This document shows, in pieces, positions 1 through 64,000 of a stretch of 64,000 bases of DNA. The stretch comes from Trinickia caryophylli (GTDB taxonomy: Bacteria; Pseudomonadota; Gammaproteobacteria; Burkholderiales; Burkholderiaceae). Under the pieces are notes generated by a model, which was not told the DNA's origin, made no database searches, and was given only the letters and a program-made list of their open reading frames with translations. The DNA lies in NCBI RefSeq assembly GCF_034424545.1, contig NZ_CP139971.1, positions 620,001-684,000 on the forward strand, written 5' to 3'. Each line of letters opens with the position of its first letter. Positions within the stretch are counted from its first letter, which is position 1. Position numbers and translations under genes: made by a program.

Positions 1-78
1 GGACTTCGTCATGCGCCCGTCGCGCGCGAGGATGCGCAGGATGGCGAGATCGTAGCGGTCGAGCTTGATCGCACTCAT
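1..78 (-). CDS. Lrp/AsnC-family regulator, 5' end only
   Basis: Only the first 26 codons are inside the window; the gene continues past base 1. The visible protein starts MSAIKLDRYDLAILRILARD, which is the opening of an Lrp/AsnC winged-helix DNA-binding domain (the LDxxDxxIL signature). It starts 16 bp after the doeB stop on the same strand, so it is probably the next gene of the ectoine operon. An Lrp-type regulator (DoeX, AsnC) at this place is known from ectoine-degradation clusters, so a role in sensing ectoine breakdown products is likely. The effector-binding RAM domain cannot be seen, so specificity is inferred from context only. Confidence 0.8.
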   Translation of the reverse strand, partial: MSAIKLDRYDLAILRILARDGRMTKS

Positions 79-94
79 GGCGCCGCCACGCTCG

Positions 95-1129
95 TCACGT
101 CGCAGCGCAGCCGGCAGCGATGCCGCGCTCGACCACCTCGGCCACGACAGCGATCGTGTCACCGATCCTGACTAGCCCCGGGAAATGACGGGCTGCCAGC
201 AGGCCGCTTCGACGGGCGCGATACTCGCGCGCTCGCGCGCCCGTTCGCGTGGCGTCATGAATGCGTGCGATCAGCTCGCCGGCCTCGACCGTATCGCCGA
301 GATCCTTGCACATCTCCAGCAGCCCCTCGTGCTCGCTCGTCGTGTAGCAATCGCCATCGGGCATGTCGAGCAGCGTCGTCGTCCGTGCGATTGCGTCGGC
401 ACCACGGCCGCGCACGCCAATACCCGCGTTGGCAAGAAAGCCGCGCACGCCGCGCTCGGCGATCCGCACGCTCGATGCGGTGGCCGAGCCGCCGCCGCCG
501 AGTTCGGTGGTGACGAACACCTTGCCCGCCTCTTCGGCCGCCGTATCGAACAGGCCGACGCTGTCGAGTTCGAGCATGCGCATGGAATATGGCGCCCCGA
601 ATGCGCGCATCGCGGCTTCGGCGCGCGCCTGCTGAGCCGCGTCGGGCAAGACGTGAATGGCTGCAAAAGGCAGGAGATCGAGCGTGCGCCCGCCCGCATG
701 AATGTCGAGCACGTAGTCGGCGAGCGGCAGCAGGTGCCGCTGAAAATAGTCGGCGATCTTCTCGGTCACGCTGCCGTCGGGCCGGCCCGGGAAGCTGCGG
801 TTGAGGTTGCCGCGATCGATCGGCGACGTGCGGCTGCCCGCGCGAAATGCCGGATAGTTCATGAACGGCACGACGATCACGCGGCCGGTGACCTCGCGCG
901 CCTTCAGCGTGGACGCGAGTTTCGTCAGCGCGATCGGTCCTTCGTATTCGTCGCCATGATTGCCGCCCGTCAACAACGCGGTGGGCCCCTCGCCGCGCTT
1001 GACGACCGTGATCGGAATCATCACGGCCCCCCATGCCGATGCATCGTGCGAATACGGCAGCTTCAGAAAGCCATGCTGCTCGCCTTCGGCTTCGAAATCG
1101 ATCGTCGCTTGAATCGGAGACGCGCGCAT
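95..1129 (-). CDS. doeB: N-alpha-acetyl-L-2,4-diaminobutyrate deacetylase DoeB/EutE
   Basis: Cytoplasmic zinc amidohydrolase of the succinylglutamate desuccinylase/aspartoacylase family, 344 residues, the usual DoeB length. Zinc-site motifs are visible: GGNHGDEYEG near residue 55 (His and Glu ligands) and LDIHAGG near residue 143 (His ligand). In the known pathway it removes acetate from N-alpha-acetyl-diaminobutyrate made by DoeA, giving L-2,4-diaminobutyrate. It follows doeA by 6 bp on the same strand, so the two are almost certainly co-transcribed. The aminotransferase and dehydrogenase that finish conversion to aspartate (DoeD, DoeC) are not in the window and may lie beyond base 1. Confidence 0.9.
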   Translation of the reverse strand: MRASPIQATIDFEAEGEQHGFLKLPYSHDASAWGAVMIPITVVKRGEGPTALLTGGNHGDEYEGPIALTKLASTLKAREVTGRVIVVPFMNYPAFRAGSRTSPIDRGNLNRSFPGRPDGSVTEKIADYFQRHLLPLADYVLDIHAGGRTLDLLPFAAIHVLPDAAQQARAEAAMRAFGAPYSMRMLELDSVGLFDTAAEEAGKVFVTTELGGGGSATASSVRIAERGVRGFLANAGIGVRGRGADAIARTTTLLDMPDGDCYTTSEHEGLLEMCKDLGDTVEAGELIARIHDATRTGARAREYRARRSGLLAARHFPGLVRIGDTIAVVAEVVERGIAAGCAAT

Positions 1130-1135
1130 GACCGC

Positions 1136-2386
1136 TCACTCCTTGACGAACAGACGCCGCGGCGTGTTGCAGAATGTCTCGACGCCCGTCTCGGTGATCA
1201 GGATGCTTTCCGTGATCTCGAGCCCCCAGTCGTCGAGCCAGAGCCCCGGCATGAAATGGAACGTCATGCCGGGCTCGAGTACGGTCTTGTCGCCAGGCCG
1301 AAGGCTCATCGTGCGCTCGCCCCAGTCCGGCGGATAGCTCGCGCCGATCGGATAGCCGCAGCGGCTGTTCTTCTCTATACCGAACCTGGCGAGCACGGCG
1401 AAGAAGGCCCGAGCGATGTCCTCGCAGGTGTTGCCGGGCCTCGCGGCGGCCAGCCCCGCCTCGATGCCCTCGACCACGGCGCGCTCCCCTTCGAGAAAGT
1501 GCGCGGGCGGCTTGCCGAGATAGACCGTGCGCGATTGCGGACAGTGATAGCGCCGGTAGCATCCCGCGATTTCGAAGAACGTGCCGGCATTGGCGGCGAA
1601 CGGGGTATCGTCCCAGGTTAGATGGGGCGCGGCGGCATCGGCGCCGGTCGGCAGCAGCGGCACGATGGCCGGATAGTCGCCGCCGTACCCGTCCACCCCG
1701 CCGATGCCGGCCGAGTAGATTTCGGCCACGAGATCGTTCTTTCGCATGCCCGGCTCGATGCGCTCGACGATGTGTGCGTGCATCTTTTCGACGATGCGCG
1801 CTGCGATGCGCATGTACTCGATTTCCCGTGGCGACTTCACGGCCCGTTGCCAGTTGACGAGCCCCGTCGCATCCACCCACCGGGCGGCCGGCAGGTGACG
1901 CGTGAGCGACGCGTGGGCCGCGGCGCTGAAGTAGTAATTATCGAGTTCGACGCCGATGCGCGCCCCGCCCCAGCCGCGCGCCAGCACCACCTCCCTCGAC
2001 AGATAATCCATCGGATGCCGCTCGCGCGACTGAACGTAGTGATCGGGGTAGCCGACGATTTGCGCGTGGTTCATGAAAACCGTGCGCTTTGCGCCATTGG
2101 CGTCCTGTCCGCGCCCGAACCAGACAGGCTCGCCCTCGAGTGCGAGCAGCACGCACTGATGAACGTAGAACGACCAGCCGTCGTAGCCCGTGAGCCACGC
2201 CATGTTCGTCGGATCGGAGACGATGAGCAGATCGATGCCGGCATCGGCCATCGCGCGTCGCGTTTTTGCGATGCGCGCGTCGTACTCGGCGCGCTCGAAC
2301 GGCAGATTCACCTGCCCGCGCACAACATCGTGCGCGCCCCGCTGTTCCTGCTTACGCTGCTCCGGCTCTCTCGTGTGTTCCAGCAT
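1136..2386 (-). CDS. doeA: ectoine hydrolase DoeA/EutD
   Basis: M24 (creatinase/prolidase-fold) family hydrolase that opens the ectoine ring to N-alpha-acetyl-diaminobutyrate. The creatinase-like N domain carries the DoeA-typical stretch SDPTNMAWLTGYDGWSFYVHQ-like sequence near residue 60, and the catalytic pita-bread domain fills the C-terminal half. I chose the ATG at 2386 because AGAGGA lies just upstream of it. The frame also has an ATG at 2437 that overlaps the eutC stop as ATGAATGA, so a 433-residue form coupled to eutC is possible. At 416 residues from 2386 it is close to the family norm of about 400. It sits between eutC and doeB in a tight minus-strand operon. Confidence 0.9.
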   Translation of the reverse strand: MLEHTREPEQRKQEQRGAHDVVRGQVNLPFERAEYDARIAKTRRAMADAGIDLLIVSDPTNMAWLTGYDGWSFYVHQCVLLALEGEPVWFGRGQDANGAKRTVFMNHAQIVGYPDHYVQSRERHPMDYLSREVVLARGWGGARIGVELDNYYFSAAAHASLTRHLPAARWVDATGLVNWQRAVKSPREIEYMRIAARIVEKMHAHIVERIEPGMRKNDLVAEIYSAGIGGVDGYGGDYPAIVPLLPTGADAAAPHLTWDDTPFAANAGTFFEIAGCYRRYHCPQSRTVYLGKPPAHFLEGERAVVEGIEAGLAAARPGNTCEDIARAFFAVLARFGIEKNSRCGYPIGASYPPDWGERTMSLRPGDKTVLEPGMTFHFMPGLWLDDWGLEITESILITETGVETFCNTPRRLFVKE

Positions 2387-2429
2387 GTTTTCCTCTCGGC
2401 TCAGGACACTGGTTGCGTTCGTTGCTGCT

Positions 2430-3431
2430 TCATTCATTGCGAAATGCGAGGCCGGCACCCTGTGCCCGCACACGCTCGAGCGCGAGCGCGGCGATTGCCG
2501 TGTCCTGCGCGCCCGTGCCCGTCAAATCGCAGATGGTGACGTCCGACGCGCCGGTGCGCCCAGGCACTTGAGCGGCGATGACTTGCCCCAGCTCGGCGAA
2601 CGCCGCATCGCGTGGCACGGCACCAGCCGCGATCGCGTGGTGCAGTTCGCCCAGCACCCGCGTTTGCGCGAGCCGATCGCACACGTAGCGTGCAGCCGCC
2701 AATGCGGCGGGCGCGATCTCGTTCTTGTGCTCGGCGTCGGAGCCCATCGCGGTGATATGCAGCCCCGGATGGAGCGCACTGGCCTGGACGAGCGGCTCGC
2801 AGCTCGGCGTGGTGGTGATCGCGACATCGGCCTGCGCGAGCGCGCCCGGCACGTCCGGCGACACCTCGCAGCGCAGGCCGCACGTATCGGGCAGCTCGGC
2901 CAGCTCGGCCGCGAGCGCCTGTGCGGCTTCGCGCCGGCGCGCCCATATCGTCACGGTTGCGATCTCCCGCACGAGCATCAGCGCGCGCAGTTGCAGCCGC
3001 GCCTGTTCGCCCGCGCCCAGCAGGGCGACGTGCCGCGCATCGGGCCGAGCGAGCCACCGCGCCGCCACCGCCCCCGCCGCGGCGGTGCGCACCGCCGTCA
3101 GATAGCCGTTGTCGAGCAGGACGGCCTCGGTCAAGCCCGTCTTCGCCGAGAGCACGAGCATGAGCCCGTTCAGGCTCGGCAGCCCGATTGACGGGTTGTC
3201 GAAAAAGCCCGGGCTGACCTTGATCGCAAACGAATCGAGATGCGGCAAATAGGCTGTTTTCACGTCCACCTCGCCGCGATGCTCGGGCAGGTCGAGGCGC
3301 AGGATCGGCGGCATGACGACGGCCTGCGTGGCGAGCGCGGCGAATGCCCCCTCCACGCGATCCACCGCGGCCAGATCGAGCGGCACGAGTTCGCGAAGCG
3401 TCGCTTCGCCGACGAGAACGACGGGTTTCAT
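2430..3431 (-). CDS. eutC: ectoine utilization protein EutC (ornithine cyclodeaminase family)
   Basis: 333-residue member of the ornithine cyclodeaminase/mu-crystallin family. A central Rossmann fold shows GAGEQARLQLRAL near residue 135, and the family KTAYLPHLDSF and YLTAVRTAAAG stretches precede it. EutC proteins act with EutB in the steps that convert hydroxyectoine to ectoine. The individual reaction is not proven by sequence, and cyclodeaminase or reductase activities are both known in the superfamily. It overlaps eutB by 4 bp (ATGA) and the longest doeA frame by 8 bp, so translation is probably coupled along the operon. Confidence 0.87.
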   Translation of the reverse strand: MKPVVLVGEATLRELVPLDLAAVDRVEGAFAALATQAVVMPPILRLDLPEHRGEVDVKTAYLPHLDSFAIKVSPGFFDNPSIGLPSLNGLMLVLSAKTGLTEAVLLDNGYLTAVRTAAAGAVAARWLARPDARHVALLGAGEQARLQLRALMLVREIATVTIWARRREAAQALAAELAELPDTCGLRCEVSPDVPGALAQADVAITTTPSCEPLVQASALHPGLHITAMGSDAEHKNEIAPAALAAARYVCDRLAQTRVLGELHHAIAAGAVPRDAAFAELGQVIAAQVPGRTGASDVTICDLTGTGAQDTAIAALALERVRAQGAGLAFRNE

Positions 3432-4486
3432 CGGATTGGCTCCGAATGCGCATCGGCCGCTTGCCGCACGATGCGACGATGCAATTCCATGTCGATGTTG
3501 GCCCCGGTGACGACGATGACGAGCGGGCCGCACCGTGTATCGCGCGCCGAAGCAGCCGAGGCCGACGCCGACGCCGACGCCGAGACTGCGCCCGTCGATA
3601 CGGCCGCAATGCCGACAGCGGCCGCCCCCTCCACGACGAGGCGCTCGTGCCGGTATGCATGCACGAGCGCCTCGGCGATCGCCTCCTCCTCGACGAGCAG
3701 TGCTTCGTCGATCAGCGCCTGCGTCAATGCAAACGTGAAGCGGTTGGCGAGACCGATGCCGCCGCCGAGCGAATCGGCCAGCGTCTCGAGTTCGTCGACG
3801 AGCACGGGTTTGCCCGCGCCAAGGCTCGCATGCATCGCGGCACCGCGGCGCATGGTCACGCCGATGAGCCGGGTATCGGGCGCGCATTGCTTTGCGGCAA
3901 ATGCGACGCCCGAGAAAAGGCCACCGCCCGAAAGCGGCACGACGATCTGCGAGACGTCCGGCAGCGCCTCCACGATTTCGAGGCCGATCGTCGCCTGCCC
4001 CGCGATGACGTGGAGATCGTCGAACGGCGGCACATAAGCGAGCGCCCCGCTCGAGGCCAGCCGTTGCGCCTCACGCTCGGCGTCGTCCTGGCTCTTGCCG
4101 ACGATCCGCACTTGCGCGCCGAGCGCGCGTACCGCTTCGACCTTGTTGGCCGGAACGAGCGACGAGAGGCATACGATCGCATCGACGCCCGCGGCCCGTG
4201 CGGCATACGCCACCGCACAGCCATGGTTGCCCGTGGATGCGGTCACGACGCGTTCGACGCCGCGCTGCGCGAGCGCGGCGATCGCATTCGTAGCACCGCG
4301 GATCTTGAAGCTGCCGGTCGGTTGAACCGTTTCGAGCTTCAGGTAAACGGTTGTTCCCGCAACGATCGAGAGGGCTGGCGACTCCACGAGGGGACTGCGG
4401 GCGACCCGCCCCTCGAGGCGGCGGCGCGCGAGACAAACGTCGGCAAGCGAGAGCACGGACATGGGCGAGTACACGCGAAGATGCAA
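3428..4486 (-). CDS. eutB: hydroxyectoine utilization dehydratase EutB (PLP-dependent)
   Basis: 352-residue fold-type II PLP enzyme related to threonine/serine dehydratases. The PLP-lysine motif GSFKIRGA is near residue 57, the glycine-rich phosphate loop (SGGGLFSG) near residue 186, and STGNHG near residue 85. In ectoine/hydroxyectoine clusters this protein is assigned to removal of the hydroxyl group of hydroxyectoine. Its C-terminal part contains an unusual Ser-Ala run (SASASASASA) made by in-frame hexanucleotide repeats at 3553-3582, placed between two predicted strands. First gene of the minus-strand catabolic operon, 115 bp downstream of enuR. A generic threonine dehydratase is the alternative, but context favours EutB. 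Confidence 0.87.
   Translation of the reverse strand: MHLRVYSPMSVLSLADVCLARRRLEGRVARSPLVESPALSIVAGTTVYLKLETVQPTGSFKIRGATNAIAALAQRGVERVVTASTGNHGCAVAYAARAAGVDAIVCLSSLVPANKVEAVRALGAQVRIVGKSQDDAEREAQRLASSGALAYVPPFDDLHVIAGQATIGLEIVEALPDVSQIVVPLSGGGLFSGVAFAAKQCAPDTRLIGVTMRRGAAMHASLGAGKPVLVDELETLADSLGGGIGLANRFTFALTQALIDEALLVEEEAIAEALVHAYRHERLVVEGAAAVGIAAVSTGAVSASASASASAASARDTRCGPLVIVVTGANIDMELHRRIVRQAADAHSEPIR
3553..3582. repeat. hexanucleotide repeat inside eutB
   Basis: Five tandem hexamers: GCCGAG, three copies of GCCGAC, then GCCGAG (plus-strand reading). They lie in frame in eutB and encode the alternating Ser-Ala run. Copy-number change by slippage would add or remove Ser-Ala pairs without breaking the frame. 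Confidence 0.8.
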
Positions 4487-4539
4487 AGCAAAGCCGCAAC
4501 GGTTGCACGATGCCGCGGCGATTCAGTGCTGCCCAGTCT

Positions 4540-4571
4540 AATGTCCGGCAAAAAGAATCCGATTGTCCTAG
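4540..4571. promoter_or_regulatory. candidate EnuR operator upstream of eutB
   Basis: The 115-bp gap before eutB contains AATGTCC (4540-4546) and ATTGTCC (4562-4568) as direct repeats 22 bp apart, about two helical turns. The second copy extends to ATTGTCCTAG, and this decamer occurs again at 6056-6065 between enuR and ehuB. MocR/GntR regulators commonly bind direct repeats, so this is a reasonable EnuR site. The assignment is inferred from sharing and position only. Confidence 0.4.
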
Positions 4572-4601
4572 TTCATTTCCGGCGCGACACGCGCGATGCG
4601 C

Positions 4602-6047
4602 TCAGTCGACGGCGTGAACCTGCGGGTATTGCTCGAACACCTCGCGCACGGTTTTCAGCGCTTCGGCGAACGCGTCGTCGTCGATCTCCGCGCCGACGCA
4701 CAGGCGCACGGCGTTCGGCCGCTTCTCCACGCCGCGCACGAGAAACGGGTCGGGCGACGTCACGGCGATATCGCGCTTGCGCAATGCACGCACGAGGTGG
4801 TCGGCCTCCCAGTGCTCGGGCACGCGCAGCCAGACCGACAAGGCGTGGGGATGCGCACCCTGCACGTAGTGCCCGAGTATCTGCTTGACGAGCGCCTGCC
4901 GGCGCGCGAGACATTCCCGCTGCACCTCGACGAGACGCGCGGCCGTGCCGTCGTCGATCCAGCGCGTGGCGATCTCCGCCATCGGCGAAGTGGCCATCCA
5001 GCTCGATACGCGCAGCGTGCTCTCGGTGCGCAGCGCCAGGCGCCTCGGTGTCGCCAAATAACCGATCCGCAGCCCCGCGAGCACGGATTTCGTCAAGCTC
5101 GTGCAATAAAAGGAAAGCTCCGGGATCATGCTCGAGATCGGCGGCAACGGCTTGACCGGTAACGGACCGTAGACGTCGTCCTCGATCACGTACACGCCGT
5201 AGCGCTCGGCAATCCGTGCAATCGCGCGCCGGCGCGACTCCGGCATCAGCGCCATCGTCGGATTGTTCAGCGTCGGGGTGCACACGAGCGCGGTCACGCG
5301 CTCGTTGTCGCAGAGCTCTTCGAAATGCTCGGGATGAATGCCGAACTCGTCGATCTCGAGCCCCTTAAGCGTAAACCCGAGCACGTTCGCCGAGCCGATC
5401 ACCCCGTGATCGGTCAGGCTCTCGCATACGACCGTATCGCCGGGGCGCACGAGCGAGGCCAATGCGAGAAAAATCCCGTGCGCGGCGCCATTGGTGACGA
5501 GCAGCGTATCGGCCGAAGCCGGCATGCCAAGGCGCTCGATCCATGCCACGCCAGCCCGGCGGTGATGCTCGAAACCCGCGATCGGCCGAAATGCGCGGAT
5601 CCACGGCTGATCCTCGATGCGCGCGAGCGTGGCGCAGACCTGACGCCACCGCGTGTCGTGTTCGGGCGTGTGGATGATGCGCGCAATCGAGAAATCGACG
5701 ACGGAACGCTCGGCCGTATCGAGCATGTAGTTGGCCATTTTCTCGGTCACGCGCGGAGCGACGAAGCTGCCGCGCCCGACTTCGCAGCGGATCAGACCCT
5801 GGCGCTCGAGCTCCTTGTAGGCATTCGTGACGGTCTGCACGCTGATGCGCAGTTCGGCCGCGACATCGCGCTGCGGCGGCAGCCGCGTGCCGGGCCGCAG
5901 CAGGGCGCGCTCGATGTCGCCGGCGATGGCCTTCACGAGCCGCTTGTACTTCGATTCCGCGCCGTGCACCGCCTGCACGGCCTCACGCCATTCCTCGATC
6001 AAATTCGCCTCCACGGGTGCCCCGACATGGGGCGGCACAATCGCCAA
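4602..6047 (-). CDS. enuR: MocR-type PLP-binding regulator of ectoine catabolism EnuR
   Basis: 481 residues: a GntR winged helix at about 35-98 (LPPQRDVAAELRISVQTVTN) linked to an aminotransferase class I-like domain. The PLP-binding lysine is visible as TSLTKSVLAG (Lys about 320), with NNPTMALMP and the PLP-contact IEDDVYGPL upstream. In the studied EnuR proteins, PLP bound at this lysine reacts with the degradation intermediates N-alpha-acetyl-diaminobutyrate and diaminobutyrate, releasing repression. The gene lies between the eut/doe operon (same strand, downstream) and the divergent ehu importer, the standard place for EnuR. No strong Shine-Dalgarno is seen at the ATG. Confidence 0.9.
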   Translation of the reverse strand: MAIVPPHVGAPVEANLIEEWREAVQAVHGAESKYKRLVKAIAGDIERALLRPGTRLPPQRDVAAELRISVQTVTNAYKELERQGLIRCEVGRGSFVAPRVTEKMANYMLDTAERSVVDFSIARIIHTPEHDTRWRQVCATLARIEDQPWIRAFRPIAGFEHHRRAGVAWIERLGMPASADTLLVTNGAAHGIFLALASLVRPGDTVVCESLTDHGVIGSANVLGFTLKGLEIDEFGIHPEHFEELCDNERVTALVCTPTLNNPTMALMPESRRRAIARIAERYGVYVIEDDVYGPLPVKPLPPISSMIPELSFYCTSLTKSVLAGLRIGYLATPRRLALRTESTLRVSSWMATSPMAEIATRWIDDGTAARLVEVQRECLARRQALVKQILGHYVQGAHPHALSVWLRVPEHWEADHLVRALRKRDIAVTSPDPFLVRGVEKRPNAVRLCVGAEIDDDAFAEALKTVREVFEQYPQVHAVD

Positions 6048-6203
6048 TTGGAATTATTGTCCTAGAGCAATGAGGAACAAAAAAATGGCTTTGTATGCTG
6101 CACGCACGGCTCGGGCACGGCATCAGGCCTCGACTCCCCTGTCGCGCAGACGGCCGGCGCGTTCGCCGCCGAATGGACTCACCCTCCAACGTACGGGAAT
6201 GTC
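6048..6203. promoter_or_regulatory. enuR-ehuB divergent control region with shared decamer
   Basis: The 156-bp gap between the divergent enuR and ehuB genes carries ATTGTCCTAG at 6056-6065, within an AT-rich stretch (about 6045-6095) that is unusual here and probably holds the promoters. The decamer is identical to the one upstream of eutB at 4562-4571. It starts 8 bp upstream of the enuR start, so bound EnuR could also control its own gene. Confidence 0.45.
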
Positions 6204-7070
6204 ATGAAAACCAATCAGTTCAGCCAATTGTCGGGAATGCTCGCCGCCTGTTGCGCCGCGGCAGCCGCGTTCGTTACCTGCATTCCCGCCGCCTCGGCAG
6301 AAACCACGCTGCAGCGCATCCAGCGCACGGGTGTCGTGCGCATCGGCTATGCCAACGAATCGCCTTTTGCCTACACCACGCCCGACGGCAAGGTGACCGG
6401 CGAGTCGCCCGAAATCGCCAGGAAGATCTTCGCGAAGCTCGGCGTGAAGCAGGTCGATGGCGTGCTGACCGAATGGGGCTCGCTGATCCCGGGCCTGCGC
6501 GCGGGCCGCTTCGACGTGATCGCCGCGGGTATGTACATCACGCCCGAGCGCTGCCAGCAGGTGGCGTTCGCCGATCCGCAATACCAGATCCAGGACACGC
6601 TGCTGGTGCAAAAGGGCAACCCGAAGAACCTGCACAGCTACAAGGACATCGCGAAACTGTCCGACGCGAAGCTCGCAGTCATGGCCGGCACCGCGGAGGT
6701 CGGCTATTCCCAACAGGACGGCGTCAAAATCGAGCAGTTACTGCAGGTGCCCGACACGACGGCGCAGTTGCAGGCCGTACGCGCGCGCCGCGTCGATGCC
6801 GCAGTCGGCACCGGCCTGACGATGAAGGCGCTCGCGAAAAAGGACCCCGCACAAGTCGAGATCACGAGCAGTTTCGCCGACGATCCGAAGCACACGGGCT
6901 ACGGCGCGCTCGCCTTCCGGCAGGAAGATGCCGACCTGCGCGAGGCCGTCAACAAAGCGCTTCACGCCTGGCTCGGCACCCCCGATCACCTGGACACGGT
7001 CGCGCCGTTCGGTTTCGACAAGTCGAACCTGACCACGAAAACCGCCGCCCAGATCTGCTCGGGCAAGTAG
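6204..7070 (+). CDS. ehuB: ectoine/hydroxyectoine-binding periplasmic protein EhuB
   Basis: 288-residue substrate-binding protein (SBP family 3) of the EhuABCD ABC importer. The N terminus is a clear Sec signal peptide with an Ala-rich core and a probable cleavage after PAASA, about residue 32. The mature start (GYANESPFAYTTPDG and GESPEIARKIFAKLG) is characteristic of EhuB rather than of amino-acid binders. It captures ectoine and hydroxyectoine in the periplasm and delivers them to EhuCD. First gene of the plus-strand importer operon; a 135-bp gap separates it from ehuC, larger than the later overlaps, so differential expression of the binding protein is possible. Confidence 0.92.
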   Translation: MKTNQFSQLSGMLAACCAAAAAFVTCIPAASAETTLQRIQRTGVVRIGYANESPFAYTTPDGKVTGESPEIARKIFAKLGVKQVDGVLTEWGSLIPGLRAGRFDVIAAGMYITPERCQQVAFADPQYQIQDTLLVQKGNPKNLHSYKDIAKLSDAKLAVMAGTAEVGYSQQDGVKIEQLLQVPDTTAQLQAVRARRVDAAVGTGLTMKALAKKDPAQVEITSSFADDPKHTGYGALAFRQEDADLREAVNKALHAWLGTPDHLDTVAPFGFDKSNLTTKTAAQICSGK

Positions 7071-7205
7071 CGCGGTCGTGCCGGCCGGATCCGACGCAAA
7101 AGGCGCCAGCGGCGCAAGCGGAACGGGCGGCACGGGGGCGCGGACGCCAGCGGCCAGCCGTGCGGCCGTTTTCATCCGAACCGAGGGAAATCCGAGGGAA
7201 TCGTC

Positions 7206-7871
7206 ATGTCAGAACTGCTCCCCTTGCTGCTTCGCGGCACGCTCGTCACCGTCGAGATCGCCGTCGCGAGCACACTGGTCGCCATCGCGATGGCATTCGC
7301 CGCGACAGGGGCAAAGCTTGCGCCCTGGGCACCCGTGCGCTGGATCGGGAACGTCTATGTGGAAGTGTTTCGCGGTACCTCGCTGCTCGTACAGCTCTTC
7401 TGGTTCTTCTTCGTGCTGCCGCTGCCGCCTTTCAATCTCAACATGACGCCGCTTACGGTTGCCGTTGTCGGCCTTGGGCTGCACTACGGCGCTTATGGCT
7501 CGGAGATCCTGCGCGGCGCGCTGCGCTCGGTGCCCGGTGGGCAATACGAGGCTGCCCTTGCGCTCAATCTGGCACCGCTCACACGGATGCGCCGCATCGT
7601 CCTTCCGCAGGCAATGATCAACGCATTGCCGCCCGCCACGAACCTGATGATCGAGCTTTTGAAAGGCACCTCGCTCGTTTCGCTGATTACTCTGTCGGAT
7701 CTGTCGTTCCGCGCGCGACAACTGGATGAGGCAACGTTCAAGACGGCCGAAATTTTCGCGCTGACGCTCGTCATCTATTTCGTCCTGGCGCAGCTGCTCG
7801 CCGGCGTCATGCGCCGCTTCGAGCGGCGTGTGAGCCACGGCAATCGCGTCGCGAGCGGAGCCGCCAAATGA
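7206..7871 (+). CDS. ehuC: ectoine ABC importer permease EhuC
   Basis: 221-residue inner-membrane permease of the polar amino-acid (HAAT-type) ABC family with about five hydrophobic segments. The ABC-coupling EAA loop is seen as GGQYEAALALNL near residue 117. An FRGTSLLVQLFW motif near residue 57 marks this permease family. Works as a heterodimer with EhuD. The ATG at 7206 follows a GAGGGAAT stretch, and the stop overlaps the ehuD start by 4 bp (ATGA). Confidence 0.9.
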   Translation: MSELLPLLLRGTLVTVEIAVASTLVAIAMAFAATGAKLAPWAPVRWIGNVYVEVFRGTSLLVQLFWFFFVLPLPPFNLNMTPLTVAVVGLGLHYGAYGSEILRGALRSVPGGQYEAALALNLAPLTRMRRIVLPQAMINALPPATNLMIELLKGTSLVSLITLSDLSFRARQLDEATFKTAEIFALTLVIYFVLAQLLAGVMRRFERRVSHGNRVASGAAK

Positions 7872-8536
7872 ACGATATCAACCGCCTCTTCGATCTCGGC
7901 TATGCCGAACGCATCTTTCCGGCACTCGTGCACGCGTCCCTCTACACGATCGCCATCACCCTTGTGGGCTTCGCGATCGCGCTCGTGCTCGGGCTCGTGT
8001 TCGCCGTGCTGCGGCGCAGTGCCATCAAGCCCGTCTCGTACACGGTCGGATTCATCGTCGAATTCATTCGCAGCACCCCGCTGCTGATCCAGGTCTACGT
8101 GCTCTTCTACGTGCTGCCGGTGTACGGCGTGACGATGTCCGCATTGACTGCGGGCACCCTCGGCATCGCGCTGCACTATGCGTGCTACACGTCGGAGGTC
8201 TACCGCGCAGGGCTGAACGGCGTGCCGCCCGGGCAGTGGGAGGCCGCCTGCGCGTTGTCGCTCTCGCCGTGGCGCACCTATCGCGGCGTCGTGCTGCCGC
8301 AGGCTGTGCGTCCGATCATCCCCGCGCTCGGCAACTATCTCGTTGCGATGTTCAAGGACACCCCCGTGCTCTCGGCCATCACGGTGGTCGAACTGATGCA
8401 GCAGGCGAAGAACATCGGCTCCACCACGTTCCGCTATCTCGAGCCGATCACGCTCGCGGGCCTCTTCTTCCTGATCCTCAGCGTGAGCTTCGCCGCACTC
8501 GTGCGGCGAGTGGAGCGCGCAGCGAGACTGCCATGA
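7868..8536 (+). CDS. ehuD: ectoine ABC importer permease EhuD
   Basis: 222-residue inner-membrane permease, paralogue of EhuC. It has the FIRSTPLLIQVYVLFYVLP signature near residue 65 and the EAA coupling loop GQWEAACALSLSPW near residue 120. Forms the translocation pore with EhuC. It overlaps ehuC at its start and ehuA at its stop (both ATGA), which points to translational coupling of permease and ATPase subunits. Confidence 0.9.
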   Translation: MNDINRLFDLGYAERIFPALVHASLYTIAITLVGFAIALVLGLVFAVLRRSAIKPVSYTVGFIVEFIRSTPLLIQVYVLFYVLPVYGVTMSALTAGTLGIALHYACYTSEVYRAGLNGVPPGQWEAACALSLSPWRTYRGVVLPQAVRPIIPALGNYLVAMFKDTPVLSAITVVELMQQAKNIGSTTFRYLEPITLAGLFFLILSVSFAALVRRVERAARLP

Positions 8537-9441
8537 ATACGCCCGATGACGTGCAGCTGTCCGGCCCCACTCCCACCACTTCAGTCACGGAGCAACCGAT
8601 GAAGCGAGACGACGAACGCGCCCTCGGCAAGCGCGACCGCGCGCTGCCGCACGAGCCGGCCGTGCAGCCCGCGCCGATGGTGCGGCTGTCGAAAGTCACG
8701 AAGCGCTACGGAGCACTCACGGTGCTCGACGAGCTCGATCTCGACGTCGCGCCCAACGAGAAGGTAGCGATCATCGGGCCAAGCGGCTCGGGCAAATCGA
8801 CGCTATTGCGCGTGCTGATGACACTCGATCCGCTGACGAGCGGCGTCATCGAGATCGAGGGCGAGCCGCTTACGCACATGCACCGCAACGGCAGGCTCGT
8901 GCCGGCTTCGCCGCGGCATCTGCGCGCCGTGCGCAGCAAGATTGGCATGGTGTTTCAAAGCTTCAATCTGTTCCCGCACATGAGCGCGCTCGACAATACG
9001 ATCGAGGCGCCGATGCACGTGCTCGGCATGAGCCGCAAGGAGGCCATCGAGAGGGCGAAGGACCTGTTGTCGCTCGTCGGCCTGGCCGACAAGTGCGATC
9101 ATTACCCGTCGCAACTTTCGGGCGGCCAGCAACAGCGCGTTGCGATCGCACGCGCGCTCGCGATGCGCCCGAAGGTCATGCTGTTCGATGAGGTGACTTC
9201 GGCGCTCGACCCCGAACTGTGCGGGGAAGTGCTCAACGTAATCCGCAAGCTCGGCGAGGAGCACAATCTGACGATGCTGATGGTCACGCATCAGATGGGT
9301 TTCGCGAAGGAATTTGCCGACCGCGTCTGCTTCTTCTCGCAGGGAAAGATCATCGAGCAGGCACCGCCACAAACGTTCTTCTCGGCACCGCAGCACGAAA
9401 GAACGCAGCAGTTTCTGCGAGCGGTGCGCGAATCGCTCTGA
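8533..9441 (+). CDS. ehuA: ectoine ABC importer ATPase EhuA
   Basis: ABC ATPase that powers EhuBCD. Motifs in order: Walker A GPSGSGKST (about residue 83), Q-loop VFQSFNLFPH, signature LSGGQQQRV, Walker B VMLFDEVTSALDP, and the H-loop VTHQM. From the ATGA overlap with ehuD the protein has 302 residues, with about 50 residues before the ABC domain that are polar and not typical of the family. An internal ATG at 8599 with CGGAG about 7 bases upstream would give 280 residues and may be the main start. Last gene of the importer operon, ending 30 bp from a convergent gene. Confidence 0.9.
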   Translation: MNTPDDVQLSGPTPTTSVTEQPMKRDDERALGKRDRALPHEPAVQPAPMVRLSKVTKRYGALTVLDELDLDVAPNEKVAIIGPSGSGKSTLLRVLMTLDPLTSGVIEIEGEPLTHMHRNGRLVPASPRHLRAVRSKIGMVFQSFNLFPHMSALDNTIEAPMHVLGMSRKEAIERAKDLLSLVGLADKCDHYPSQLSGGQQQRVAIARALAMRPKVMLFDEVTSALDPELCGEVLNVIRKLGEEHNLTMLMVTHQMGFAKEFADRVCFFSQGKIIEQAPPQTFFSAPQHERTQQFLRAVRESL

Positions 9442-9471
9442 AGAAACGCGGCGCCGTTGCAGGTCGACGAT

Positions 9472-10635
<1,164 letters not shown>

Positions 10636-10880
10636 GATCCTCTCCGTTATGCCGACCGGCGCCGACTGCGCGCGGGCTGCTATCGATTGTAGCGCTGGCT
10701 GCCGCACCTGACGGACCCGTGCACGTCGAAAGCACGTTAAGCGGCCCCGGGGGCCGATCCGCGCTCGCGAGCGGGGTGCACGCGTTCGCGCGAAGCCTGC
10801 GGCAGTCGCGATAGCAACGATGACTCGGCATGTTTGCCCAACGCGACTCGCAAATGCGCGAACCGCCGGGCGATGAATAT

Positions 10881-10942
10881 TTCGCGCCTGGACACTCGAT
10901 TTCGCCGCCCTGAAACGGTACATGAACGCGTCCGACTATCCT
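10881..10942 (+). promoter_or_regulatory. perfect PIP/hrpII box with spaced -10 element
   Basis: TTCGC at 10881-10885 and TTCGC at 10901-10905 are separated by exactly 15 bases, a perfect TTCGB-N15-TTCGB plant-inducible-promoter box (also TTCG-N16-TTCG, the hrpII box). A -10-like TATCCT at 10937-10942 follows 31 bases after the second half-site, the spacing known for functional boxes bound by HrpX/HrpB-type activators. It lies 82 bp upstream of the 11025 start. The box alone could arise by chance in 64 kb; box, -10 spacing and orientation together are stronger. The rest of 10636-11024 shows nothing else. Confidence 0.65.
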
Positions 10943-11024
10943 GCTCGACTTCACTCGAGCGGCGCACCGCAGAACGCACCGCTCCTTTATCACCTTCCTT
11001 AACTCAACAGAGGACTCCCACTCC

Positions 11025-13115
11025 ATGGTCAAGTCTGTTTCATCCCCTGCTTCCGCGCACGCCGTCTCCCCCGATCACATCGCCATCGACATAGACGCGC
11101 TCGTCGCCACTACCTCCGGCACGAGCAAGCGTCGTCCCGACTCGCCGCTCTCCTCGCGCAGGTCGAGCAGCGCCTCCGGGAATATGCCTGCCACCGATTC
11201 GCCCCAGCCGCGCAGCGCGACATTGCTGAAGATGCAGGGCCGGATGATAGAACACGTGAACCGGCAATGGGTGAGCGAAGGCAAGAAGGATCGGAGCGCC
11301 GCAGCGCGCACGAACCTCGCGTTTCTTCAGCGCGCCATACCGCACCTCTTGGAAGCCAGGCGAACCACGCAATCGGACCACCTGGAGCAGGTCAAGGCGC
11401 TGTTGTCCGTCGACCAGCTCAAACAGCCCAGCGCGGCAAAGGCGACGCTTCGGCGCGGCGCCGACGGCAGCCTGAGCTCCGGTGATCCGTTCATCGACGC
11501 GGTGCTCAAATTCGTCGACGCGAAGTACCCCGGCGAGCTCGCCCGGCTCGGCGTACCAAACGGTGCTTCGCTTTCGCTTCCCCTCGAAGCGGCAGTGTTG
11601 CTGCAGGCGAAGCAGTTCGAATACGGGTGCAAGGTACGCCAAATCGATGTCGACGACTCCGAGCAACCGATTTCAGTCGATATCGATCTGAAAACGTACA
11701 CCGCGAGACAAGCCATCAAGAACGGCGCACGAGGATTTTCCGAGGGCGCGCGGCTCGACCTCGACCTGAGCCGGCTCCGCGCCGATTCGACCCGCGAGCA
11801 CCCGGACGCAGCACCGGCGGCCGCAAAGGCGTCACCCGACGTTCATCCATTCGCATTCCTGCAGGATGTGGCCTATCGTGTCGAAAGCGATCACGGGCCG
11901 CTGAAGCAATTGATCGAACGGGCCTTCAACGATCATGAGCCGGCGCACCTCTGGCCCGCCACGCTTGAATTGCGGGGGCGCCTTGGTGCCCATGCCGTCA
12001 ATACCGTATTCAACCAGAAAACATTCGACTGGCAACTCGGCGCGGCAATGGCGTTGAGCGTCATTGGCAGTTCGGCGATCGCCGGCGCAATCGATCAATG
12101 GGCCATCAAGCCCGAAACGAAGATGCTGGACCGCAAGCTGGGGAAGAAGCCCGCGCTCAAAGACTTCCTGGAAGTGGCCTCGCAGTCGGTCGTACCGATG
12201 CCGGCTGAAATCTTCGACTCGGGCATCGTCAAGCGCATCATCGAAAAGCTGAGAGGCAACAGCTTGTTGCCCGAATCTCGCGAAGCGTTCATCGACGACA
12301 TGAAGGACGCCGCAACATCCGGCCTGATCGCCGCGCTGGGGTCGGTGCTAAACAACGCAATGCAGCTTTCGAAGAGCGGCTTAGCAATAGCGGGGGGCAC
12401 CGCGACCAACGCGCTCGCGACCGCCACATCGGCGGCGATGGCGCCGCTCGAAGTGGCACACGCTCAAAACGAGATGGTAGCCGGCGTTCTCCAACAACGC
12501 AGGAACGCCTTCTTCAGCACGCCCGAGGCGGGCCCGGCGTCGTTGAATCGCGCGCAGACTGCAGCCGCGCTGGCGAAAGAGGTCGATCGGGACGTTCAAG
12601 GCGCGCTCGACACAATGCCCGGCGTAAGCCAGACGATCACCTCGATGGGCATCGGACAGGTGCTTAGCCTAGCCGCCAACTTCGGTGTCTTCATGCCGCT
12701 GGCACGTGCGCATTTGATCTCCGAAATGGTGCTGAAGATCGGCAACATCGCCACGAATACGCCGACCGAAGTGCTAAGCCTCGGCACAGGCATTCTCACG
12801 AGCAAGTTCGGGCGCCTCGGCTTCACGAGCGATGCGAACAAGGAGCGCCTCATCGCCGCAATGATCCTCGACAAGGCGCGTCAGCGTATCGACAACATCA
12901 ATGAGGGCAAACCGGACGAATCCGTGAAGATCACCGAGGACGAATTGCGGAAGATCGAGCATCCGGGCATCGAATTGACGTTCACCACGGGCAAGAAAAT
13001 CACGGACCTGATGAACGCCACGGTGGACTTGTTCGCTCGGATGGCGGGACGTGAACCGACTCTGGCCGAGCGCGCAGCCCTTGCCAACGCACGCCCGACG
13101 ATCGAAGAGGTCTGA
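11025..13115 (+). CDS. large protein of unknown family, candidate type III secreted effector
   Basis: 696 residues with no enzyme family I recognise. The first 50 residues contain about 13 serines, and no acidic residue occurs before position 17, as in type III secretion signals. Residues 1-70 look disordered, and the rest is mainly helical. Weakly hydrophobic Ala/Gly-rich stretches occur near 345-365 (AAMALSVIGSSAIAGAI), 430-475 and 545-575 (GQVLSLAANFGVFMPLARAH), which could be membrane-insertion or packing helices. No Sec signal is present. The start ATG has AGAGGA about 10 bases upstream. It stands alone, with a PIP box upstream and a strong hairpin downstream. Effector function is inferred; a large structural or phage-derived protein is the alternative. 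Confidence 0.75.
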   Translation: MVKSVSSPASAHAVSPDHIAIDIDALVATTSGTSKRRPDSPLSSRRSSSASGNMPATDSPQPRSATLLKMQGRMIEHVNRQWVSEGKKDRSAAARTNLAFLQRAIPHLLEARRTTQSDHLEQVKALLSVDQLKQPSAAKATLRRGADGSLSSGDPFIDAVLKFVDAKYPGELARLGVPNGASLSLPLEAAVLLQAKQFEYGCKVRQIDVDDSEQPISVDIDLKTYTARQAIKNGARGFSEGARLDLDLSRLRADSTREHPDAAPAAAKASPDVHPFAFLQDVAYRVESDHGPLKQLIERAFNDHEPAHLWPATLELRGRLGAHAVNTVFNQKTFDWQLGAAMALSVIGSSAIAGAIDQWAIKPETKMLDRKLGKKPALKDFLEVASQSVVPMPAEIFDSGIVKRIIEKLRGNSLLPESREAFIDDMKDAATSGLIAALGSVLNNAMQLSKSGLAIAGGTATNALATATSAAMAPLEVAHAQNEMVAGVLQQRRNAFFSTPEAGPASLNRAQTAAALAKEVDRDVQGALDTMPGVSQTITSMGIGQVLSLAANFGVFMPLARAHLISEMVLKIGNIATNTPTEVLSLGTGILTSKFGRLGFTSDANKERLIAAMILDKARQRIDNINEGKPDESVKITEDELRKIEHPGIELTFTTGKKITDLMNATVDLFARMAGREPTLAERAALANARPTIEEV

Positions 13116-13136
13116 AGCGGTCCGAGATCGGGTTCA

Positions 13137-13166
13137 GACATGCCCCGGCGCTGCCTGGGGCATGTC
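13137..13166 (+). terminator. strong hairpin after the 11025 gene
   Basis: A perfect 10-bp stem (GACATGCCCC pairing with GGGGCATGTC) encloses a loop that can itself pair GGC with GCC. It begins 21 bases after the stop at 13115. There is no T-run after it, so it may be a terminator or an mRNA 3'-end stabiliser. Confidence 0.5.
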
Positions 13167-13295
13167 CGCGACTCACGAGCGGGCGCGCGGGCACGAGCGG
13201 CGAGCGACGAGCATCGCCGACGAACCATTGCGCCCGCTGGTTTCGTCGATTTCCGAACGGCGCCTCGCCGCCATTCGGAAGTCGTCGTTTCCGCG

Positions 13296-14387
13296 CTAGC
13301 CGTTTTCCTCTTTTTCGACCTCGGCGAGCGGGAGCGTGATCGTCAAGGCAAATCCGCGCGCCGGGCCCGTATCGATCTCGATACTGCCGCCAAGCCGCGC
13401 GGCGCGCTCGCGCATGCCGAGCAGCCCGAACGAATTGCGCCCCGGCCGGGCGCCCTCGGGCATCCCATGGCCGTTATCCGCAATGCGCACGATGCAGTGT
13501 GGGGCCACGCGCGCGATCGATACGCTAGCCTCGGTCGCACCCGAGTGGCGCGCGATGTTCGTCAGGGCTTCCTGCACCATCCGAAACACCTCGGTGCCGC
13601 TCGTCCGATTGAAGGCGACGTCGCCCGGATCGAGCGTCGCATTGACCACCACGCCATGTCGTTTCGAAAACTCATGGATGAACCAGTCGATGGCGGGCAC
13701 GGGACCCAGATCGTCGAGCATCACGGGGCGCAGATCGGCCGCGATGCGCCGCACCGAACTCACGAGCTGATCGATGATCCCGTAGACGTTGCGCAACCCG
13801 GTGCCCGAAGTATCGACGCCCGCGCCCTGGAGCGTGCGGTCCAATTGCGTCGTTTCCATCTTGAGCGCGGTCAGCAGTTGCCCGAGATCGTCGTGAAGCT
13901 CGCGCGCGATCCGCGTCTTCTCTTCTTCTCGAATGTGCTCGATGTAGGTGGAAAGCCGCTGCAGTTCCTCGCGTGACGCGCGCAGCGCCGCGGCGGCGCG
14001 GTGCCGCTCGATCGCGTAGCGGATCGCGCGCGCGAGCACCGGTGCTTCGATGGCCTTTTTGAGCAGATAGTCCTGCGCGCCCTCCTGAATGGCGGCAAAA
14101 CCGACCGAGGTGTCGTCCAGGCCAGTCAGCACGAGCACCGGCACATCCGGCGCCACGCAATGAAACGCCTGGAAAGTGGCGATGCCCTGCGCATCGGGCA
14201 GACCCAGATCGAGCAGGACTACGTCGAAGCGCGTTGCTTCCGTATGCGCGAGGGCATCGGCAAGCAGCTCGGCATGCGTGAGCCGGTGCTCGAACTCGCC
14301 GATGTCGGCCAGCGCTTCACCGATCAGCAGCGCGTCGGTGGGACTGTCTTCGACGAGGAGGATTTCGATCACGGCCGGCTCGCTCAC
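13296..14387 (-). CDS. receiver-histidine kinase fusion (HisKA_3 type)
   Basis: 363-residue soluble signalling protein. Residues 1-125 are a receiver domain ([13 protein letters not shown], phospho-acceptor in VLLDLGLPD, Thr in VLVLTGLDD, Lys in YLLKKAI). Residues about 155-230 form a HisKA_3 dimer/phospho-accepting domain with the kinase histidine in [14 protein letters not shown] HATPase domain ends it ([11 protein letters not shown] and [16 protein letters not shown]). The order, receiver first and NarX/UhpB-type kinase second, means its kinase output may be gated by phosphorylation. It overlaps the upstream response regulator by 4 bp (ATGA) and forms one operon with the 14384 and 14854 genes. 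Its own output regulator is not in the window. Confidence 0.88.
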
Positions 14388-14836
14388 GATTTGACAGGAG
14401 GCAGCGTCACCACGCCGAACCAGAAATCGTTGATGCTGCGCACGACCTGGATGAACTTCTCGAAGTCCACGGGCTTGGTAATGTAGCAGTTCGCGTGCAG
14501 GCCGTACGATTTAGCCACGTCCTCTTCGGATTTCGAGGTAGTCAGGATGACGACCGGAATGTTCATCAGCTCCGGATCCGACTTCAGATCCCGCAGCACC
14601 TCGCGCCCGCTCTTGCGGGGCAGGTTGAGGTCGAGAATGATGAGGCCGGGGCGTTGCGCCGACGCGTACTTGCCCTCGCGCTTCAGGTAAGCCATGGCTT
14701 CCACGCCGTCTTCGGCGATATGAAGCGGATTGAGCACCTTGTACTGCTCCATGGCTTCCTTCGTCAACATGACGTCGGTCGGGCTGTCTTCCACGAGCAG
14801 GATGTGGACGAGGTTGCCATTGGCATCGCAAAGCAT
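14384..14836 (-). CDS. single-domain response regulator (Rcp1-like)
   Basis: 150-residue receiver-only protein. Visible residues are the acidic pair in [13 protein letters not shown], the phospho-acceptor in [12 protein letters not shown], Thr in [10 protein letters not shown] and Lys in YITKPVDF. It resembles the Rcp1/phytochrome-type stand-alone regulators that relay phosphate rather than bind DNA. The start at 14836 has CGGAG 8 bases upstream. It lies between the PAS kinase (17 bp upstream) and the receiver-kinase fusion (4-bp overlap), so it probably receives phosphate from the former. Confidence 0.88.
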
Positions 14837-14853
14837 GGATTTCTCCGGAAAAA

Positions 14854-17004
14854 CTAGCGTTGATGCGCGGGCTCGAGCGGCTCGCGCAGCGTAAAAAAGA
14901 ACGTCGTGCCCTCGCCCAGCGTGGATTCTAGCCAGATGCGCCCGCCGTGATGCTCGACGATACGCTTGCAAAGCGCAAGCCCGAGCCCCGTGCCGGCATA
15001 CTCGCGGCGCGTGTGCAGCCGCTGGAAGATCAGAAAGATGCGCTCGAAATACTGCGGCTCGATGCCGATGCCGTTGTCCTTGACCGCGAACTGCCAGCCC
15101 TCGTCGACGCGCGTAGCTCCGATATGGATCGTCGGCGTGCGCTCCTTGCTGCGGAACTTCAGCGCATTGCCGATAAGATTTTGCATCAGCAGCGTGAGCT
15201 GCGTCGGGATGGCGCGCACGCGCGGCAATGAGTCGTGGGTGATCTGTGCCCCCGATTCGCGCACGAGTACGGACAGGTTTCTCAGTGCGCGTTCGAGCGC
15301 CTCGGCGCTTTCGGTCGGCTCGGCGGGGTCTTCGAGCCGGCCTACGCGCGAATAGCTGAGGAGGTCGTCGATGAGCGACTGCATGCGCGTCGCGCCGTCG
15401 ACAGCGTGCGTGATGAATTCGTCGGCGCGCGCATCGAGCTGCCCTTGATAGCGCCGCTGCAGCAACTGCAGCGGCCCGGCGACGGCACGCAGCGGCTCCT
15501 GCAGGTCGTGCGAAGCCACATAGGCGAATTGCTCCAGATCGCGGTTCGAGCGCGCGAGTTCCTCCGTCCGCTGCCGCAGCTCGGTTTCCGCGCGCTTGCG
15601 CTCGGTGATATCGGCGATCGCGCTCAGCACGAACATGCCTTCCGCCGTGCGCAGCGGATTGAGCCCGATCTCTACCGGAAACTCGCTGCCATCGCGGCGC
15701 CGGCCATAAAGGTCACGTCCCGCGCCCATCGGCCGGGCATGCGCGTTTGCGACGAACGCCTGCCTCTGGCCGGCATGCGTGGCCCGAAAACGATCCGGCA
15801 CGAGCATGTCGATCGATTGGCCGATCAGTTCCTCGCGCGCGTAGCCGAAAAGCTTCTCCGTCTGCGAATTGACGAGCGTCATGCGCCCTCGCTGATCGAC
15901 CATGATCATGGCGTTCGGCGCCGCTTCCACGGCGAGCCGGAAGCGCTCGTCGGCGCGCTCGCGGTCCGATACGTCGCGCATCACGAGTACGGCACCGATG
16001 AGCCTGCCGCTCACGTCGAAACTGGGGGCGGCGCCGGCATCCACGTGCGTCTCGCGGCCTGCCCGGTCCACGAGCAGCGTCTGGTGCTCGCGCAGCGGCG
16101 CAGCACCGCCCGTAAGCGCCATCAGCGCCGGATTCGCGAGCTTTTGCTTGTCGCCGCCGTGAATGAACGCCGCCACCTCGTCGATCGGCTTGCCAATGGC
16201 CTCCTCGGGCGACCAGCCGGTCAACTTCGCGGCGGCCGCGTTGAAGAAATTGACGCGGCCCTCCAGATCGGTAGCGATCACGCCGTCCCCGATTCCCGAG
16301 AGCACGACGTCGAGCAGCTCCTTTTGGTCGAAGAGGCTGTCGACCGCCTTGGCTTCGCTCAGCACGAGCCTGCGCGTCAAATAACCGAGTGCGACGCAAA
16401 CGACGATCGTCAGAAAACCGGAGGCAAGGCCGATGGCGATCGCGGCATCGCGTGTTTTCCGCGCACGCTGCTGGCGCATCACCAGCTGCTGGCCGGCCGC
16501 GCGCTCCATCGTGCCGACGATCTGACGCGCCCGATCCATGAACGTCTTGCCAGCGTCGCTTTGCACGAGCGCATGGGCGGCGTCGAAGCCCGCGCCGCGC
16601 CGCGCGGTAATGACGCGCTCGAGTTCCTGCTGATTGTGCTCGACGAGCGTACGCAGTTCGGCAAGCCGCTGCTTCTGCTCAGGCATGCGCAGCAGCGGGG
16701 CCAGTGCCGCGAATTGCGGAGCGAACTGCGTCCTGGCCGCCTCGTAGGGCTCCAGGTATTCGTCGCGCCCCGTAATGACATAGCCGCGCGCACCCGTTTC
16801 CGCATCGCGCGCGAGCGACAGCAGCCGCTCGAGCCCCGCACCGACCTGATTGGTGCGCGACACCTCGGCCTCGCTGTCGTAAAGGCTGATCGTGCCGAGT
16901 GCACCGATTGCCGCCGTGACGAGCATCAGCACACCGACGAGTGCAACACCCCCATCTATCCAGCGCGCCGTACGCTTGCCCAACCGCCTGCCGGCATTCG
17001 CCAT
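14854..17004 (-). CDS. membrane CHASE3-PAS-PAS sensor histidine kinase
   Basis: 716-residue inner-membrane sensor. TM helix at about 17-38, periplasmic CHASE3-like helical domain at about 40-180 ([13 protein letters not shown] is the CHASE3 signature), second TM at about 191-213, PAS domains at about 232-345 and 352-470, then HisKA ([16 protein letters not shown], phospho-His) and HATPase ([40 protein letters not shown]). The DLQEPLR kinase core is the bacteriophytochrome-like type that pairs with Rcp1-like regulators, and such a regulator follows 17 bp downstream. The ligand is not visible. First gene of a three-gene minus-strand operon. Confidence 0.9.
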
Positions 17005-17207
17005 GTCGCTTCCTCGATCTTCCGCGTGCCGCTGCGCACGCGTCTACCCCGTTCTTTTCAAGCTGCCGCGCGATCAGGCCGCGGCGGCAGTCCCTCACCC
17101 CGCTGGGGACGGGCCTGCCGGCCGACTCTAAAGGCCAATCCCCATGAATACGTTTTCGCGCGGGCGAGCGTCCTGTCGCATTTTATCGTGCGCGGGCCCG
17201 GTACACA

Positions 17208-18230
17208 TCAGGCACGAGGCATCGCCTCGCGCGGCCGGTAATCCGACGGCCGCGCGCCCGTCCATTTGCGGAAAGCGCGATGAAAGGCGCTCGGCTCGGC
17301 GAAGCCCACCGATACGGCAATATCGGCGATCGAGCCCCGGCCGGACTGCAAGGCCGCAATGGCCATGTCGCGGCGTAGCGCGTCCTTGATCGACTGATAG
17401 GTCCAGCCTTCGCGTTTCAGGTAACGGCGCATCGTCGCTTCGGCAAGGCGGAGCTCGGCCGCCAGCGTATCGGCCCCCGGCCATTCGAGCACGGGCCGCG
17501 TGCGCAGCAGGCGCCGGATGCGCGCGGCCACGGAATCGGGGTTGCGGTATTTGACGATGAAGCTGGCCGGCGCCTCGCGCAGAAACGTTTTGAGCGTCTG
17601 GGCGTTCTGAACGACGGGCAGCGCGAGAAAGCCCGCGTCGAGGTCGACGTAGGATACCGCTTCGCCGAAGCGCAGATCTTCGCAGAACATCAGCCGGTAC
17701 TCGCGCACGGCCTCGGGCTCGGTGCAGGCGAAACGCGCCGCGAGCACGGGGATGCGCCTGCCGACGAGCCAGCATACGAGGCCGTAGACCAATATGAAAT
17801 GCGTCGCATAGGCGAACATCGCCAGCGGCGGCACGCCCGCGCGCAGCCGATACCGCAGGCGGACGTACTCGCCCGCCGCTTCGGCCTCGACCCGCACGTC
17901 GTCGAGTACGAGCCGCATGAACGAGGCGGCACGCGCGAGCGCCTGTGCGCCGTTGCGCGCCGTCAGCGCCGCCTGGCACATCGTGACGAAGCTGCCGCTT
18001 CGCATCGGGTGGGAATCCTGGCCGAAGAACTCGTCGTCCAGCGTCCGGCCGATCGCGTTCCAAAGCGCGCCGTACTGCGCCGAGGATACGCGTGCGTGCG
18101 GCCGCGCGAGCCATTGCGGGGCAATGCCGGCCTGCTCGAGCAACGGCAGGGGGTCGGCGCCGCATCGTTCGACGCAATCCACCGCCTCCTGAACGAGGCT
18201 GATCGCGATGGTTCCTTTTTCCGTGATCAT
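17208..18230 (-). CDS. AraC-family regulator with Arabinose_bd-type N domain
   Basis: 340 residues from the ATG at 18230 (an upstream ATG at 18320 in frame would overlap the promoter element). The N-terminal two thirds match the Arabinose_bd/OruR-type ligand domain ([29 protein letters not shown]). The last 100 residues are a double helix-turn-helix ([32 protein letters not shown]). It is divergent from the acyl-CoA dehydrogenase at 18504. The shared element at 18304-18350 and 29084-29130 suggests that it also controls the acs-mmsA-mmsB operon, like MmsR, an AraC-type regulator of valine genes in Pseudomonas. Inducer not visible. Confidence 0.85.
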
Positions 18231-18303
18231 GACATCGATTCCGCGCCTCGCACGCCGTGCCCGATACGCCTCGCTCGTACGATGGCAAATGCGCTCACGC
18301 ACG

Positions 18304-18350
18304 CTGAGCGGGCTGAGCATCGAAACCGGCGCGCGCCGTTCTTACACTTC
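18304..18350 (+). promoter_or_regulatory. promoter element shared with the mmsAB operon
   Basis: A 47-bp block in the 273-bp gap before the acyl-CoA dehydrogenase matches 36 of 47 positions, without gaps, with 29084-29130. The conserved cores are CTGAGCG-G-TGAGCATCGAAA and CTTACACTTC. The repeated TGAGC halves are spaced about one helical turn apart, as expected for an AraC-type direct repeat, and TACACT (18343-18348) can serve as -10. Confidence 0.6.
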
Positions 18351-18503
18351 CTTGCGTGCGCACCGGCGCCAACGAGCCGTGACCCGCGGCCAAAGCCGCA
18401 CAGTGTAAGCCGCGCCGCGCAATCCCGCCAAGCCCGGCCGGGGCGCGGCCCCGCGGCCCATGCCACGCGACGCGTGTCCCGACGATCGAAAAGGTACCTC
18501 GCC

Positions 18504-19637
18504 ATGAACGATTTCCATACGGAAGAGCAGCGGATGATCCGCGACAGCGCACGCGAATTCGCCACCGCATGCCTTGCACCGCACGCGGGCGAGTGGGATC
18601 GGGCAGGCACCTTGCCGCAGCAGGTCGTTGCACAGATGGGCGAACTCGGGCTCCTCGGCATGATCGTGCCGGCCGAATTCGGCGGGACTTATACCGACTA
18701 CGTCGCCTATGCGCTCGCCATCGAGGAAATTGCGGCCGGTTGCGCGGCCTGCGCGACGATGATGGCCGTGCACAACTCGGTGGGCTGCGGCCCGATCCTG
18801 CAGTTCGGCACCGACGCGCAACGCGAGCGCTGGCTGCCGGCGCTCGCGCTCGGCAAGACGATAGGCGCGTTCTGCCTCACGGAGCCCCATGCGGGCTCCG
18901 ACGCCGCCGCCGTGAAAACCCGCGCCGTTTACGAAGACGGGCGCTGGATCCTGAACGGAAGCAAGCAATTCGTCACGAATGGCAGCCGCGCGGGCGTGGC
19001 GATCGTCTTCGCGCTGACCGATCCCGCCCTTGGCAAGCGCGGCCTGTCCGCATTCATCGTGCCGGCCGATACCCCTGGCTTTCGGATTGGCCGGCCGGAA
19101 AGCAAGCTCGGCATCCGCGCCTCCGACACCTGCCCCATCACGCTCGAAGACTGCGCCGTGCCCGATGGAAACCTGCTCGGCTCGCGCGGCGAGGGCTTGA
19201 AAATCGCGCTCGCCAACCTCGAAGGCGGGCGCATCGGCATCGCCGCCCAAGCGGTGGGCATCGCGCGCGCGGCATTCGACGCGGCACGCCGCTATGCCGA
19301 CGAGCGCATGCAGTTCGGCAAAGCGCTCAAGGAACACCAGGCGATCGCCCACATGCTCGCCGACATGGCGACGAAGCTCAACGCCGCACGCCTGCTCGTC
19401 CATCATGCCGCGCGGCTGCGCAGCGACGGCAAGCCTTGCCTGTCGGAAGCGTCGCAGGCCAAGCTCTATGCTTCGGAGATGGCCGAGGAAGTCTGCTCGA
19501 AGGCGCTCCAGATCCACGGCGGCTATGGCTACCTCGAGGATTACCCCGTGGAGCGCCATTACCGGGATGCCCGGATTACTCAGATCTACGAGGGCACGAG
19601 CGAAGTGCAGCGAATGGTCATTGCCAGACAGTTGTGA
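18504..19637 (+). CDS. acyl-CoA dehydrogenase, probably isobutyryl-CoA dehydrogenase
   Basis: 377-residue FAD enzyme of the short-chain acyl-CoA dehydrogenase group. Family motifs are [13 protein letters not shown] and the C-terminal [23 protein letters not shown] followed by [10 protein letters not shown], in which Glu about 363 is the likely catalytic base. Reaction: oxidation of a short or branched acyl-CoA to the 2-enoyl-CoA, passing electrons to ETF. Divergent from an AraC regulator and sharing a promoter element with the valine operon at 29273, so isobutyryl-CoA is the best guess for substrate. The substrate cannot be fixed from sequence alone. The start is the first ATG of the conserved domain; its Shine-Dalgarno is weak. 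Confidence 0.88.
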
Positions 19638-19683
19638 GGGCCGGGCGCAACGATCGGCCCGGCGCTACCGACGCGAAGGCGCC

Positions 19684-20457
19684 CTAAAGGACGCCCATCA
19701 TCTTCAACGCGCTCTCCTGCAGATACGGCAACACCCGCTGCAATGCCGCATCGGTCGTCTCCTTGCCGATCGGCATGTTCGTACTCAGCGCGGCCACGAC
19801 TTCGCCATGCCGGTCCTTGATCGGCACGGCGATGCCACGCACCCCCACCTGCAACTGCTGTTCGATGACGGCATAGCCGTCCGCGCGCGCCTGCCGGATC
19901 GTCTCGAGCAGCCGCGTCTTTTCGGTCAGCGTATAGGGTGTGAACGGCGCAAGCTCGGCGGCGTCGAGCCATGCGCGCACGGCGTCCTGATCGGGTTTGT
20001 GAGCGAGCAATACGACGCCGGGCGAGGCCAGCGGCGCGGGCACACGCGCACCGAGCACGAAGCCCGTGGTCATCACGCGCGAGGCTCCATTGCGCGCAAT
20101 GAAGACGAGCTCCCACTCGTCGAGGACGCTGACGTACACGGACTCCTTGAGCGCGGCGCTCAATTGCTGCAGATACGGCTGCACGAGACGAGGCAGCCGC
20201 GCGGAATCGAAGTACGACCAGCCGACGCGCAGCACCCGCGGCGTGAGCCCATAGAGCTTGCCGTCGGTATAGACGTAGCCGAGATGCTCGAGCGTAAGCA
20301 GATAGCGGCGCGCGGCCGTGCGCGTGAGCCCCGTGCGCGCGGCCGCCTCGGTGGCCGTCATCCGCGCATGACGGTCGTCGAACGCTTCGAGAATCGCAAG
20401 GCCCTTTTCGAGCCCGGCGATCCAGTCGCGCCGCTCGAGTTCCGCGGAGCGCTTCAT
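19684..20457 (-). CDS. IclR-family regulator of the PcaR/PcaU/PobR type
   Basis: 257 residues: winged helix at about 15-75 (KGLAILEAFDD, MTATEAAARTGLTRTAARRYLLTLEHLGYV) and an IclR effector domain to the end (RGIAVPIKDRHGEVVAALS). The family binds aromatic-pathway intermediates such as beta-ketoadipate, protocatechuate or shikimate. It lies just downstream of shiA on the same strand. A PcaR-like operator palindrome stands at 21963-21985 upstream of shiA, so it probably controls shikimate uptake and perhaps distant pca genes. The stop is 46 bp from the convergent acyl-CoA dehydrogenase. Confidence 0.87.
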   Translation of the reverse strand: MKRSAELERRDWIAGLEKGLAILEAFDDRHARMTATEAAARTGLTRTAARRYLLTLEHLGYVYTDGKLYGLTPRVLRVGWSYFDSARLPRLVQPYLQQLSAALKESVYVSVLDEWELVFIARNGASRVMTTGFVLGARVPAPLASPGVVLLAHKPDQDAVRAWLDAAELAPFTPYTLTEKTRLLETIRQARADGYAVIEQQLQVGVRGIAVPIKDRHGEVVAALSTNMPIGKETTDAALQRVLPYLQESALKMMGVL

Positions 20458-20494
20458 AGGTTGCGCACTCCGCGCTCGGTGTGCCGGTTCGCGC

Positions 20495-21799
20495 TCAACG
20501 GCGGCCCATCAGCCAGGCCACGACGAACGACAGCAAGCACCCCGCCATCAGGTAGCCGGCCACCGGATGCCACGAGCCGCCCGCGAACGCCACGAGCGCC
20601 GCGGCGATGAACGGCGTGAAACCGCCTCCCACCACACTCGCCACCTGATAGCCGACGCCAGCTCCGCTGTACCGGTACGATGCGCCGAAGAACTCCGTGA
20701 ACATGGGCTGCTGCACGCTCACGACCATGTCGTGCGATACGTTGGCGAGCAGCACGGCGAAGACGACGATCGGCAGCGTTGCCCGTGCTTCGAGCGCGAG
20801 AAAGAACGGCACCGCAGCGAGCGCGCCGACGAGCGCGCCCGTCAAATAGACGCGCCGCCGGCCGAAGCGGTCCGCAAGCCATGCAAAACAAGGGATCGTC
20901 ACGCAGCTCACGGCGCCCACGATGAGGCCGATATGCAGGAACACGTCGCGCGACATGCCGAGATTCGTCGTCGAATAGCTGAGCGCGAACGTCGTGACGA
21001 TATACATCGTGAACAGTTCGGCGAGCCGCAGCGCGATGATGAGCCCGAATGCGCCCGGGTGGCTGCGCAACGCCTCGATCACGGGCAGACGCACTTTTCG
21101 GTGTGCCCGCTCCACCTGCTGCTCGAACTCCTGCGACTCCTCCATGTTCGAGCGGATCCAGAGCGCCACGCCAACAAGCACGATGCTGAACAGGAACGGC
21201 AGGCGCCAGCCCCACGCCTTGAACGCGACATTGTCGATGGACTGGCTGATGATCGAGACGATCCCCGTGGCGAGCACGAGGCCCACGCCATACCCGACTT
21301 GCACGCCGCTGCTGTAGAACGCCTTCTTTCCTTGCGGCGCGCTTTCCACGGCCATGAGCGCGGCGCCGCCCCATTCCCCGCCCACCGCGAAGCCCTGGAC
21401 CGCACGCAACGTAACGAGGAGGACGGGCGCCCACCAGCCGATGCTCGCGAAGGTCGGCAACAATCCGATCAGCGCCGTCGAGGTGCCCATCAGCATGACG
21501 GTGAGCACGAGCATGCGCTTGCGGCCGAGCCGATCGCCGAAGTGGCCGAACACGATGCCACCGAGCGGGCGAAAGAGAAACCCTACACCGAACGTCGCGA
21601 AGGCCGCCAGAACGCCCATTGCCGGCCCGACGCTCGGAAAGAAGGCGGTGTTGAAGACGAGTGCCGCGACGATGCCGTATAGCAGAAAGTCGTACCAATC
21701 GACGACCGCGCCGATGAAACTGCCGAGCGCCGCCTTGCGTGCGCGGCTCGAGGCCCGGCCGCGGGCGGATTCGTCGACCGTGTGAGCTGCTGGAATCAT
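20495..21799 (-). CDS. shiA: shikimate:H+ symporter ShiA (MHS family MFS)
   Basis: 434-residue, 12-TM major facilitator of the metabolite:H+ symporter family. Long stretches agree closely with Escherichia coli ShiA as I remember it, for example GAVVDWYDFLLYG, VGFLFRPLGG, VQGFAVGGEWGGAAL and ASYRYSGAGVGYQVASVVGGG. It imports shikimate, and possibly dehydroshikimate, across the inner membrane. The ATG at 21799 lies about 9 bases after GGAG; another ATG two codons earlier is too close to that site. With qsuD and qsuB in the same region it supplies the shikimate-to-protocatechuate route. Regulated probably by the neighbouring IclR protein. Confidence 0.92.
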   Translation of the reverse strand: MIPAAHTVDESARGRASSRARKAALGSFIGAVVDWYDFLLYGIVAALVFNTAFFPSVGPAMGVLAAFATFGVGFLFRPLGGIVFGHFGDRLGRKRMLVLTVMLMGTSTALIGLLPTFASIGWWAPVLLVTLRAVQGFAVGGEWGGAALMAVESAPQGKKAFYSSGVQVGYGVGLVLATGIVSIISQSIDNVAFKAWGWRLPFLFSIVLVGVALWIRSNMEESQEFEQQVERAHRKVRLPVIEALRSHPGAFGLIIALRLAELFTMYIVTTFALSYSTTNLGMSRDVFLHIGLIVGAVSCVTIPCFAWLADRFGRRRVYLTGALVGALAAVPFFLALEARATLPIVVFAVLLANVSHDMVVSVQQPMFTEFFGASYRYSGAGVGYQVASVVGGGFTPFIAAALVAFAGGSWHPVAGYLMAGCLLSFVVAWLMGRR

Positions 21800-21962
21800 G
21801 ACCATGTCTCCGATTGATCAAATGCGCCGTCGTCGTATTCCGCTCGTTCGCGGGGCTGGAGCCGATCGGGCAGCCGGCCTGTGCGACGGTTGCTCGGAGC
21901 ATAAGCGCGCGACTTCGCTCACACAATGGATTTCGCATAGCATGCGCGCGATCATCGACAAA

Positions 21963-21985
21963 GAGCGTGCGATTATCGCACGCTC
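21963..21985. promoter_or_regulatory. PcaR-like operator palindrome
   Basis: Perfect 10-bp inverted repeat GAGCGTGCGA-TTA-TCGCACGCTC. Its core GTGCGATTATCGCAC closely resembles the 15-bp PcaR operator (GTTCGATAATCGCAC, from memory). A similar but less perfect GCGCGATCATCGAC lies about 20 bp upstream. It is in the 396-bp divergent gap between shiA and hpd, which holds nothing else except the heptamer array. Confidence 0.6.
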
Positions 21986-22133
21986 CTCGGGTTAGCACTA
22001 ACCGACTGACGGCGAAAAAAATGGCATTTAGATTCCAGCGGCTCGCGTGCTCATGTACTGAATGGTTAAAATTGGGCGATGCGGCGAGCGGCCGTACGCG
22101 CACGCTTCGACGTGCGGCGGCCGTGCCCAGCCG

Positions 22134-22182
22134 CCCGCAGCCCGCAGCCCGCAGCCCGCAGCCCGCAGCCCGCAGCCCGCAG
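22134..22182 (+). repeat. seven tandem heptamers in the hpd leader
   Basis: Seven perfect copies of CCCGCAG in a row, ending one base before the AAGGAG ribosome-binding site (22184-22189) of hpd at 22196. The array is in the untranslated leader. Confidence 0.9.
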
Positions 22183-22195
22183 CAAGGAGACTCCG

Positions 22196-23332
22196 ATGAA
22201 CGCCGACTTTCCCGATTCGTCCGCATTTGCCGCCGCACCTGCCACCGCGGGCGGCGAAACGATGCCGCCCAACCCGCTCGGCATGGCCGGGCTCGAATTC
22301 GTGGAGTTCGCCGCGCCCTCACCGGATGCGCTGGCCCGGCGATTCGAGCAAATCGGTTTCCGGGCGACGGCGCGGCACGTGACGAAGGCGGTGACCCTGT
22401 ACCGCCAGGGCGCAATGAATTTTCTGATCAATGCCGAGCCCGACTCGTTCGCGTCGCGCTATGCCGAGGAATACGGCGCGGGCATCTGCGCGATCGGCGT
22501 GCGGGTCGCGAACGCGCAACAGGCGTTCGAACGTGCGACGGAACGCGGCGCCTGGCCGTTCGAGGGCGAACGCGTGGGACAGTCGGAACTCGTCATACCG
22601 GCCATTCAAGGCATCGGCGATTCGCACATCTATTTCGTCGACCGCTGGCCCGGCCGAGGCGGTAAGGGCAACGGCCAAACGATCTACGACGTCGATTTCA
22701 GGGCGCTGCCGGACTGCGCGTCGGCAGCCGCCGACCACACCGGCGCGGGCCTCTCGAGCGTCGACCACTTCACGCAGATGGTCGGCTCGGGCCGCATCGC
22801 GGAGTGGCTCGACTTTTATCGCGAGATGCTCGACTTCCGCGAGATCCGCGAGTTGCATTCCAACTGGCACTTGTCGGGCGATTCGCGCGTCATGCAGTCG
22901 CCATGCGGCGGCATCACGATCCCGCTTTACGAGGAAGGCACGCCGCGCACGCAACTGCTGCACGAATATCTGCCCGATCGTCCCGGCGAAGGCGTGCAGC
23001 ACATCGCATTGAGAACGAACGACATCCTCCGCTGCGTCGATGCGCTCGTCGCAAACGGCCTGGAGTTCCTGGCGCCTCCCGCGCGCTATTACGACGAAAT
23101 CGACACGCGGTTGCCGGGTCACGGGCTCGATGTCGAGGCGCTGCGCCGGCGCAACGTGCTTGTGGATGGCGAGATCGACGGCAACGGCACACCTCGGCTT
23201 TTTCTCCAGACGTTCGTGAAGTCCGGGCCCCACGAAATTTTCTTCGAGATCGTCGAGCGGCGGGGCCACCATGGCTTCGGCGAGGGCAACCTGCTGGCAC
23301 TCGAGCATGCGCGGCATGGCAGCCGCGCATGA
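22196..23332 (+). CDS. hpd: 4-hydroxyphenylpyruvate dioxygenase
   Basis: 378-residue non-heme iron dioxygenase made of two vicinal-oxygen-chelate modules. The iron ligands are visible: His in VDHFTQMV (about residue 185), His in GVQHIALRTND (about 266) and Glu in FFEIVERRGHHGFGEGN (about 352). Reaction: 4-hydroxyphenylpyruvate plus O2 to homogentisate in tyrosine breakdown. The length is slightly above the Pseudomonas enzyme because of a 25-residue N-terminal tail. Start chosen by AAGGAGA 5 bases upstream. Followed by a TetR gene 42 bp downstream. No homogentisate genes are in the window. The heptamer array directly before the ribosome-binding site is unusual. Confidence 0.9.
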   Translation: MNADFPDSSAFAAAPATAGGETMPPNPLGMAGLEFVEFAAPSPDALARRFEQIGFRATARHVTKAVTLYRQGAMNFLINAEPDSFASRYAEEYGAGICAIGVRVANAQQAFERATERGAWPFEGERVGQSELVIPAIQGIGDSHIYFVDRWPGRGGKGNGQTIYDVDFRALPDCASAAADHTGAGLSSVDHFTQMVGSGRIAEWLDFYREMLDFREIRELHSNWHLSGDSRVMQSPCGGITIPLYEEGTPRTQLLHEYLPDRPGEGVQHIALRTNDILRCVDALVANGLEFLAPPARYYDEIDTRLPGHGLDVEALRRRNVLVDGEIDGNGTPRLFLQTFVKSGPHEIFFEIVERRGHHGFGEGNLLALEHARHGSRA

Positions 23333-23374
23333 GGGCCATGTTAGAATGCCGCGTTACAGCCGCCCCCGCGCAAA

Positions 23375-24052
23375 ATGAAAAAGGCAGTCCGGACAGCCGT
23401 GCCCGAAGGCAGCGAACTCCCTACCGAAGCCCGGCGCAAGTACGATCCCGAAGAAACCAAACGCAACATTCTCGATGTCGCGACGCAGGAATTCTCGTCG
23501 ATGGGGCTGTCGGGCGCGCGCGTCGATGCAATCGCCGAGCGCACCAATACGACGAAGCGCATGCTCTATTACTACTTCGAAAGCAAGGAAGGGCTTTACG
23601 AAGCGGTACTGGAAAAGGTCTACGGCGATATCCGCACGCTCGAGCAGGCGCTCAACATCGAGGAATTCGAGCCCGACGAGGGCATGCGGCGCCTCGTGGA
23701 ATTCACGTTCGACTATCACGACAAGCACCGCGACTTCGTGCGCCTGATCTCGATCGAGAACATTCACAGCGCGAAGTACATTTCGCAGTTGAAGGCATTC
23801 AAGAGCCGCAACGTCAGCATCGTCAACACGATCGAGGACCTGCTCGCGCGCGGCGTGGCGGCGGGCCGGTTCCGCGCCGATATCGACGCGATCGACCTTC
23901 ACCTGCTCATCAGTTCATTTTGCTTCCATCGCGTCTCGAACCGCTACACGTTCGGGGCCGCGTTCGGTCGCGACCCGTCCCACCCGCGCCTGCGCACACG
24001 GCATCGCGACATGATCGTCGACGCCGTCATGCGCTTCGTGCGGCGCCCCTGA
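23375..24052 (+). CDS. TetR-family regulator
   Basis: 225 residues with an N-terminal TetR HTH at about 28-75 (NILDVATQEFSSMGLSGARVDAIAERTNTTKRMLYYYFESKEGLYEAV) and a helical C-terminal ligand domain of the TetR_C_11-like sort. It starts 42 bp after hpd and faces the convergent MFS transporter. Its likely targets are the shikimate genes qsuD-MFS and qsuB, which diverge 2.3 kb away, but hpd is also possible. Ligand not visible. Confidence 0.87.
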   Translation: MKKAVRTAVPEGSELPTEARRKYDPEETKRNILDVATQEFSSMGLSGARVDAIAERTNTTKRMLYYYFESKEGLYEAVLEKVYGDIRTLEQALNIEEFEPDEGMRRLVEFTFDYHDKHRDFVRLISIENIHSAKYISQLKAFKSRNVSIVNTIEDLLARGVAAGRFRADIDAIDLHLLISSFCFHRVSNRYTFGAAFGRDPSHPRLRTRHRDMIVDAVMRFVRRP

Positions 24053-24090
24053 CTGCGAGGCACCGCACGGGGTAGCCGTGGCGATGACGG

Positions 24091-25443
24091 TTATGCCTGC
24101 GGTTCGAGCGTAATCCGCTTGATGTCGCCGACGACGAACACATAGGCGGCCGCGCCGATCAGCGCAATGATGCCGATGAAGACCAGCGCCCCGACGAACG
24201 AGCCCGTCGCCGCCACGATGAAGCCGATGACGAGCGGCGTCACGATGCCGGCGAGGTTGGCAGCGAAGTTGAAAATGCCGCCGGTAAGGCCGAGCAGCCC
24301 TTCCGGCGCGATATCCGAGACGAGCGTCCACCCGAGCGCAGCCATGCCCTGCGCGAAAAATGCCAGCGACATGATGGCAATGACGACCGTGTCGCTTTTC
24401 ACGTAATTCGCGAGAATGATTGTGGAGGCGAGCAAAAGGCCGGCGATGATCGGCAGTTTGCGCGCAACGTTGGCCGACTTGCCCCGGCGCAGCAGCGAAT
24501 CGGAAAGCCAGCCGCCGAACATCACGCCCACAGACGCCGCAATGAACGGAAGAATGGCAAAGAAGCCAATTTTGAGCCATCCCATATGGCGTTCGGTGGC
24601 GAGATAGGTCGGAAACCACGTCAGGAAGAAAACAAGCGTGGAGTTGCCCGCGAACTGCCCGAGGCAGATGCCCGTCAGTTGGCGATGCTTGAGCAACTGC
24701 CCGACGGTACGCCACGAGAACCGGCTCGGGCCGCGCGCCTGGGCCGCATCGTCGCGCGTGAGGCCGCCACCCGCCTCGATATATTCGATTTCCGCCGCGT
24801 TGGCATGCGGATGCTCGCGCGGCTCGCGGTAGAGAAACCACCAGACGACGCCGAAGAGGACGCCGGCCACGCCCACGACGAAAAAGAGCGTGCGCCAACC
24901 ATAGGCGCCCATCAGCGCGAACAGCAGCGGGCTGAAGCAGGCGAGCCCGATATATTCGCCGACGGTATAGGTGCCCGTGGCGATCGCGCGCTCGCGCTGC
25001 GGAAACCAGGTGGCAACGACACGGCTATTCGTGGGGAAGCACGGCGACTCGGAAATGCCCAGCCCGAGGCGGCAGGCCAGCAACGATCCGATGTTGTGCA
25101 CCAGCCCCTGTGCGAGCGTGAAGAGCGACCAGAACGTCATCGCGAGGTAGTAGGTGAGCTTGCTGCCGAAGCGGTCGAGGAAGATGCCCCCCGGGATCTG
25201 CGACGCGGCATAGGTCCACGAAAACGCGGAGAACATGATGCCCATGACGGCCGCGCCGATGCCGAGTTCCTTCGTGAGTTGCGGAGCGGCGATGCCGAGC
25301 ACCGTGCGATCGAGGTAGTTGATCATCGTGCCGATCGCGAGCAATGCGAGAATCCGATAGCGCGCCGAGGATCGCCTCATCGTGCCGGATGCCGCTGCCG
25401 CCGTGCCGTCGGCCGGCAGCCGTGAAGAAAGGTGCTGTCGCAT
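24091..25443 (-). CDS. MFS transporter, anion:cation symporter family (probable quinate/shikimate or aromatic acid carrier)
   Basis: 450-residue, 12-TM major facilitator of the ACS family (GudP/ExuT-like). Typical signatures are INYLDRTVLGIAAP in TM1 and GISESPCFPTNSRVVATWFP around TM4. A 20-residue cytoplasmic N tail precedes TM1. AGGAGA lies 9 bases before the ATG. It follows qsuD by 60 bp on the same strand, so it probably imports the substrate of QsuD. Family members carry sugar acids or aromatic acids, so quinate is a plausible cargo; ShiA nearby already covers shikimate. Substrate is inferred. Confidence 0.85.
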   Translation of the reverse strand: MRQHLSSRLPADGTAAAASGTMRRSSARYRILALLAIGTMINYLDRTVLGIAAPQLTKELGIGAAVMGIMFSAFSWTYAASQIPGGIFLDRFGSKLTYYLAMTFWSLFTLAQGLVHNIGSLLACRLGLGISESPCFPTNSRVVATWFPQRERAIATGTYTVGEYIGLACFSPLLFALMGAYGWRTLFFVVGVAGVLFGVVWWFLYREPREHPHANAAEIEYIEAGGGLTRDDAAQARGPSRFSWRTVGQLLKHRQLTGICLGQFAGNSTLVFFLTWFPTYLATERHMGWLKIGFFAILPFIAASVGVMFGGWLSDSLLRRGKSANVARKLPIIAGLLLASTIILANYVKSDTVVIAIMSLAFFAQGMAALGWTLVSDIAPEGLLGLTGGIFNFAANLAGIVTPLVIGFIVAATGSFVGALVFIGIIALIGAAAYVFVVGDIKRITLEPQA

Positions 25444-25503
25444 CGTCGTGTCTCCTGAAATATTTATGGTCAGCGTGTTGCGGTAAGCGTTGCCCTGCCC
25501 GCT

Positions 25504-26364
25504 TCAGCGAAGCAACGATTGAAAATGCACGAACATCCGTTCGGCGTCCGGCGCCGCGCCGGTGAAAATCTCGAACGCCTCCACCGCCTGATAGACCGCC
25601 ATGCCGCCGCCTGTCAGCGTGCGGCAGCCAAGGGCAGCCGCCGCCCGGATCAGCGCCGTTTCGATCGGGAAGTAGACGACGTCCGCCACCCATAGGCGCG
25701 GATGCAGCAACTCGGCCGGCAACGGCAGCCCCGGATGCTTCGCCATGCCCGTGGGCGTTGCGTGCACGAGACCGTCCGACGCCGCAAGCGCGTCGGCAAG
25801 GATGGCTGGCGAACCGTCGACGGCGTTCACGCGCGCATCCGGAAAGCGGGCCTGCAATTCGGCGGCGAGCGCACGCGCACGGGCCGGATCGACGTCGACG
25901 AGCGCCAAGTCGTGCGTGCCCATCGTCATGACCGCATGCGCCACAGCGGCACCGGCGCCGCCCGCGCCCAGTTGCACGACCCGCCGCGGACGCACGTCCG
26001 GCAAGCCCCGCTCGAACGCCCGCTTGAAGCCCGACCAGTCGGTGTTGTGGCCGATGCGCCGTCCGTCCCGTAATTGCACCGTGTTCACGGCGCCCAGCGC
26101 CCGCGCATCGTCCGTCAGTTCGTCGAGCAGCGGAATCACCGCCTGCTTGCACGGATACGTGATGTTCAAGCCGTCGTAGCCGAGCGCCTGCGCGGCGTCG
26201 AGCAAATCCGGCAACGCCCGCCCATCGCGGCCGATGCGCTCGAGATCGATGCGGCGGTACACATAGTTGATGCCCAGTTGGCGCGCTTCCTCTTCGTGCA
26301 TCGCCGGCGAAAGTGATCCGCCGATGCCCGATCCGATCAGGCCGACGAGATACGACCGCTTCAT
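25504..26364 (-). CDS. qsuD: quinate/shikimate dehydrogenase (QsuD/AroE family)
   Basis: 286-residue NAD(P)-dependent oxidoreductase. Catalytic residues are seen as NITYPCKQAV (Lys) and GHNTDWSGF (Asp). The Rossmann motif is GAGGAGAAVAHA, and the following LALVDVD ends in an acidic residue, which favours NAD. Overall it resembles Corynebacterium QsuD more than biosynthetic AroE (GLIGSGIGGSLSPAMHE, VADVVYFPIETALIRAA). It oxidises shikimate to 3-dehydroshikimate, or quinate to 3-dehydroquinate. I chose the ATG at 26364 at the domain start; an in-frame ATG at 26388 adds eight residues. Divergent from qsuB, whose product uses dehydroshikimate. Confidence 0.88.
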   Translation of the reverse strand: MKRSYLVGLIGSGIGGSLSPAMHEEEARQLGINYVYRRIDLERIGRDGRALPDLLDAAQALGYDGLNITYPCKQAVIPLLDELTDDARALGAVNTVQLRDGRRIGHNTDWSGFKRAFERGLPDVRPRRVVQLGAGGAGAAVAHAVMTMGTHDLALVDVDPARARALAAELQARFPDARVNAVDGSPAILADALAASDGLVHATPTGMAKHPGLPLPAELLHPRLWVADVVYFPIETALIRAAAALGCRTLTGGGMAVYQAVEAFEIFTGAAPDAERMFVHFQSLLR

Positions 26365-26640
26365 GCTACTTGTCACATCCGACTCCATTCGAAACGTATC
26401 GGCGCCCCGCTTCGCCCGCGCCAGCGCTTCGGGCCGCGTCGCCGAGGAACAGAGTGTCACCGATGCGCGGCCGATTGTCCTTTGGGGTTTATACGAATTT
26501 GTACCATCTAGTTAGTTCCTAAAATGACTACCTCAGCCCGCGCTGAAAAGCCATTTGCCCGCGAAACGATCGATCTCCTCGTGGCCTGATTGGTACATGA
26601 ACCGCGGAAACGAACTATTGCAACGCTTACGAAACTGCTC
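26365..26640. promoter_or_regulatory. qsuD-qsuB divergent promoter region
   Basis: A 276-bp gap. Its central AT-rich part (about 26485-26525) contains the near-palindrome TACGAATTTGTA at 26492-26503, with 5 of 6 arm positions pairing. This is a candidate site for the TetR protein encoded at 23375. No other element is evident. Confidence 0.35.
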
Positions 26641-28530
26641 ATGAAACGCTCGATTGCCACCGTCTCCATCAGCGGGACCCTGACCGAAAAATTGCACGCG
26701 ATCAGGCAAGCCGGCTTCGACGGCGTCGAAATCTTCGAAAATGACCTGCTCTATTTCGACGGGTCGCCCGCCGACGTCCGGCAGCTGTGCGCCGATCTCG
26801 GTCTGGAGATCGTGCTCTTCCAGCCGTTTCGCGATTTCGAGGGGGTCGGCCCCGAACGATTCGCGCGCAATCTCGAACGCGTGCGCCGCAAATTCGATTT
26901 GATGCATGCACTCGGCACGACGCACCTGCTCGTTTGCAGCAACGTGTCGGCCGACGCGCTTGGCGACGAATCGCTACTTGTCGATCAGTTGGGCGCGCTC
27001 GCGCGGGTGGCGGCAGAAGCCGGCGTCGTGGCCGGCTACGAAGCACTCGCCTGGGGGCGCCACGTGAGGCACTACGCACAGGCGTGGAAACTCGTCGACG
27101 CAGTGAACGAACCCAGCCTCGGCCTCGTACTCGACAGCTTTCACACACTGTCGCTCGGCGATTCCGTCGACGAAATCGCCGCCATTCCCGGCGACCGGAT
27201 CGCCTTCGTGCAGATCGCAGATGCCCCCAAGCTCGCAATGGATGTGCTCGAATGGAGCCGGCACTATCGCTGCTTTCCAGGACAAGGCGAATTCGAGCTC
27301 GACCGGTTCGCGGCGCGGCTGATCGAGTCCGGCTACGCGGGGCCGCTTTCGCTCGAAGTCTTCAACGACGGCTTTCGAGCCGCCCCGCCCGCCAGCACGG
27401 CCAAGGACGGCTATCGCTCGCTGCTCTATCTCGAGGACCGCACGCGGGCGCTGCTCGCGCGCGAGGCGCCGGGCGCGGCGGCCTGCGCGGATCTGTTCTC
27501 GCCAGCGCCCGCCCCGGAACACGTGGGCTTCCAGTTCCTCGAATTTGCCGTCGACGACTCGACCCAGGCCCAACTCGCCGACTGGCTCGGCAAGCTCGGC
27601 TTCGCCCGCGCGGGGCGGCACCGCTCGAAGGAAGTGAGCCTCTATCAGCAAGGCTTCGCCGCGATCGTGCTCAACGCCGAGTCGGACTCGTTCGCGAGCG
27701 CATTTCGCGAGCGGCATGGACTGTCGCTGTGCGCCTCCGCACTGCGCGTGGACGACGCGGCAGCCGCGTTCGAGCATGCGGCGGGCTTCGGCTACCTGCC
27801 GTTTTCCGGGCGCGTCGGCCCCAACGAGCGCGTGCTGCCGAGCGTGCTCGCGCCGGACGGCAGCCTCCAGTACTTCGTGGACGAACACCCCGGCGCCCCC
27901 ACGCTGTTCGAATCGGACTTCGCGCTCGCGCCCGTGCCCGACGGCCCGCCCGGGCCGCTCGAGCGCGTCGACCACGTCTGCCTGTCGCTGCCGGCCGATT
28001 CGCTCGACACCTGGATCCTTTACTTCAAGACCGCGTTCGGCTTCGAAGCCGAGCCGGCGTGGCTGGTGCCGGATCCGTACGGCCTCGTGCGCAGCCGTGC
28101 CATGCGCAGCCGCGACGGCTCCGTGCGCATCGTGCTCAATACCTCGCCGGACCGCCACACCGCTGCCGCGCGCGCGCTGGAAACCTACCGTGGCCCGGGC
28201 CTCGATCACGTCGCTTTCAGCACGTCGGGCATCTTCGGCGCGATCGCGGGCTTCCGGGCGAACGGCGTGCCGATGCTGCGAATTCCGGACAATTATTACG
28301 ACGATCTGTCGGTGCGCTTCGGGCTGGCTGACAGCCTCGCCGCGCAGCTACGCGAGCATCACGTGCTTTATGACCGCGACGAAAAAGGCGGCGAGTTCTT
28401 TCACGCCTACACCGCGCAGATCGGAGGGCGTTTTTCGATCGAAATCGTCGAGCGCCGCGCCGGCTATGACGGCTACGGCGCGGCGAACGCAGCCGTGCGT
28501 CTGGCTGCGCAAGCCCGGCATCGCGTGTGA
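26641..28530 (+). CDS. qsuB: 3-dehydroshikimate dehydratase fused to HPPD-like domain (QsuB/QuiC type)
   Basis: 629 residues in two parts. Residues 1-280 are a TIM-barrel sugar-phosphate isomerase/epimerase-type domain (KRSIATVSISGTL start, GYEALAWGRHVRHY, LVLDSFHTLS and LSLEVFND carry metal-binding acidic and His residues). This part converts 3-dehydroshikimate to protocatechuate. Residues about 300-629 are a 4-hydroxyphenylpyruvate-dioxygenase-like pair of VOC modules whose iron-ligand positions are kept (VDHVCLSLP, LDHVAFSTSG, EIVERRAGYDGYG). This architecture is standard for bacterial QsuB; what the second half does is not settled. The ATG at 26641 begins the domain, with a poor Shine-Dalgarno. 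Divergent from qsuD. Confidence 0.92.
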   Translation: MKRSIATVSISGTLTEKLHAIRQAGFDGVEIFENDLLYFDGSPADVRQLCADLGLEIVLFQPFRDFEGVGPERFARNLERVRRKFDLMHALGTTHLLVCSNVSADALGDESLLVDQLGALARVAAEAGVVAGYEALAWGRHVRHYAQAWKLVDAVNEPSLGLVLDSFHTLSLGDSVDEIAAIPGDRIAFVQIADAPKLAMDVLEWSRHYRCFPGQGEFELDRFAARLIESGYAGPLSLEVFNDGFRAAPPASTAKDGYRSLLYLEDRTRALLAREAPGAAACADLFSPAPAPEHVGFQFLEFAVDDSTQAQLADWLGKLGFARAGRHRSKEVSLYQQGFAAIVLNAESDSFASAFRERHGLSLCASALRVDDAAAAFEHAAGFGYLPFSGRVGPNERVLPSVLAPDGSLQYFVDEHPGAPTLFESDFALAPVPDGPPGPLERVDHVCLSLPADSLDTWILYFKTAFGFEAEPAWLVPDPYGLVRSRAMRSRDGSVRIVLNTSPDRHTAAARALETYRGPGLDHVAFSTSGIFGAIAGFRANGVPMLRIPDNYYDDLSVRFGLADSLAAQLREHHVLYDRDEKGGEFFHAYTAQIGGRFSIEIVERRAGYDGYGAANAAVRLAAQARHRV

Positions 28531-28548
28531 CCGGCGTTCCCGTTCGGG

Positions 28549-28579
28549 CGGAGCCGGCAGCGAATGTCTGCCGGCTCCG
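28549..28579 (+). terminator. hairpin after qsuB
   Basis: A 12-bp perfect stem (CGGAGCCGGCAG with CTGCCGGCTCCG) around a 7-base loop, 18 bases after the qsuB stop. No T-run follows, so it may act with Rho or as a 3' stabiliser. Confidence 0.5.
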
Positions 28580-28706
28580 TCGCCATAGGCCACGATTCTT
28601 GCGGCTGTAACGTTCCGTTGCAATCGCCGGCGCGGTCTTTAAGAATCGCTTAAGTCAACGCCGACACCATCGCTCCAGCTGATTTTTGCGAATAAGGTGG
28701 AATGCG

Positions 28707-28967
28707 ATGGCAAACACACGGTTGACGGCAGCTTCGGCGCCCCTTACGGACAAGCCGCGCACCATGCTGCGCCGCATCCTGAGCCATCATGAGATCGCGA
28801 CGCTGCTGCTGTTGCTGCACGCCCCCGTCGATCTCGCTGCAAAACCCGAAATCCCGCTGCTGCAGGAAGCCGGGCTCGTGGAACAGGTTGCCTCGGAAAC
28901 CGGCGATACGCGCTTCAAGCTGACGCCCGATGGCAGCGCAATACTTCGCGGGCTCGGCGCCGCCTGA
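28707..28967 (+). CDS. small winged-helix-like protein of unknown function
   Basis: 86 residues, soluble. The segment MLRRILSHHEIATLLLLLHAP followed by LQEAGLVEQVASE and FKLTPDGSAILRGLG has the helix-helix-wing pattern of a small MarR/PadR-like winged helix, ending in a typical LTxxG wing. The start at 28707 has AAGGTGG 7 bases upstream. It stands alone between qsuB and the valine operon, with a hairpin at 28975-28995 behind it. I do not recognise a named family; a small regulatory protein is the best guess. Confidence 0.7.
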   Translation: MANTRLTAASAPLTDKPRTMLRRILSHHEIATLLLLLHAPVDLAAKPEIPLLQEAGLVEQVASETGDTRFKLTPDGSAILRGLGAA

Positions 28968-28974
28968 ACGCGCG

Positions 28975-28995
28975 CGGCGGCCTGCCGGGCCGCCG
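28975..28995 (+). terminator. hairpin after the small 28707 gene
   Basis: Perfect 8-bp GC stem CGGCGGCC-TGCCG-GGCCGCCG, starting 8 bases after the stop. No T-run is visible. Confidence 0.4.
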
Positions 28996-29070
28996 GACGA
29001 CCCGACGGATGGCATCCCGAGCGCCGCCGCCCACCCGCTCGCTTCCCTTTCTCCCGCGCCGATGGCAAAA

Positions 29071-29130
29071 GCGCTCAGCCGACCTGAGCGCGTTGAGCAT
29101 CGAAAGGCGCTCCCGCACTCCCTACACTTC
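29071..29130 (+). promoter_or_regulatory. valine-operon promoter element shared with the acyl-CoA dehydrogenase promoter
   Basis: 29084-29130 aligns without gaps to 18304-18350 (36 of 47 identical), with the same CTGAGCG-G-TGAGCATCGAAA core and CCTACACTTC tail. TACACT at 29123-29128 is the possible -10. The left edge also forms an inverted repeat (GCGCTCAG-CCGAC-CTGAGCGC, 29071-29091). The acyl-CoA synthetase starts 142 bp downstream. The rest of the 305-bp gap has only the hairpin at 28975. Confidence 0.6.
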
Positions 29131-29272
29131 GTCCGGTAAGCAGGCCTGACCGGATTGCCGGCGCGCACGGCTCGCGCCGCACGCCCGCGCGGCACCTATA
29201 ACTATGACTATGAAGAAGCGCGCAAAGACGCGCCGAGACGCGCCGATACAAGAGACAGTGAAGGAGACGGCA

Positions 29273-30991
29273 ATGACGGCATCGCAAAGCTTTCTGGCTG
29301 CCCGCGACTTTCTGCTGCGCAACCGTACCGACTACGCCAGCGCTTACGAAGGGTTCCGCTGGCCCCGGCTCGACGAATTCAATTGGGCGCTCGACCACTT
29401 CGATGCCATGGCGGCGGGCAACGACGCGCCCGCGCTGCGTATCGTCGATGCAGCCTCCGGCGAATGCGTGGAACGCACGTTCGCTCAGATGGCGGCACGA
29501 TCGTCGCGCATCGCGAATTTCCTGCGCGCTATGGGCGCGGGCCGCGGCGATCGCATCATGCTCATGCTGCCTAACCGCGTCGAGCTCTGGGAAGCGATGC
29601 TGGCCGCCATGAAGCTGGGCGCGGTGCTGCTGCCCGCAGCCACGCAGCTCTCGGCGGACGACGTGCGCGAGCGCGTTCGGGCCGCACGGCCGAAGCTTGC
29701 GATCGTCGACGCCGCCGAGCGCGCCAAATTCGACGGGATCGAGGGGCCGCTCGTCAAGATTTCGGTCGGGACCGCGGCGACGGGTACGCCACGAGGGGAT
29801 TGGATCGATTTCGCCGATGCGCAAACGGCCGAAGCGGCGTTCCACGCGAGCGGCATCACGCGCGCCGGCGATCCACTGCTGCTCTACTTCACCTCGGGTA
29901 CGACTTCGAAGCCGAAGCTCGTCGAGCACACGCACGCTAGCTATCCGGTCGGCAGCCTGTCGACTATGTATTGGATCGGCTTGCAACCCGGCGACGTGCA
30001 TTGGAACATCAGCTCGGCCGGATGGGCGAAGCATGCCTGGAGCTGCTTTTTCGCGCCATGGAACGCGGGTGCCTGCGTCTTCGCGCTCAACTTCGCCCGC
30101 TTCGACGCCGCGCAGGCGCTGCGCACGCTCGTCCAACACGAGGTGACGACGCTGTGCGCCCCGCCGACCGTCTGGCGCATGCTCGTGCAGGAGCCGCTGG
30201 CCTCGTACGACGTCAAGCTGCGTGAGATCGTCGGCGCCGGCGAGCCGCTCAATCCCGAGATCATCGAGCGCGTAAAAGCCGCCTGGGGCATCGTCATACG
30301 CGACGGCTACGGCCAGACCGAAACCACCTGCACCATCGGCAATTCGCCGGGGCAGGCAGTCGTCCCCGGCGCCATGGGCCGGCCCATGCCGGGCTACGAC
30401 ATCGAGCTCGTCGATGCCGATGGCCAGCCCGCCCGAGAGGGTGAAATCGCGCTTGTGCTCGACGGCCCGCAGGGCGGGCGTCCGGCAGGGCTGATGACCG
30501 GCTATGCGAACAACGACGAGGCGACGCGCCATGTCATGCGCGGCGGCCGCTACCACACGTCCGACATTGCGCTGCGCCGCGACGATGGCTATTACGTCTA
30601 CGTCGGCCGGGCCGACGACGTCTTCAAGTCGTCCGACTACCGGCTGAGCCCGTTTGAACTCGAGAGCGTGCTGATCGAGCACGAAGCGATCGCGGAGGCG
30701 GCCGTCGTGCCGAGCCCCGATCCGCTCCGGCTGTCCGTGCCCAAGGCGTATGTCGCGCTGCGGCACGGCTTCGCCTACGGCCCGGAACTCGCGAGAAGCC
30801 TCTTTCGCTTCTCGCGCGAGCGCCTTTCCCCTTACAAGCGCATTCGCCGCATCGAGCTGGCCGAACTGCCGAAAACGATCTCCGGCAAGATCCGGCGCGT
30901 CGAGTTGCGTCGCCGCGAAATGGAACGCGGCGCACCGCTCGAACGGCTACCGGGCGAGTTCTGGGACGACGACTTCCCGGATTCGAACTAG
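29273..30991 (+). CDS. AMP-forming acyl-CoA synthetase
   Basis: 572-residue adenylate-forming enzyme of the acetyl/medium-chain acyl-CoA synthetase type. ATP-binding loop LYFTSGTTSKPKLVEHTH near residue 207, DGYGQTET near 344, hinge region YVGRADDVFKSSDYRLSP, and the C-terminal catalytic lysine in LPKTISGKIRRVE. It activates a carboxylic acid to its CoA thioester through an acyl-AMP. Ahead of mmsA and mmsB it probably handles isobutyrate, propionate or a related short acid. The ATG at 29273 follows AAGGAG by 6 bases; earlier ATGs in frame lack this. Confidence 0.88.
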   Translation: MTASQSFLAARDFLLRNRTDYASAYEGFRWPRLDEFNWALDHFDAMAAGNDAPALRIVDAASGECVERTFAQMAARSSRIANFLRAMGAGRGDRIMLMLPNRVELWEAMLAAMKLGAVLLPAATQLSADDVRERVRAARPKLAIVDAAERAKFDGIEGPLVKISVGTAATGTPRGDWIDFADAQTAEAAFHASGITRAGDPLLLYFTSGTTSKPKLVEHTHASYPVGSLSTMYWIGLQPGDVHWNISSAGWAKHAWSCFFAPWNAGACVFALNFARFDAAQALRTLVQHEVTTLCAPPTVWRMLVQEPLASYDVKLREIVGAGEPLNPEIIERVKAAWGIVIRDGYGQTETTCTIGNSPGQAVVPGAMGRPMPGYDIELVDADGQPAREGEIALVLDGPQGGRPAGLMTGYANNDEATRHVMRGGRYHTSDIALRRDDGYYVYVGRADDVFKSSDYRLSPFELESVLIEHEAIAEAAVVPSPDPLRLSVPKAYVALRHGFAYGPELARSLFRFSRERLSPYKRIRRIELAELPKTISGKIRRVELRRREMERGAPLERLPGEFWDDDFPDSN

Positions 30992-31035
30992 CGTCAGCGT
31001 CAGCATAAAAATTGCCGAACGCCATCGACGTTACC

Positions 31036-31071
31036 GAAATCAGCGAAATCAGCGAAATCAGCGAAACAACC
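31036..31071 (+). repeat. tandem 9-mers in the mmsA leader
   Basis: Three perfect copies of GAAATCAGC (31036-31062) and a degenerate fourth (31063-31071) end just before the CAGGAG ribosome-binding site of mmsA (start 31088). Confidence 0.85.
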
Positions 31072-31087
31072 GAACAGGAGCTCATCG

Positions 31088-32635
31088 ATGAGTGCAACTC
31101 CCTCAGCCTCCAGCACGAGCAGCGCGGCCGCTCCGGCCGCGACAACGACGGTCAAGCTGCTGATCGACGGCGAATTCGTCGAATCGGCCGCGAGTGAATG
31201 GCGCGACATCGTCAATCCGGCGACGCAGGAAGTGCTTGCGCGCGTGCCGTACGCCACAAGCGGCGAAATCGAGGCGGCGATCGGCGCGGCGCATGCCGCG
31301 TTCAACACATGGAAGACCACGCCGCTCGGCGCGCGCACGCGGATCATGCTCAAGTACCAGGCACTGATTCGCGAACACATGCCGCGCATTGCGAAGATAC
31401 TGACTGCCGAACAAGGCAAAACGCTCGCCGATGCGCAGGGCGATATCTTCCGCGGGCTCGAGGTGGTCGAACACGCCGCGTCGATCGGTACGCTGCAGCT
31501 CGGCGAATTCGCGGAGAACGTCGCCTCCGGCGTCGATACCTACACGCTGCGCCAGCCGCTCGGCGTCTGCGCGGGCATCACGCCGTTCAATTTCCCGGCG
31601 ATGATACCGCTCTGGATGTTTCCGATGGCGATCGTCTGCGGCAACACGTTCGTTTTGAAGCCCTCGGAACAAGACCCTCTCACGACCATGGCACTCGTGG
31701 AGCTGGCCATCGAGGCAGGCGTGCCGCGCGGCGTGCTCAACGTCGTCCATGGCGGAAAGGAAGCGGTCGACGCACTTTGCAGCCATCCGCTCGTCAAGGC
31801 CGTTTCGTTCGTCGGCTCGACCGCCGTCGGCAACCACGTCTACACGCTCGCGAGCGAACACGGCAAGCGCGTTCAGGCGATGATGGGGGCCAAGAACCAT
31901 GCGGTCGTGCTGCCCGACGCGCATCGAGAACAGACGCTCGCCGCACTCGTCGGCGCGGCTTTCGGTGCGGCGGGCCAGCGTTGCATGGCAACGTCCGCGG
32001 TCGTATTCGTGGGCGAGTCGAACGCCTGGCTGCCCGAGTTGGTGGACAAGGCGCGGTGCTTGAAAGTGGATGCAGGCATCGAGGCCGGCACCGACGTCGG
32101 GCCCGTCATCTCGCGCGCGGCGAAGGACCGCATCCTGTCGCTGATCGCCGCTGGCGTGGAGGAAGGCGCAACGCTAGAACTCGACGGACGCGGTGTCGTC
32201 GTGCCGCGCTATCCCCATGGCAACTTCATCGGCCCGACCGTCTTCTCGGGCGTGAACACCGGGATGACGATCTATCGCACCGAAATTTTCGGCCCCGTGC
32301 TCGTGGCATTGAGCGCTCCCACGCTCGACGAGGCCATCGCACTCGTGAACCGCAATCCGTTCGGCAACGGCGTCGGGCTCTTCACGCAAAGCGGCGCCGC
32401 CGCGCGCCGCTTCCAAAGCGAGATCGACGTCGGGCAAGTGGGCATCAACGTGCCGATTCCGGTGCCCGTGCCGTATTTCAGCTTCACGGGTTCGCGAGGC
32501 TCCAAGCTCGGCGACCTCGGGCCCTACGGCAAGCAGGCCGTGCAGTTCTATACGCAGACGAAGACGGTCACCGCGCGCTGGTTCGACGATGCACCGGTCG
32601 GCAGCGGCGTCAATACGACGATCAGCCTGCGCTGA
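31088..32635 (+). CDS. mmsA: CoA-acylating methylmalonate-semialdehyde dehydrogenase MmsA
   Basis: 515-residue aldehyde dehydrogenase. The catalytic Cys is residue 299 in [11 protein letters not shown]. The family marks [26 protein letters not shown] and [13 protein letters not shown] are those of MmsA, which lacks the general-base Glu of ordinary aldehyde dehydrogenases. Reaction: methylmalonate semialdehyde plus CoA and NAD to propionyl-CoA, CO2 and NADH in valine breakdown. A Ser/Ala/Thr-rich tail of about 20 residues precedes the domain. CAGGAG lies 7 bases before the ATG. Middle gene of the acs-mmsA-mmsB operon. Confidence 0.94.
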
Positions 32636-32658
32636 CACCGCACAACCAGGAGAGCCTC

Positions 32659-33552
32659 ATGCAAATCGGATTCGTCGGCCTGGGCAACATGGGTGCGCCG
32701 ATGGCGCGCAATCTGCTGAACCACGGCCACGCGGTCAAAGTGTTCGATCTGAGCGACGAGGCCATGTGCGCGCTCGTGCAAGCGGGCGCTACGGCCGCCG
32801 CTTCGCCCAAGGCCGCCGCATGCGACGTCGAGTACGTGATCACGATGCTGCCGGCGGCATCGCACGTACGGCGCGTGCTCACCGACGTCGATGGTGTACT
32901 GGCCGGCCTCTCGCCCGATGCGGCGATCGTCGATTCGAGCACGATCGATCCCGCCAGCGCGCAGGCTTTCGCGCAACTCGCGCAAGCGCAGGGCAACGCG
33001 TTCGCCGATGCGCCCGTCTCGGGCGGCACTGGAGGCGCCGCGGCAGGTACGCTGACCTTCATGGTCGGCGCCGACGCGACGCTCTTCGAACGCGTGACGC
33101 CGCTGCTGCGGGCAATGGGTAAGAACATCGTCCACTGCGGGCCGACGGGCATGGGCCAGGTGGCGAAGCTCTGCAACAACCTGCTGCTCGGCATCACGAT
33201 GGCGGGCGTGGCCGAAGCGATGTCGCTTGGCACCGCGCTCGGCATCGACCCGCGCGTACTTGCGGGCATCGTGAACACGTCGACGGGCCGGTGCTGGAGC
33301 TCCGAAACTTACAACCCCTACCCGGGAATCGTCGAAACCGCACCCGCCGCGCGCGGCTACACCGGCGGCTTCGGGGTCGACCTGATGCGCAAGGACCTCG
33401 GCTTGGCGGCGGACGCCGCGCGCGCGGTCAATCAGCCGGTCTACCTCGGCGCGCTGGCCGAACAGCTTTACCGGGCAATGAGCGCAAGCGGCCGCGGCGG
33501 GCTCGACTTCTCGGCCATCATCAAGCTCTATGAACGCGCGGGCGCGGCGTGA
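32659..33552 (+). CDS. mmsB: 3-hydroxyisobutyrate dehydrogenase MmsB
   Basis: 297-residue NAD-dependent beta-hydroxyacid dehydrogenase. The Rossmann GFVGLGNMGAPMA is at residues 4-16, the substrate-binding DAPVSGGTGGAAAGTL near 118, and the catalytic lysine in GPTGMGQVAKLCNN near 170. It oxidises 3-hydroxyisobutyrate to methylmalonate semialdehyde, the substrate of the upstream mmsA product. CCAGGAGAG precedes the ATG, and the gap from mmsA is 23 bp. Confidence 0.94.
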   Translation: MQIGFVGLGNMGAPMARNLLNHGHAVKVFDLSDEAMCALVQAGATAAASPKAAACDVEYVITMLPAASHVRRVLTDVDGVLAGLSPDAAIVDSSTIDPASAQAFAQLAQAQGNAFADAPVSGGTGGAAAGTLTFMVGADATLFERVTPLLRAMGKNIVHCGPTGMGQVAKLCNNLLLGITMAGVAEAMSLGTALGIDPRVLAGIVNTSTGRCWSSETYNPYPGIVETAPAARGYTGGFGVDLMRKDLGLAADAARAVNQPVYLGALAEQLYRAMSASGRGGLDFSAIIKLYERAGAA

Positions 33553-33597
33553 CGAGCGCGAACCGCAAGGTAAGCGAGTCGAACGATGCGATCACGG

Positions 33598-33629
33598 AAA
33601 AAGCGGCCTGCGGCCTTGCGCCGCAGGCC
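33598..33629 (-). terminator. intrinsic terminator of the first luxR gene
   Basis: Perfect 10-bp stem GGCCTGCGGC (33605-33614) with GCCGCAGGCC (33620-33629), five-base loop, followed on the minus strand by a T-run (AAAAA at 33598-33602 on the plus strand). It starts three bases after the luxR stop and may also stop mmsB transcription. Confidence 0.8.
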
Positions 33630-33631
33630 CA

Positions 33632-34348
33632 TCAAGCGGCAATGAGGCCCATCGCGATCGCCTTGACGACGGCCTGAACCTTGTTGGTCGCGTTGAGCTT
33701 GAGCAGCACGTTGTTGACGTGAAAGTTGACGGTACGCTCGGAGATGTTGAGGATCTGGCCGATCTCGTGGGCCGTTTTCCCTTCGCCAGTCCAGCGCAGC
33801 ACTTCGCATTCGCGCGGGGTCAATTCGACTCGCGCCTCCGGCGCAAGCTTCGGCACGAGAAACTCGCTCATCAGCGTATGCGACAGATTCGCGAGCAGGC
33901 TGGCCTGCGCATTGAGCAGCTTGACTTCGGTCAGCGCGAGCGACTCGTTGCCACGCGCCATCGTCAAAAGGCCATAGACGCCATGCGCGGCCCAACTCGG
34001 ATGCGCAACACCGACGCGCAGGCCGAAGTCGTGAGCATCGGCCCACAGCGGCGCGCCGCCGGCCGTCGCCTCGGGCCAGACGATGAGCCCCGTGCGGCTC
34101 ATTCCCTCGCGCACCGTCGGGTCGATCTCGATGAAGCTGCGCTGCTGATAATGCTTCATCCAGCCGTCGGGGTAGGTATCGAAAATCGCGACTGCCGGAT
34201 TCGATACCGGCAACGGCACGCGTATGCCGTAGCAGCAGTAGTCGAACCCAAGCCGTTTCGCAAGTGCGGCAATTCGCTCGAAGAGCTGCCGCTCGTCCTT
34301 CGCATCGCGCAGCCGTTCGTAGTCGTCATGCCACCGCAACAGATCCAT
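33632..34348 (-). CDS. cepR: LuxR-type AHL receptor, CepR-like
   Basis: 238 residues: autoinducer-binding domain at about 1-165 and GerE HTH at about 175-238. The residues conserved in AHL receptors are all present: Trp and Tyr in DGWMKHYQQ, Asp-Pro in IEIDPTV, Trp in LIVWPEA, Gly in GLRVGVAHPS, and Glu/Leu/Gly in the HTH (LTPRECEVLRWTGEGKTAHEIG). Stretches such as GFDYCCYGIRVPLPVSNPAVAIFDTYPDGW match Burkholderia CepR closely. It senses a medium-chain AHL, probably made by the luxI product at 35125, and binds lux boxes at 34393 and 35048. Divergent from rsaM. Name given by similarity; orthology to a specific system is not proven. Confidence 0.9.
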   Translation of the reverse strand: MDLLRWHDDYERLRDAKDERQLFERIAALAKRLGFDYCCYGIRVPLPVSNPAVAIFDTYPDGWMKHYQQRSFIEIDPTVREGMSRTGLIVWPEATAGGAPLWADAHDFGLRVGVAHPSWAAHGVYGLLTMARGNESLALTEVKLLNAQASLLANLSHTLMSEFLVPKLAPEARVELTPRECEVLRWTGEGKTAHEIGQILNISERTVNFHVNNVLLKLNATNKVQAVVKAIAMGLIAA

Positions 34349-34392
34349 CTCTTTCGTCCCTCAAATACCGCGGTACGGCCCGCATTCCAGGG

Positions 34393-34408
34393 CTGTCATA
34401 GTTAGCAG
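34393..34408 (+). promoter_or_regulatory. candidate lux box upstream of rsaM
   Basis: The 16-mer CTGTCATAGTTAGCAG has the outer CTG/CAG arms of lux boxes but an imperfect inner part. It ends 36 bp before the rsaM start, in the 96-bp luxR-rsaM gap. Confidence 0.45.
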
Positions 34409-34444
34409 GTCCCACGGGCGGCGCGGACTGCTACAGTCGCCCCC

Positions 34445-34891
34445 ATGAGACACATTCCCGTGCCCGCCGACAGCCGGTTTCGAGACGGATATGTCCGCCT
34501 TCCCGAAGAGGCGTTGGACGAGATGAACCTCGTTCACGTCGACTCCGGCCTCGACGAAATGCTGCTGCAGGAATTGCTCGCCAACGACGTCGACGCGGTA
34601 ACCGCCGGCTACACCGAGTGGGAGCAAACGCCTTTGCCTGGGCGTACTCATATTACGCTCGGATGGGACTGGTACCTGGACCGCACGTCCGGTGCACTCG
34701 TCGTCGCCTGGGGCGACGTGCGCAGCAATGTCATGTGCATCGGCACCGACGGCCGCGACCTCGGCATGGCCCGCACCGCCTGGCTGCTCGTACGTCGCGT
34801 TTCGCTGCTGAACTGGCCTGGCGCCGTCACGCAAGCCGCGCTCGCGCAGATGCCGGAACGGGCGAATGAGATCGGCCCGACCTTGCAGTAG
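34445..34891 (+). CDS. rsaM: RsaM/CepM-family quorum-sensing brake
   Basis: 148-residue soluble protein with the conserved RsaM aromatic pattern GYTEWEQTPLPGRTHITLGWDWY near residue 60 and GALVVAWGDVRSNVM after it. RsaM proteins lower AHL production by an unknown mechanism; they have no DNA-binding motif. It sits between luxR and luxI, as cepM does between cepR and cepI in Burkholderia cenocepacia. A possible lux box before it suggests AHL-dependent negative feedback. Confidence 0.88.
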   Translation: MRHIPVPADSRFRDGYVRLPEEALDEMNLVHVDSGLDEMLLQELLANDVDAVTAGYTEWEQTPLPGRTHITLGWDWYLDRTSGALVVAWGDVRSNVMCIGTDGRDLGMARTAWLLVRRVSLLNWPGAVTQAALAQMPERANEIGPTLQ

Positions 34892-35047
34892 CAAGCAGCG
34901 TCGCGCGGATGCGCTCCCCTCGACACGAACTCGTCCTAAAGCCACTTTATAAGCAAAACCGGAACCATTTTCAATCCTGCTACGAATACCTGAGCCCCTG
35001 AGTCGGTGCGATCGCCCCGGGGAGGGTCTTCTATTGCCTGGGAAAAC

Positions 35048-35092
35048 CTGTCAACTCTGACAGTTACCGGTCCTCGGGGTGCGCGCTGTAAT
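35048..35092 (+). promoter_or_regulatory. lux box and -10 of the first luxI
   Basis: CTGTCAACTCTGACAG at 35048-35063 is a perfect 6-bp dyad (CTGTCA/TGACAG) of lux-box form. TGTAAT at 35087-35092 is a good -10, placing the dyad centre about 42 bases upstream of transcription start, the class II arrangement of LuxR-activated promoters. luxI starts at 35125. Confidence 0.8.
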
Positions 35093-35124
35093 GCGGCATC
35101 AGAACAAGCATACGCGAGGACTCC

Positions 35125-35733
35125 ATGCGGACTTCTGTTCACGGCGACGGGCGCCTGCCCGAAGACCTCGATGCCGCATTGGCGCAGTACCGGCATCAGG
35201 TTTTCGTCGAGCAGCTCGGCTGGGATCTGCCGTGTGTCGATGGCCGCTTCGAGCGCGATCAATACGACCGGGCCGATACGGTCTACGTTGTGGCCCGGGA
35301 CGAATCCGGTGCGATCTGCGGATGCGCACGGCTGTTGCCGACGACCCAGCCCTATTTGCTGCGCGAAGTGTTTCCGTTCCTGCTCGCGGTCGATATGGTC
35401 GCCCCCCAATCGCCGGACGTCTGGGAGCTTTCGCGCTTTGCGGCGAGCCCCGCAGGCAAGGCGGACGCGCTCGGCGAAGAGAGCACGGCATGGGCGGTAC
35501 GGCCGATGCTCGCCTCTGTCGTCGAATGCGCGGCGCGCCTGGGGGCGAAGCAACTGATCGGCGTGACGTTCCTCAGCATGGAGCGCCTGTTTCGGCGCAT
35601 CGGCGTTCACGCGCACCGGGCCGGGCCCGCGCAGCGCATCGACGGCCGGATGGTCGTGGCCTGCTGGATCGACATCGACGAGCAAACGCTCACCGCGCTC
35701 GGCCTCGAGCCGTCGCTCGCCCGGGGCGCTTGA
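35125..35733 (+). CDS. cepI: LuxI-type acyl-homoserine-lactone synthase, CepI-like
   Basis: 202 residues. Conserved AHL-synthase residues are visible: YRHQVFVEQLGWDLP (Arg, Phe and Trp of the N-terminal SAM site), FERDQYDRADTVYVV (Asp), GCARLLPTTQPYLLREVFP (Arg), WELSRFAASP (Glu and Arg) and GVTFLSMERLFRRIG. It makes an AHL from S-adenosylmethionine and an acyl carrier; chain length cannot be read. GAGGA lies just before the ATG, and a perfect lux box is 61 bp upstream, so it is autoinduced by the luxR product. Confidence 0.9.
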   Translation: MRTSVHGDGRLPEDLDAALAQYRHQVFVEQLGWDLPCVDGRFERDQYDRADTVYVVARDESGAICGCARLLPTTQPYLLREVFPFLLAVDMVAPQSPDVWELSRFAASPAGKADALGEESTAWAVRPMLASVVECAARLGAKQLIGVTFLSMERLFRRIGVHAHRAGPAQRIDGRMVVACWIDIDEQTLTALGLEPSLARGA

Positions 35734-35931
35734 TCGGCACGGCCGGATACGCCGCTCATCGCAGCCAGTTGCGCTGTCATGCCCTGCCCGCCAAGCCCGC
35801 CCTCGCCCGGCCAACGCCATCGGTTCGCGGTAACCGGGTCTGCCGTCGCGGACGAACCGCGCAGCACGTTCGCTCTGGCCCCGCGGCATCCGCGTCACCT
35901 GCACGGCACCGAAATCTGAAGGAGAGACATC

Positions 35932-36729
35932 GTGCAAGCCGTCCGCGCCTTTGGCGCCCCGTCATCGGAAGAGAACTTCGCCATGCGCGCACGGCTCGCG
36001 ATCCAGTATCGCGAGGGCGTCCAGCGCCTGCCGCTGATACGACTCGACCGACAGGGCTTCGTCGTGGCGCTGACCGACGATGCAGGCTTGCCCCCTATCG
36101 GCCTGCCGCGTTCGGCCCGCATACTCGCGGCGGATGTGCCGCTTTGCGAACTGCGCCTCGTGGCACGCTCGCTCGCCCGTGACGGGGATCGGGCGCTCGC
36201 GATGACGCTGCAGCCGTCGCGTGCCGACGACGACACGCTCTTCTGGCAGTCCCTCCACAGCTACGTGGCCGCACAGGCACCATTGCCCGACCTGCCCCGG
36301 CAAGCAGTCGCATTGCAGGGCTCGAGCGCGCGACACGCGGCGCATGTCAATGGCGTCGCCGCAACGCCCGACCTGCAGAATGGGCAGAGCAAAGCACTGT
36401 TCACATTGCCGTCGCATGCCGACGCGCAGTTTTTCGCCGAGTGGCTCGAATACCATTTCGCCGAGATCGGTGCGCGCGCCCGGTCGATGTCGGCACTGGC
36501 CGAACTCACTGCAATGGACCGGCGTCGGGCGGGCTCGGAAGTCGCCGTGGTCTTTCACTATCGCCCCGACATGAGCGATGCGAGACGATGCACCGAGGCG
36601 CTTTGCGCCTGGGCGGTTTCGGAGGCCGCAACGCTCTTCGGCCTGGCCGTTCGGTGCGAGATAACCGGCACGCAGCGGCCCACGCGGCAGCAAAGCGATA
36701 CCGAGATTCGGCTGCCGTTCGCGTCTTGA
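35932..36729 (+). CDS. protein of unknown function downstream of luxI
   Basis: 265-residue soluble protein with a GTG start supported by AAGGAGAG six bases upstream. The N-terminal 110 residues look beta-rich (REGVQRLPLIRLDRQGFVVAL), and a C-terminal domain carries VAVVFHYRPDMSDARRCTEALCAWA. I recognise no catalytic motif. Position, 198 bp after luxI on the same strand, matches the conserved hypothetical gene that follows and is co-transcribed with cepI in Burkholderia (BCAM1871 in B. cenocepacia), reported to affect quorum sensing. Whether it is the same family needs a homology search. Confidence 0.75.
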   Translation: MQAVRAFGAPSSEENFAMRARLAIQYREGVQRLPLIRLDRQGFVVALTDDAGLPPIGLPRSARILAADVPLCELRLVARSLARDGDRALAMTLQPSRADDDTLFWQSLHSYVAAQAPLPDLPRQAVALQGSSARHAAHVNGVAATPDLQNGQSKALFTLPSHADAQFFAEWLEYHFAEIGARARSMSALAELTAMDRRRAGSEVAVVFHYRPDMSDARRCTEALCAWAVSEAATLFGLAVRCEITGTQRPTRQQSDTEIRLPFAS

Positions 36730-36866
36730 GCCCGGCTTGAGCCCGCCTCGAGCCCGTCTTTCCTTCGCTTAGGAGGCGGCGAAGCCCGCCACCGGCAAGC
36801 AGCGAGATTGCCAAGTACAATGGCGCGTAACGACAGGCGCGCCGCTTCCGCCGCGTCGATAGCGCA

Positions 36867-36890
36867 CCGATAAACGCGCCGATAAACGCG
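36867..36890. repeat. two tandem 12-mers
   Basis: CCGATAAACGCG occurs twice in direct tandem in the 232-bp gap before the 36962 MFS gene. A looser 11-bp periodicity (CTTGAGCCCG-like, three times) spans the end of the previous gene at 36725-36756. Confidence 0.7.
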
Positions 36891-36961
36891 CTCGAACGGC
36901 CCTGCACAGCGGCGGCTCATCGTCGATCGCCCGCCGCCTGGCGCCCAACTCCTTCCCACAC

Positions 36962-38194
36962 GTGACAGCGTCGACCTCGTCTCCCACCCACCGCCTCGTA
37001 CTGGCGGCAAGCCTCGCACTCATCGCATTTTCGTTGCGCACGCCGATTTCGAGCGTCGGGCCCATTCTGATCGAAGCGACGCGGGCAACGCATCTGTCGC
37101 CCGCCGCCGCCAGCGCGCTGACCGCGCTTCCGTCGCTATGCTTCGGTTTGTTCGGCCCCCTCGCGCCGATGCTCTCTCGCCGGACGGGCAGCGAACGAGC
37201 GTTGCTGGTGCTATTGGCGCTCCTGACCGTGGGCACCCTGTTGCGGATCGTCCCAACATGGCAGGCGTTGTTTCTGGGCCAGTTGATCGCCTGCTTTTCG
37301 ATCGGCTTGATGAACGTACTGCTGCCCGGCGTGGTGAAACGCGATTTCCCCGATCACGTCGCCCTCATGACCGGACTCTATAGCGCGGCAATGTGCGCGG
37401 GGGCCGCGTCGGCCGCGGCTGCGACTGCGCCCACCGCCGATGCGCTCGGGCGGATGCTCGGCAACTCGAACGGCACCGCCTGGGCATGGGCGTTGGCACT
37501 GTGGGCACTGCCCGCGGCGCTTGCTTTAGCGATGTGGCGCGGTCAACTGCCGCCGGTCGGAACGCGGGCCGGCGCGAGCATGCGCGTCGTGCGCGGTTTG
37601 TGGAAAGCCCCCCTCGCGTGGCAGGTGACGTTGTTCATGGGCACTCAATCGTCGCTGGCCTATATAGTGTTCGGCTGGCTGCCCACAGTTCTGCGCATGC
37701 GCGGCATGGGCGCGGTCGATGCAGGCCTCATGCTGTCGCTCAGCGTGATTGCTCAAGCCGCCGCGTCGCTGCTGCTGCCTTTCCTGCTGGCGCGCCTTCC
37801 CGATCAGCGCTGGGTGAACGCGCTCTCGTTGATCCTCGTAGGCGTGAGTCTGATGGGTTGTTTTTTTGCCCCCTTATCGATGATGTGGGGATGGGCAGTA
37901 CTGCTCGGCATAGCCCAGGGAGCGTCATTCACCCTCGCGCTCACCGCCATCGGCCTGCGCTCCACGGATTCGCACGTCGCTGCACAGCTGTCGAGTATGG
38001 CGCAAGGGATCGGCTATCTGCTTGCATCGAGCGGCCCGTTCATCGCCGGTGCGTTGCTTCATGCAAGCGGCTCTCTCCACGACCTCGCCGTTCTGTGCGT
38101 GGGTATCTGCGCGGTGTCAGCCTGGTTCGGGTATGCCGCGGGCCGGGGCAGACACGTTCATGTTCACGCGAAGGCCGTTCCCGTTCAAACCTGA
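36962..38194 (+). CDS. MFS transporter, CynX/NimT type
   Basis: 410-residue, 12-TM major facilitator. The first helix motif SLALIAFSLRTPISSVGPIL and the ALPSLCFGLFGPLAPML that follows are typical of the CynX/NimT/YeaN group (cyanate, 2-nitroimidazole or related export/import). The GTG start at 36962 places the N tail 10 residues before TM1; no clear Shine-Dalgarno. It ends 20 bp before the convergent porin gene. Substrate unknown. Confidence 0.85.
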   Translation: MTASTSSPTHRLVLAASLALIAFSLRTPISSVGPILIEATRATHLSPAAASALTALPSLCFGLFGPLAPMLSRRTGSERALLVLLALLTVGTLLRIVPTWQALFLGQLIACFSIGLMNVLLPGVVKRDFPDHVALMTGLYSAAMCAGAASAAAATAPTADALGRMLGNSNGTAWAWALALWALPAALALAMWRGQLPPVGTRAGASMRVVRGLWKAPLAWQVTLFMGTQSSLAYIVFGWLPTVLRMRGMGAVDAGLMLSLSVIAQAAASLLLPFLLARLPDQRWVNALSLILVGVSLMGCFFAPLSMMWGWAVLLGIAQGASFTLALTAIGLRSTDSHVAAQLSSMAQGIGYLLASSGPFIAGALLHASGSLHDLAVLCVGICAVSAWFGYAAGRGRHVHVHAKAVPVQT

Positions 38195-38214
38195 TTGCGT
38201 ACTCGTTCTGAACG

Positions 38215-39726
38215 CTACCACCCATATTTGAGTTCGAGACCGGCGTAGTCGGCGTTATGCCCGCCCGCCTGACGAATCGCATCTCCCACCTGAAAGTGGA
38301 CGGCTTCGAGAGATCCGATCAAGTTGGCCGCGATCGTCCAGTCCGCGCGAAGCTGCACGTACATCCCCGTCCACAGCCCGCCCCTGCCCGCGGTACCGGG
38401 CACGGCCTGGTTCGCCTGCTGATAGACCGCATCGCCGGTCGTCTCGCGCCACTGGAAGCCCAACGCGCCGAGCAGCGAGAGATTCGCCGAGGGCTTGAGC
38501 GTGACGGAAGGCTTCACGTGGATCAGGTTCGTATAGCCGGTGTAGCCCGCGAGCGTAAAGTAGTAGCCGTTCGGGAACAGTGAATTGAACGTCCCGACCC
38601 GGCCGTCGTGCGGATGTCGGTCGCCGGACGCCACATCGACCTGCAGCGCCAGACGGGGCGACCACGGCAAGTCGAGCTTGTAGCCCGCGATCGAACCCAC
38701 CGCCCACGCGCGGATCGTGGCGTCACCGACCGTCCCGGTCTGCAGCATCGCTTCCACGTCCCAATCGAAGCGCTCATGCGTGCCGGAATAGCGCACATCC
38801 CAGACATCGCGATGCTCCGGGCCCATTGCATCGATGAAGTGCGCATTGCTGCGGTTGTAGCGCGACCAGTAGCCGGAGAGATCGCCAGGGCCCACCGACT
38901 GCCGTTCGAAGCGCACGCCGCTGAACGTGAGACTGCGGTTCGACACGTCGTCGAATGGCGACGCGCTGCGGTTCTCCACCGGTTGAGTCGCATACGCGAT
39001 AAAACGCCACTTCCGGTACTCGTAGTCAGCCCAGACCGCATCGAATGCCTGACGCACGTTCGGGCCGTCGCGCACCGAGACGAAGCGCTGAAGATCGAAT
39101 GCCATTTCCTGGCGGCCAACGCGAAACTTGAATGTCCCGCCGCCAACGGCGCCGCTATAGGTAGCGAATGCCTGCTCGAGATCGAGCGGATTCTTGTCCA
39201 CCGGTTTGATCGTGTTTTTCGCGTACGCCCGCGCATCCTCGAGCTGCACGAAGAACTGCCAGTGCCCGCCGATATGCACATCGGCATGAACCTCGGTTCG
39301 CTGAAGCAGATAGGTGTCCGACTGGGCGGAGCCGATGCCGAACAGCGGCGCATTGTTGCTTTCGACGCGCTCGCGCAGATTCACGCCCAGCGACAGATAC
39401 GAATCCGGGTCACCGCCGAGCGGCATGTACTTGAGCGCGTCGAGCGGCTTACGAGGAACGCATGGGTTCGCAAGCGCCGACCAGTCCTCCTGCCAGCGGT
39501 TGAAGAGCACGATCGGTCGTCCGGCATCGCACACGGCTTTCGACGTGCCACCGACTCCCGATGCGGTCGCTGCATCCGCCGCCAGCTTGACCGCCGGCGC
39601 TTGCGAGGCCGTTTCGGCCACGGCCGCGCCAGCCTGCGCCACCGTGATCCCGGCGAGGGCGGCAACGCTCGCCGTCTTTTCCACCCGATGCACGCGCATT
39701 GCGGCGGACAGAACGATTCGAATCAT
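38215..39726 (-). CDS. alginate-export-family outer-membrane beta-barrel protein
   Basis: 503 residues. An N-terminal export signal ends near residue 38 (AQAGAAVAETASQ), followed by a large beta-barrel with alternating aromatic strands (LSLGVNLRERVE, RTEVHADVHIGGHWQFFVQLEDARAY, FRVGRQEMAFDLQRFVSVRDGPNVRQAFDA, ending in KYGW). This matches the alginate_exp family, which includes AlgE and many solute channels. Here it is the last gene of an eight-gene operon of small-molecule enzymes, so it is more likely a substrate or product channel than a polysaccharide exporter. Its ATG overlaps the DUF1275 stop by 4 bp. Confidence 0.85.
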   Translation of the reverse strand: MIRIVLSAAMRVHRVEKTASVAALAGITVAQAGAAVAETASQAPAVKLAADAATASGVGGTSKAVCDAGRPIVLFNRWQEDWSALANPCVPRKPLDALKYMPLGGDPDSYLSLGVNLRERVESNNAPLFGIGSAQSDTYLLQRTEVHADVHIGGHWQFFVQLEDARAYAKNTIKPVDKNPLDLEQAFATYSGAVGGGTFKFRVGRQEMAFDLQRFVSVRDGPNVRQAFDAVWADYEYRKWRFIAYATQPVENRSASPFDDVSNRSLTFSGVRFERQSVGPGDLSGYWSRYNRSNAHFIDAMGPEHRDVWDVRYSGTHERFDWDVEAMLQTGTVGDATIRAWAVGSIAGYKLDLPWSPRLALQVDVASGDRHPHDGRVGTFNSLFPNGYYFTLAGYTGYTNLIHVKPSVTLKPSANLSLLGALGFQWRETTGDAVYQQANQAVPGTAGRGGLWTGMYVQLRADWTIAANLIGSLEAVHFQVGDAIRQAGGHNADYAGLELKYGW

Positions 39727-40418
39727 GCGCGCCCCACCGTCGCCGCTCGTTCGTGCTCGCCCGCCGTCAATGCGAGCGCCGCGAGCGCACATACCGGCGC
39801 AGCCAACGCCCAGAATCCCGCGTAGCGAAAGGCGAACGCGCCAGCCGTCGCGCCAATGGCGAAAGCGACGATGGCCGGCATCATCTTCGCGAACCGCGCG
39901 CGCGCCGACGCGCGTACGCTCTCGGCAGTACGCGCCGAGAGCATATCGACGGCATCGAGAATCGCCTGCGTGACGTTGCCCGTCATCACCGTATTGGGCA
40001 CGCCCGCGCGCTGGATCAAACGCGGATGTGCGTTCTGCACGCCCATCGCCAACGCGCCCAGTACGCCGGCCAGAATCGCCGGCAGCCCGTCGGGCCGGCC
40101 AATCGGGGTGGACCACACCCCAGCCGCGCAGAAGGCCGCCATGAGGACGGCCTGTACCGCATAGAGCAGGCGCGCGCCGTGCAGAATATGCCGCCCCGAC
40201 AGCGATCGCACCAGCAGAGCGCTGAAAACGACTCCGCCAATGAACGCGGGAAACACGATGAGCTTCAGGAAAACGCCTTGTGCATAGCCCGCAATGCCGG
40301 CACCGATCAGCACGAAGTTGCCGGTCACGTGCGCGGTGAAGAGCCCGAACAGCGCCACAAAACTCAGCGTATCGACGAACCCTGCGATCGCCGCAAGAAC
40401 CGTGTCTTCGGATTTCAT
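39723..40418 (-). CDS. DUF1275 (YoaK-like) inner-membrane protein
   Basis: 231 residues with about six hydrophobic helices. The family motifs are GFVDTLSFVALFGLFTAHVTGNFV at the N terminus and MGVQNAHPRLIQRAGVPNTVMTGNVTQ in the middle. Function of DUF1275 is unknown; a transporter or membrane sensor is usually supposed. Overlaps the genes on both sides by 4 bp, so it is translationally coupled to the VOC protein and the porin. Confidence 0.88.
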   Translation of the reverse strand: MKSEDTVLAAIAGFVDTLSFVALFGLFTAHVTGNFVLIGAGIAGYAQGVFLKLIVFPAFIGGVVFSALLVRSLSGRHILHGARLLYAVQAVLMAAFCAAGVWSTPIGRPDGLPAILAGVLGALAMGVQNAHPRLIQRAGVPNTVMTGNVTQAILDAVDMLSARTAESVRASARARFAKMMPAIVAFAIGATAGAFAFRYAGFWALAAPVCALAALALTAGEHERAATVGRA

Positions 40419-41329
40419 GTCGCGGCACTCGCGTGTATTTCGGCGATGTATCCGCCCGGAAACTGCACGATTGCGGCGGTACGCCCATCGGATGTGAACG
40501 GCGGCACGAGCACCGTCACGCCCGCGGCCTGGGCTTTGCGCAGTGTCTCGGCGAGATCGCGCACTTCGTAGCCCGTCATTTCGCGGCCAAACGGATAGGG
40601 CAAGTGCCCGTCCGTCACGATCACCGTCATCCTGCCAAAGCCGGACTCCAGGCGGACACGGCGATAAGTGTCGTTCGGGCGCCCGATTTCGATACCGGGT
40701 GCATTGCGTACGTCGGAAACAATCCGGCCTTGCGAGAATCCGCTGAACTTCTGGATCAGCTTGTCCGCGCTATCGGGCGAAACATACACGCGGTTTTCGG
40801 GAACCGTCTGCAACGCATCGTAATGCGGTGCCTCGGTATGCCAGTACAGCTGCATGTTGACGCCGCCCGGCCATGAGATGACGACATCGCGGCCGATCGG
40901 ATCCGGGAAGGTGTCGACGATCACATTCGCACCGTGCATACGCGCGGACCGCACCGCCGCATCCATGTCGCTCACGAGGTAGCCCGTACGCTCGGCGCCA
41001 AACGGATAAGGCACAGGCGTCTTGAAACCGAATACGGAAATCGTCCCCGACGGGGTAAATACGAGCTGCGACATCGTCTGGCTCGGCGTCGGCGTCACCT
41101 GGAAAACGCCCTCCTTCGATTTGCTGCCGCCGAACGTCGCGACAAAACTGTCCGTAAAGCGATCGAAGTCTTCCGGCGCGACGTAGACGTGCGTGGTGTC
41201 GTACTGCGGCCCGACGGCGAGCGACGGCGCGGCGTGCGTCGCAGCCGGTGTTTTCGCAAACGATTCGGGTACGGCGACCAGTTGGCTGGCGATCATCAGC
41301 GCCAGTAGCGCCGAGCGAATTTTTCTCAT
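40415..41329 (-). CDS. exported glyoxalase/VOC-superfamily protein
   Basis: 304 residues with a Sec signal peptide (MRKIRSALLALMIASQLVAVPESFA, cleavage about residue 25) and two vicinal-oxygen-chelate modules (about 45-160 and 180-295). Each has a VYVSPD/VYVAPED start and the paired pattern PYPFG-RTGYLVSDMDAAVR and PYPFGREMTGYEVRDLAETL. An exported VOC protein is uncommon; it may be a periplasmic metal-dependent enzyme or binding protein. Operon position between DoxX and DUF1275 suggests it acts on the same compound as the amidohydrolase and isochorismatase-type enzymes. Confidence 0.85.
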   Translation of the reverse strand: MRKIRSALLALMIASQLVAVPESFAKTPAATHAAPSLAVGPQYDTTHVYVAPEDFDRFTDSFVATFGGSKSKEGVFQVTPTPSQTMSQLVFTPSGTISVFGFKTPVPYPFGAERTGYLVSDMDAAVRSARMHGANVIVDTFPDPIGRDVVISWPGGVNMQLYWHTEAPHYDALQTVPENRVYVSPDSADKLIQKFSGFSQGRIVSDVRNAPGIEIGRPNDTYRRVRLESGFGRMTVIVTDGHLPYPFGREMTGYEVRDLAETLRKAQAAGVTVLVPPFTSDGRTAAIVQFPGGYIAEIHASAAT

Positions 41330-41365
41330 GAACGACTCCTTGTTATTTCATCCAGGTTCGACGAT

Positions 41366-41812
41366 TCACGACCGACGGTAACTGCCGTCGCTCGGTGAAT
41401 CGCTGAGAGCGGTGGCGAGCACGAGCGCGGCAATCAGGCCAAGATGCTCGAAAAAGCTATTGAGGGCCATGAAACGCGCAGCGCCAGCGTGGTTCCAGAA
41501 ATCGTTGGCGACGAGCATCGCAACGACTGTCAGCACGCCGAGCCCGCCGGCGCCGACCCACGTGAAGCGACGAAACACGACGCACAGCGAGCCGACAATC
41601 TCGACCGCTATTGCGAGCACGGCCCAGAGAGCGGCGGGATGCAGGCCAAAATGCGCTTGCTCCGCAGTGGCGCCACCGAAGTGCAACGCCTTGTCGATAC
41701 CGCCTATGAGATAGGCGGATACCAACGCCAGGCGCACGAGCGGCATCGTCCACGGCTGGGCGAGCAGCACGCGAACCCATTCGGGGTTGCTACGGCGCGT
41801 CATGGTCGCCAT
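41366..41812 (-). CDS. DoxX-family membrane protein
   Basis: 148 residues, about four TM helices (PLVRLALVSAYLIGGIDKAL; ALWAVLAIAVEIVGSLCVVF; GAGGLGVLTVVAMLVAND; HLGLIAALVLATALS) in the DoxX/SURF4 pattern. DoxX proteins are linked to quinone or thiol redox at the inner membrane, but most are uncharacterised. The start at 41812 is one base after the amidohydrolase stop; a second ATG at 41803 is possible. Confidence 0.85.
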   Translation of the reverse strand: MATMTRRSNPEWVRVLLAQPWTMPLVRLALVSAYLIGGIDKALHFGGATAEQAHFGLHPAALWAVLAIAVEIVGSLCVVFRRFTWVGAGGLGVLTVVAMLVANDFWNHAGAARFMALNSFFEHLGLIAALVLATALSDSPSDGSYRRS

Positions 41813-41813
41813 G

Positions 41814-43697
41814 TCAGATTGCCCAACACGAACAACCGAACGCCCCCCAGAAACCCTTTGTGTCCGAAGTCGGCAACGCACTGCTCCACGCCTTCGCATG
41901 GGCATGGCCATGCAGGCCGCAGCTGCTCGCACAGCCGCACGCGGCGGCTGCGCGCTGCAGCGGTGCGCCGTCGCGCTGCGTCGCGCCCCAGCCACCATAG
42001 CCTCCGAACTGTCGCACCGGCGACCAGTCGGGCATCGCCGGCGGCACCGGCGCGTCGTGGCTCGCAAACGGCCCCGCGCCCCAAACGATCCGGCCACCGA
42101 CCACCGTCAACAAAGAGGTGGTATCGAGGATGTCCTGCTCGGCACACACAAAGAAATCGCGGTCCGGCACCATCAGATCGGCAAGCTGCCCAACCGCGAT
42201 ACGGCCTTTATTGCCGTCTTCGTTCGAGAACCACGTGACATACTCCGTCCACATGCGCAGTGCCGTTTCGCGATCGAGCAAATTGCGCTGGGGGTACATC
42301 CGCAGGCCACCGATCGTCTTGCCGGTCACGAGCCATGCGAGCGACACCCATGGGTTGTACGACGCCACACGCGTCGCATCGGTGCCGGCCGATACCTTGA
42401 GTCCCTTTTCGAGCATCCGCGCGACAGGCGGCGTGGCTTCCGCCGCCTTCGTGCCGTAGCGCTCGACGAAATACTCGCCCTGGTAAGCCATCCGATGTTG
42501 TACGGCGATACCGCCTCCAAGCGCGGCGATTCGATCCATCGAACGCTCCGAAATGGTTTCCGCGTGATCGAAGAACCAGCGGATGCCATCGAGCGGGATG
42601 TCCTTGTTCACCTTCTCGAATACGTCAAGCGCCCGACTGATGGTTTCGTCGTACGTCGCATGCAGTCGCCATGGCCACCGGTTCTGCGCGAGCACGCGCA
42701 CCACGCTTTCGAGTTCGTCCTCCATTTCCACCGGCAACTCCGGGCGGGCAACTCGAAAATCTTCGAAATCCGCCGCGGAGAACACCAGCATTTCGCCTGC
42801 ACCGTTATGGCGGAAGTAGTCGTTGCCGTCGTGATACTTGACCGTGCGCGTCCAGTTCACGAAGTCGTCCTTTTCGGCCTTCGGCTTCTGCGTAAAGAGG
42901 TTGTAGGCGATGCGAACGGTCATCTCGCCCGCATCGTCCAGCTTGCGGATGACTTCGTAATCGTCGGGGTAGTTCTGAAAGCCGCCGCCCGCATCGATCA
43001 CGCTCGTGACCCCAAGGCGATTGAGCTCGCGCATGAAGTGGCGAGTCGAGTTGTATTGGTACTCGAGCGGCAGCTTCGGCCCTTTCGCTAGCGTTGCGTA
43101 GAGAATCGAGGCATTCGGATTGGCGAGCAGCAGACCCGTGGGGTTGCCAGCCGCATCGCGCATGATCGTGCCGCCCGGGGGCTCTGGCGTGTCCTTCGTA
43201 TAGCCGACGACGCGCAACGCGGCGGCATTGAGCAACGCCCGATCGTACAAATGCAGAATGAAGACGGGTGTGTCGGGCGCCACCGCGTTCAGCTCGTCGA
43301 GCGTGGGCAGGCGCTTTTCCTCGAATTGATGTTCGGTGAAGCCGCCGACCACCCGCACCCATTGCGGTGCGGGCGTAATCGCCACTTGCTGCCTGAGCAT
43401 TTCCATTGCAACCGCGAGCGAGCGCACGCCGTCCCAGCGCAACTCCATGTTGTAGTTCAGGCCGCCGCGAATCACATGCGTGTGATTGTCGATCAGGCCG
43501 GGCAGCATCGGGTGGCCCTTCAGATCGATGACTTTGGTCGACCGGCCCGCCAGCGGCATCACTTCGGCATCGCTGCCGACGGCGATAAAACGGCCATCGG
43601 CGATTGCGACTGCCGTCGCTATCGGGTTCGAACGGTCCAACGTGGTAATCCGTCCGTTGCGGAGAATGAGATCGGGTTGGGTGTCGGTTACGCTCAC
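41814..43697 (-). CDS. YtcJ-type amidohydrolase 3 with Cys/His-rich tail
   Basis: 627-residue metal-dependent amidohydrolase. Metal-site motifs: PGLIDNHTH near residue 68, HATYDETI, RWFFDHAET and the Asp in KVSAGTDATR near 480. The GTG at 43697 is chosen because GGAGG lies 8 bases upstream and the conserved domain begins there; the frame is open further. The last 45 residues are unusual: ACGCASSCGLHGHAHA is rich in Cys and His and could bind metal. Substrate unknown; relatives act on amides, formamides or cyclic ureides. It is flanked by XapX and DoxX genes in one operon. Confidence 0.87.
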   Translation of the reverse strand: MSVTDTQPDLILRNGRITTLDRSNPIATAVAIADGRFIAVGSDAEVMPLAGRSTKVIDLKGHPMLPGLIDNHTHVIRGGLNYNMELRWDGVRSLAVAMEMLRQQVAITPAPQWVRVVGGFTEHQFEEKRLPTLDELNAVAPDTPVFILHLYDRALLNAAALRVVGYTKDTPEPPGGTIMRDAAGNPTGLLLANPNASILYATLAKGPKLPLEYQYNSTRHFMRELNRLGVTSVIDAGGGFQNYPDDYEVIRKLDDAGEMTVRIAYNLFTQKPKAEKDDFVNWTRTVKYHDGNDYFRHNGAGEMLVFSAADFEDFRVARPELPVEMEDELESVVRVLAQNRWPWRLHATYDETISRALDVFEKVNKDIPLDGIRWFFDHAETISERSMDRIAALGGGIAVQHRMAYQGEYFVERYGTKAAEATPPVARMLEKGLKVSAGTDATRVASYNPWVSLAWLVTGKTIGGLRMYPQRNLLDRETALRMWTEYVTWFSNEDGNKGRIAVGQLADLMVPDRDFFVCAEQDILDTTSLLTVVGGRIVWGAGPFASHDAPVPPAMPDWSPVRQFGGYGGWGATQRDGAPLQRAAAACGCASSCGLHGHAHAKAWSSALPTSDTKGFWGAFGCSCWAI

Positions 43698-43717
43698 GAG
43701 CGTTGCCTCCAGGTCGG

Positions 43718-43885
43718 TTAGAAGCCGAACAGATGTTTGACGGATGCCATTGCCTGTTCGCCTATCAACATGCCGAGCAAGCCGATGAGGGCAATCAGCG
43801 GCGGTGCGGGCGAACGCACTTTGATCGCGCTGTAGATCACACCTATCAGCGCGCCAGCGCATAGTGACAGCAGATACGGTTCCAT
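43718..43885 (-). CDS. XapX-domain small membrane protein 1
   Basis: 55 residues with two hydrophobic helices (PYLLSLCAGALIGVIYSAI and PLIALIGLLGMLIGEQ) and the XapX/DUF1427 core RSPAPPLIALIGLLGMLIGE. Function of the family is unknown. It is 20 bp upstream of the amidohydrolase. A second copy is at 44736, on the other side of the isochorismatase-type gene. Confidence 0.85.
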   Translation of the reverse strand: MEPYLLSLCAGALIGVIYSAIKVRSPAPPLIALIGLLGMLIGEQAMASVKHLFGF

Positions 43886-43988
43886 ACGGTCAGCCTCGAT
43901 TACGGCATCGTTCGGCGATTGTCGGTGCGGCCCGCCGATAAAGGCATAAAGGCGCGCCGCACCGGCTCTGACGGGTAACGCCAGGGAA

Positions 43989-44675
43989 TTACTTTGCAGC
44001 CACTGCCGGCAGCACCTGATGCGGCTCAGCCGTACGCTGGGGTGCCTTGTGAACCATCGTGTACGCGTAATCGATACCCATGCCGTACGCGCCCGAATGC
44101 TCCTTCGCGATCGCCATGACGGCGTCGTACGTTGCGCGGTGCGCCCAGTCACGCTGCCACTCGAGCAGAACCTGCTGCCACGTCACCGGAACGACGCCTG
44201 CCTGGATCATGCGTTGCATCGCATAGTCGTGCGCGTCCTTCGACGTGCCGCCCGATGCGTCGGCCACCATGTAGATTTCGTAGCCGCCTTCAAGCATCGC
44301 GCAAAGCGCGAACGTGGTATTGCAGACTTCCGTCCACAAACCCGCAACGACCACCTTCTTCCGGCCGTTCGCCGCCAGCGCATCGCGAACCTTTTGGTCG
44401 TCCCACGAGTTCATCGACGTGCGTTCGAGCAGCTTGTGATCGGGAAATACATCGAGCACTTCCGGATAGGTGAAGCCAGAGAAGCTTTCCGATTCGACGG
44501 TGGTGATCGTGGTCGGAACGTTGAAAACCTTGGCCGACTTGGCCAGTCCGACGACGTTGTTCTTCAGCACCTGACGGTCGATCGACTGCACGCCGAAGGC
44601 CATCTGCGGCTGCTGGTCGATGATGATCAGTTGGCTGTTCTGGGGCGTCAGTACTTCAAGCTTGGGATTGCTCAT
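43989..44675 (-). CDS. isochorismatase-fold hydrolase (YcaC-like)
   Basis: 228-residue cysteine hydrolase of the isochorismatase fold. The catalytic Asp is in QLIIIDQQPQMAF (about residue 20) and the nucleophilic Cys in GLWTEVCNTTFAL (about 117), preceded by the cis-peptide region. It resembles YcaC and related amidase-like hydrolases whose substrates are not established. Lies between the two XapX genes; amide or carbamoyl hydrolysis is the likely chemistry. Confidence 0.87.
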   Translation of the reverse strand: MSNPKLEVLTPQNSQLIIIDQQPQMAFGVQSIDRQVLKNNVVGLAKSAKVFNVPTTITTVESESFSGFTYPEVLDVFPDHKLLERTSMNSWDDQKVRDALAANGRKKVVVAGLWTEVCNTTFALCAMLEGGYEIYMVADASGGTSKDAHDYAMQRMIQAGVVPVTWQQVLLEWQRDWAHRATYDAVMAIAKEHSGAYGMGIDYAYTMVHKAPQRTAEPHQVLPAVAAK

Positions 44676-44735
44676 GGCGCTTATCGTCCTTGTGAATCAG
44701 TAAAAATGAGGCACGCTTTCGCGTGTGGGGGCACG

Positions 44736-45011
44736 TCACGACGGCTGTCGACGCCGTCGGGATACTTCGGAAGCATGGTTGCCAGGCAGCGCGCCGAACA
44801 TGTGCTGGCTGCATTTCGCTTCACGCCACGCCGCACGCAGCTTGAAGCCCGAGAACAGCCGTCGCGCGACAGGCAGAATCTGTTCACCGGCCAGCATGCC
44901 GAGCAAACCCGTCAGTGCAACGACGGGCGGCGCGGGCGATTGCACGCTAATCGCGCCATAGACAGCGCCGGCGAGCATGCCGGCAAGAATCGAAAAAACA
45001 TACGGTTTCAT
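44736..45011 (-). CDS. XapX-domain small membrane protein 2
   Basis: 91 residues. The first 57 repeat the XapX pattern of the 43718 gene (PYVFSILAGMLAGAVYGAI, QSPAPPVVALTGLLGMLAGEQ). The basic C-terminal tail of about 34 residues is extra and may be a read-through extension. First gene of the eight-gene minus-strand operon; a TCCTGAA array lies 92 bp upstream. Confidence 0.83.
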   Translation of the reverse strand: MKPYVFSILAGMLAGAVYGAISVQSPAPPVVALTGLLGMLAGEQILPVARRLFSGFKLRAAWREAKCSQHMFGALPGNHASEVSRRRRQPS

Positions 45012-45102
45012 GAACGGCCTCTTTGACTATCCGACTACCCGCGGCATCGATTGCACCAGCGTCCTAACTTGTGACGAAGACTACGCAAGGCCCGACGGAA
45101 TG

Positions 45103-45130
45103 TCCTGAAATCCGCCTGAAACGTCCTGAA
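45103..45130. promoter_or_regulatory. TCCTGAA direct-repeat array 1
   Basis: TCCTGAA (45103-45109), GCCTGAA (45114-45120) and TCCTGAA (45124-45130), spaced 11 and 10 bp start to start. The whole 28 bp matches 22 of 28 positions with array 2 at 46954. It is upstream of the eight-gene operon starting at 45011. The 299-bp gap 45012-45310 holds nothing else. Confidence 0.6.
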
Positions 45131-45310
45131 GACAAACACTCGATCGATGCGGGCGTCGCGCCTTCACCGACACGCGGCACAGCGGTGGCTTCAGAATGTT
45201 TCAGTAGTGCTTCGATCGCCGATCCGGTCAACGCGCAGCGTGCCGACTCGGCGGGTACGGCAGGGAGATCGGTGGGGGGCGCGCGCCAATATGCGCGGCT
45301 ACTTGTGCGG

Positions 45311-45772
45311 CTACTTGTGCGGTCGCCGCGGCCACGCCGGCGCCGAGGGCTGCACGATGTCGTCGATCTCGATCGTACGCAATACCGACGCCAGAATCAT
45401 TTCTCCGGCATTCAATGCCCGCTGCTTGCGAAGGCGCGGTTTGAATATTTCGTCACCGCGACGGACAGTCCGTCCGCTTACCGCGCATATACCCGACCGA
45501 CGGGCGCGCGCGGCTTGCCAGGTTTGGTATCCGTACGAGCATCGCGTCGCATCGTGCCACGCGATGGTGGCCGCCTCGGCGCCTTGTCGCTCGAGTAGAC
45601 GGATGGTGATATCGCGTGGATTGCACCGTCCGGCGTTCCCGGTTTGCTGCCGACGTTCATGCGCCGCGAGGGAACCCGCGTGCGGGCCCCCAACGTCGTT
45701 CGGACCGACCACGCGCAATAGCAGATTGACGGTATGTCGCCACGGATCCCCGCTCGTTTCGAACATCGACAT
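45311..45772 (-). CDS. DUF3331-family protein
   Basis: 153-residue soluble, basic protein with the DUF3331 core: WHDATRCSYGYQTWQ, ARRSGICAVSGRTVRRGDEIFKPR and LNAGEMILAS. The family is nearly confined to Burkholderia and relatives and has no known function. Paired Cys near RCSYGYQ and GICAVSG could bind metal. It follows the alpha/beta hydrolase gene by 42 bp and is probably co-transcribed from the array-2 promoter. Confidence 0.7.
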   Translation of the reverse strand: MSMFETSGDPWRHTVNLLLRVVGPNDVGGPHAGSLAAHERRQQTGNAGRCNPRDITIRLLERQGAEAATIAWHDATRCSYGYQTWQAARARRSGICAVSGRTVRRGDEIFKPRLRKQRALNAGEMILASVLRTIEIDDIVQPSAPAWPRRPHK

Positions 45773-45814
45773 GTCACGCCCCCTGCTATTGTTCCTGGAT
45801 GAGGTATCCGCCTG

Positions 45815-46813
45815 CTACATCTTCAAGAAGGACAGGAGATCCGCATTCACCTGCTCCGCATGCGTACCGCACATACCGTGCGGTGCGCCGGCATAGACCT
45901 TGAGCGTCGCCTGCTTGACGATCTTGGCCGCCAGCTTTGCCGAATCGTCGATCGGAACGATCTGATCGTCCTCGCCGTGCAGGAACAACGTCGGTACGTC
46001 GATTCGTTTCAAGTCTTCGGTATAGTCGACCTCCGAAAACTGCTTGATGCATTCGTATTGGCCCTTGATCGATCCCAGCATGCCCTGACGCCAGAAATCC
46101 TGGATCAGCCCCTCCGATCGTTTTGCGTTCGGGCGGTTGAATCCGAAGAACGGCGTGGCCAGATCGAGATAGAACTGCGAGCGGTTCCCGGCGACGCCTT
46201 TGCGAATGTTGTCGAACACGTCCATCGGCAGCCCGCCGGGGTTACTCGCGGTCCTCAACATGATGGGTGGAACGGCGCCGATCAAGACCGCCTTCGCGAC
46301 CCGCTTCGTGCCATGCCGGCCGATGTAGTGCGCGACTTCGCCACCTCCCGTTGAATGCCCCACCAGCATCGCGTTCCTGATATCGAGCGTATCAAGCACG
46401 GCCGTCAGGTCGTCAGCGTAGGTGTCCATATCGTTACCGCCCGACGACTGTCCCGAGCGGCCATGCCCACAACGATCGTGTGCTATCACGCGATAGCCCT
46501 GATTCACGAGAAACAGCATTTGAGGGTCCCACGCATCCGCGCAAAGCGGCCAGCCATGCGAGAAGACGACCGGGGTTCCCGAACCCCAGTCCTTATAGAA
46601 GATTTCGGTGCCATCCTTGGCTTTGACGAATGTTCCGATCTCCGAGTGGCGGTGTGCGGCCGCCTGACCGTGCCCGGTCGCCGCGCCCGCGTGGCCTGCC
46701 GCGCTCGCCGGCAGGCTCGACATCGCCGCCATCGCGCCGGCCATGCTCGCACCGGCCGAAACCAATCTACGGCGCGTTGCGCACGGCGCCGTCGTACTGT
46801 CTTGCTTGCTCAT
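45815..46813 (-). CDS. Tat-exported alpha/beta hydrolase (non-heme chloroperoxidase/arylesterase type)
   Basis: 332 residues. The N terminus has a twin-arginine motif (TRRRLVSAG, about residue 13) and a hydrophobic region to about 40, so the mature enzyme is probably periplasmic. The catalytic triad is visible: Ser in GHSTGGGE (about residue 150), Asp in HGEDDQIVP and His in GAPHGMC. The oxyanion motif is [12 protein letters not shown]. Close relatives are annotated chloroperoxidases but act as esterases/perhydrolases. Controlled probably through the array at 46954-46981. Confidence 0.88.
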
Positions 46814-46953
46814 TGCGTCTTCTCCGTCAATGCGTCGGGTCGCGCGCGTTGCGGCGCGTCGATGCGTCCGCCAGGTTTGTTACCTCGATTGATACAGCGA
46901 TGGTCCGCCGGCTGTATCACCAGACCCAAGAATAGCGACGAGCGCGCGTGAAG

Positions 46954-46981
46954 TCCTGAATGAGGGCTTAAACGTCCTGAA
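46954..46981. promoter_or_regulatory. TCCTGAA direct-repeat array 2
   Basis: TCCTGAA (46954-46960), GGCTTAA (46965-46971) and TCCTGAA (46975-46981) with the same 11/10-bp spacing as array 1; the AAACGTCCTGAA half is identical. It lies 141 bp upstream of the alpha/beta hydrolase start. Confidence 0.6.
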
Positions 46982-47034
46982 CGGAAATTCGGCTTTAAAT
47001 TTCTTTACTTTTCCCGAACCCTATGTGCGAAATG

Positions 47035-47676
47035 CTAGGTCGACCATCGCGATCCGAGGACCAATCCGCAGAAGTTGATACGCCGATAGTTTGGATCGCA
47101 CCGGTCGAGTATGTCGGCGTTAATCGATCCGAAAGCGGTTTCCGGCCGGCGCTCCATTCCACGCGCATATACCTCGAGGATTTCGTGCTTGAACTCACTT
47201 TCTCTCGGGAAGGCTCGCACGACTTCATCACGTTGCCGCGGGGTAAATTCATCGTAGCGCGCGCCACGTAGATCCATCTGCACACCCGCGCTGACCAGAA
47301 AAACCAGCGGCGACATATATTCCGGGATACCGGGGGTCGTGTGCAGCGCGATGGCGGTCCATACTTCGGTCACCGCAGGCTCGCCGATACCGTTGCTTCG
47401 CAGAAAATCCCGCGCTTCATCGGCGCTGTCGATTTCGAAGCGCCGGGGTGACCGGCAGTAGCGCGCGTTCAGTCCGACGTTATGAAACAGTGCCGCGACG
47501 TAAAGCAATTCATCGTCGAACAGCAAGGCCTCGCGATAGCCCGTCAACGCGCCAAACAGAAAAGAGCGCAACGCATGTCGAAGAAGCATCGTCGATTCGA
47601 CGCAACGGATGCGATCCAAGGCTGCACGAGTGAGCGCGCTATCCGGAATCTCGACCCCGGCTATGGTCGTTTTCAA
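47035..47676 (-). CDS. HD-domain protein, cyanamide hydratase-like, with HN in place of HD
   Basis: 213 residues of the HD superfamily group that includes cyanamide hydratase and HDIG-like hydrolases. The conserved His (LLRHALRSFLFG) and later His (TAIALHTTPGIPE) are present, and an Asp in VQMDLRG. The central HD doublet reads ALFHNVGL, so the Asp is replaced by Asn, which should weaken metal binding. The start is the ATG at 47676 (MKTTIAGVEIPDSALTR, the family N terminus). A TCCTGAA array lies 104 bp upstream. Confidence 0.82.
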   Translation of the reverse strand: MKTTIAGVEIPDSALTRAALDRIRCVESTMLLRHALRSFLFGALTGYREALLFDDELLYVAALFHNVGLNARYCRSPRRFEIDSADEARDFLRSNGIGEPAVTEVWTAIALHTTPGIPEYMSPLVFLVSAGVQMDLRGARYDEFTPRQRDEVVRAFPRESEFKHEILEVYARGMERRPETAFGSINADILDRCDPNYRRINFCGLVLGSRWST

Positions 47677-47779
47677 ATTGCATCTCCCCGCCGAACGGCG
47701 GCTTCACACTCCGGCCACCCCGGTCAAAATCGGCTTCACGCAAAATTTGTAGCCGGCGTTATAGAGAATACGCTTGGCG

Positions 47780-47807
47780 GCCTTAAAAATCCTGAAGGCT
47801 GCTGTAA
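47780..47807. promoter_or_regulatory. TCCTGAA-type repeat array 3
   Basis: GCCTTAA (47780-47786), TCCTGAA (47790-47796) and GCTGTAA (47801-47807), again spaced 10 and 11 bp. The GCxTxAA-AxxTCCTGAA half matches arrays 1 and 2. Upstream of the HD-domain gene at 47676. The rest of the 465-bp gap 47677-48141 contains only the fragment at 47969. Confidence 0.5.
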
Positions 47808-47968
47808 AGATGGGAAATCGTGGCGATCGCCAAAACGCTCCGCGTGGGTGCGGTCAAGGGCGTCTACGAACGGTGACCGTCGGCCCGCTTTCGCGGCGGT
47901 TGCACAATCACCGCGCAGATGTCAGCCGCGCTTTCGCCATCACGACGTTTTGCGAACACGAGGCAACG

Positions 47969-48022
47969 ATGGCGAGGCGAGTCGTTGCGGGCGTTACCAT
48001 TCCCGACACCCCTCGCGCGCGG
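47969..48022 (+). pseudogene. N-terminal remnant of an HD-domain paralogue
   Basis: The ATG at 47969 begins MARRVVAGVTIPDTPRAR, which matches the start of the cyanamide-hydratase-like family and of the neighbour at 47676 (TTIAGVEIPDSALTR). After about 18 residues the similarity stops and the frame becomes Arg-rich noise. It reads on the opposite strand to the intact copy, so it looks like a decayed duplicate. Confidence 0.4.
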
Positions 48023-48141
48023 CTGCGGCCCAGGCGTCCGGACGACATTCGGAAGCGCAGGCACGGACATGCGCGAACGCTGGAACCCGAATGTCCGGCG
48101 CGCCAACCCCAGTGGCCAGTTGCCTGGCTCGAAGCGGCAGG

Positions 48142-48516
48142 TCAGTGCGTTCGGCGCCACGCCCCGGGCGTTTGTCCGACGATCCGCCTGAAGATCCGCG
48201 TGAAATGGGCCTGGTCGCTGAAGCCGTACTTCTGGGCGATTTCAGCCGTGCATAGAGGCAGCTCCCTCAGGTCGGACTGTGCGGCGGCGATGCGTACGTT
48301 CAATCTCCATTGATGGGGCGTTTGGCCCACGCTCAGCCTGAAAGTGCGAAAAAAATGCGCTACCGACTGATTAACGGACGCGGCAACGTCCGCCATGGAA
48401 AGTTCAGCGGCCAGATCGGACTGAAGCATCCTCAGAGCACACGAAAGCCACGGAATCTGCTGTGCCCCGCTCGGAGCCGCCGCGCGACATCGGGCTTCTT
48501 CCGGGTCGATTTTCAT
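48142..48516 (-). CDS. short AraC-type DNA-binding protein
   Basis: 124 residues, consisting almost only of the AraC/XylS double HTH (LSMADVAASVNQSVAHFFRTFRLSVGQTPHQW and TAEIAQKYGFSDQAHFTRIFRRIVGQTPGAWR). No sensor domain is present. GGAGG lies about 8 bases before the ATG. Divergent from the large regulator at 48843 and at the edge of the TCCTGAA-controlled block, so it is one of two local regulators. Stand-alone AraC domains of this size resemble SoxS/MarA-like regulators controlled by abundance. Confidence 0.82.
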   Translation of the reverse strand: MKIDPEEARCRAAAPSGAQQIPWLSCALRMLQSDLAAELSMADVAASVNQSVAHFFRTFRLSVGQTPHQWRLNVRIAAAQSDLRELPLCTAEIAQKYGFSDQAHFTRIFRRIVGQTPGAWRRTH

Positions 48517-48842
48517 GGGGCTCCTCCGTGGGGTCAGCTTTCATAACCGGCAAGAACGGAGTCTGCCCCACGAGGACGTCGATGGGTACCTATATGGAAT
48601 CAAGACATATTTGAGAAAAAATCAAGAATGCCTCCGCACGGCACACCGCCCGCCGCAACCATCGGCACCAGCTTCGCCGAAGCGTCGTTCCCGTTTCGCG
48701 CCGCGTCGAAGAGCATTTTCGTTCAAGACGCAGCGGCCCTGATTCCGTTACATTCGTTGCGTCCAATCACTTGCAGCCTGGGTATGCCTTAACCGTACCC
48801 GCATTCGTTGCGCTCGCTACTCAGCGGTCCCCGGAGATGCCC
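48517..48842. other. divergent gap between two regulators
   Basis: 326 bp between the divergent AraC and winged-helix/STAND genes. It is AT-rich near 48590-48635. No TCCTGAA repeat, hairpin or small gene is seen. Confidence 0.4.
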
Positions 48843-51707
48843 ATGGTCAAGATCGGCACATTGCTGGTGAATTTCGAACGACGGGAGATCCAACGGAACG
48901 GTCTGATGCTACGTGTCAGCGCTCGTGCGTTCGATATCCTCGAAGTACTGTTTCGCGCCAACGGCTCGATCGTCACCAAAGACAAGATTATCGAAGCGGT
49001 TTGGCGAAATCAGATCGTCGAGGAAAACTGCCTGCAGGTTCATGTTGCCGCATTGCGCAAGGTGCTGGATGCCGATCGCGAACTCATCAAGACGGTGAAC
49101 GGCCGCGGTTATATGCTGGTACCGTTCTCCGGTGTCCCGCGCGAGGCTGCCGTCACGGCGGCGTTGCCCCCCATTACGCCACTCATTGGCCGCGACGAGG
49201 ATGTATCGCTCATACGGGCGCAGTTGCGGCAGACGCCGGTCGTCACCCTGGTTGGCGCGGGCGGTATCGGCAAGACGGCGCTGGCGTATTGCATTGCTCG
49301 CACATTGAGTGAGGAGAGAGAAGGCTCCGTGCACTTCGTCGAACTGGCCTCGTCCACCTCGCGCGAGGCGGTCATCGCCACGCTCGCGGTGGCGCTGCAA
49401 GCCGACCCGTCGCAAGCGATGCGGGATCCCCGCTCACTGCTGAGCGGATTGCACACGAGGCGCGCGTTCCTGGTACTCGACAATGCCGAGCACGTGATCG
49501 ACTCGGTGGCCGGTATCGTCGAAGCGCTCATCTCCGGTCCGAACGCGCCGGGTGTGCTCGTGACGAGCCGCGAGCCGCTTGCGATTCGCGGTGAAGCGGT
49601 GATTCGGGTCGAGCCGCTTCCAGTGCCGCCTCGCGACGCGAGCTCCGAGGAGATCCTCGCGTACGGCGCGGTCGAGATGTTTCTGCTGCGCGCCCGCAAT
49701 CTTGCGCCAGGTTGCGCCAGCGACGCGGCGAGCATTCACCTCGTTGCGGATATCTGCCGGCGTCTCGAAGGTTTGCCGCTCGCCATCGAGCTGGCTGCGG
49801 CACGGGTAGCGACACTCGGGGTCAAGGGCGTCGCGGCGCGCCTCGACGACCGCTTGAATCTGTTGAGCGGCGGTCTGCGCTCTGCTTTGCCGCGTCATCA
49901 AACCTTGCGCGCGACGTTCGACTGGAGCTATGGCTTGCTCGATGCCGAAGCGCGCGCCGTGTTCCGCTGCCTTGCATTCTTTTCTGGCGCCTTTACGTTC
50001 GACGCCGTTTGCTCGGTCGCGCTGGAACCCGGCGTGCCGATCGCGGTGGCGATCGCATCGCTCGGCGAACTGGCCGCCAAATCGCTGCTCGCGGTCGAAT
50101 TCCACGGGGCGATCGCGCTATATCGCCTCACCGAATCGACGCGTGCCTATGCGATGGAGAAGCTGCGCGATGGGGGCGAGGTCAAGCGCGTCGCGTATCG
50201 ACATCTGCGCTACCTTCAACGGCAAATCGAGGATCGCTCGGCATTGACGCCCTATCGCACGGAAGGGCAGCCGCTCGGTCATCCGTCGCTGGACGAAGCG
50301 CGCAGCGCGTGGGATTGGGCTTTCTCGGCCGAGGGCGATCCGGCACTCGGCGTGGCGCTCGCAGGCTCGCTCGTCGGCACACTGCTCGACACATCGCACG
50401 CGCACGAATGTCGCGAACGTGCGGAGCATGCGCTTGCGACGCTCGACAGCTTGCCGATCGGCACCATCGACGCCGTCTGCGAGATGCGCCTGTGTTCCGC
50501 ATACGCGGCATCGCTGATTCTGACTGGCGGCACCGCATCCGACGCGGCCCGGTTGTGGAACCGAGTGCTCGAGCGCGCGCAATCCAGCGACCACGAGATC
50601 TTCGCAGCCCGTGCGCAATGGGGCCTGTGGAACGTGGCGATGACGAGCGGCGATATCCATGCGGCACTACGCTTCGCTACGCGCTTCGACGCGCGCGCGC
50701 AGAGCGAGGGCACGCCTTGGCAAAAGCTGTGTGCCAGCGCGACACTCGCGGCGACGCTGCATTGTTTCGGAGAGCATGCTCAGGCGCGCGAACGCCTCGA
50801 GCGGACCCTTTGCGCGCTCGAAACACTCGGGCAGCCCGCGCACGAGGAAAGTGGACTGGCGGTGGATCCGCGCATCTTCGGCACGGGCACACTTGCGCGT
50901 ATCGCATGGCTCCAAGGCGATACGGCACTGGCGTTGCAACTGGTGGAGCGTGCCATCAACTTCCTGCGTGCCGATATCCTCGAACCGTCTCTTTGCCATC
51001 TCCTTGCTGTGTTGGCCGTGCCGCTCGAACTGGCATGCGGCGAGATCGAAGCCGCGTCCCACCATATCGGTTTACTGCGCTCGCAAGCCGCGCTGAACCG
51101 GTTCGACGGGTGGCAGGATTACGGCCAGTGTCTCGCCGGCCAACTCGAATTGGAGACGGGGAATCCCGAAGGTTTGAAGCATCTCGAGGCCGGTTTGGCT
51201 GCGCTTGCGTCACGCGGGTACCGACGGCTGACCGCACCGCTGATTTGTACCTACGCACAAGCCTTGGCCGAGCGCGGGCGCATCGAAGAGGCCATCACAA
51301 AGCTTGACGACGCACAGCGCCACTGTGAAGCCCACGGCGATCTCGGTTTCGCCGCGGAACTCGTGCGCGTCCGCGGCGTTGTCGAACTGGCTAACGCACG
51401 GCGACATCAGGCGCGTGGCAGCCAGAGCGAGATGCCGTATGTCGAGGCGGGCCGCCGTTACTTGCGCGAGGCCATGGCACTCGCCCGTGAGCAGAGCGCG
51501 CGATTGTTCGAATTACGGGCGGCACTCGACTTGGGCGAGTCATTCGCGAAATCCGGCGACGCGAAGGAGGCGCTGGCGGTGCTGAGACCGTTTTCGGCGT
51601 TCACGCCGCAAGCTTGCGGCACGCCGCGCTTGCCTGAGGCGCGCAAGCTCGCGGATCTGTTCAGCCTCCTGCAAGCGAACGCCGTGTGCGCACCGGGTGC
51701 GAGCTGA
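48843..51707 (+). CDS. winged-helix STAND-type ATPase regulator
   Basis: 954 residues. Residues 1-95 are an OmpR/CadC-type winged helix (RVSARAFDILEVLFRANGSIVTKDKIIEAVW, LIKTVNGRGYML). An NB-ARC/AAA-like NTPase follows with Walker A GAGGIGKTA at about 138, Walker B AFLVLDNAEH at about 210 and the sensor VLVTSREPLAIRGE. The rest, about 470-954, is TPR-like helical repeats (many AxxLxxxLxxL pairs). Such SARP-STAND-like proteins are ATP-gated switches that bind direct repeats. I chose the ATG at 48843, 6 bases after CCGGAG; in-frame ATGs at 48837 and 48771 are alternatives. Likely regulator of the three TCCTGAA promoters nearby, an inference from position and repeat type. Confidence 0.85.
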   Translation: MVKIGTLLVNFERREIQRNGLMLRVSARAFDILEVLFRANGSIVTKDKIIEAVWRNQIVEENCLQVHVAALRKVLDADRELIKTVNGRGYMLVPFSGVPREAAVTAALPPITPLIGRDEDVSLIRAQLRQTPVVTLVGAGGIGKTALAYCIARTLSEEREGSVHFVELASSTSREAVIATLAVALQADPSQAMRDPRSLLSGLHTRRAFLVLDNAEHVIDSVAGIVEALISGPNAPGVLVTSREPLAIRGEAVIRVEPLPVPPRDASSEEILAYGAVEMFLLRARNLAPGCASDAASIHLVADICRRLEGLPLAIELAAARVATLGVKGVAARLDDRLNLLSGGLRSALPRHQTLRATFDWSYGLLDAEARAVFRCLAFFSGAFTFDAVCSVALEPGVPIAVAIASLGELAAKSLLAVEFHGAIALYRLTESTRAYAMEKLRDGGEVKRVAYRHLRYLQRQIEDRSALTPYRTEGQPLGHPSLDEARSAWDWAFSAEGDPALGVALAGSLVGTLLDTSHAHECRERAEHALATLDSLPIGTIDAVCEMRLCSAYAASLILTGGTASDAARLWNRVLERAQSSDHEIFAARAQWGLWNVAMTSGDIHAALRFATRFDARAQSEGTPWQKLCASATLAATLHCFGEHAQARERLERTLCALETLGQPAHEESGLAVDPRIFGTGTLARIAWLQGDTALALQLVERAINFLRADILEPSLCHLLAVLAVPLELACGEIEAASHHIGLLRSQAALNRFDGWQDYGQCLAGQLELETGNPEGLKHLEAGLAALASRGYRRLTAPLICTYAQALAERGRIEEAITKLDDAQRHCEAHGDLGFAAELVRVRGVVELANARRHQARGSQSEMPYVEAGRRYLREAMALAREQSARLFELRAALDLGESFAKSGDAKEALAVLRPFSAFTPQACGTPRLPEARKLADLFSLLQANAVCAPGAS

Positions 51708-51748
51708 TGCTTCGTGTGCAAGGCGGCTTGCAGCCTCAGCCAAAACAC

Positions 51749-51768
51749 TCGTTCTCTTCGAAGTAGTG
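51749..51768. repeat. left direct repeat (copy of ribA 3' end)
   Basis: TCGTTCTCTTCGAAGTAGTG, 20 bp identical to 53388-53407, which is the last coding part of ribA. Interpreted as an attachment-site duplication. Confidence 0.85.
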
Positions 51769-51930
51769 AATTGGCCTTCTCTAGTAAGCCTGCTTCTCGA
51801 AAGTTACGCCAAAAGCTACGCCGAATTATTCTTAAACGGGGACAAAAGACAGGAGCCCAAGAGCCCACGCACTTGAGCGCGGAGTAGCTCGCGCCTTGCA
51901 AGCTGTGCAGCGTTGCGTTACACTGCACGG

Positions 51931-52209
51931 ATGATCAAGTCGTTCCGACACAAGGGCATCCAGGGATTCTTCGAGACAGGCTCCGAGAAAGGCATCCGGC
52001 CAGATCATGCCGACAAGCTGCATCGCCAATTGACTCGCCTGGACTTAGCTACCGGTCCCGAGGACATGAACGTACCGGGCTGGCGGCTGCATCCTCTAGC
52101 TCAGAATCTTGCCGGCCACTATTCGGTGAGAGTCAATGGCAACTGGCGCATGACGTTCACCTTTGATGGCACCGATGCAATTCTGGTGGACTACCAGGAC
52201 TCTCACTGA
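51931..52209 (+). CDS. higB: HigB-type RelE/ParE-superfamily toxin
   Basis: 92 residues in the HigB pattern: MIKSFRHKGIQGFFETGSEKG, KLHRQLTRLD, GWRLHPLAQNLAGHYSVRVNGNWRMTF and DAILVDYQDSH. HigB is a ribosome-dependent mRNA endonuclease; the conserved basic residues and the C-terminal His are present. The antitoxin gene follows 7 bp downstream (toxin first, the usual higBA order). Inside the ribA-flanked element. Confidence 0.9.
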   Translation: MIKSFRHKGIQGFFETGSEKGIRPDHADKLHRQLTRLDLATGPEDMNVPGWRLHPLAQNLAGHYSVRVNGNWRMTFTFDGTDAILVDYQDSH

Positions 52210-52216
52210 GGCAATC

Positions 52217-52519
52217 ATGACTCGAATCTTCAATCCGCCGCATCCCGGCGAAACGCTGCGCGAAGACGTATTGCCCGAATTGGGGCTCACGGTCACGGAA
52301 GCAGCCGAGCAGCTTGGCGTGACACGCTCGGCTCTGTCGCGCGTGCTGAATGCCCATGCTGCAATCTCGCCCGAAATGGCATTACGCCTGGAGCAATGGC
52401 TGGGCATCGAAAATGGTGGGCGGGCCGACTTATGGATTGCCCAACAAGCAGCCTACGACCTTTGGCAAGCTCGCCAGAAAGGTGTGCCGCACGTCGAGCG
52501 CGTCCATCTCGCTGCTTGA
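52217..52519 (+). CDS. higA: HigA-type XRE antitoxin
   Basis: 100 residues: FNPPHPGETLREDVLPELGLTVTEAAEQLGVTRSALSRVLN is the HigA signature and HTH, followed by SPEMALRLEQWLG. It neutralises HigB and represses the higBA promoter. Its last 67 bases overlap, on the opposite strand, the end of the DUF6880 reading frame. Confidence 0.92.
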   Translation: MTRIFNPPHPGETLREDVLPELGLTVTEAAEQLGVTRSALSRVLNAHAAISPEMALRLEQWLGIENGGRADLWIAQQAAYDLWQARQKGVPHVERVHLAA

Positions 52520-53202
52520 GGCAGGCATCGATGAGGAAATCGCCGATCGGTCCAGCTTACAGATGGGGAATCGAGTTCGCGCAAGGTGCGCCGCAAGACA
52601 TGGCCGCGCTCGCTGTTCGGGCCTCCGTTCGGCAAGGGCGGCTCGTCCAGCAATCGCTGAAGCGAGTTCCTGATCTCGGAAACGTAGGCAGACGCACATG
52701 ACCGAGCCGCAATAGCCCGAATTAGGGCACCATACTCTCCGTAATGGTTGGAACTAATCGCAGCAACAACTTTCTTCGCCACCATCTTGGGCTCGATATC
52801 TGCGTCGACGCTCATCTTGACCAGATCGGAGCAGGCCTGATCGAAAACGAGGCTGACTTCCCATCCCTCTTCCGTCGTGCGTTCAAATAGAGTTCCGGCC
52901 AGCGTGAAGAGTTGCCACATCAGATCCATCGCAAGCTTCGGCGCAGCCCGGTAAACATTCGAGACAATAGCAACCCGCATGGCGTCGAGTTCCCGTGCAG
53001 GTTCCCCGGCCTGCTCTGCGTCGAGGAACGACGTTTGTTCGCCTAATTCGCTGATCCATTGGTGAACGGCGTCGGACATGTTTTCGCCTTTTTGCGCGGA
53101 CAGTTCGAATTGCAAGCGACGCCGCATGCACGAATTCGTCATCGCCACCTCGGCCAGCAATGTCGCCAGGAGTTCTGGTCCGAGGGCCACCAGGCAGGTC
53201 AA
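52453..53202 (-). pseudogene. truncated DUF6880-family gene
   Basis: The frame encodes 249 residues from a TTG at 53202 (no ATG is available near the domain start). Residues about 1-205 fit DUF6880 proteins (LGPELLATLLAEVA, MRRRLQFEL, ELDAMRVAIVSNVYRAAPKLAMDLMWQLFTLAG). The last 40 residues (SVSWTDRRFPHR... ending RACQRS) do not, and the final 21 are antisense to higA. Members of this family are usually clearly longer, so the gene appears cut off where higBA lies. Family function unknown. Confidence 0.6.
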
Positions 53203-53383
53203 CTCGAATCTTGACCGGTTCTGACGAAGCCGGATACTACGTTTTTCCGTTCGTTCATTATTTTCAGCGATTCGAAAAAATCTGAACTAGGATACCAACC
53301 AAGCACGGAAAATATTTTTGCAAATCAATCAGTTGCGCGAGCATCACCCAAATCAAGACAGGCACTCACAATCCAGCCCTAAA

Positions 53384-54028
53384 TTATTCGTTCTCTTCGA
53401 AGTAGTGCCCGAATTTGACCTGCTTCGTACGAATGTAACGTTCGTTCTCGTCGCGCATCGGAATCGCGAGCGCCACGCGCTCGCAAACGGGAATACCGTG
53501 CTTCACGAGCGTGTCGAACTTCTTGGGATTGTTGCTCATGAGTCGGACCGAGCTCACCTTCAACATGCGCAGGATGGCAGCCGCCGAATCGTATTCGCGC
53601 GCATCGTCGGGCAAGCCCAGTTCGAGATTCGCCTCGACCGTATCGAGCCCCTGCTCTTGAAGCGCGTACGCCCGAATCTTGTTGGACAACCCGATGCCGC
53701 GGCCTTCGTGCCCTCGCAGGTAAAGCAGTACCCCACGGCCCTCGGCGGCGATATAGCGAAGGGCAAGGTCGAGCTGCTCGCCGCAGTCGCACCGGTAGGA
53801 GCCGAGCACGTCCCCAGTCACACATTCGGAATGCAAGCGCGTCAGCACCGACGCCTGGTTGCCAACGTCGCCCATGACGAGCGCAAGATGTTCCGTGTCG
53901 CCCGGTGCGACACGAAACGCGTAGGACGTGAAGGTGCCGTAACGGGTAGGAAGCCTCGCCGTGGCGGCGAGCGTGACGCATTGTTCAGCGCCGCCGCCCT
54001 CTGGCGGCGTTTGGGAAAGCGTGGGCAT
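53384..54028 (-). CDS. ribA: GTP cyclohydrolase II RibA
   Basis: 214 residues. The zinc cysteines are in [20 protein letters not shown] (near residue 70), and the catalytic stretch [18 protein letters not shown] is near 110. It converts GTP to 2,5-diamino-6-ribosylamino-4(3H)-pyrimidinone 5'-phosphate and formate, the first step of riboflavin synthesis. The ATG at 54028 is the family start; the open frame upstream is non-coding. Its 3' end contains the 20-bp sequence duplicated at 51749. It is monofunctional: no RibB domain. Confidence 0.94.
53388..53407. repeat. right direct repeat within ribA
   Basis: TCGTTCTCTTCGAAGTAGTG inside the last seven codons of ribA, identical to 51749-51768. Confidence 0.85.
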
Positions 54029-54227
54029 GACTCTCGGTTGGACTTTGCAAACGGACGTTGCGCAAGGCGCAAAACGGGAGTGTACCGCTATTCGCGGCCT
54101 CCCATCCCGGCGTGCTTCCCGCTGCCTCATCGCTCCGATGGACCGCCTATACTGCAATGAACCGGCCTGCGGTTGTCTGGCAACTGTACAGACCGGCCCG
54201 CCATCGAAACGAGACGGAGACAAGGCC

Positions 54228-54692
54228 ATGCCGAGCGTTGCGCAAATCCTCAAATCGAAAAACGAGCCGAAGCTCGACCGCGATCACCCCGTCGTCACCA
54301 TCGGCGCCGATGCATCGGTGTTCGAGGCCGTCAAGATGATGGCGCAATATCAGGTGGGTGCGCTGATCGTCACGGAAGGCGCCGGCAGCAAGATTATCGG
54401 CATCGTTACCGAGCGCGACTATGCGCGCAAGATCGTCCTCATGGACCGTTCATCGAAAACCACGCCGGTTCGCGACATCATGACGCGGGACGTGCGCTAC
54501 GTTCGACCGGGCAACACGGCCGAGGAATGCATGGCTTTGATGACCGCCCACCGCATGCGGCACCTGCCCGTGATCGACAACGAGCAGCTCGTCGGTATGG
54601 TCTCGATCGGCGATCTGGTGAAAACGATCATCTCCGAACAGCAGTTCACCATCCAGCAGCTCGAGCACTACATCACCGGCGCGCACATCTGA
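54228..54692 (+). CDS. paired CBS-domain protein
   Basis: 154 residues made of two CBS motifs (about 15-70 and 80-140): [40 protein letters not shown], and [44 protein letters not shown]. Such small CBS-pair proteins bind adenine nucleotides and act as energy or redox sensors. Divergent from ribA. The ATG at 54228 follows GGAGACAAGG. Confidence 0.9.
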
Positions 54693-54739
54693 GCCGGCCG
54701 CTCGGGGCGCCCGCGCCTGGGCTGCCCGCTCGAGCGCCA

Positions 54740-55003
54740 TCAGATGCCGAAATAGAGCGACCCGGGCCCGCGCGGCTCGCGGTGTCCCGACTCGCCGATG
54801 CTGCCGAGCTGCGCGCCGTAGTCCGCCGCGTCGCTGTCGCCCGCCGGCATGCGCCCGGCGTACCCCGGCTCCGCGCGCTGCAACGCCTGCTGACCCGGTG
54901 CAGCCGCGCCCGCCTCCGCCGCGGGCGCGCCCTGGGCAAACGCGGCATATCCCGCGAACGACAAGCACGCCGTTACGATCACACGGCAAAACAACCTCAT
55001 CAT
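54740..55003 (-). CDS. small exported Ala/Gly-rich protein
   Basis: 87 residues with a Sec signal peptide (MMRLFCRVIVTACLSFAGYAAFAQG, cleavage after AFA about residue 23). The mature part is Ala/Gly/Pro-rich, disordered, and ends in GPGSLYFGI. AAGGAG lies 7 bases before the ATG at 55003. It resembles the many small DUF4148-like or uncharacterised secreted proteins of Burkholderia; function unknown. Confidence 0.7.
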   Translation of the reverse strand: MMRLFCRVIVTACLSFAGYAAFAQGAPAAEAGAAAPGQQALQRAEPGYAGRMPAGDSDAADYGAQLGSIGESGHREPRGPGSLYFGI

Positions 55004-55471
55004 TGCCCATCTCCTTTTAACTGACGCGCGGAGGGCACTCGCTGCCTTCCCACCACCCTCGACCGCGAGTCTACGCGCAGGCGATTCCCCGGAAAAAGCA
55101 TCGATTTCGAGATTCACTATTGCCGGCACCGCAAGTATCGAGGGGCCGTCACGCCGGGCGTCGAATGTGGTTCTTCAGTCCGAAAAAACCGGAAAACCAC
55201 GCTGGAATCGGTTTTTCAAATTCGGTCAATCGATTTATCGCCCGGCCAAAATCGGGCAATCGGATTTTCCGGCATTTGCGCCACCGAGTCATCTGTATCC
55301 CAAGGTCGAACTTCTACTCGAACTCGTCCTTTTTGCGACAAACCGCCACCGCACGGCGACCCGTGCGCCGTCCCTTCTGATATGATCCTTCAAAAAATCC
55401 CTTCCGAATCAGTAAGGAGAAAATAACCTCGGCGATATCGGACAGGTAATATTTTCGACTTCGAGGGAGTT
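55004..55471. other. AT-rich leader region of braR with inverted repeats
   Basis: 468 bp without a convincing gene; short open frames here have no homology signs. Two inverted repeats stand out: GAAAAAACCG (55182-55191) with CGGTTTTTC (55209-55217), and CCGGCCAAAATC (55242-55253) with GATTTTCCGG (55263-55272). Either could be a terminator-like hairpin, a small-RNA element or a binding site. Confidence 0.4.
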
Positions 55472-56200
55472 ATGCCGCGTCAATTTATCGAACCGATGTC
55501 ACCACTATGGCGAGCCACGGATGAAAAAACCTGGTTCCGCGCGCTTTCTGCCCTCGGCAGCAGATTAGGCTTCGATCAGACGCTCTTCGCGGTCGTGCCT
55601 CGGCCCGGTATGCCGTACAGCGACGTCTATCTGCGCAGCGACTACCCATCCGGCTGGCGGCAAGCCTACGATGAACATGCGTTCGTGCATATCGATCCGA
55701 CTGTGGCGCATTGCACGACGCAGGTTTCGCCATTCGTCTGGTCGTCGGCATCGTTCATCGACCGGCGTCAAAAAGAAATGTATGAAGAGGCCCGGCATCA
55801 TGGGCTCTCGGCCGGCATTGCGCTGCCAATTCACGGCCCCAAGCAGGAAGTGGGCATGCTTTGCTTCGTCTCGGGCGAGCGATCGCGCCGCGAGCTGAAA
55901 AGTCAGGCGCAGCGTCACCTGTCCACGTTGACGCTGCTGCGCGACGTGGCGTTCGACACCGCGCGGCACTTCATCGCCGACCATGCACAGTCGCTCATTC
56001 CCAGGTTGACACCCCGCGAATACGAGTGCCTCAAATGGACCGCCCAGGGGAAGTCCACTTGGGAAATTGCCAGGATCTTCGGGTGCTCGGAAGCGACCGT
56101 CAATTTCCATATGACGAACATTCGTGCAAAGTTCGGCGTAAGCTCGCGCAGCGCGGCCGCGGTCAAAGCGACCCGAATGGGCTTGATAGATCCCGATTGA
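55472..56200 (+). CDS. braR: LuxR-type AHL receptor, BraR/LasR-like
   Basis: 242 residues: autoinducer domain at about 5-165, GerE HTH at about 175-242. The receptor residues are present: Trp and Tyr in SGWRQAYDEH, Asp-Pro in VHIDPTV, Trp in PFVWSS, Gly in SAGIALPIHG, and the HTH LTPREYECLKWTAQGKSTWEIA. The gene order braR-rsaL-braI with rsaL inverted matches the conserved BraI/R system of plant-associated Burkholderia, which uses 3-oxo-C14-homoserine lactone. GAGGGAG lies just before the ATG. Its 3' end overlaps the convergent rsaL by 38 bp. Confidence 0.9.
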   Translation: MPRQFIEPMSPLWRATDEKTWFRALSALGSRLGFDQTLFAVVPRPGMPYSDVYLRSDYPSGWRQAYDEHAFVHIDPTVAHCTTQVSPFVWSSASFIDRRQKEMYEEARHHGLSAGIALPIHGPKQEVGMLCFVSGERSRRELKSQAQRHLSTLTLLRDVAFDTARHFIADHAQSLIPRLTPREYECLKWTAQGKSTWEIARIFGCSEATVNFHMTNIRAKFGVSSRSAAAVKATRMGLIDPD

Positions 56201-56492
56201 GGCGTGTCAGGCGATGAACGTGCAGGCGTTTGTCAATCGCGCTCGCAATATCCTCATCGGAAATACGCGCCCCGAAATAAAGCCGCAGCAAAATCATCAC
56301 GGGCTTCGGGATATTCGCACCGAGTTCGAAACGGCTGCCTCGCGATTGCGTGACGCCAAAGCGCGCCCAGAACACTTTTTGGCTCTCTCTCACCCGCCGC
56401 CTGTATGCCTGAATAAACGCGTTATCGATTTCCACCTGAATCGGCCGTGCGAACGGATCGATATCGATCGGGTATGCGTCGGTCGCGGACAT
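56163..56492 (-). CDS. rsaL: RsaL-family repressor of the AHL synthase
   Basis: 109 residues with an HTH: FIQAYRRRVRESQKVFWARFGVTQSRGSRFELGANIPKPVMILLRLY is the RsaL-type helix-turn-helix. RsaL proteins bind the synthase promoter next to or over the lux box and hold AHL production steady. It lies between braR and braI and is transcribed away from braI, so its own promoter and braI's share the 140-bp gap. The 38-bp tail overlap with braR may allow mutual transcript interference. Confidence 0.87.
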   Translation of the reverse strand: MSATDAYPIDIDPFARPIQVEIDNAFIQAYRRRVRESQKVFWARFGVTQSRGSRFELGANIPKPVMILLRLYFGARISDEDIASAIDKRLHVHRLTRLNRDLSSPFGSL

Positions 56493-56555
56493 GTCATTTG
56501 CCTCCTTGTGTACTCGGGTACGCGCATCATCCCAAGTATTGGCCTCGATTTGTAC

Positions 56556-56608
56556 CTATCTTGCTTGACAGTTTCGCGCCGCACGCAAAGCGCATATCGT
56601 CGATGCGC
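56556..56608 (+). promoter_or_regulatory. lux box and overlapping palindrome at the braI promoter
   Basis: CTATCTTGCTTGACAG at 56556-56571 resembles the lasI lux box (CTATCTCATTTGCTAG as remembered). It lies 61 bp before braI and would be centred near -42. GCGCAT (56590-56595) and ATGCGC (56603-56608) form an inverted repeat around the expected -10 and start site, a likely RsaL operator. Confidence 0.6.
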
Positions 56609-56632
56609 ATTAGGTAATCCTATGGAGGACTG

Positions 56633-57223
56633 ATGAACGCGACGATCACGATCGGTGCACAAAAGCACTTCGATCTCGATGTACTGGCGGATATGTACCG
56701 GCTACGCGCAAAGGTGTTCGGAGAGCGGATGGGGTGGGAAGTCGCCATTCTCTCCGGCATGGAAATCGATGGCTACGACGCGCTGTCGCCCCATTATCTG
56801 CTTGTCCACGACGAGAAAAACACGCTATGCGGCTGCTGGCGCCTGCTGCCCACGGTCGGCCCGTACATGTTGCGCGACACCTTCGGGCAATTGCTGCACG
56901 GCCAGAGCGCCCCCTCGTCGCCCGACGTCTGGGAGCTCAGCCGTTTTGCGATCGTTTCGCCCACCAAGGGGGGCTTCGGCTTCGCCGCGCTCGTGCTCGA
57001 TACGATGCGCGAGGTCGTCCGATTCGCCGACCGGATGGGCATCGCACGCTACGTCACCGTGACCACCACCGCCGTCGAACGCATGTTGCGCATGGCCGGC
57101 ATCGAGACGCACCGGTTCGGCCCGCCCATTCGCATCGGCGTGGAAAATGCTGTAGGACTCACGATCGAACTCGGCGCTCAGACCCATCAGGCGCTCTTCG
57201 AGCAGGTGGAGGAAGCGCACTGA
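56633..57223 (+). CDS. braI: LuxI-type AHL synthase, BraI/LasI-like
   Basis: 196 residues resembling LasI: MYRLRAKVFGERMGW (N-terminal Arg, Phe and Trp), MEIDGYDALSPHYLLV (the conserved Asp), GCWRLLPTVGPYMLRDTF, WELSRFAIVS (Glu and Arg) and VTVTTTAVERMLRMAG. This last Thr-rich stretch is typical of synthases making 3-oxo, long-chain AHLs. GGAGGA is 4 bases before the ATG. Probably produces 3-oxo-C14-HSL as known for BraI; the product is inferred. Confidence 0.92.
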   Translation: MNATITIGAQKHFDLDVLADMYRLRAKVFGERMGWEVAILSGMEIDGYDALSPHYLLVHDEKNTLCGCWRLLPTVGPYMLRDTFGQLLHGQSAPSSPDVWELSRFAIVSPTKGGFGFAALVLDTMREVVRFADRMGIARYVTVTTTAVERMLRMAGIETHRFGPPIRIGVENAVGLTIELGAQTHQALFEQVEEAH

Positions 57224-57247
57224 CGAACGCGCGGCGCGCCGCGGCTT

Positions 57248-57913
57248 TCAACGCGCCGCCGTAAGCAATCGCTTAGGACCACTGACGAAGGGGCTTCCGG
57301 GCTCGTAGAACCGCAAAAGCGCGTGCATCTCGCGGCTGAGCCCGATTCGCTTCGTCGCCGCGACGGCACGCGAGGCGGCGCGCGCGGACTCATCCGCCGC
57401 GCGCCCGATCCAGAGCGCACCGCCTGCGCAAAGGTCGGCGCCGTCGTGCTCGGGGCCGATGTCGAACGCCGCGCACAGGCGGCCCGGGCCACGCGCCAGA
57501 TCGATTGCGGCCACCTCGCCGCGTCGTTCGCGCATCAGCGCAATGCCTCCCACCGGCTCGACGGCACGAAAGAGCACGGCCGCGCCGAGGCCTTCAGCTT
57601 CGGCCGACATGTTGATCATGTACGACGCACCGTAGACCAGGCGAACGTAGGCATGCCCCGGCGGGCGAAAGAGCGCGGCGTTGTACCGGCGCAGCCCGCG
57701 ATAGGCATGGCTCGTGGAATCCCCGAGCGGATAGGCTTCAGTCTCGACGAGCCGGCCGCTCACACGCCCCTGCGGCAAGTCGTGCACCAGGTACTTGCCG
57801 ACCATGAAGCGGGCCAGTTGCACCGTGTCGACGGGCAATTCCTCGCGCGCGAGCGCGATGATCGCGACCGGCGCGGCGCGGCTATCGCCGACTTCCAAAG
57901 CGGATGTTTTCAT
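57248..57913 (-). CDS. DNA-3-methyladenine glycosylase (AAG/MPG family)
   Basis: 221 residues. The family fingerprint [21 protein letters not shown] (near residue 52, with the catalytic Glu) is followed by [19 protein letters not shown] and [12 protein letters not shown]. It removes alkylated purines such as 3-methyladenine and hypoxanthine from DNA in base-excision repair. Its stop is 24 bp from the convergent braI. No operon partner. Confidence 0.9.
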
Positions 57914-58029
57914 CGGCGGACGAGCAAGCGAGGTCGGTTATCTTATTCGATGTTGTATAAACAGACGATTGCGCCGCGCCCTGCGGCGTTCCTTCGCCCC
58001 CACAACAGAGAACAGAGGACCCCCTGACG

Positions 58030-59118
58030 ATGCCCCGACCGCACCATCCGCTACCCGTCTGGACACTGCTTACGCCGCTTGCCGCCTGGATCGTGCTGGC
58101 CGCTTCGGCCTACGTGGGCGACCGCGGCCTCTTTCTCGCAATCGTATCCGCCACGCTTGCCGGCACAGTATTCGCGGCGGTGCATCACGCGGAGGTGGTG
58201 GCCCATCGCGTCGGCGAGCCGCTCGGCACGCTCGTGCTCGCCGTGGCCGTCACGATCATCGAGGTGGCGTTGATCGTCTCGGTCATGCTCTCGGCTGGCC
58301 CCGAAAAATCGGGGCTCGCCCGCGACACCGTATTTGCCGCGGTCATGATCGTGTGCAACGGTATCGTGGGCCTCTGCCTGCTGATGGGTGGATTGCGCCA
58401 CGGCGAGCAGGACTTCCGCGTAAGCGGCGCCAACGCCGCGCTCTCGGTGCTCGCCGCGCTCTCGGTCCTCACCCTCGTGATGCCGAACTACCTGACGGCC
58501 GCGCCCGGCCCCGTGCTCTCGATTCCTCAACTCGCCTTCGCCGGCGTCTCGTCGCTCGTGCTGTACAGCGTGTTCGTTTTCATTCAGACCGTCCGCCACC
58601 GCGACTACTTCCTCGTCGCCCACGTGCACGATGGCGGGGCCGCGCATGCGGCGCCCCCTTCGGGGCGCGTGGCGCTTGCAAGCAGCCTCGCACTCGTTGC
58701 CTCGCTCGTGGCGGTCGTGCTCCTGGCCAAGCGCCTCTCGCCCGCCGTGGAGCGAGCCGTTGCCGCGGCAGGCGCGCCAGAAGCGGTCGTCGGCATCGTG
58801 ATTGCCGGACTCGTACTGCTGCCCGAAGGGATGGCCGCCGCCCGCGCGGCGCACGCCAATCGCCTTCAAACGAGTCTCAATCTCGCGCTTGGGTCGGCGC
58901 TCGCCAGTATCGGCCTGACCATTCCAAGTGTGGCGGCGGTATTCGTCTGGAACGGCCGCCCGCTTGCACTCGGCCTGGGCGGCATGGAAACGGTGCTGCT
59001 CGCGCTGACGCTGCTCGTCAGCACGCTCACGCTCGCCACTGGGCGTACGACGATCCTGCAAGGCGCCGTCCATCTTTCGGTGTTCGCCGCCTACCTGTTT
59101 CTGTCCGTCGTCCGCTGA
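58030..59118 (+). CDS. chaA: Ca2+:H+ antiporter (ChaA/CAX type)
   Basis: 362 residues, about 11 TM helices. The two alpha-repeat signatures are FAAVHHAEVVAHRVGEPLGTLVLAVAVTIIEVALI near residue 48 and VLLPEGMAAARAAHANRLQTSLNLALGSALASIGLTIP near 265, with the exchange-site Glu residues. A His-rich cytoplasmic loop (AHVHDGGAAHAA) lies between the halves. It exports Ca2+ or Na+ in exchange for protons. Confidence 0.9.
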   Translation: MPRPHHPLPVWTLLTPLAAWIVLAASAYVGDRGLFLAIVSATLAGTVFAAVHHAEVVAHRVGEPLGTLVLAVAVTIIEVALIVSVMLSAGPEKSGLARDTVFAAVMIVCNGIVGLCLLMGGLRHGEQDFRVSGANAALSVLAALSVLTLVMPNYLTAAPGPVLSIPQLAFAGVSSLVLYSVFVFIQTVRHRDYFLVAHVHDGGAAHAAPPSGRVALASSLALVASLVAVVLLAKRLSPAVERAVAAAGAPEAVVGIVIAGLVLLPEGMAAARAAHANRLQTSLNLALGSALASIGLTIPSVAAVFVWNGRPLALGLGGMETVLLALTLLVSTLTLATGRTTILQGAVHLSVFAAYLFLSVVR

Positions 59119-59512
59119 ACTTCGCCGGCCGATTGGCGGCCATCGCCGGCATCGGGCGCGATCGCAACTCGTGACGCGGCAAACATCCAAGTTGCGCAAA
59201 GGTGACAAAGGTGCAACAGAAATGTATCGAAATGCGGCGGGGCCTGGCCGGTCACAGCGCGCGCCCGGTCGGCATCGCACGCCGCGACGGCTCAGGCCGG
59301 GCGGTACCCGCACTGAAGGGCGGCAGGGTCGGCCACCCCGGCTGCGCCGTTAGTTTCAGACGTAACCAGTAGAAACACATTTGACGAAAAAGGGGCCGCG
59401 TTGCCCGTTAAAATACGGCCCGCTTTCCCTTACATGTTCCGCCGCCACCGGCCGCCGGCCTCGTGGCGCCACTTGTTCTGTTACCGCCACCGGACGAAGC
59501 GTCCCGAGCAGC
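59119..59512. other. gap between chaA and the HTH/receiver-like gene
   Basis: 394 bp with no gene of support. Only a moderately AT-rich stretch (59190-59235) that may hold the downstream promoter is seen. Confidence 0.4.
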
Positions 59513-60367
59513 ATGACCAACGACGCAACCTCAATGGACTCACTGGCCGTCGCCGAGCGCGTACGCGCCTTGATGAGCCGTCACGGCATTGCCAAGCGGC
59601 AGCAGACGACCGAGCTTTGCCGCATCCTCGAGCTCAGCTTCTCGCAAGGGCACCGCAAGCTGCGCGGCAGCAGCCCGTGGACGCTCGCGCAAATCCGCAA
59701 GGTTGCGCAGGCATTCAACGAACCGGCGGCCCAGCTCGTCGGGATGGGTGCAGGTGCCATCACGCCGGCCGACGCGCAGGCCCACGACGCGCTGCTGTGC
59801 GTCGGCACGGCGCAGTGGCCCTGCATCGCATGGATAGCCGGGCCCGCCAACGCCCACCGCTGCAGCGAATTCGTCGCCTATGCACGCGCCGGGCAGTGGC
59901 GCGTCGTGCGCTGCGAAGGCACGCCGGAGCCCGATGCATGCGACGTCGTCAGAATCGAAATCCATCCTCAACGGACCCAGGTGTGCCGGCCGAGCGTGGC
60001 GATCGTCGACAGCGATCATGCGGCAGCCGAAGCGCTGCGCGACTACCTCGCGCAAAACGGGTTTGCGCCGGTGCTGCTCGACGGCCTGCCCGCGTTCGAA
60101 CGCGCCCTTGGCACGCAAACGTTTGACGCCGTCGTCACCGACTGGCTGTTCGGCGAACAAACGGCGGCCTCGGCCATCGAAACGCTGCGGCGCTCGCCGA
60201 AGCCCGACGTCCCCGTCATCCTGTTGACGGGCGAATTGCTGACCGGCAAAGCAAGCGAATCGGACATCAGCGAACTGATTCGCCGCTTCGACGTGACCTG
60301 TTACGAAAAGCCCGCGAGGCTCGCGATTCTCGTGGCCGACCTGTCGAAACGCCTCGGGCATGCGTGA
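59513..60367 (+). CDS. HTH protein with degenerate receiver-like C domain
   Basis: 284 residues. An N-terminal DNA-binding-like helical part (about 12-75: VRALMSRHGIAKRQQTTELCRILELSFSQGHRKLRGSSPWTLAQIRKVAQAF) resembles a BetR/XRE-type helix-turn-helix. A middle beta-rich part is at about 80-160. Residues about 163-284 look like a receiver (SVAIVDSDHAAAEALRDYL, FDAVVTDWLFGEQ, VPVILLTGE, CYEKPARLAILVADL). The phospho-site Asp in VVTDW and the Thr and Lys positions are kept, but the usual acidic pair at the N terminus reads VDSD. An output-first, receiver-last order is rare. Upstream starts are open; ATG 59513 is the best. Confidence 0.8.
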   Translation: MTNDATSMDSLAVAERVRALMSRHGIAKRQQTTELCRILELSFSQGHRKLRGSSPWTLAQIRKVAQAFNEPAAQLVGMGAGAITPADAQAHDALLCVGTAQWPCIAWIAGPANAHRCSEFVAYARAGQWRVVRCEGTPEPDACDVVRIEIHPQRTQVCRPSVAIVDSDHAAAEALRDYLAQNGFAPVLLDGLPAFERALGTQTFDAVVTDWLFGEQTAASAIETLRRSPKPDVPVILLTGELLTGKASESDISELIRRFDVTCYEKPARLAILVADLSKRLGHA

Positions 60368-60400
60368 ACAAAGGCCACCCCGCTCGCGGCCCACGCCCGC

Positions 60401-61912
60401 TCAAAGGTCGAACCGAACGCCTTGCGCAAGCGGCAGCGCACCGCTGTAGTTGATCGTATTCGTCGCCCGGCGCATGTAGCTCTTCCACGCGTCCGAGCCC
60501 GATTCGCGCCCACCGCCCGTCTCTTTTTCTCCGCCGAACGCGCCGCCGATCTCGGCGCCGCTCGTGCCGATATTGACGTTCACGATGCCGCAATCGCTGC
60601 CCGCGGACGACATGAAACGCTCGGCCTCGCGCACGTCGTTCGTGAGTATCGCCGACGAAAGCCCCTGCGGCACCGCGTTATGCAACGCGATGGCGTGTTC
60701 CAGGTCGTCGTACTCGAGCACATAGAGAACGGGAGCGAAGGTCTCGCGCTCGACGACGGCCGTCTGCGCCGGCATGCGCACGAGTGCCGGCCTGACGTAG
60801 TAGGCGCCATCCGCGCCCACCGGCACGCGTTCGCCGCCCGCCACGCGCCCACCCTGCGCCCGGGCATCGGCCAGCGCCTGCTGCATCGCATCGAAGGCCG
60901 CGCGGTCGACGAGCGGCCCCACGAGCGTGCCTGCGTCGAACGGATCGCCAACCTCCACCGAGGCGAACGCCGATTCGAGCCGCGGCAGCAGCGTGCCGGC
61001 CAGGCTGCGGTGCACGATGAGCCGGCGCAACGTCGTGCACCGCTGTCCGGCCGTGCCCACGGCGGCGAACGTCACGGCACGCACCGCCAGATCGAGATCG
61101 GCGCTCGGTGCGACGATCATGCCATTGTTGCCGCCCAGCTCGAGGATGCTGCGCGCGAGACGCTTGCCGAGCACCTGCGCCACCTCCTTGCCCATCCGAA
61201 CGCTGCCGGTCGCGCTGACGAGCGGAACCTTCGCCGAGCCGGCGAGCGCCTCGCCGACGTCGCGGCCCCCGATGGCAAGCTGGAGCAGGCCGCCCGGCGC
61301 GACGCCCGGGTGCGTCTCCTCGAACTTGAACAATGCGCGTTGAAAGAGTGCATGACAGGCGATGGCCGTAAGCGGCGTCTTCTCCGAAGGCTTCCAGACG
61401 ATGGCATTGCCGCAGACGAGCGCGAGCGCCGCATTCCAAGCCCATACCGCCACCGGGAAGTTGAACGCCGAGATCACGCCGCATACGCCCAGCGGGTGCC
61501 ACGTCTCCATCATGCGGTGGCCGGGCCGCTCCGAGGCAATCGTCAAGCCATATAACTGGCGCGACAGACCCACGGCGAAATCGCAGATGTCGATCATCTC
61601 CTGGACCTCGCCCAGCCCTTCCGAGCGGATCTTGCCCGTTTCCAGCGTCACGAGCCGGGCCAGCACGTCCTTTTCCTCGCGCAGCACGTTGCCGAGCACA
61701 CGAACGAGTTCGCCGCGCCGGGGCGCCGGCACGTTGCGCCACTTCAGAAAGTCCGCATGTGCCGCATCGATCTTGCGTTCGACGTCGGCCGGCTTGTCGA
61801 CGGCGAGCATCGCGACCGTCGCGCCGTCGCATGGCGACCGGGCGGTGAGCGCATTGCCCGCCCAGATGGAGAGATCGACGTCGAGCGCGGCAAGTAGGTC
61901 GTTGGCTTGCAT
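60401..61912 (-). CDS. amaB: L-piperidine-6-carboxylate (2-aminoadipate semialdehyde) dehydrogenase AmaB
   Basis: 503-residue aldehyde dehydrogenase of the ALDH7 group. The catalytic Cys is in GTAGQRCTTLRRL (about residue 297) and the general-base Glu in ILELGGNN (about 263). ALDH7-specific stretches are RPGHRMMETWHPLGVCGVISAFNFPVAVWAWN and GGAFGGEKETGGGRESGSDAWK. It oxidises piperidine-6-carboxylate semialdehyde to 2-aminoadipate in lysine/pipecolate breakdown. GAGGA lies 6 bases before the ATG at 61912. With the lysR and FAD oxidoreductase genes beside it, the set mirrors amaA-amaB-lysR of Pseudomonas putida. Confidence 0.92.
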   Translation of the reverse strand: MQANDLLAALDVDLSIWAGNALTARSPCDGATVAMLAVDKPADVERKIDAAHADFLKWRNVPAPRRGELVRVLGNVLREEKDVLARLVTLETGKIRSEGLGEVQEMIDICDFAVGLSRQLYGLTIASERPGHRMMETWHPLGVCGVISAFNFPVAVWAWNAALALVCGNAIVWKPSEKTPLTAIACHALFQRALFKFEETHPGVAPGGLLQLAIGGRDVGEALAGSAKVPLVSATGSVRMGKEVAQVLGKRLARSILELGGNNGMIVAPSADLDLAVRAVTFAAVGTAGQRCTTLRRLIVHRSLAGTLLPRLESAFASVEVGDPFDAGTLVGPLVDRAAFDAMQQALADARAQGGRVAGGERVPVGADGAYYVRPALVRMPAQTAVVERETFAPVLYVLEYDDLEHAIALHNAVPQGLSSAILTNDVREAERFMSSAGSDCGIVNVNIGTSGAEIGGAFGGEKETGGGRESGSDAWKSYMRRATNTINYSGALPLAQGVRFDL

Positions 61913-62156
61913 GAGATCCTCTTTGATCGAAGCGGATTCGAGCCCGGCTGGGTAATGCGGCCGGAACGGGTTCGTGCGGCCCCGAGGCGGCGACGAAAAC
62001 ATATGCGGGGCGCTGCCTCACGATTGAAGCGCTTTCAGGCGCCATCCGCAAGGGCGCGCCGGTGCGCCCCCGAGCTGTTCGCGTCGATTGCAGGCTGACG
62101 CTTGCGGTGGCCAGCCGACGAGGGACGGTACTCGCTCGGTTGAATAGGCCTGGGGC

Positions 62157-63023
62157 CTAACCCCCCGTTTGCTCCACGAGCCAGCTCTTGAACGTCTGCA
62201 TTGCCGGCGTCATGCGTTTCGACCTCAGCCACGTGAGCCAGTAGCTGCCCGCGTCCACGTCGAGATCGAACACGCGCGTAAGACGCCCCGATCGCAGTTC
62301 GCGCTCGAACATGCTCGAGGGCGCGAGCGCAACACCCGCGCCTTGCATCGCCGCTTCCACCATGAGCCGCGACGAGTCGAATACGGGACCGCGAATCGTC
62401 CATGGCTCGAGCCCGGCGGCGGCAAGCCAGTGCGACCATTCGTCGGCCCGGTACGATCGCAGCAGTGTCTCGTTCGCGAGATCGGACGGCGTACGCAAGC
62501 GCGCGGCCACTTCGGGTGCGCCCAGCACCGCGAGCGGCGCGGCACAGAGCCGCACGGCGTGAATTCCGGGCCAGGCGCCGGCACCGAAGCGGATCGCGCA
62601 ATCGATCCCCTCCGCGGCAACGTCGACGAGATTGTTGTGCGTGAGCAGGCGCAGTTCGACGAACGGGTGCGCCGCACGGAATTGCTTGAGTCTCGGCATC
62701 AGCCAGCCGACGGCGAACGTGCCCACTGCACCGACCGTCAGCACCTCGTGGAAATGACCGCCATCGAATTGCCGAAGTACCGCATCGATTCGGTCGAAGG
62801 CATCGCTCAGCACCGGCAGCAGGGCCAGCCCCTCGTCGGTCATGGCGAGCCCGCGCGGCAGGCGCCGGAACAGCACGGCCCCGAGCCGCTCTTCGAGCGC
62901 CCGCACTTGCTGGCTCACCGCCGCCTGCGTGACGTTGAGCTCGCGCGCCGCACGCGTGAAGCTCAAATGTCGCGCTGCGGATTCGAATGCGCGCAGCGCA
63001 TTCAACGGCAGATAACGTCCCAT
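62157..63023 (-). CDS. LysR-family regulator, GcvA/AmpR type
   Basis: 288 residues. N-terminal winged helix (YLPLNALRAFESAARHLSFTRAARELNVTQAAVSQQVRALEERLGAVLFRRLPRG) and a C-terminal LysR substrate-binding domain with the GcvA-type signatures AVGWLMPRL and DCAIRFGAGAWPG. It lies between amaB (same strand, downstream) and the divergent amaA-like gene, so it probably controls both in response to a lysine or pipecolate intermediate. The ATG at 63023 is the family start. Confidence 0.9.
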   Translation of the reverse strand: MGRYLPLNALRAFESAARHLSFTRAARELNVTQAAVSQQVRALEERLGAVLFRRLPRGLAMTDEGLALLPVLSDAFDRIDAVLRQFDGGHFHEVLTVGAVGTFAVGWLMPRLKQFRAAHPFVELRLLTHNNLVDVAAEGIDCAIRFGAGAWPGIHAVRLCAAPLAVLGAPEVAARLRTPSDLANETLLRSYRADEWSHWLAAAGLEPWTIRGPVFDSSRLMVEAAMQGAGVALAPSSMFERELRSGRLTRVFDLDVDAGSYWLTWLRSKRMTPAMQTFKSWLVEQTGG

Positions 63024-63221
63024 TGCAAATCGATCCCCGGCGATGTGTTTCGTGCGCAAAAATATCACCGATCGCCGCAGGGCAGCGCCGAACATGCCAA
63101 ATCGCCGCGCACGTGGAAAAGACGCAGAGTCGCATGCGTCTGGGCACACATACGCACCGGATGGCGGGCATCATGCCGATGATGCCGTGCGCTCGTTCAA
63201 CGAATCAGGAGGAAACCGGTC

Positions 63222-64000
63222 ATGTCGATGCATGCCCGCAGCTACTACGAGGCCACCGTCGAGCGCCCCGCTTTCGCGCCGCTGCGCGGCCGGCACGACG
63301 CCGAAGTATGTATCGTGGGCGGCGGGCTCGCGGGCCTTTGCACCGCACTCGGACTCGTCGAGCGCGGCTGGCGCGACATCGTCGTGCTCGACGCGGAGCG
63401 TGTCGGCTTCGGCGCGTCCGGGCGCAATGGCGGCTTCGTGTTCGGAGGTTTCAGCCTCGACAATGCCGCGCTCGCACGGTTGCTCGGCGAGCGCGATGCG
63501 CGCGCGCTTTACCGGTTGACGACCGATGCCGTCGCGCTGATCCGCTCGCGGATCGCACGCTACGAAATAGCCTGCGATGCCGTATTCGCGGGCGCCCTCC
63601 TCGCCGACTGGTTCGGCGAACCTCGCATGCTCGAGGCGCAGCGACGCCTGATGCAACGCACGTTCGGCGTCGAATGGATGCCGGTCGCGCAGGCAGAACT
63701 GCAAGGCCGGCTCAAGACGCAGCGCTATCGCGGCGGCCTGCTCGAGCCGAACGGCTTTCACTTCCACCCGCTGAAGTACGTGCTCGGCATCGCCCGCGTG
63801 CTCGCGCAGGCGGGCGTGCGGATCCACGAACACAGCCCCGCGACCTCGATCGAATGGCAAGGTGCGGCGGTGTGCGTGAGCACGGCCCAAGGCTCCGTCA
63901 CCGCGCCGCACGTCGTCATGGCCGGGGGTGGCTACCTTCACCGCGCCTATCGGCACGTCGAACGTGCCGTTCTGCCGATCGCCACCTATGTGATGACGAC
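63222..64000 (+). CDS. amaA: FAD-dependent oxidoreductase, probable L-pipecolate oxidase AmaA (3' end missing)
   Basis: 259 codons are visible before the window ends. The GGGLAG dinucleotide motif is at about residues 34-39, followed by LDAERVGFGASGRNGGFV, a DAO/DadA-family signature. An AGGAGG ribosome-binding site lies 8 bases before the ATG. With AmaB (piperidine-6-carboxylate dehydrogenase) and a LysR regulator next to it, oxidation of L-pipecolate is the likely reaction. A gamma-glutamylputrescine oxidase or another amine oxidase of the same family remains possible. Confidence 0.85.
   Translation, partial: MSMHARSYYEATVERPAFAPLRGRHDAEVCIVGGGLAGLCTALGLVERGWRDIVVLDAERVGFGASGRNGGFVFGGFSLDNAALARLLGERDARALYRLTTDAVALIRSRIARYEIACDAVFAGALLADWFGEPRMLEAQRRLMQRTFGVEWMPVAQAELQGRLKTQRYRGGLLEPNGFHFHPLKYVLGIARVLAQAGVRIHEHSPATSIEWQGAAVCVSTAQGSVTAPHVVMAGGGYLHRAYRHVERAVLPIATYVMT

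Follow-up and report, generated by a model that had tools for sequence, protein, structure and literature searches.

A composite promoter element before dispersed Burkholderiaceae operons and its linkage to winged-helix STAND ATPase genes

Known activators and the regulator of the Trinickia caryophylli locus

In the STAND activator MalT, the DNA-binding domain is a C-terminal LuxR-type HTH. PhoB binds direct repeats at 10–11 bp spacing that reach the -35 element. In Streptomyces, according to the excerpted text of one account, AfsR carries an OmpR-type DNA-binding domain that is followed by a BTA domain and then by a NOD ATPase and TPRs, and its direct repeats lie about one helical turn apart and overlap a poor -35 (PMC10936776). 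By the SARP rule given in the same source, the direct repeats are separated by 11 or 22 bp and the one on the 3′ side stands 8 bp from the -10 (PMC10936776).

The window that we analyzed, the whole 64-kb stretch of a Trinickia caryophylli genome, encodes a 954-aa regulator (48843–51707, plus strand), which we characterized using profile matches, an alignment of homologs, and a structure model. As the initial annotation had stated, this ATPase has an OmpR-type winged helix (PF00486, E = 4.9e-18). The predicted architecture consists of this winged helix (residues 1–95), a STAND/NB-ARC NTPase beginning near residue 112 and modeled as Apaf-1-like, and a TPR superhelix (residues ~480–950). PF00486 and NB-ARC are each present in 27 of 27 aligned homologs, and the Walker A (GxGGxGKT) and Walker B residues G138, G140-G141, G143-K144-T145, and L212-D213 are invariant in 27 sequences.

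Compared with AfsR and the large SARPs as excerpted in that source, the locus has in common the OmpR-type winged helix, ATPase, and TPRs of the protein, as well as repeats at helical-turn spacing over a poor -35, but the regulator has no BTA domain, and the segment between its wing and NTPase is modeled as a linker only (96–106). A BTAD profile found no match in the window regulator (E up to 0.01) and was absent for the 27 homologs among the 25 of 27 families listed. AfsR was not among the matches listed by Foldseek and VIA-align, which is no argument against the likeness. Unlike SARP repeats as described there, the element reported here combines three boxes spaced by 10 and 11 bp, and 16 bp separate the end of AGGACTT from its -10.

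Among solved structures, CadC (5ju7) and response regulators matched the winged helix best in sequence. PhoB/OmpR-type response regulators and CadC share with this system the winged helix and 10–11 bp direct repeats that run into the inferred -35, but the domain search found no receiver domain in the regulator, which is instead joined to an NTPase-TPR module. In contrast to MalT-type STAND activators, the OmpR-type winged helix is N-terminal and the box differs; LuxR/GerE gave no match in the regulator, nor did it appear among the families listed for its homologs. In the structure comparison MalT is outranked by eight TPR chains of non-bacterial origin, so the likeness of the sensor to MalT probably reflects mainly a shared TPR superhelix.

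Genes and promoter elements in the window

The other genes considered here lie on the minus strand. Nearest to the regulator is a 124-aa AraC-type HTH protein (48142–48516), which we consider below as a rival regulator, followed by an HD-domain protein (47035–47676) whose HD match falls below the Pfam cut-off and whose resemblance to the cyanamide hydratase family is weak (33.8 bits against a cut-off of 109.85). An alpha/beta hydrolase (ABH, 45815–46813) and a DUF3331 protein (45311–45772) come next. The longest unit begins with a XapX/DUF1427 protein (44736–45011), an isochorismatase-fold hydrolase that is YcaC-like below the NCBIfam cut-off (ISO, 43989–44675), a second XapX protein that is conserved in relatives (43718–43885, start estimated), and an Amidohydro_3 amidohydrolase (AMID, 41814–43697, start estimated). 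It continues with a membrane protein that we named DoxX-like from reading its sequence (41366–41800, start estimated), a glyoxalase-like protein (VOC, 40415–41329; below the Pfam cut-off, signal peptide judged by eye), a DUF1275 protein (39723–40418), and an Alginate_exp-family outer-membrane protein (38215–39645, start estimated). DoxX-like homologs adjoin AMID in some relatives. Plasmid records gave partial matches only, no single location in any of 601 records covering 80% of the query, but they provided one useful annotated block, that of B. pyrrocinia, in which DoxX is annotated. The open-access PMC library yielded nothing informative about the box itself, XapX operons, cyanamide-hydratase-like regulons, or DUF3331.

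Three arrays of direct repeats spaced 10 or 11 bp had been reported in this block. TTCAGG at this spacing occurs on the minus strand at 45104–45130 without mismatches and at 46955–46981 with two; across 100 dinucleotide shuffles, matches averaged 0.02, and no shuffle had two. A renewed 28-mer comparison confirmed that arrays 1 and 2 are identical at 22 of 28 bases. At up to two mismatches, the 6.59-Mb genome contains three such sites: these two arrays and C2:1302323. Arrays 1, 2, and 3 lie 92, 141, and 104 bp from the nearest minus-strand start codon, in agreement with the 90–140 bp upstream of separate minus-strand units given initially. The exact pair TTMAGN5TTMAG occurs four times in the window, every time within the block (expected, 0.11), a count reached in 0 of 100 shuffles.

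The repeats are real and form part of a full promoter, TTMAG-N5-TTMAG-N9-AGGACTT-N16-TAnnnT, in which two boxes 10 bp apart are followed 11 bp on by a third that would serve as a poor -35, and then by a -10. Tandem boxes at helical spacing that run into a -35, here assigned from sequence, are a trait of OmpR/PhoB class II promoters. Promoter 1, before the XapX/ISO/amidohydrolase operon (45078–45130, minus strand), departs from this pattern at one position: its boxes are TTCAG at 45126–45130 and 45116–45120, its third box or -35 is AGGACAT (45100–45106), and N16 separates this from the -10 TAGTCT (45078–45083). Promoter 2, before the ABH-DUF3331 genes (46929–46981, minus strand), matches without mismatch, with boxes at 46977–46981 and 46967–46971, AGGACTT at 46951–46957, N16, and the -10 TATTCT at 46929–46934. 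Both are training sites of the position weight matrix (PWM), on which they score 49.3 and 50.9, respectively. A fourth box pair, TTCAGAATGTTTCAG, absent from the initial annotation, lies upstream of promoter 1 in the opposite orientation (45190–45204, plus strand); in relatives, a similar pair is present in 16 of 17 intergenic regions between XapX and ISO.

Array 3, before the HD gene, is real yet degenerate, and here the initial description needs correcting: its TTACAG unit (47802–47807) is off at three of six bases and out of the register of the orthologs. Orthologous HD promoters led us to reject a reading in three units with TTACAG first. Among the eight HD homologs of at least 61% identity other than that of the window, seven (L022, L153, L013, L166, L156, L143, and L025) retain boxes resembling TTMAG/TTTAAG, the -10 falling at +47 by visual count; in L122, the stretch immediately before HD lacks such an element. 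These orthologs support a TTCAGG/TTAAGG register, which would place promoter 3 at 47746–47796 (minus strand), with the box pair TTCAGGATTTTTAAG at 47782–47796, a degenerate third box, and a candidate -10, TACAAA, judged by eye at 47746–47751. The other register, with TTCAGGATTT as -35 and TATTCT as -10 (47765–47770), is a second candidate: it lacks ortholog support, though it is favored by the gapped PWM scan (24.9 versus 17.8 for the ortholog-backed register; reversed-control maximum, 8.9).

Distribution of the element and linkage to regulator genes

At up to one mismatch, we counted 54 copies of the composite among 299 Burkholderiaceae genomes, 40 of which have at least one, a count to be read with the caveat that the pattern was derived partly from the same lineages, and the reversed pattern does not occur. 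Beyond Burkholderiaceae, within the order, it is at chance level: an order-level search found it in four of 300 genomes, two in the family itself and two outside, with one control match. In other Burkholderiaceae the element precedes homologs of ABH, HD, ISO, AMID, VOC, XapX, and DUF1275, as well as cytochrome c, TPP-enzyme, old-yellow-enzyme, and peroxidase genes. When spacing was left free, the distance from AGGACTT to the -10 was 16 in 11 of 11 matches, TAnnnT stood at the -10 place in all 11 although no -10 was required, and the upstream boxes kept a fixed helical phase. Among the four control cores counted against the AGGACTT core, none gave a match scoring 7 or higher; a fifth was left out, as the reverse of TTCAGGA is the real core AGGACTT.

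Genes for homologs of the winged-helix STAND regulator are present at 36 of 50 site loci and at none of 40 loci shifted by ~100 kb; these locus counts are not independent, as they include related genomes and some overlapping or neighboring loci. The linkage is strong. Absence of the repeats before homologous genes in relatives was to refute the initial proposal; the composite does stand before such genes, so the proposal passes for the composite rather than for the plain TTCAGG triple, which at up to three mismatches gave four matches in 30 regulator loci and one in the reversed control. That plain scan was weak, and the conservation could be seen only with the composite pattern. Eleven distant loci (L037–L047) of 41 were omitted from all counts; L126, probably a false site, was excluded from PWM training and kept in the site counts.

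Of the genomes with sites, 38 of 40 encode a regulator homolog, based on two candidates scored per genome. Fourteen of the 50 site loci have no regulator in the fetched stretch (~10 kb each way); for seven of these it lies ~10–25 kb away, and for the other seven, L126 among them, none was found. Conversely, no PWM site of at least 20 was present in the fetched stretch of nine of 30 protein-fetched regulator loci; where the genome lacks a strict site, the same is true of 22 of the 40 regulator loci. PWM counts are partly circular. The recognition-helix motif is the same in four site-less regulator loci (L009, L036, L015, and L020).

Proposed mode of control and alternatives

We consider it likely that the arrays supply the operator and -35 of a promoter of class II type, and that the adjoining winged-helix STAND ATPase recognizes them here while its paralogs do so at other loci. 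At rest, the NTPase-TPR part would keep the regulator inactive. Binding of an inducer to the TPR sensor, together with ATP, would cause oligomerization. Winged helices would then line up along the boxes, whose spacing of 10 and 11 bp places them on the same side of the DNA. With the final one positioned over the poor -35 AGGACTT, they would recruit sigma70 RNA polymerase and would activate rather than repress. In the window, the units switched on would be XapX-ISO-XapX-amidohydrolase-DoxX-VOC-DUF1275-porin, ABH-DUF3331, and HD, with a putative role in small-molecule breakdown or stress; the detoxification or catabolic function suggested initially is likewise putative.

The initial proposal of a three-promoter regulon beside the regulator is partly supported: the element is shared, but the regulon extends beyond three promoters and paralogs of the regulator take part. 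The repeated switch is probably the mark of a control circuit, so far undescribed, that governs enzymes acting on small molecules. Our best reading is that the regulators form an undescribed family of activators that are switched by ATP and have a promoter code of their own. We lean, somewhat tentatively, toward a broader statement: that activators switched by ATP in Burkholderiaceae (an OmpR winged helix joined to a STAND NTPase and a TPR sensor, in long and short forms and as same-genome paralogs) share the code TTMAG-10-TTMAG-11-TCAGGACTT-16-TAnnCT, run dispersed hydrolase, redox, and porin operons, and are a Gram-negative counterpart of large SARPs with similar promoter logic and no BTA domain. 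If so, a promoter code in which 20 bases are specified would predict targets of these regulators family-wide and provide a testable reporter for each, in a Gram-negative system for STAND ATPase switching of transcription. Poorly understood gene sets for XapX, DUF3331, DUF1275, HD, YcaC-like, and Amidohydro_3 proteins would gain a common regulator, and with it a route to the inducer.

An unlikely alternative is that the box is bound by a winged-helix STAND paralog encoded elsewhere, such as the short paralog at C2:1300639-1302063, and that the window regulator reads another sequence. Same-genome paralogs have similar recognition helices, only a short paralog is present in the fetched stretch at L081, L086, L090, L092, and L104, and some close regulator homologs have no site nearby. 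Against this, the two good sites in the window genome lie within 4 kb of the 954-aa regulator, the third being ~260 bp from the short paralog.

It is quite unlikely that the boxes are bound by the adjoining AraC-type protein instead of the STAND regulator. AraC/XylS proteins also recognize direct repeats, of ~10 and 21 bp, extending into the -35, the AraC gene adjoins the HD promoter in the window, and AraC homologs are enriched, at 25 of 50 site loci versus two of 40 shifted controls. However, AraC presence follows that of the regulator (24 of 36 sites with a regulator versus one of 16 without, in stretches reaching ~10 kb each way). Within 10 kb, 36 of 52 sites have the regulator, 12 of them without an AraC homolog; the reverse holds at one site (L120), where a regulator lies ~13 kb away.

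We regard as very improbable an ECF-sigma promoter with incidental upstream boxes. ECF -35 elements are of the GGAAC type, which GGACTT resembles, and both the N16 spacer and its constancy would fit; yet TAnnnT appeared without being required, and T1, A2, and T6 are the most conserved positions of sigma70 -10 elements. The fixed phase of the upstream boxes also argues against an ECF promoter, and no sigma-factor gene was noticed near the arrays on reading the ORF list. Chance, or a copied repeat without function, would accord with the degenerate array 3 and the rarity of the plain triple in relatives but is contradicted by the shuffles, by the lack of reversed matches in 299 genomes, by the constant spacing and phase of the element, and by conservation before orthologous genes.

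The repeat arrays as parts of a promoter

The initial annotation placed three arrays of direct repeats upstream of minus-strand units, and two of them lie at the positions it gave: array 1 (45103-45130), before an operon encoding XapX, an isochorismatase-fold hydrolase (ISO) and an amidohydrolase, and array 2 (46954-46981), before a gene pair for an alpha/beta hydrolase and a DUF3331 protein. Allowing up to 3 mismatches, these were the only matches in the window to TTCAGG-N4-TTCAGG-N5-TTCAGG; in 100 shuffles of the window the mean was 0.02 matches, and none reached two. With up to 2 mismatches, the triple occurs at three places in the whole 6.59-Mb genome: arrays 1 and 2 and a site outside the window (C2:1302323). 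This third site is flanked by a short paralogue of the 954-residue winged-helix STAND ATPase encoded at 48843..51707 (plus strand; hereafter the regulator) and by a gene whose sequence reads as cytochrome-c-like, followed by two that likewise read as 2Fe-2S and molybdopterin-oxidoreductase-like genes. Four instances of the pair TTMAGN5TTMAG lie in the window, each of them within 45116-47796, against 0.11 expected.

Using the regulator protein sequence, we fetched 41 loci from relatives, of which 30 (L007-L036) were used. Compared with homologous loci, the third box in the window region runs on as AGGACTT, with a TAnnnT hexamer 16 bases later. A free-spacing search of the 30 loci and the window, in which the -10 was not demanded, returned solely the spacings 10, 21 and 16 (11 of 11 distinct matches); the reversed control gave 0 matches. 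The arrays belong to a promoter with the composite pattern TTMAG-N5-TTMAG-N9-AGGACTT-N16-TAnnnT (box 1, box 2, third box/-35 and -10); array 2 matches this pattern perfectly, and array 1 departs from it at one base. In a weight matrix of 42 mutually dissimilar sites from 74 (window, L007-L036 and L081-L130; the L126 site excluded), where conservation of the pattern's own bases is circular, conservation beyond the pattern comprised A/G and A following box 1, a T ahead of box 2, T/C ahead of the third box, a T following AGGACTT and C as the fifth -10 base.

Array 3 (47780-47807), before the HD-domain gene, is real, though degenerate, and the first unit originally assigned to it is off the register conserved in promoters of HD homologues. 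It retains the pair TTCAGGATTTTTAAG (47782-47796), and 1-2 bp seem to have been deleted further on. Of eight other HD homologues (identity 61% or more), seven (six loci and L025) are preceded by boxes resembling TTMAG, by a third box that is degenerate and by a -10 whose position, counted by eye, is +47; in the eighth, L122, the boxes are absent before the HD gene, which there comes after the alpha/beta hydrolase gene.

We also found a fourth pair, TTCAGAATGTTTCAG (45190-45204, plus strand), absent from the initial annotation. An ISO-facing pair is present in 16 of 17 XapX-ISO intergenic regions of relatives, where it belongs to a different promoter arrangement, one absent from the window. In this arrangement (e.g., L094 and L097-L100), the pair is followed about 40 bp on by sequence like AATCAGAACAATTAA and further down by TTGAATG; it may represent a second kind of promoter for these regulators.

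Conservation and the reader of the boxes

Recurrence of the repeat near regulator homologues, the check originally proposed, was weak for the plain TTCAGG triple (4 matches in 30 loci; reversed control, 1) and clear for the composite pattern. With at most 1 mismatch, the latter occurs 54 times, two of them in the window, in 40 of 299 Burkholderiaceae genomes; its reverse occurs 0 times. An order-wide sample yielded it in 4 of 300 genomes, two of them Burkholderiaceae, with one control match, so at the search sensitivity used it is a Burkholderiaceae feature.

Regulator homologues were present at 36 of 50 site loci (including L130, which contains the own-genome site with 3 mismatches) versus 0 of 40 loci shifted by ~100 kb. 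By genome, with two candidates scored in each, a homologue at E <= 1e-30 was found in 38 of 40 site-bearing genomes versus 37 of 259 without a site (p 1e-24, ignoring kinship). A less likely reader of the boxes is the 124-residue AraC-type protein encoded at 48142..48516 (minus strand). Within 10 kb, a regulator homologue accompanies 36 of 52 sites, 12 of these 36 lacking any AraC homologue; AraC alone is found at one site and neither protein at 15. For the 16 sites without a regulator within 10 kb, one lies at ~11 kb for two and at ~10-25 kb for seven, and none was found for the remaining seven (L110, L113, L116, L117, L121, L125 and L126). The recognition-helix motif N-x-[LI]-Q-V-H occurs in 82 of 92 site-linked versus 14 of 48 unlinked regulator ORFs; these counts include some genes two times over, through overlapping loci, and a small number of fragmentary ORFs. 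Strict pairing of regulator and site is counted against by the 9 of 30 protein-fetched regulator loci, and 22 of 40 from genomes without a strict site, that contain no weight-matrix site scoring >=20; L009, L015, L020 and L036 carry the same helix motif yet are among these. A short regulator paralogue (~610 residues) lies near sites in L081, L086, L090-L092, L095 and L104, with 49-56 bp between site and ORF boundary in L086, L090-L092 and L104.

Alongside the observed promoter geometry, conservation and linkage to the regulator, we consider it most likely that the regulator is an inducer-gated, ATP-driven activator reading the three boxes. Its winged helices would line up on the boxes, the last over the -35, and the bound regulator would recruit sigma70 polymerase; ATP would drive it and an inducer would gate it. 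The likeness of its TPR sensor to that of MalT is not very specific, which lowers confidence in this reading marginally. Neither STAND activators nor winged-helix class II promoters are new in themselves. Their combination with its own promoter code appears to be undescribed: searches of open-access PMC literature found no account of such regulators, of their box or of the operon, and annotation of a homologous Burkholderia pyrrocinia block gives the regulator a domain name only.

Downstream and neighboring genes

The first genes 3' of sites in relatives include homologues of the alpha/beta hydrolase, ISO, Amidohydro_3 amidohydrolase, glyoxalase-like (VOC), XapX, DUF1275, HD and DoxX genes, matching the window, although ORF picking was crude and a good share of the ORFs picked could not be identified or were out of frame. 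Additional proteins encoded downstream were assigned by Pfam as a cytochrome c, a TPP enzyme (which we take to be PoxB-like), an old-yellow-enzyme family member, a peroxidase (presumably KatG-like), a pyridine-nucleotide oxidoreductase with a cNMP domain and an MscS channel; the sites before the old-yellow-enzyme and peroxidase genes have 2 mismatches each. Hydrolases, a glyoxalase-like protein, a porin and redox enzymes would fit small-molecule breakdown or electrophile/oxidant stress.

The element precedes the TPP-enzyme gene in L113, L116, L121 and L123, three of the four without a regulator found nearby; TPP-enzyme genes at such sites are candidate trans targets. Much of the window block is present in L213, an 848-kb plasmid-classed replicon of B. 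pyrrocinia (alpha/beta hydrolase, DUF3331, HD, winged-helix protein, MscS, XapX, hydrolase, amidohydrolase and DoxX). The HD protein (47035-47676) weakly resembles cyanamide hydratases (33.8 bits to TIGR03401, below the cut-off of 109.85), a hint of possible nitrile or cyanamide chemistry.

Elsewhere in the window, ORF translations at 33632-35733 read as adjoining genes that we take to encode a LuxR-type regulator, an RsaM-like protein and an acyl-homoserine-lactone-synthase-like protein, a putative quorum-sensing cassette. Directly 3' of the regulator gene, at 51931-52519 (plus strand), ORF translations presumably represent a HigB/HigA-like toxin-antitoxin pair.
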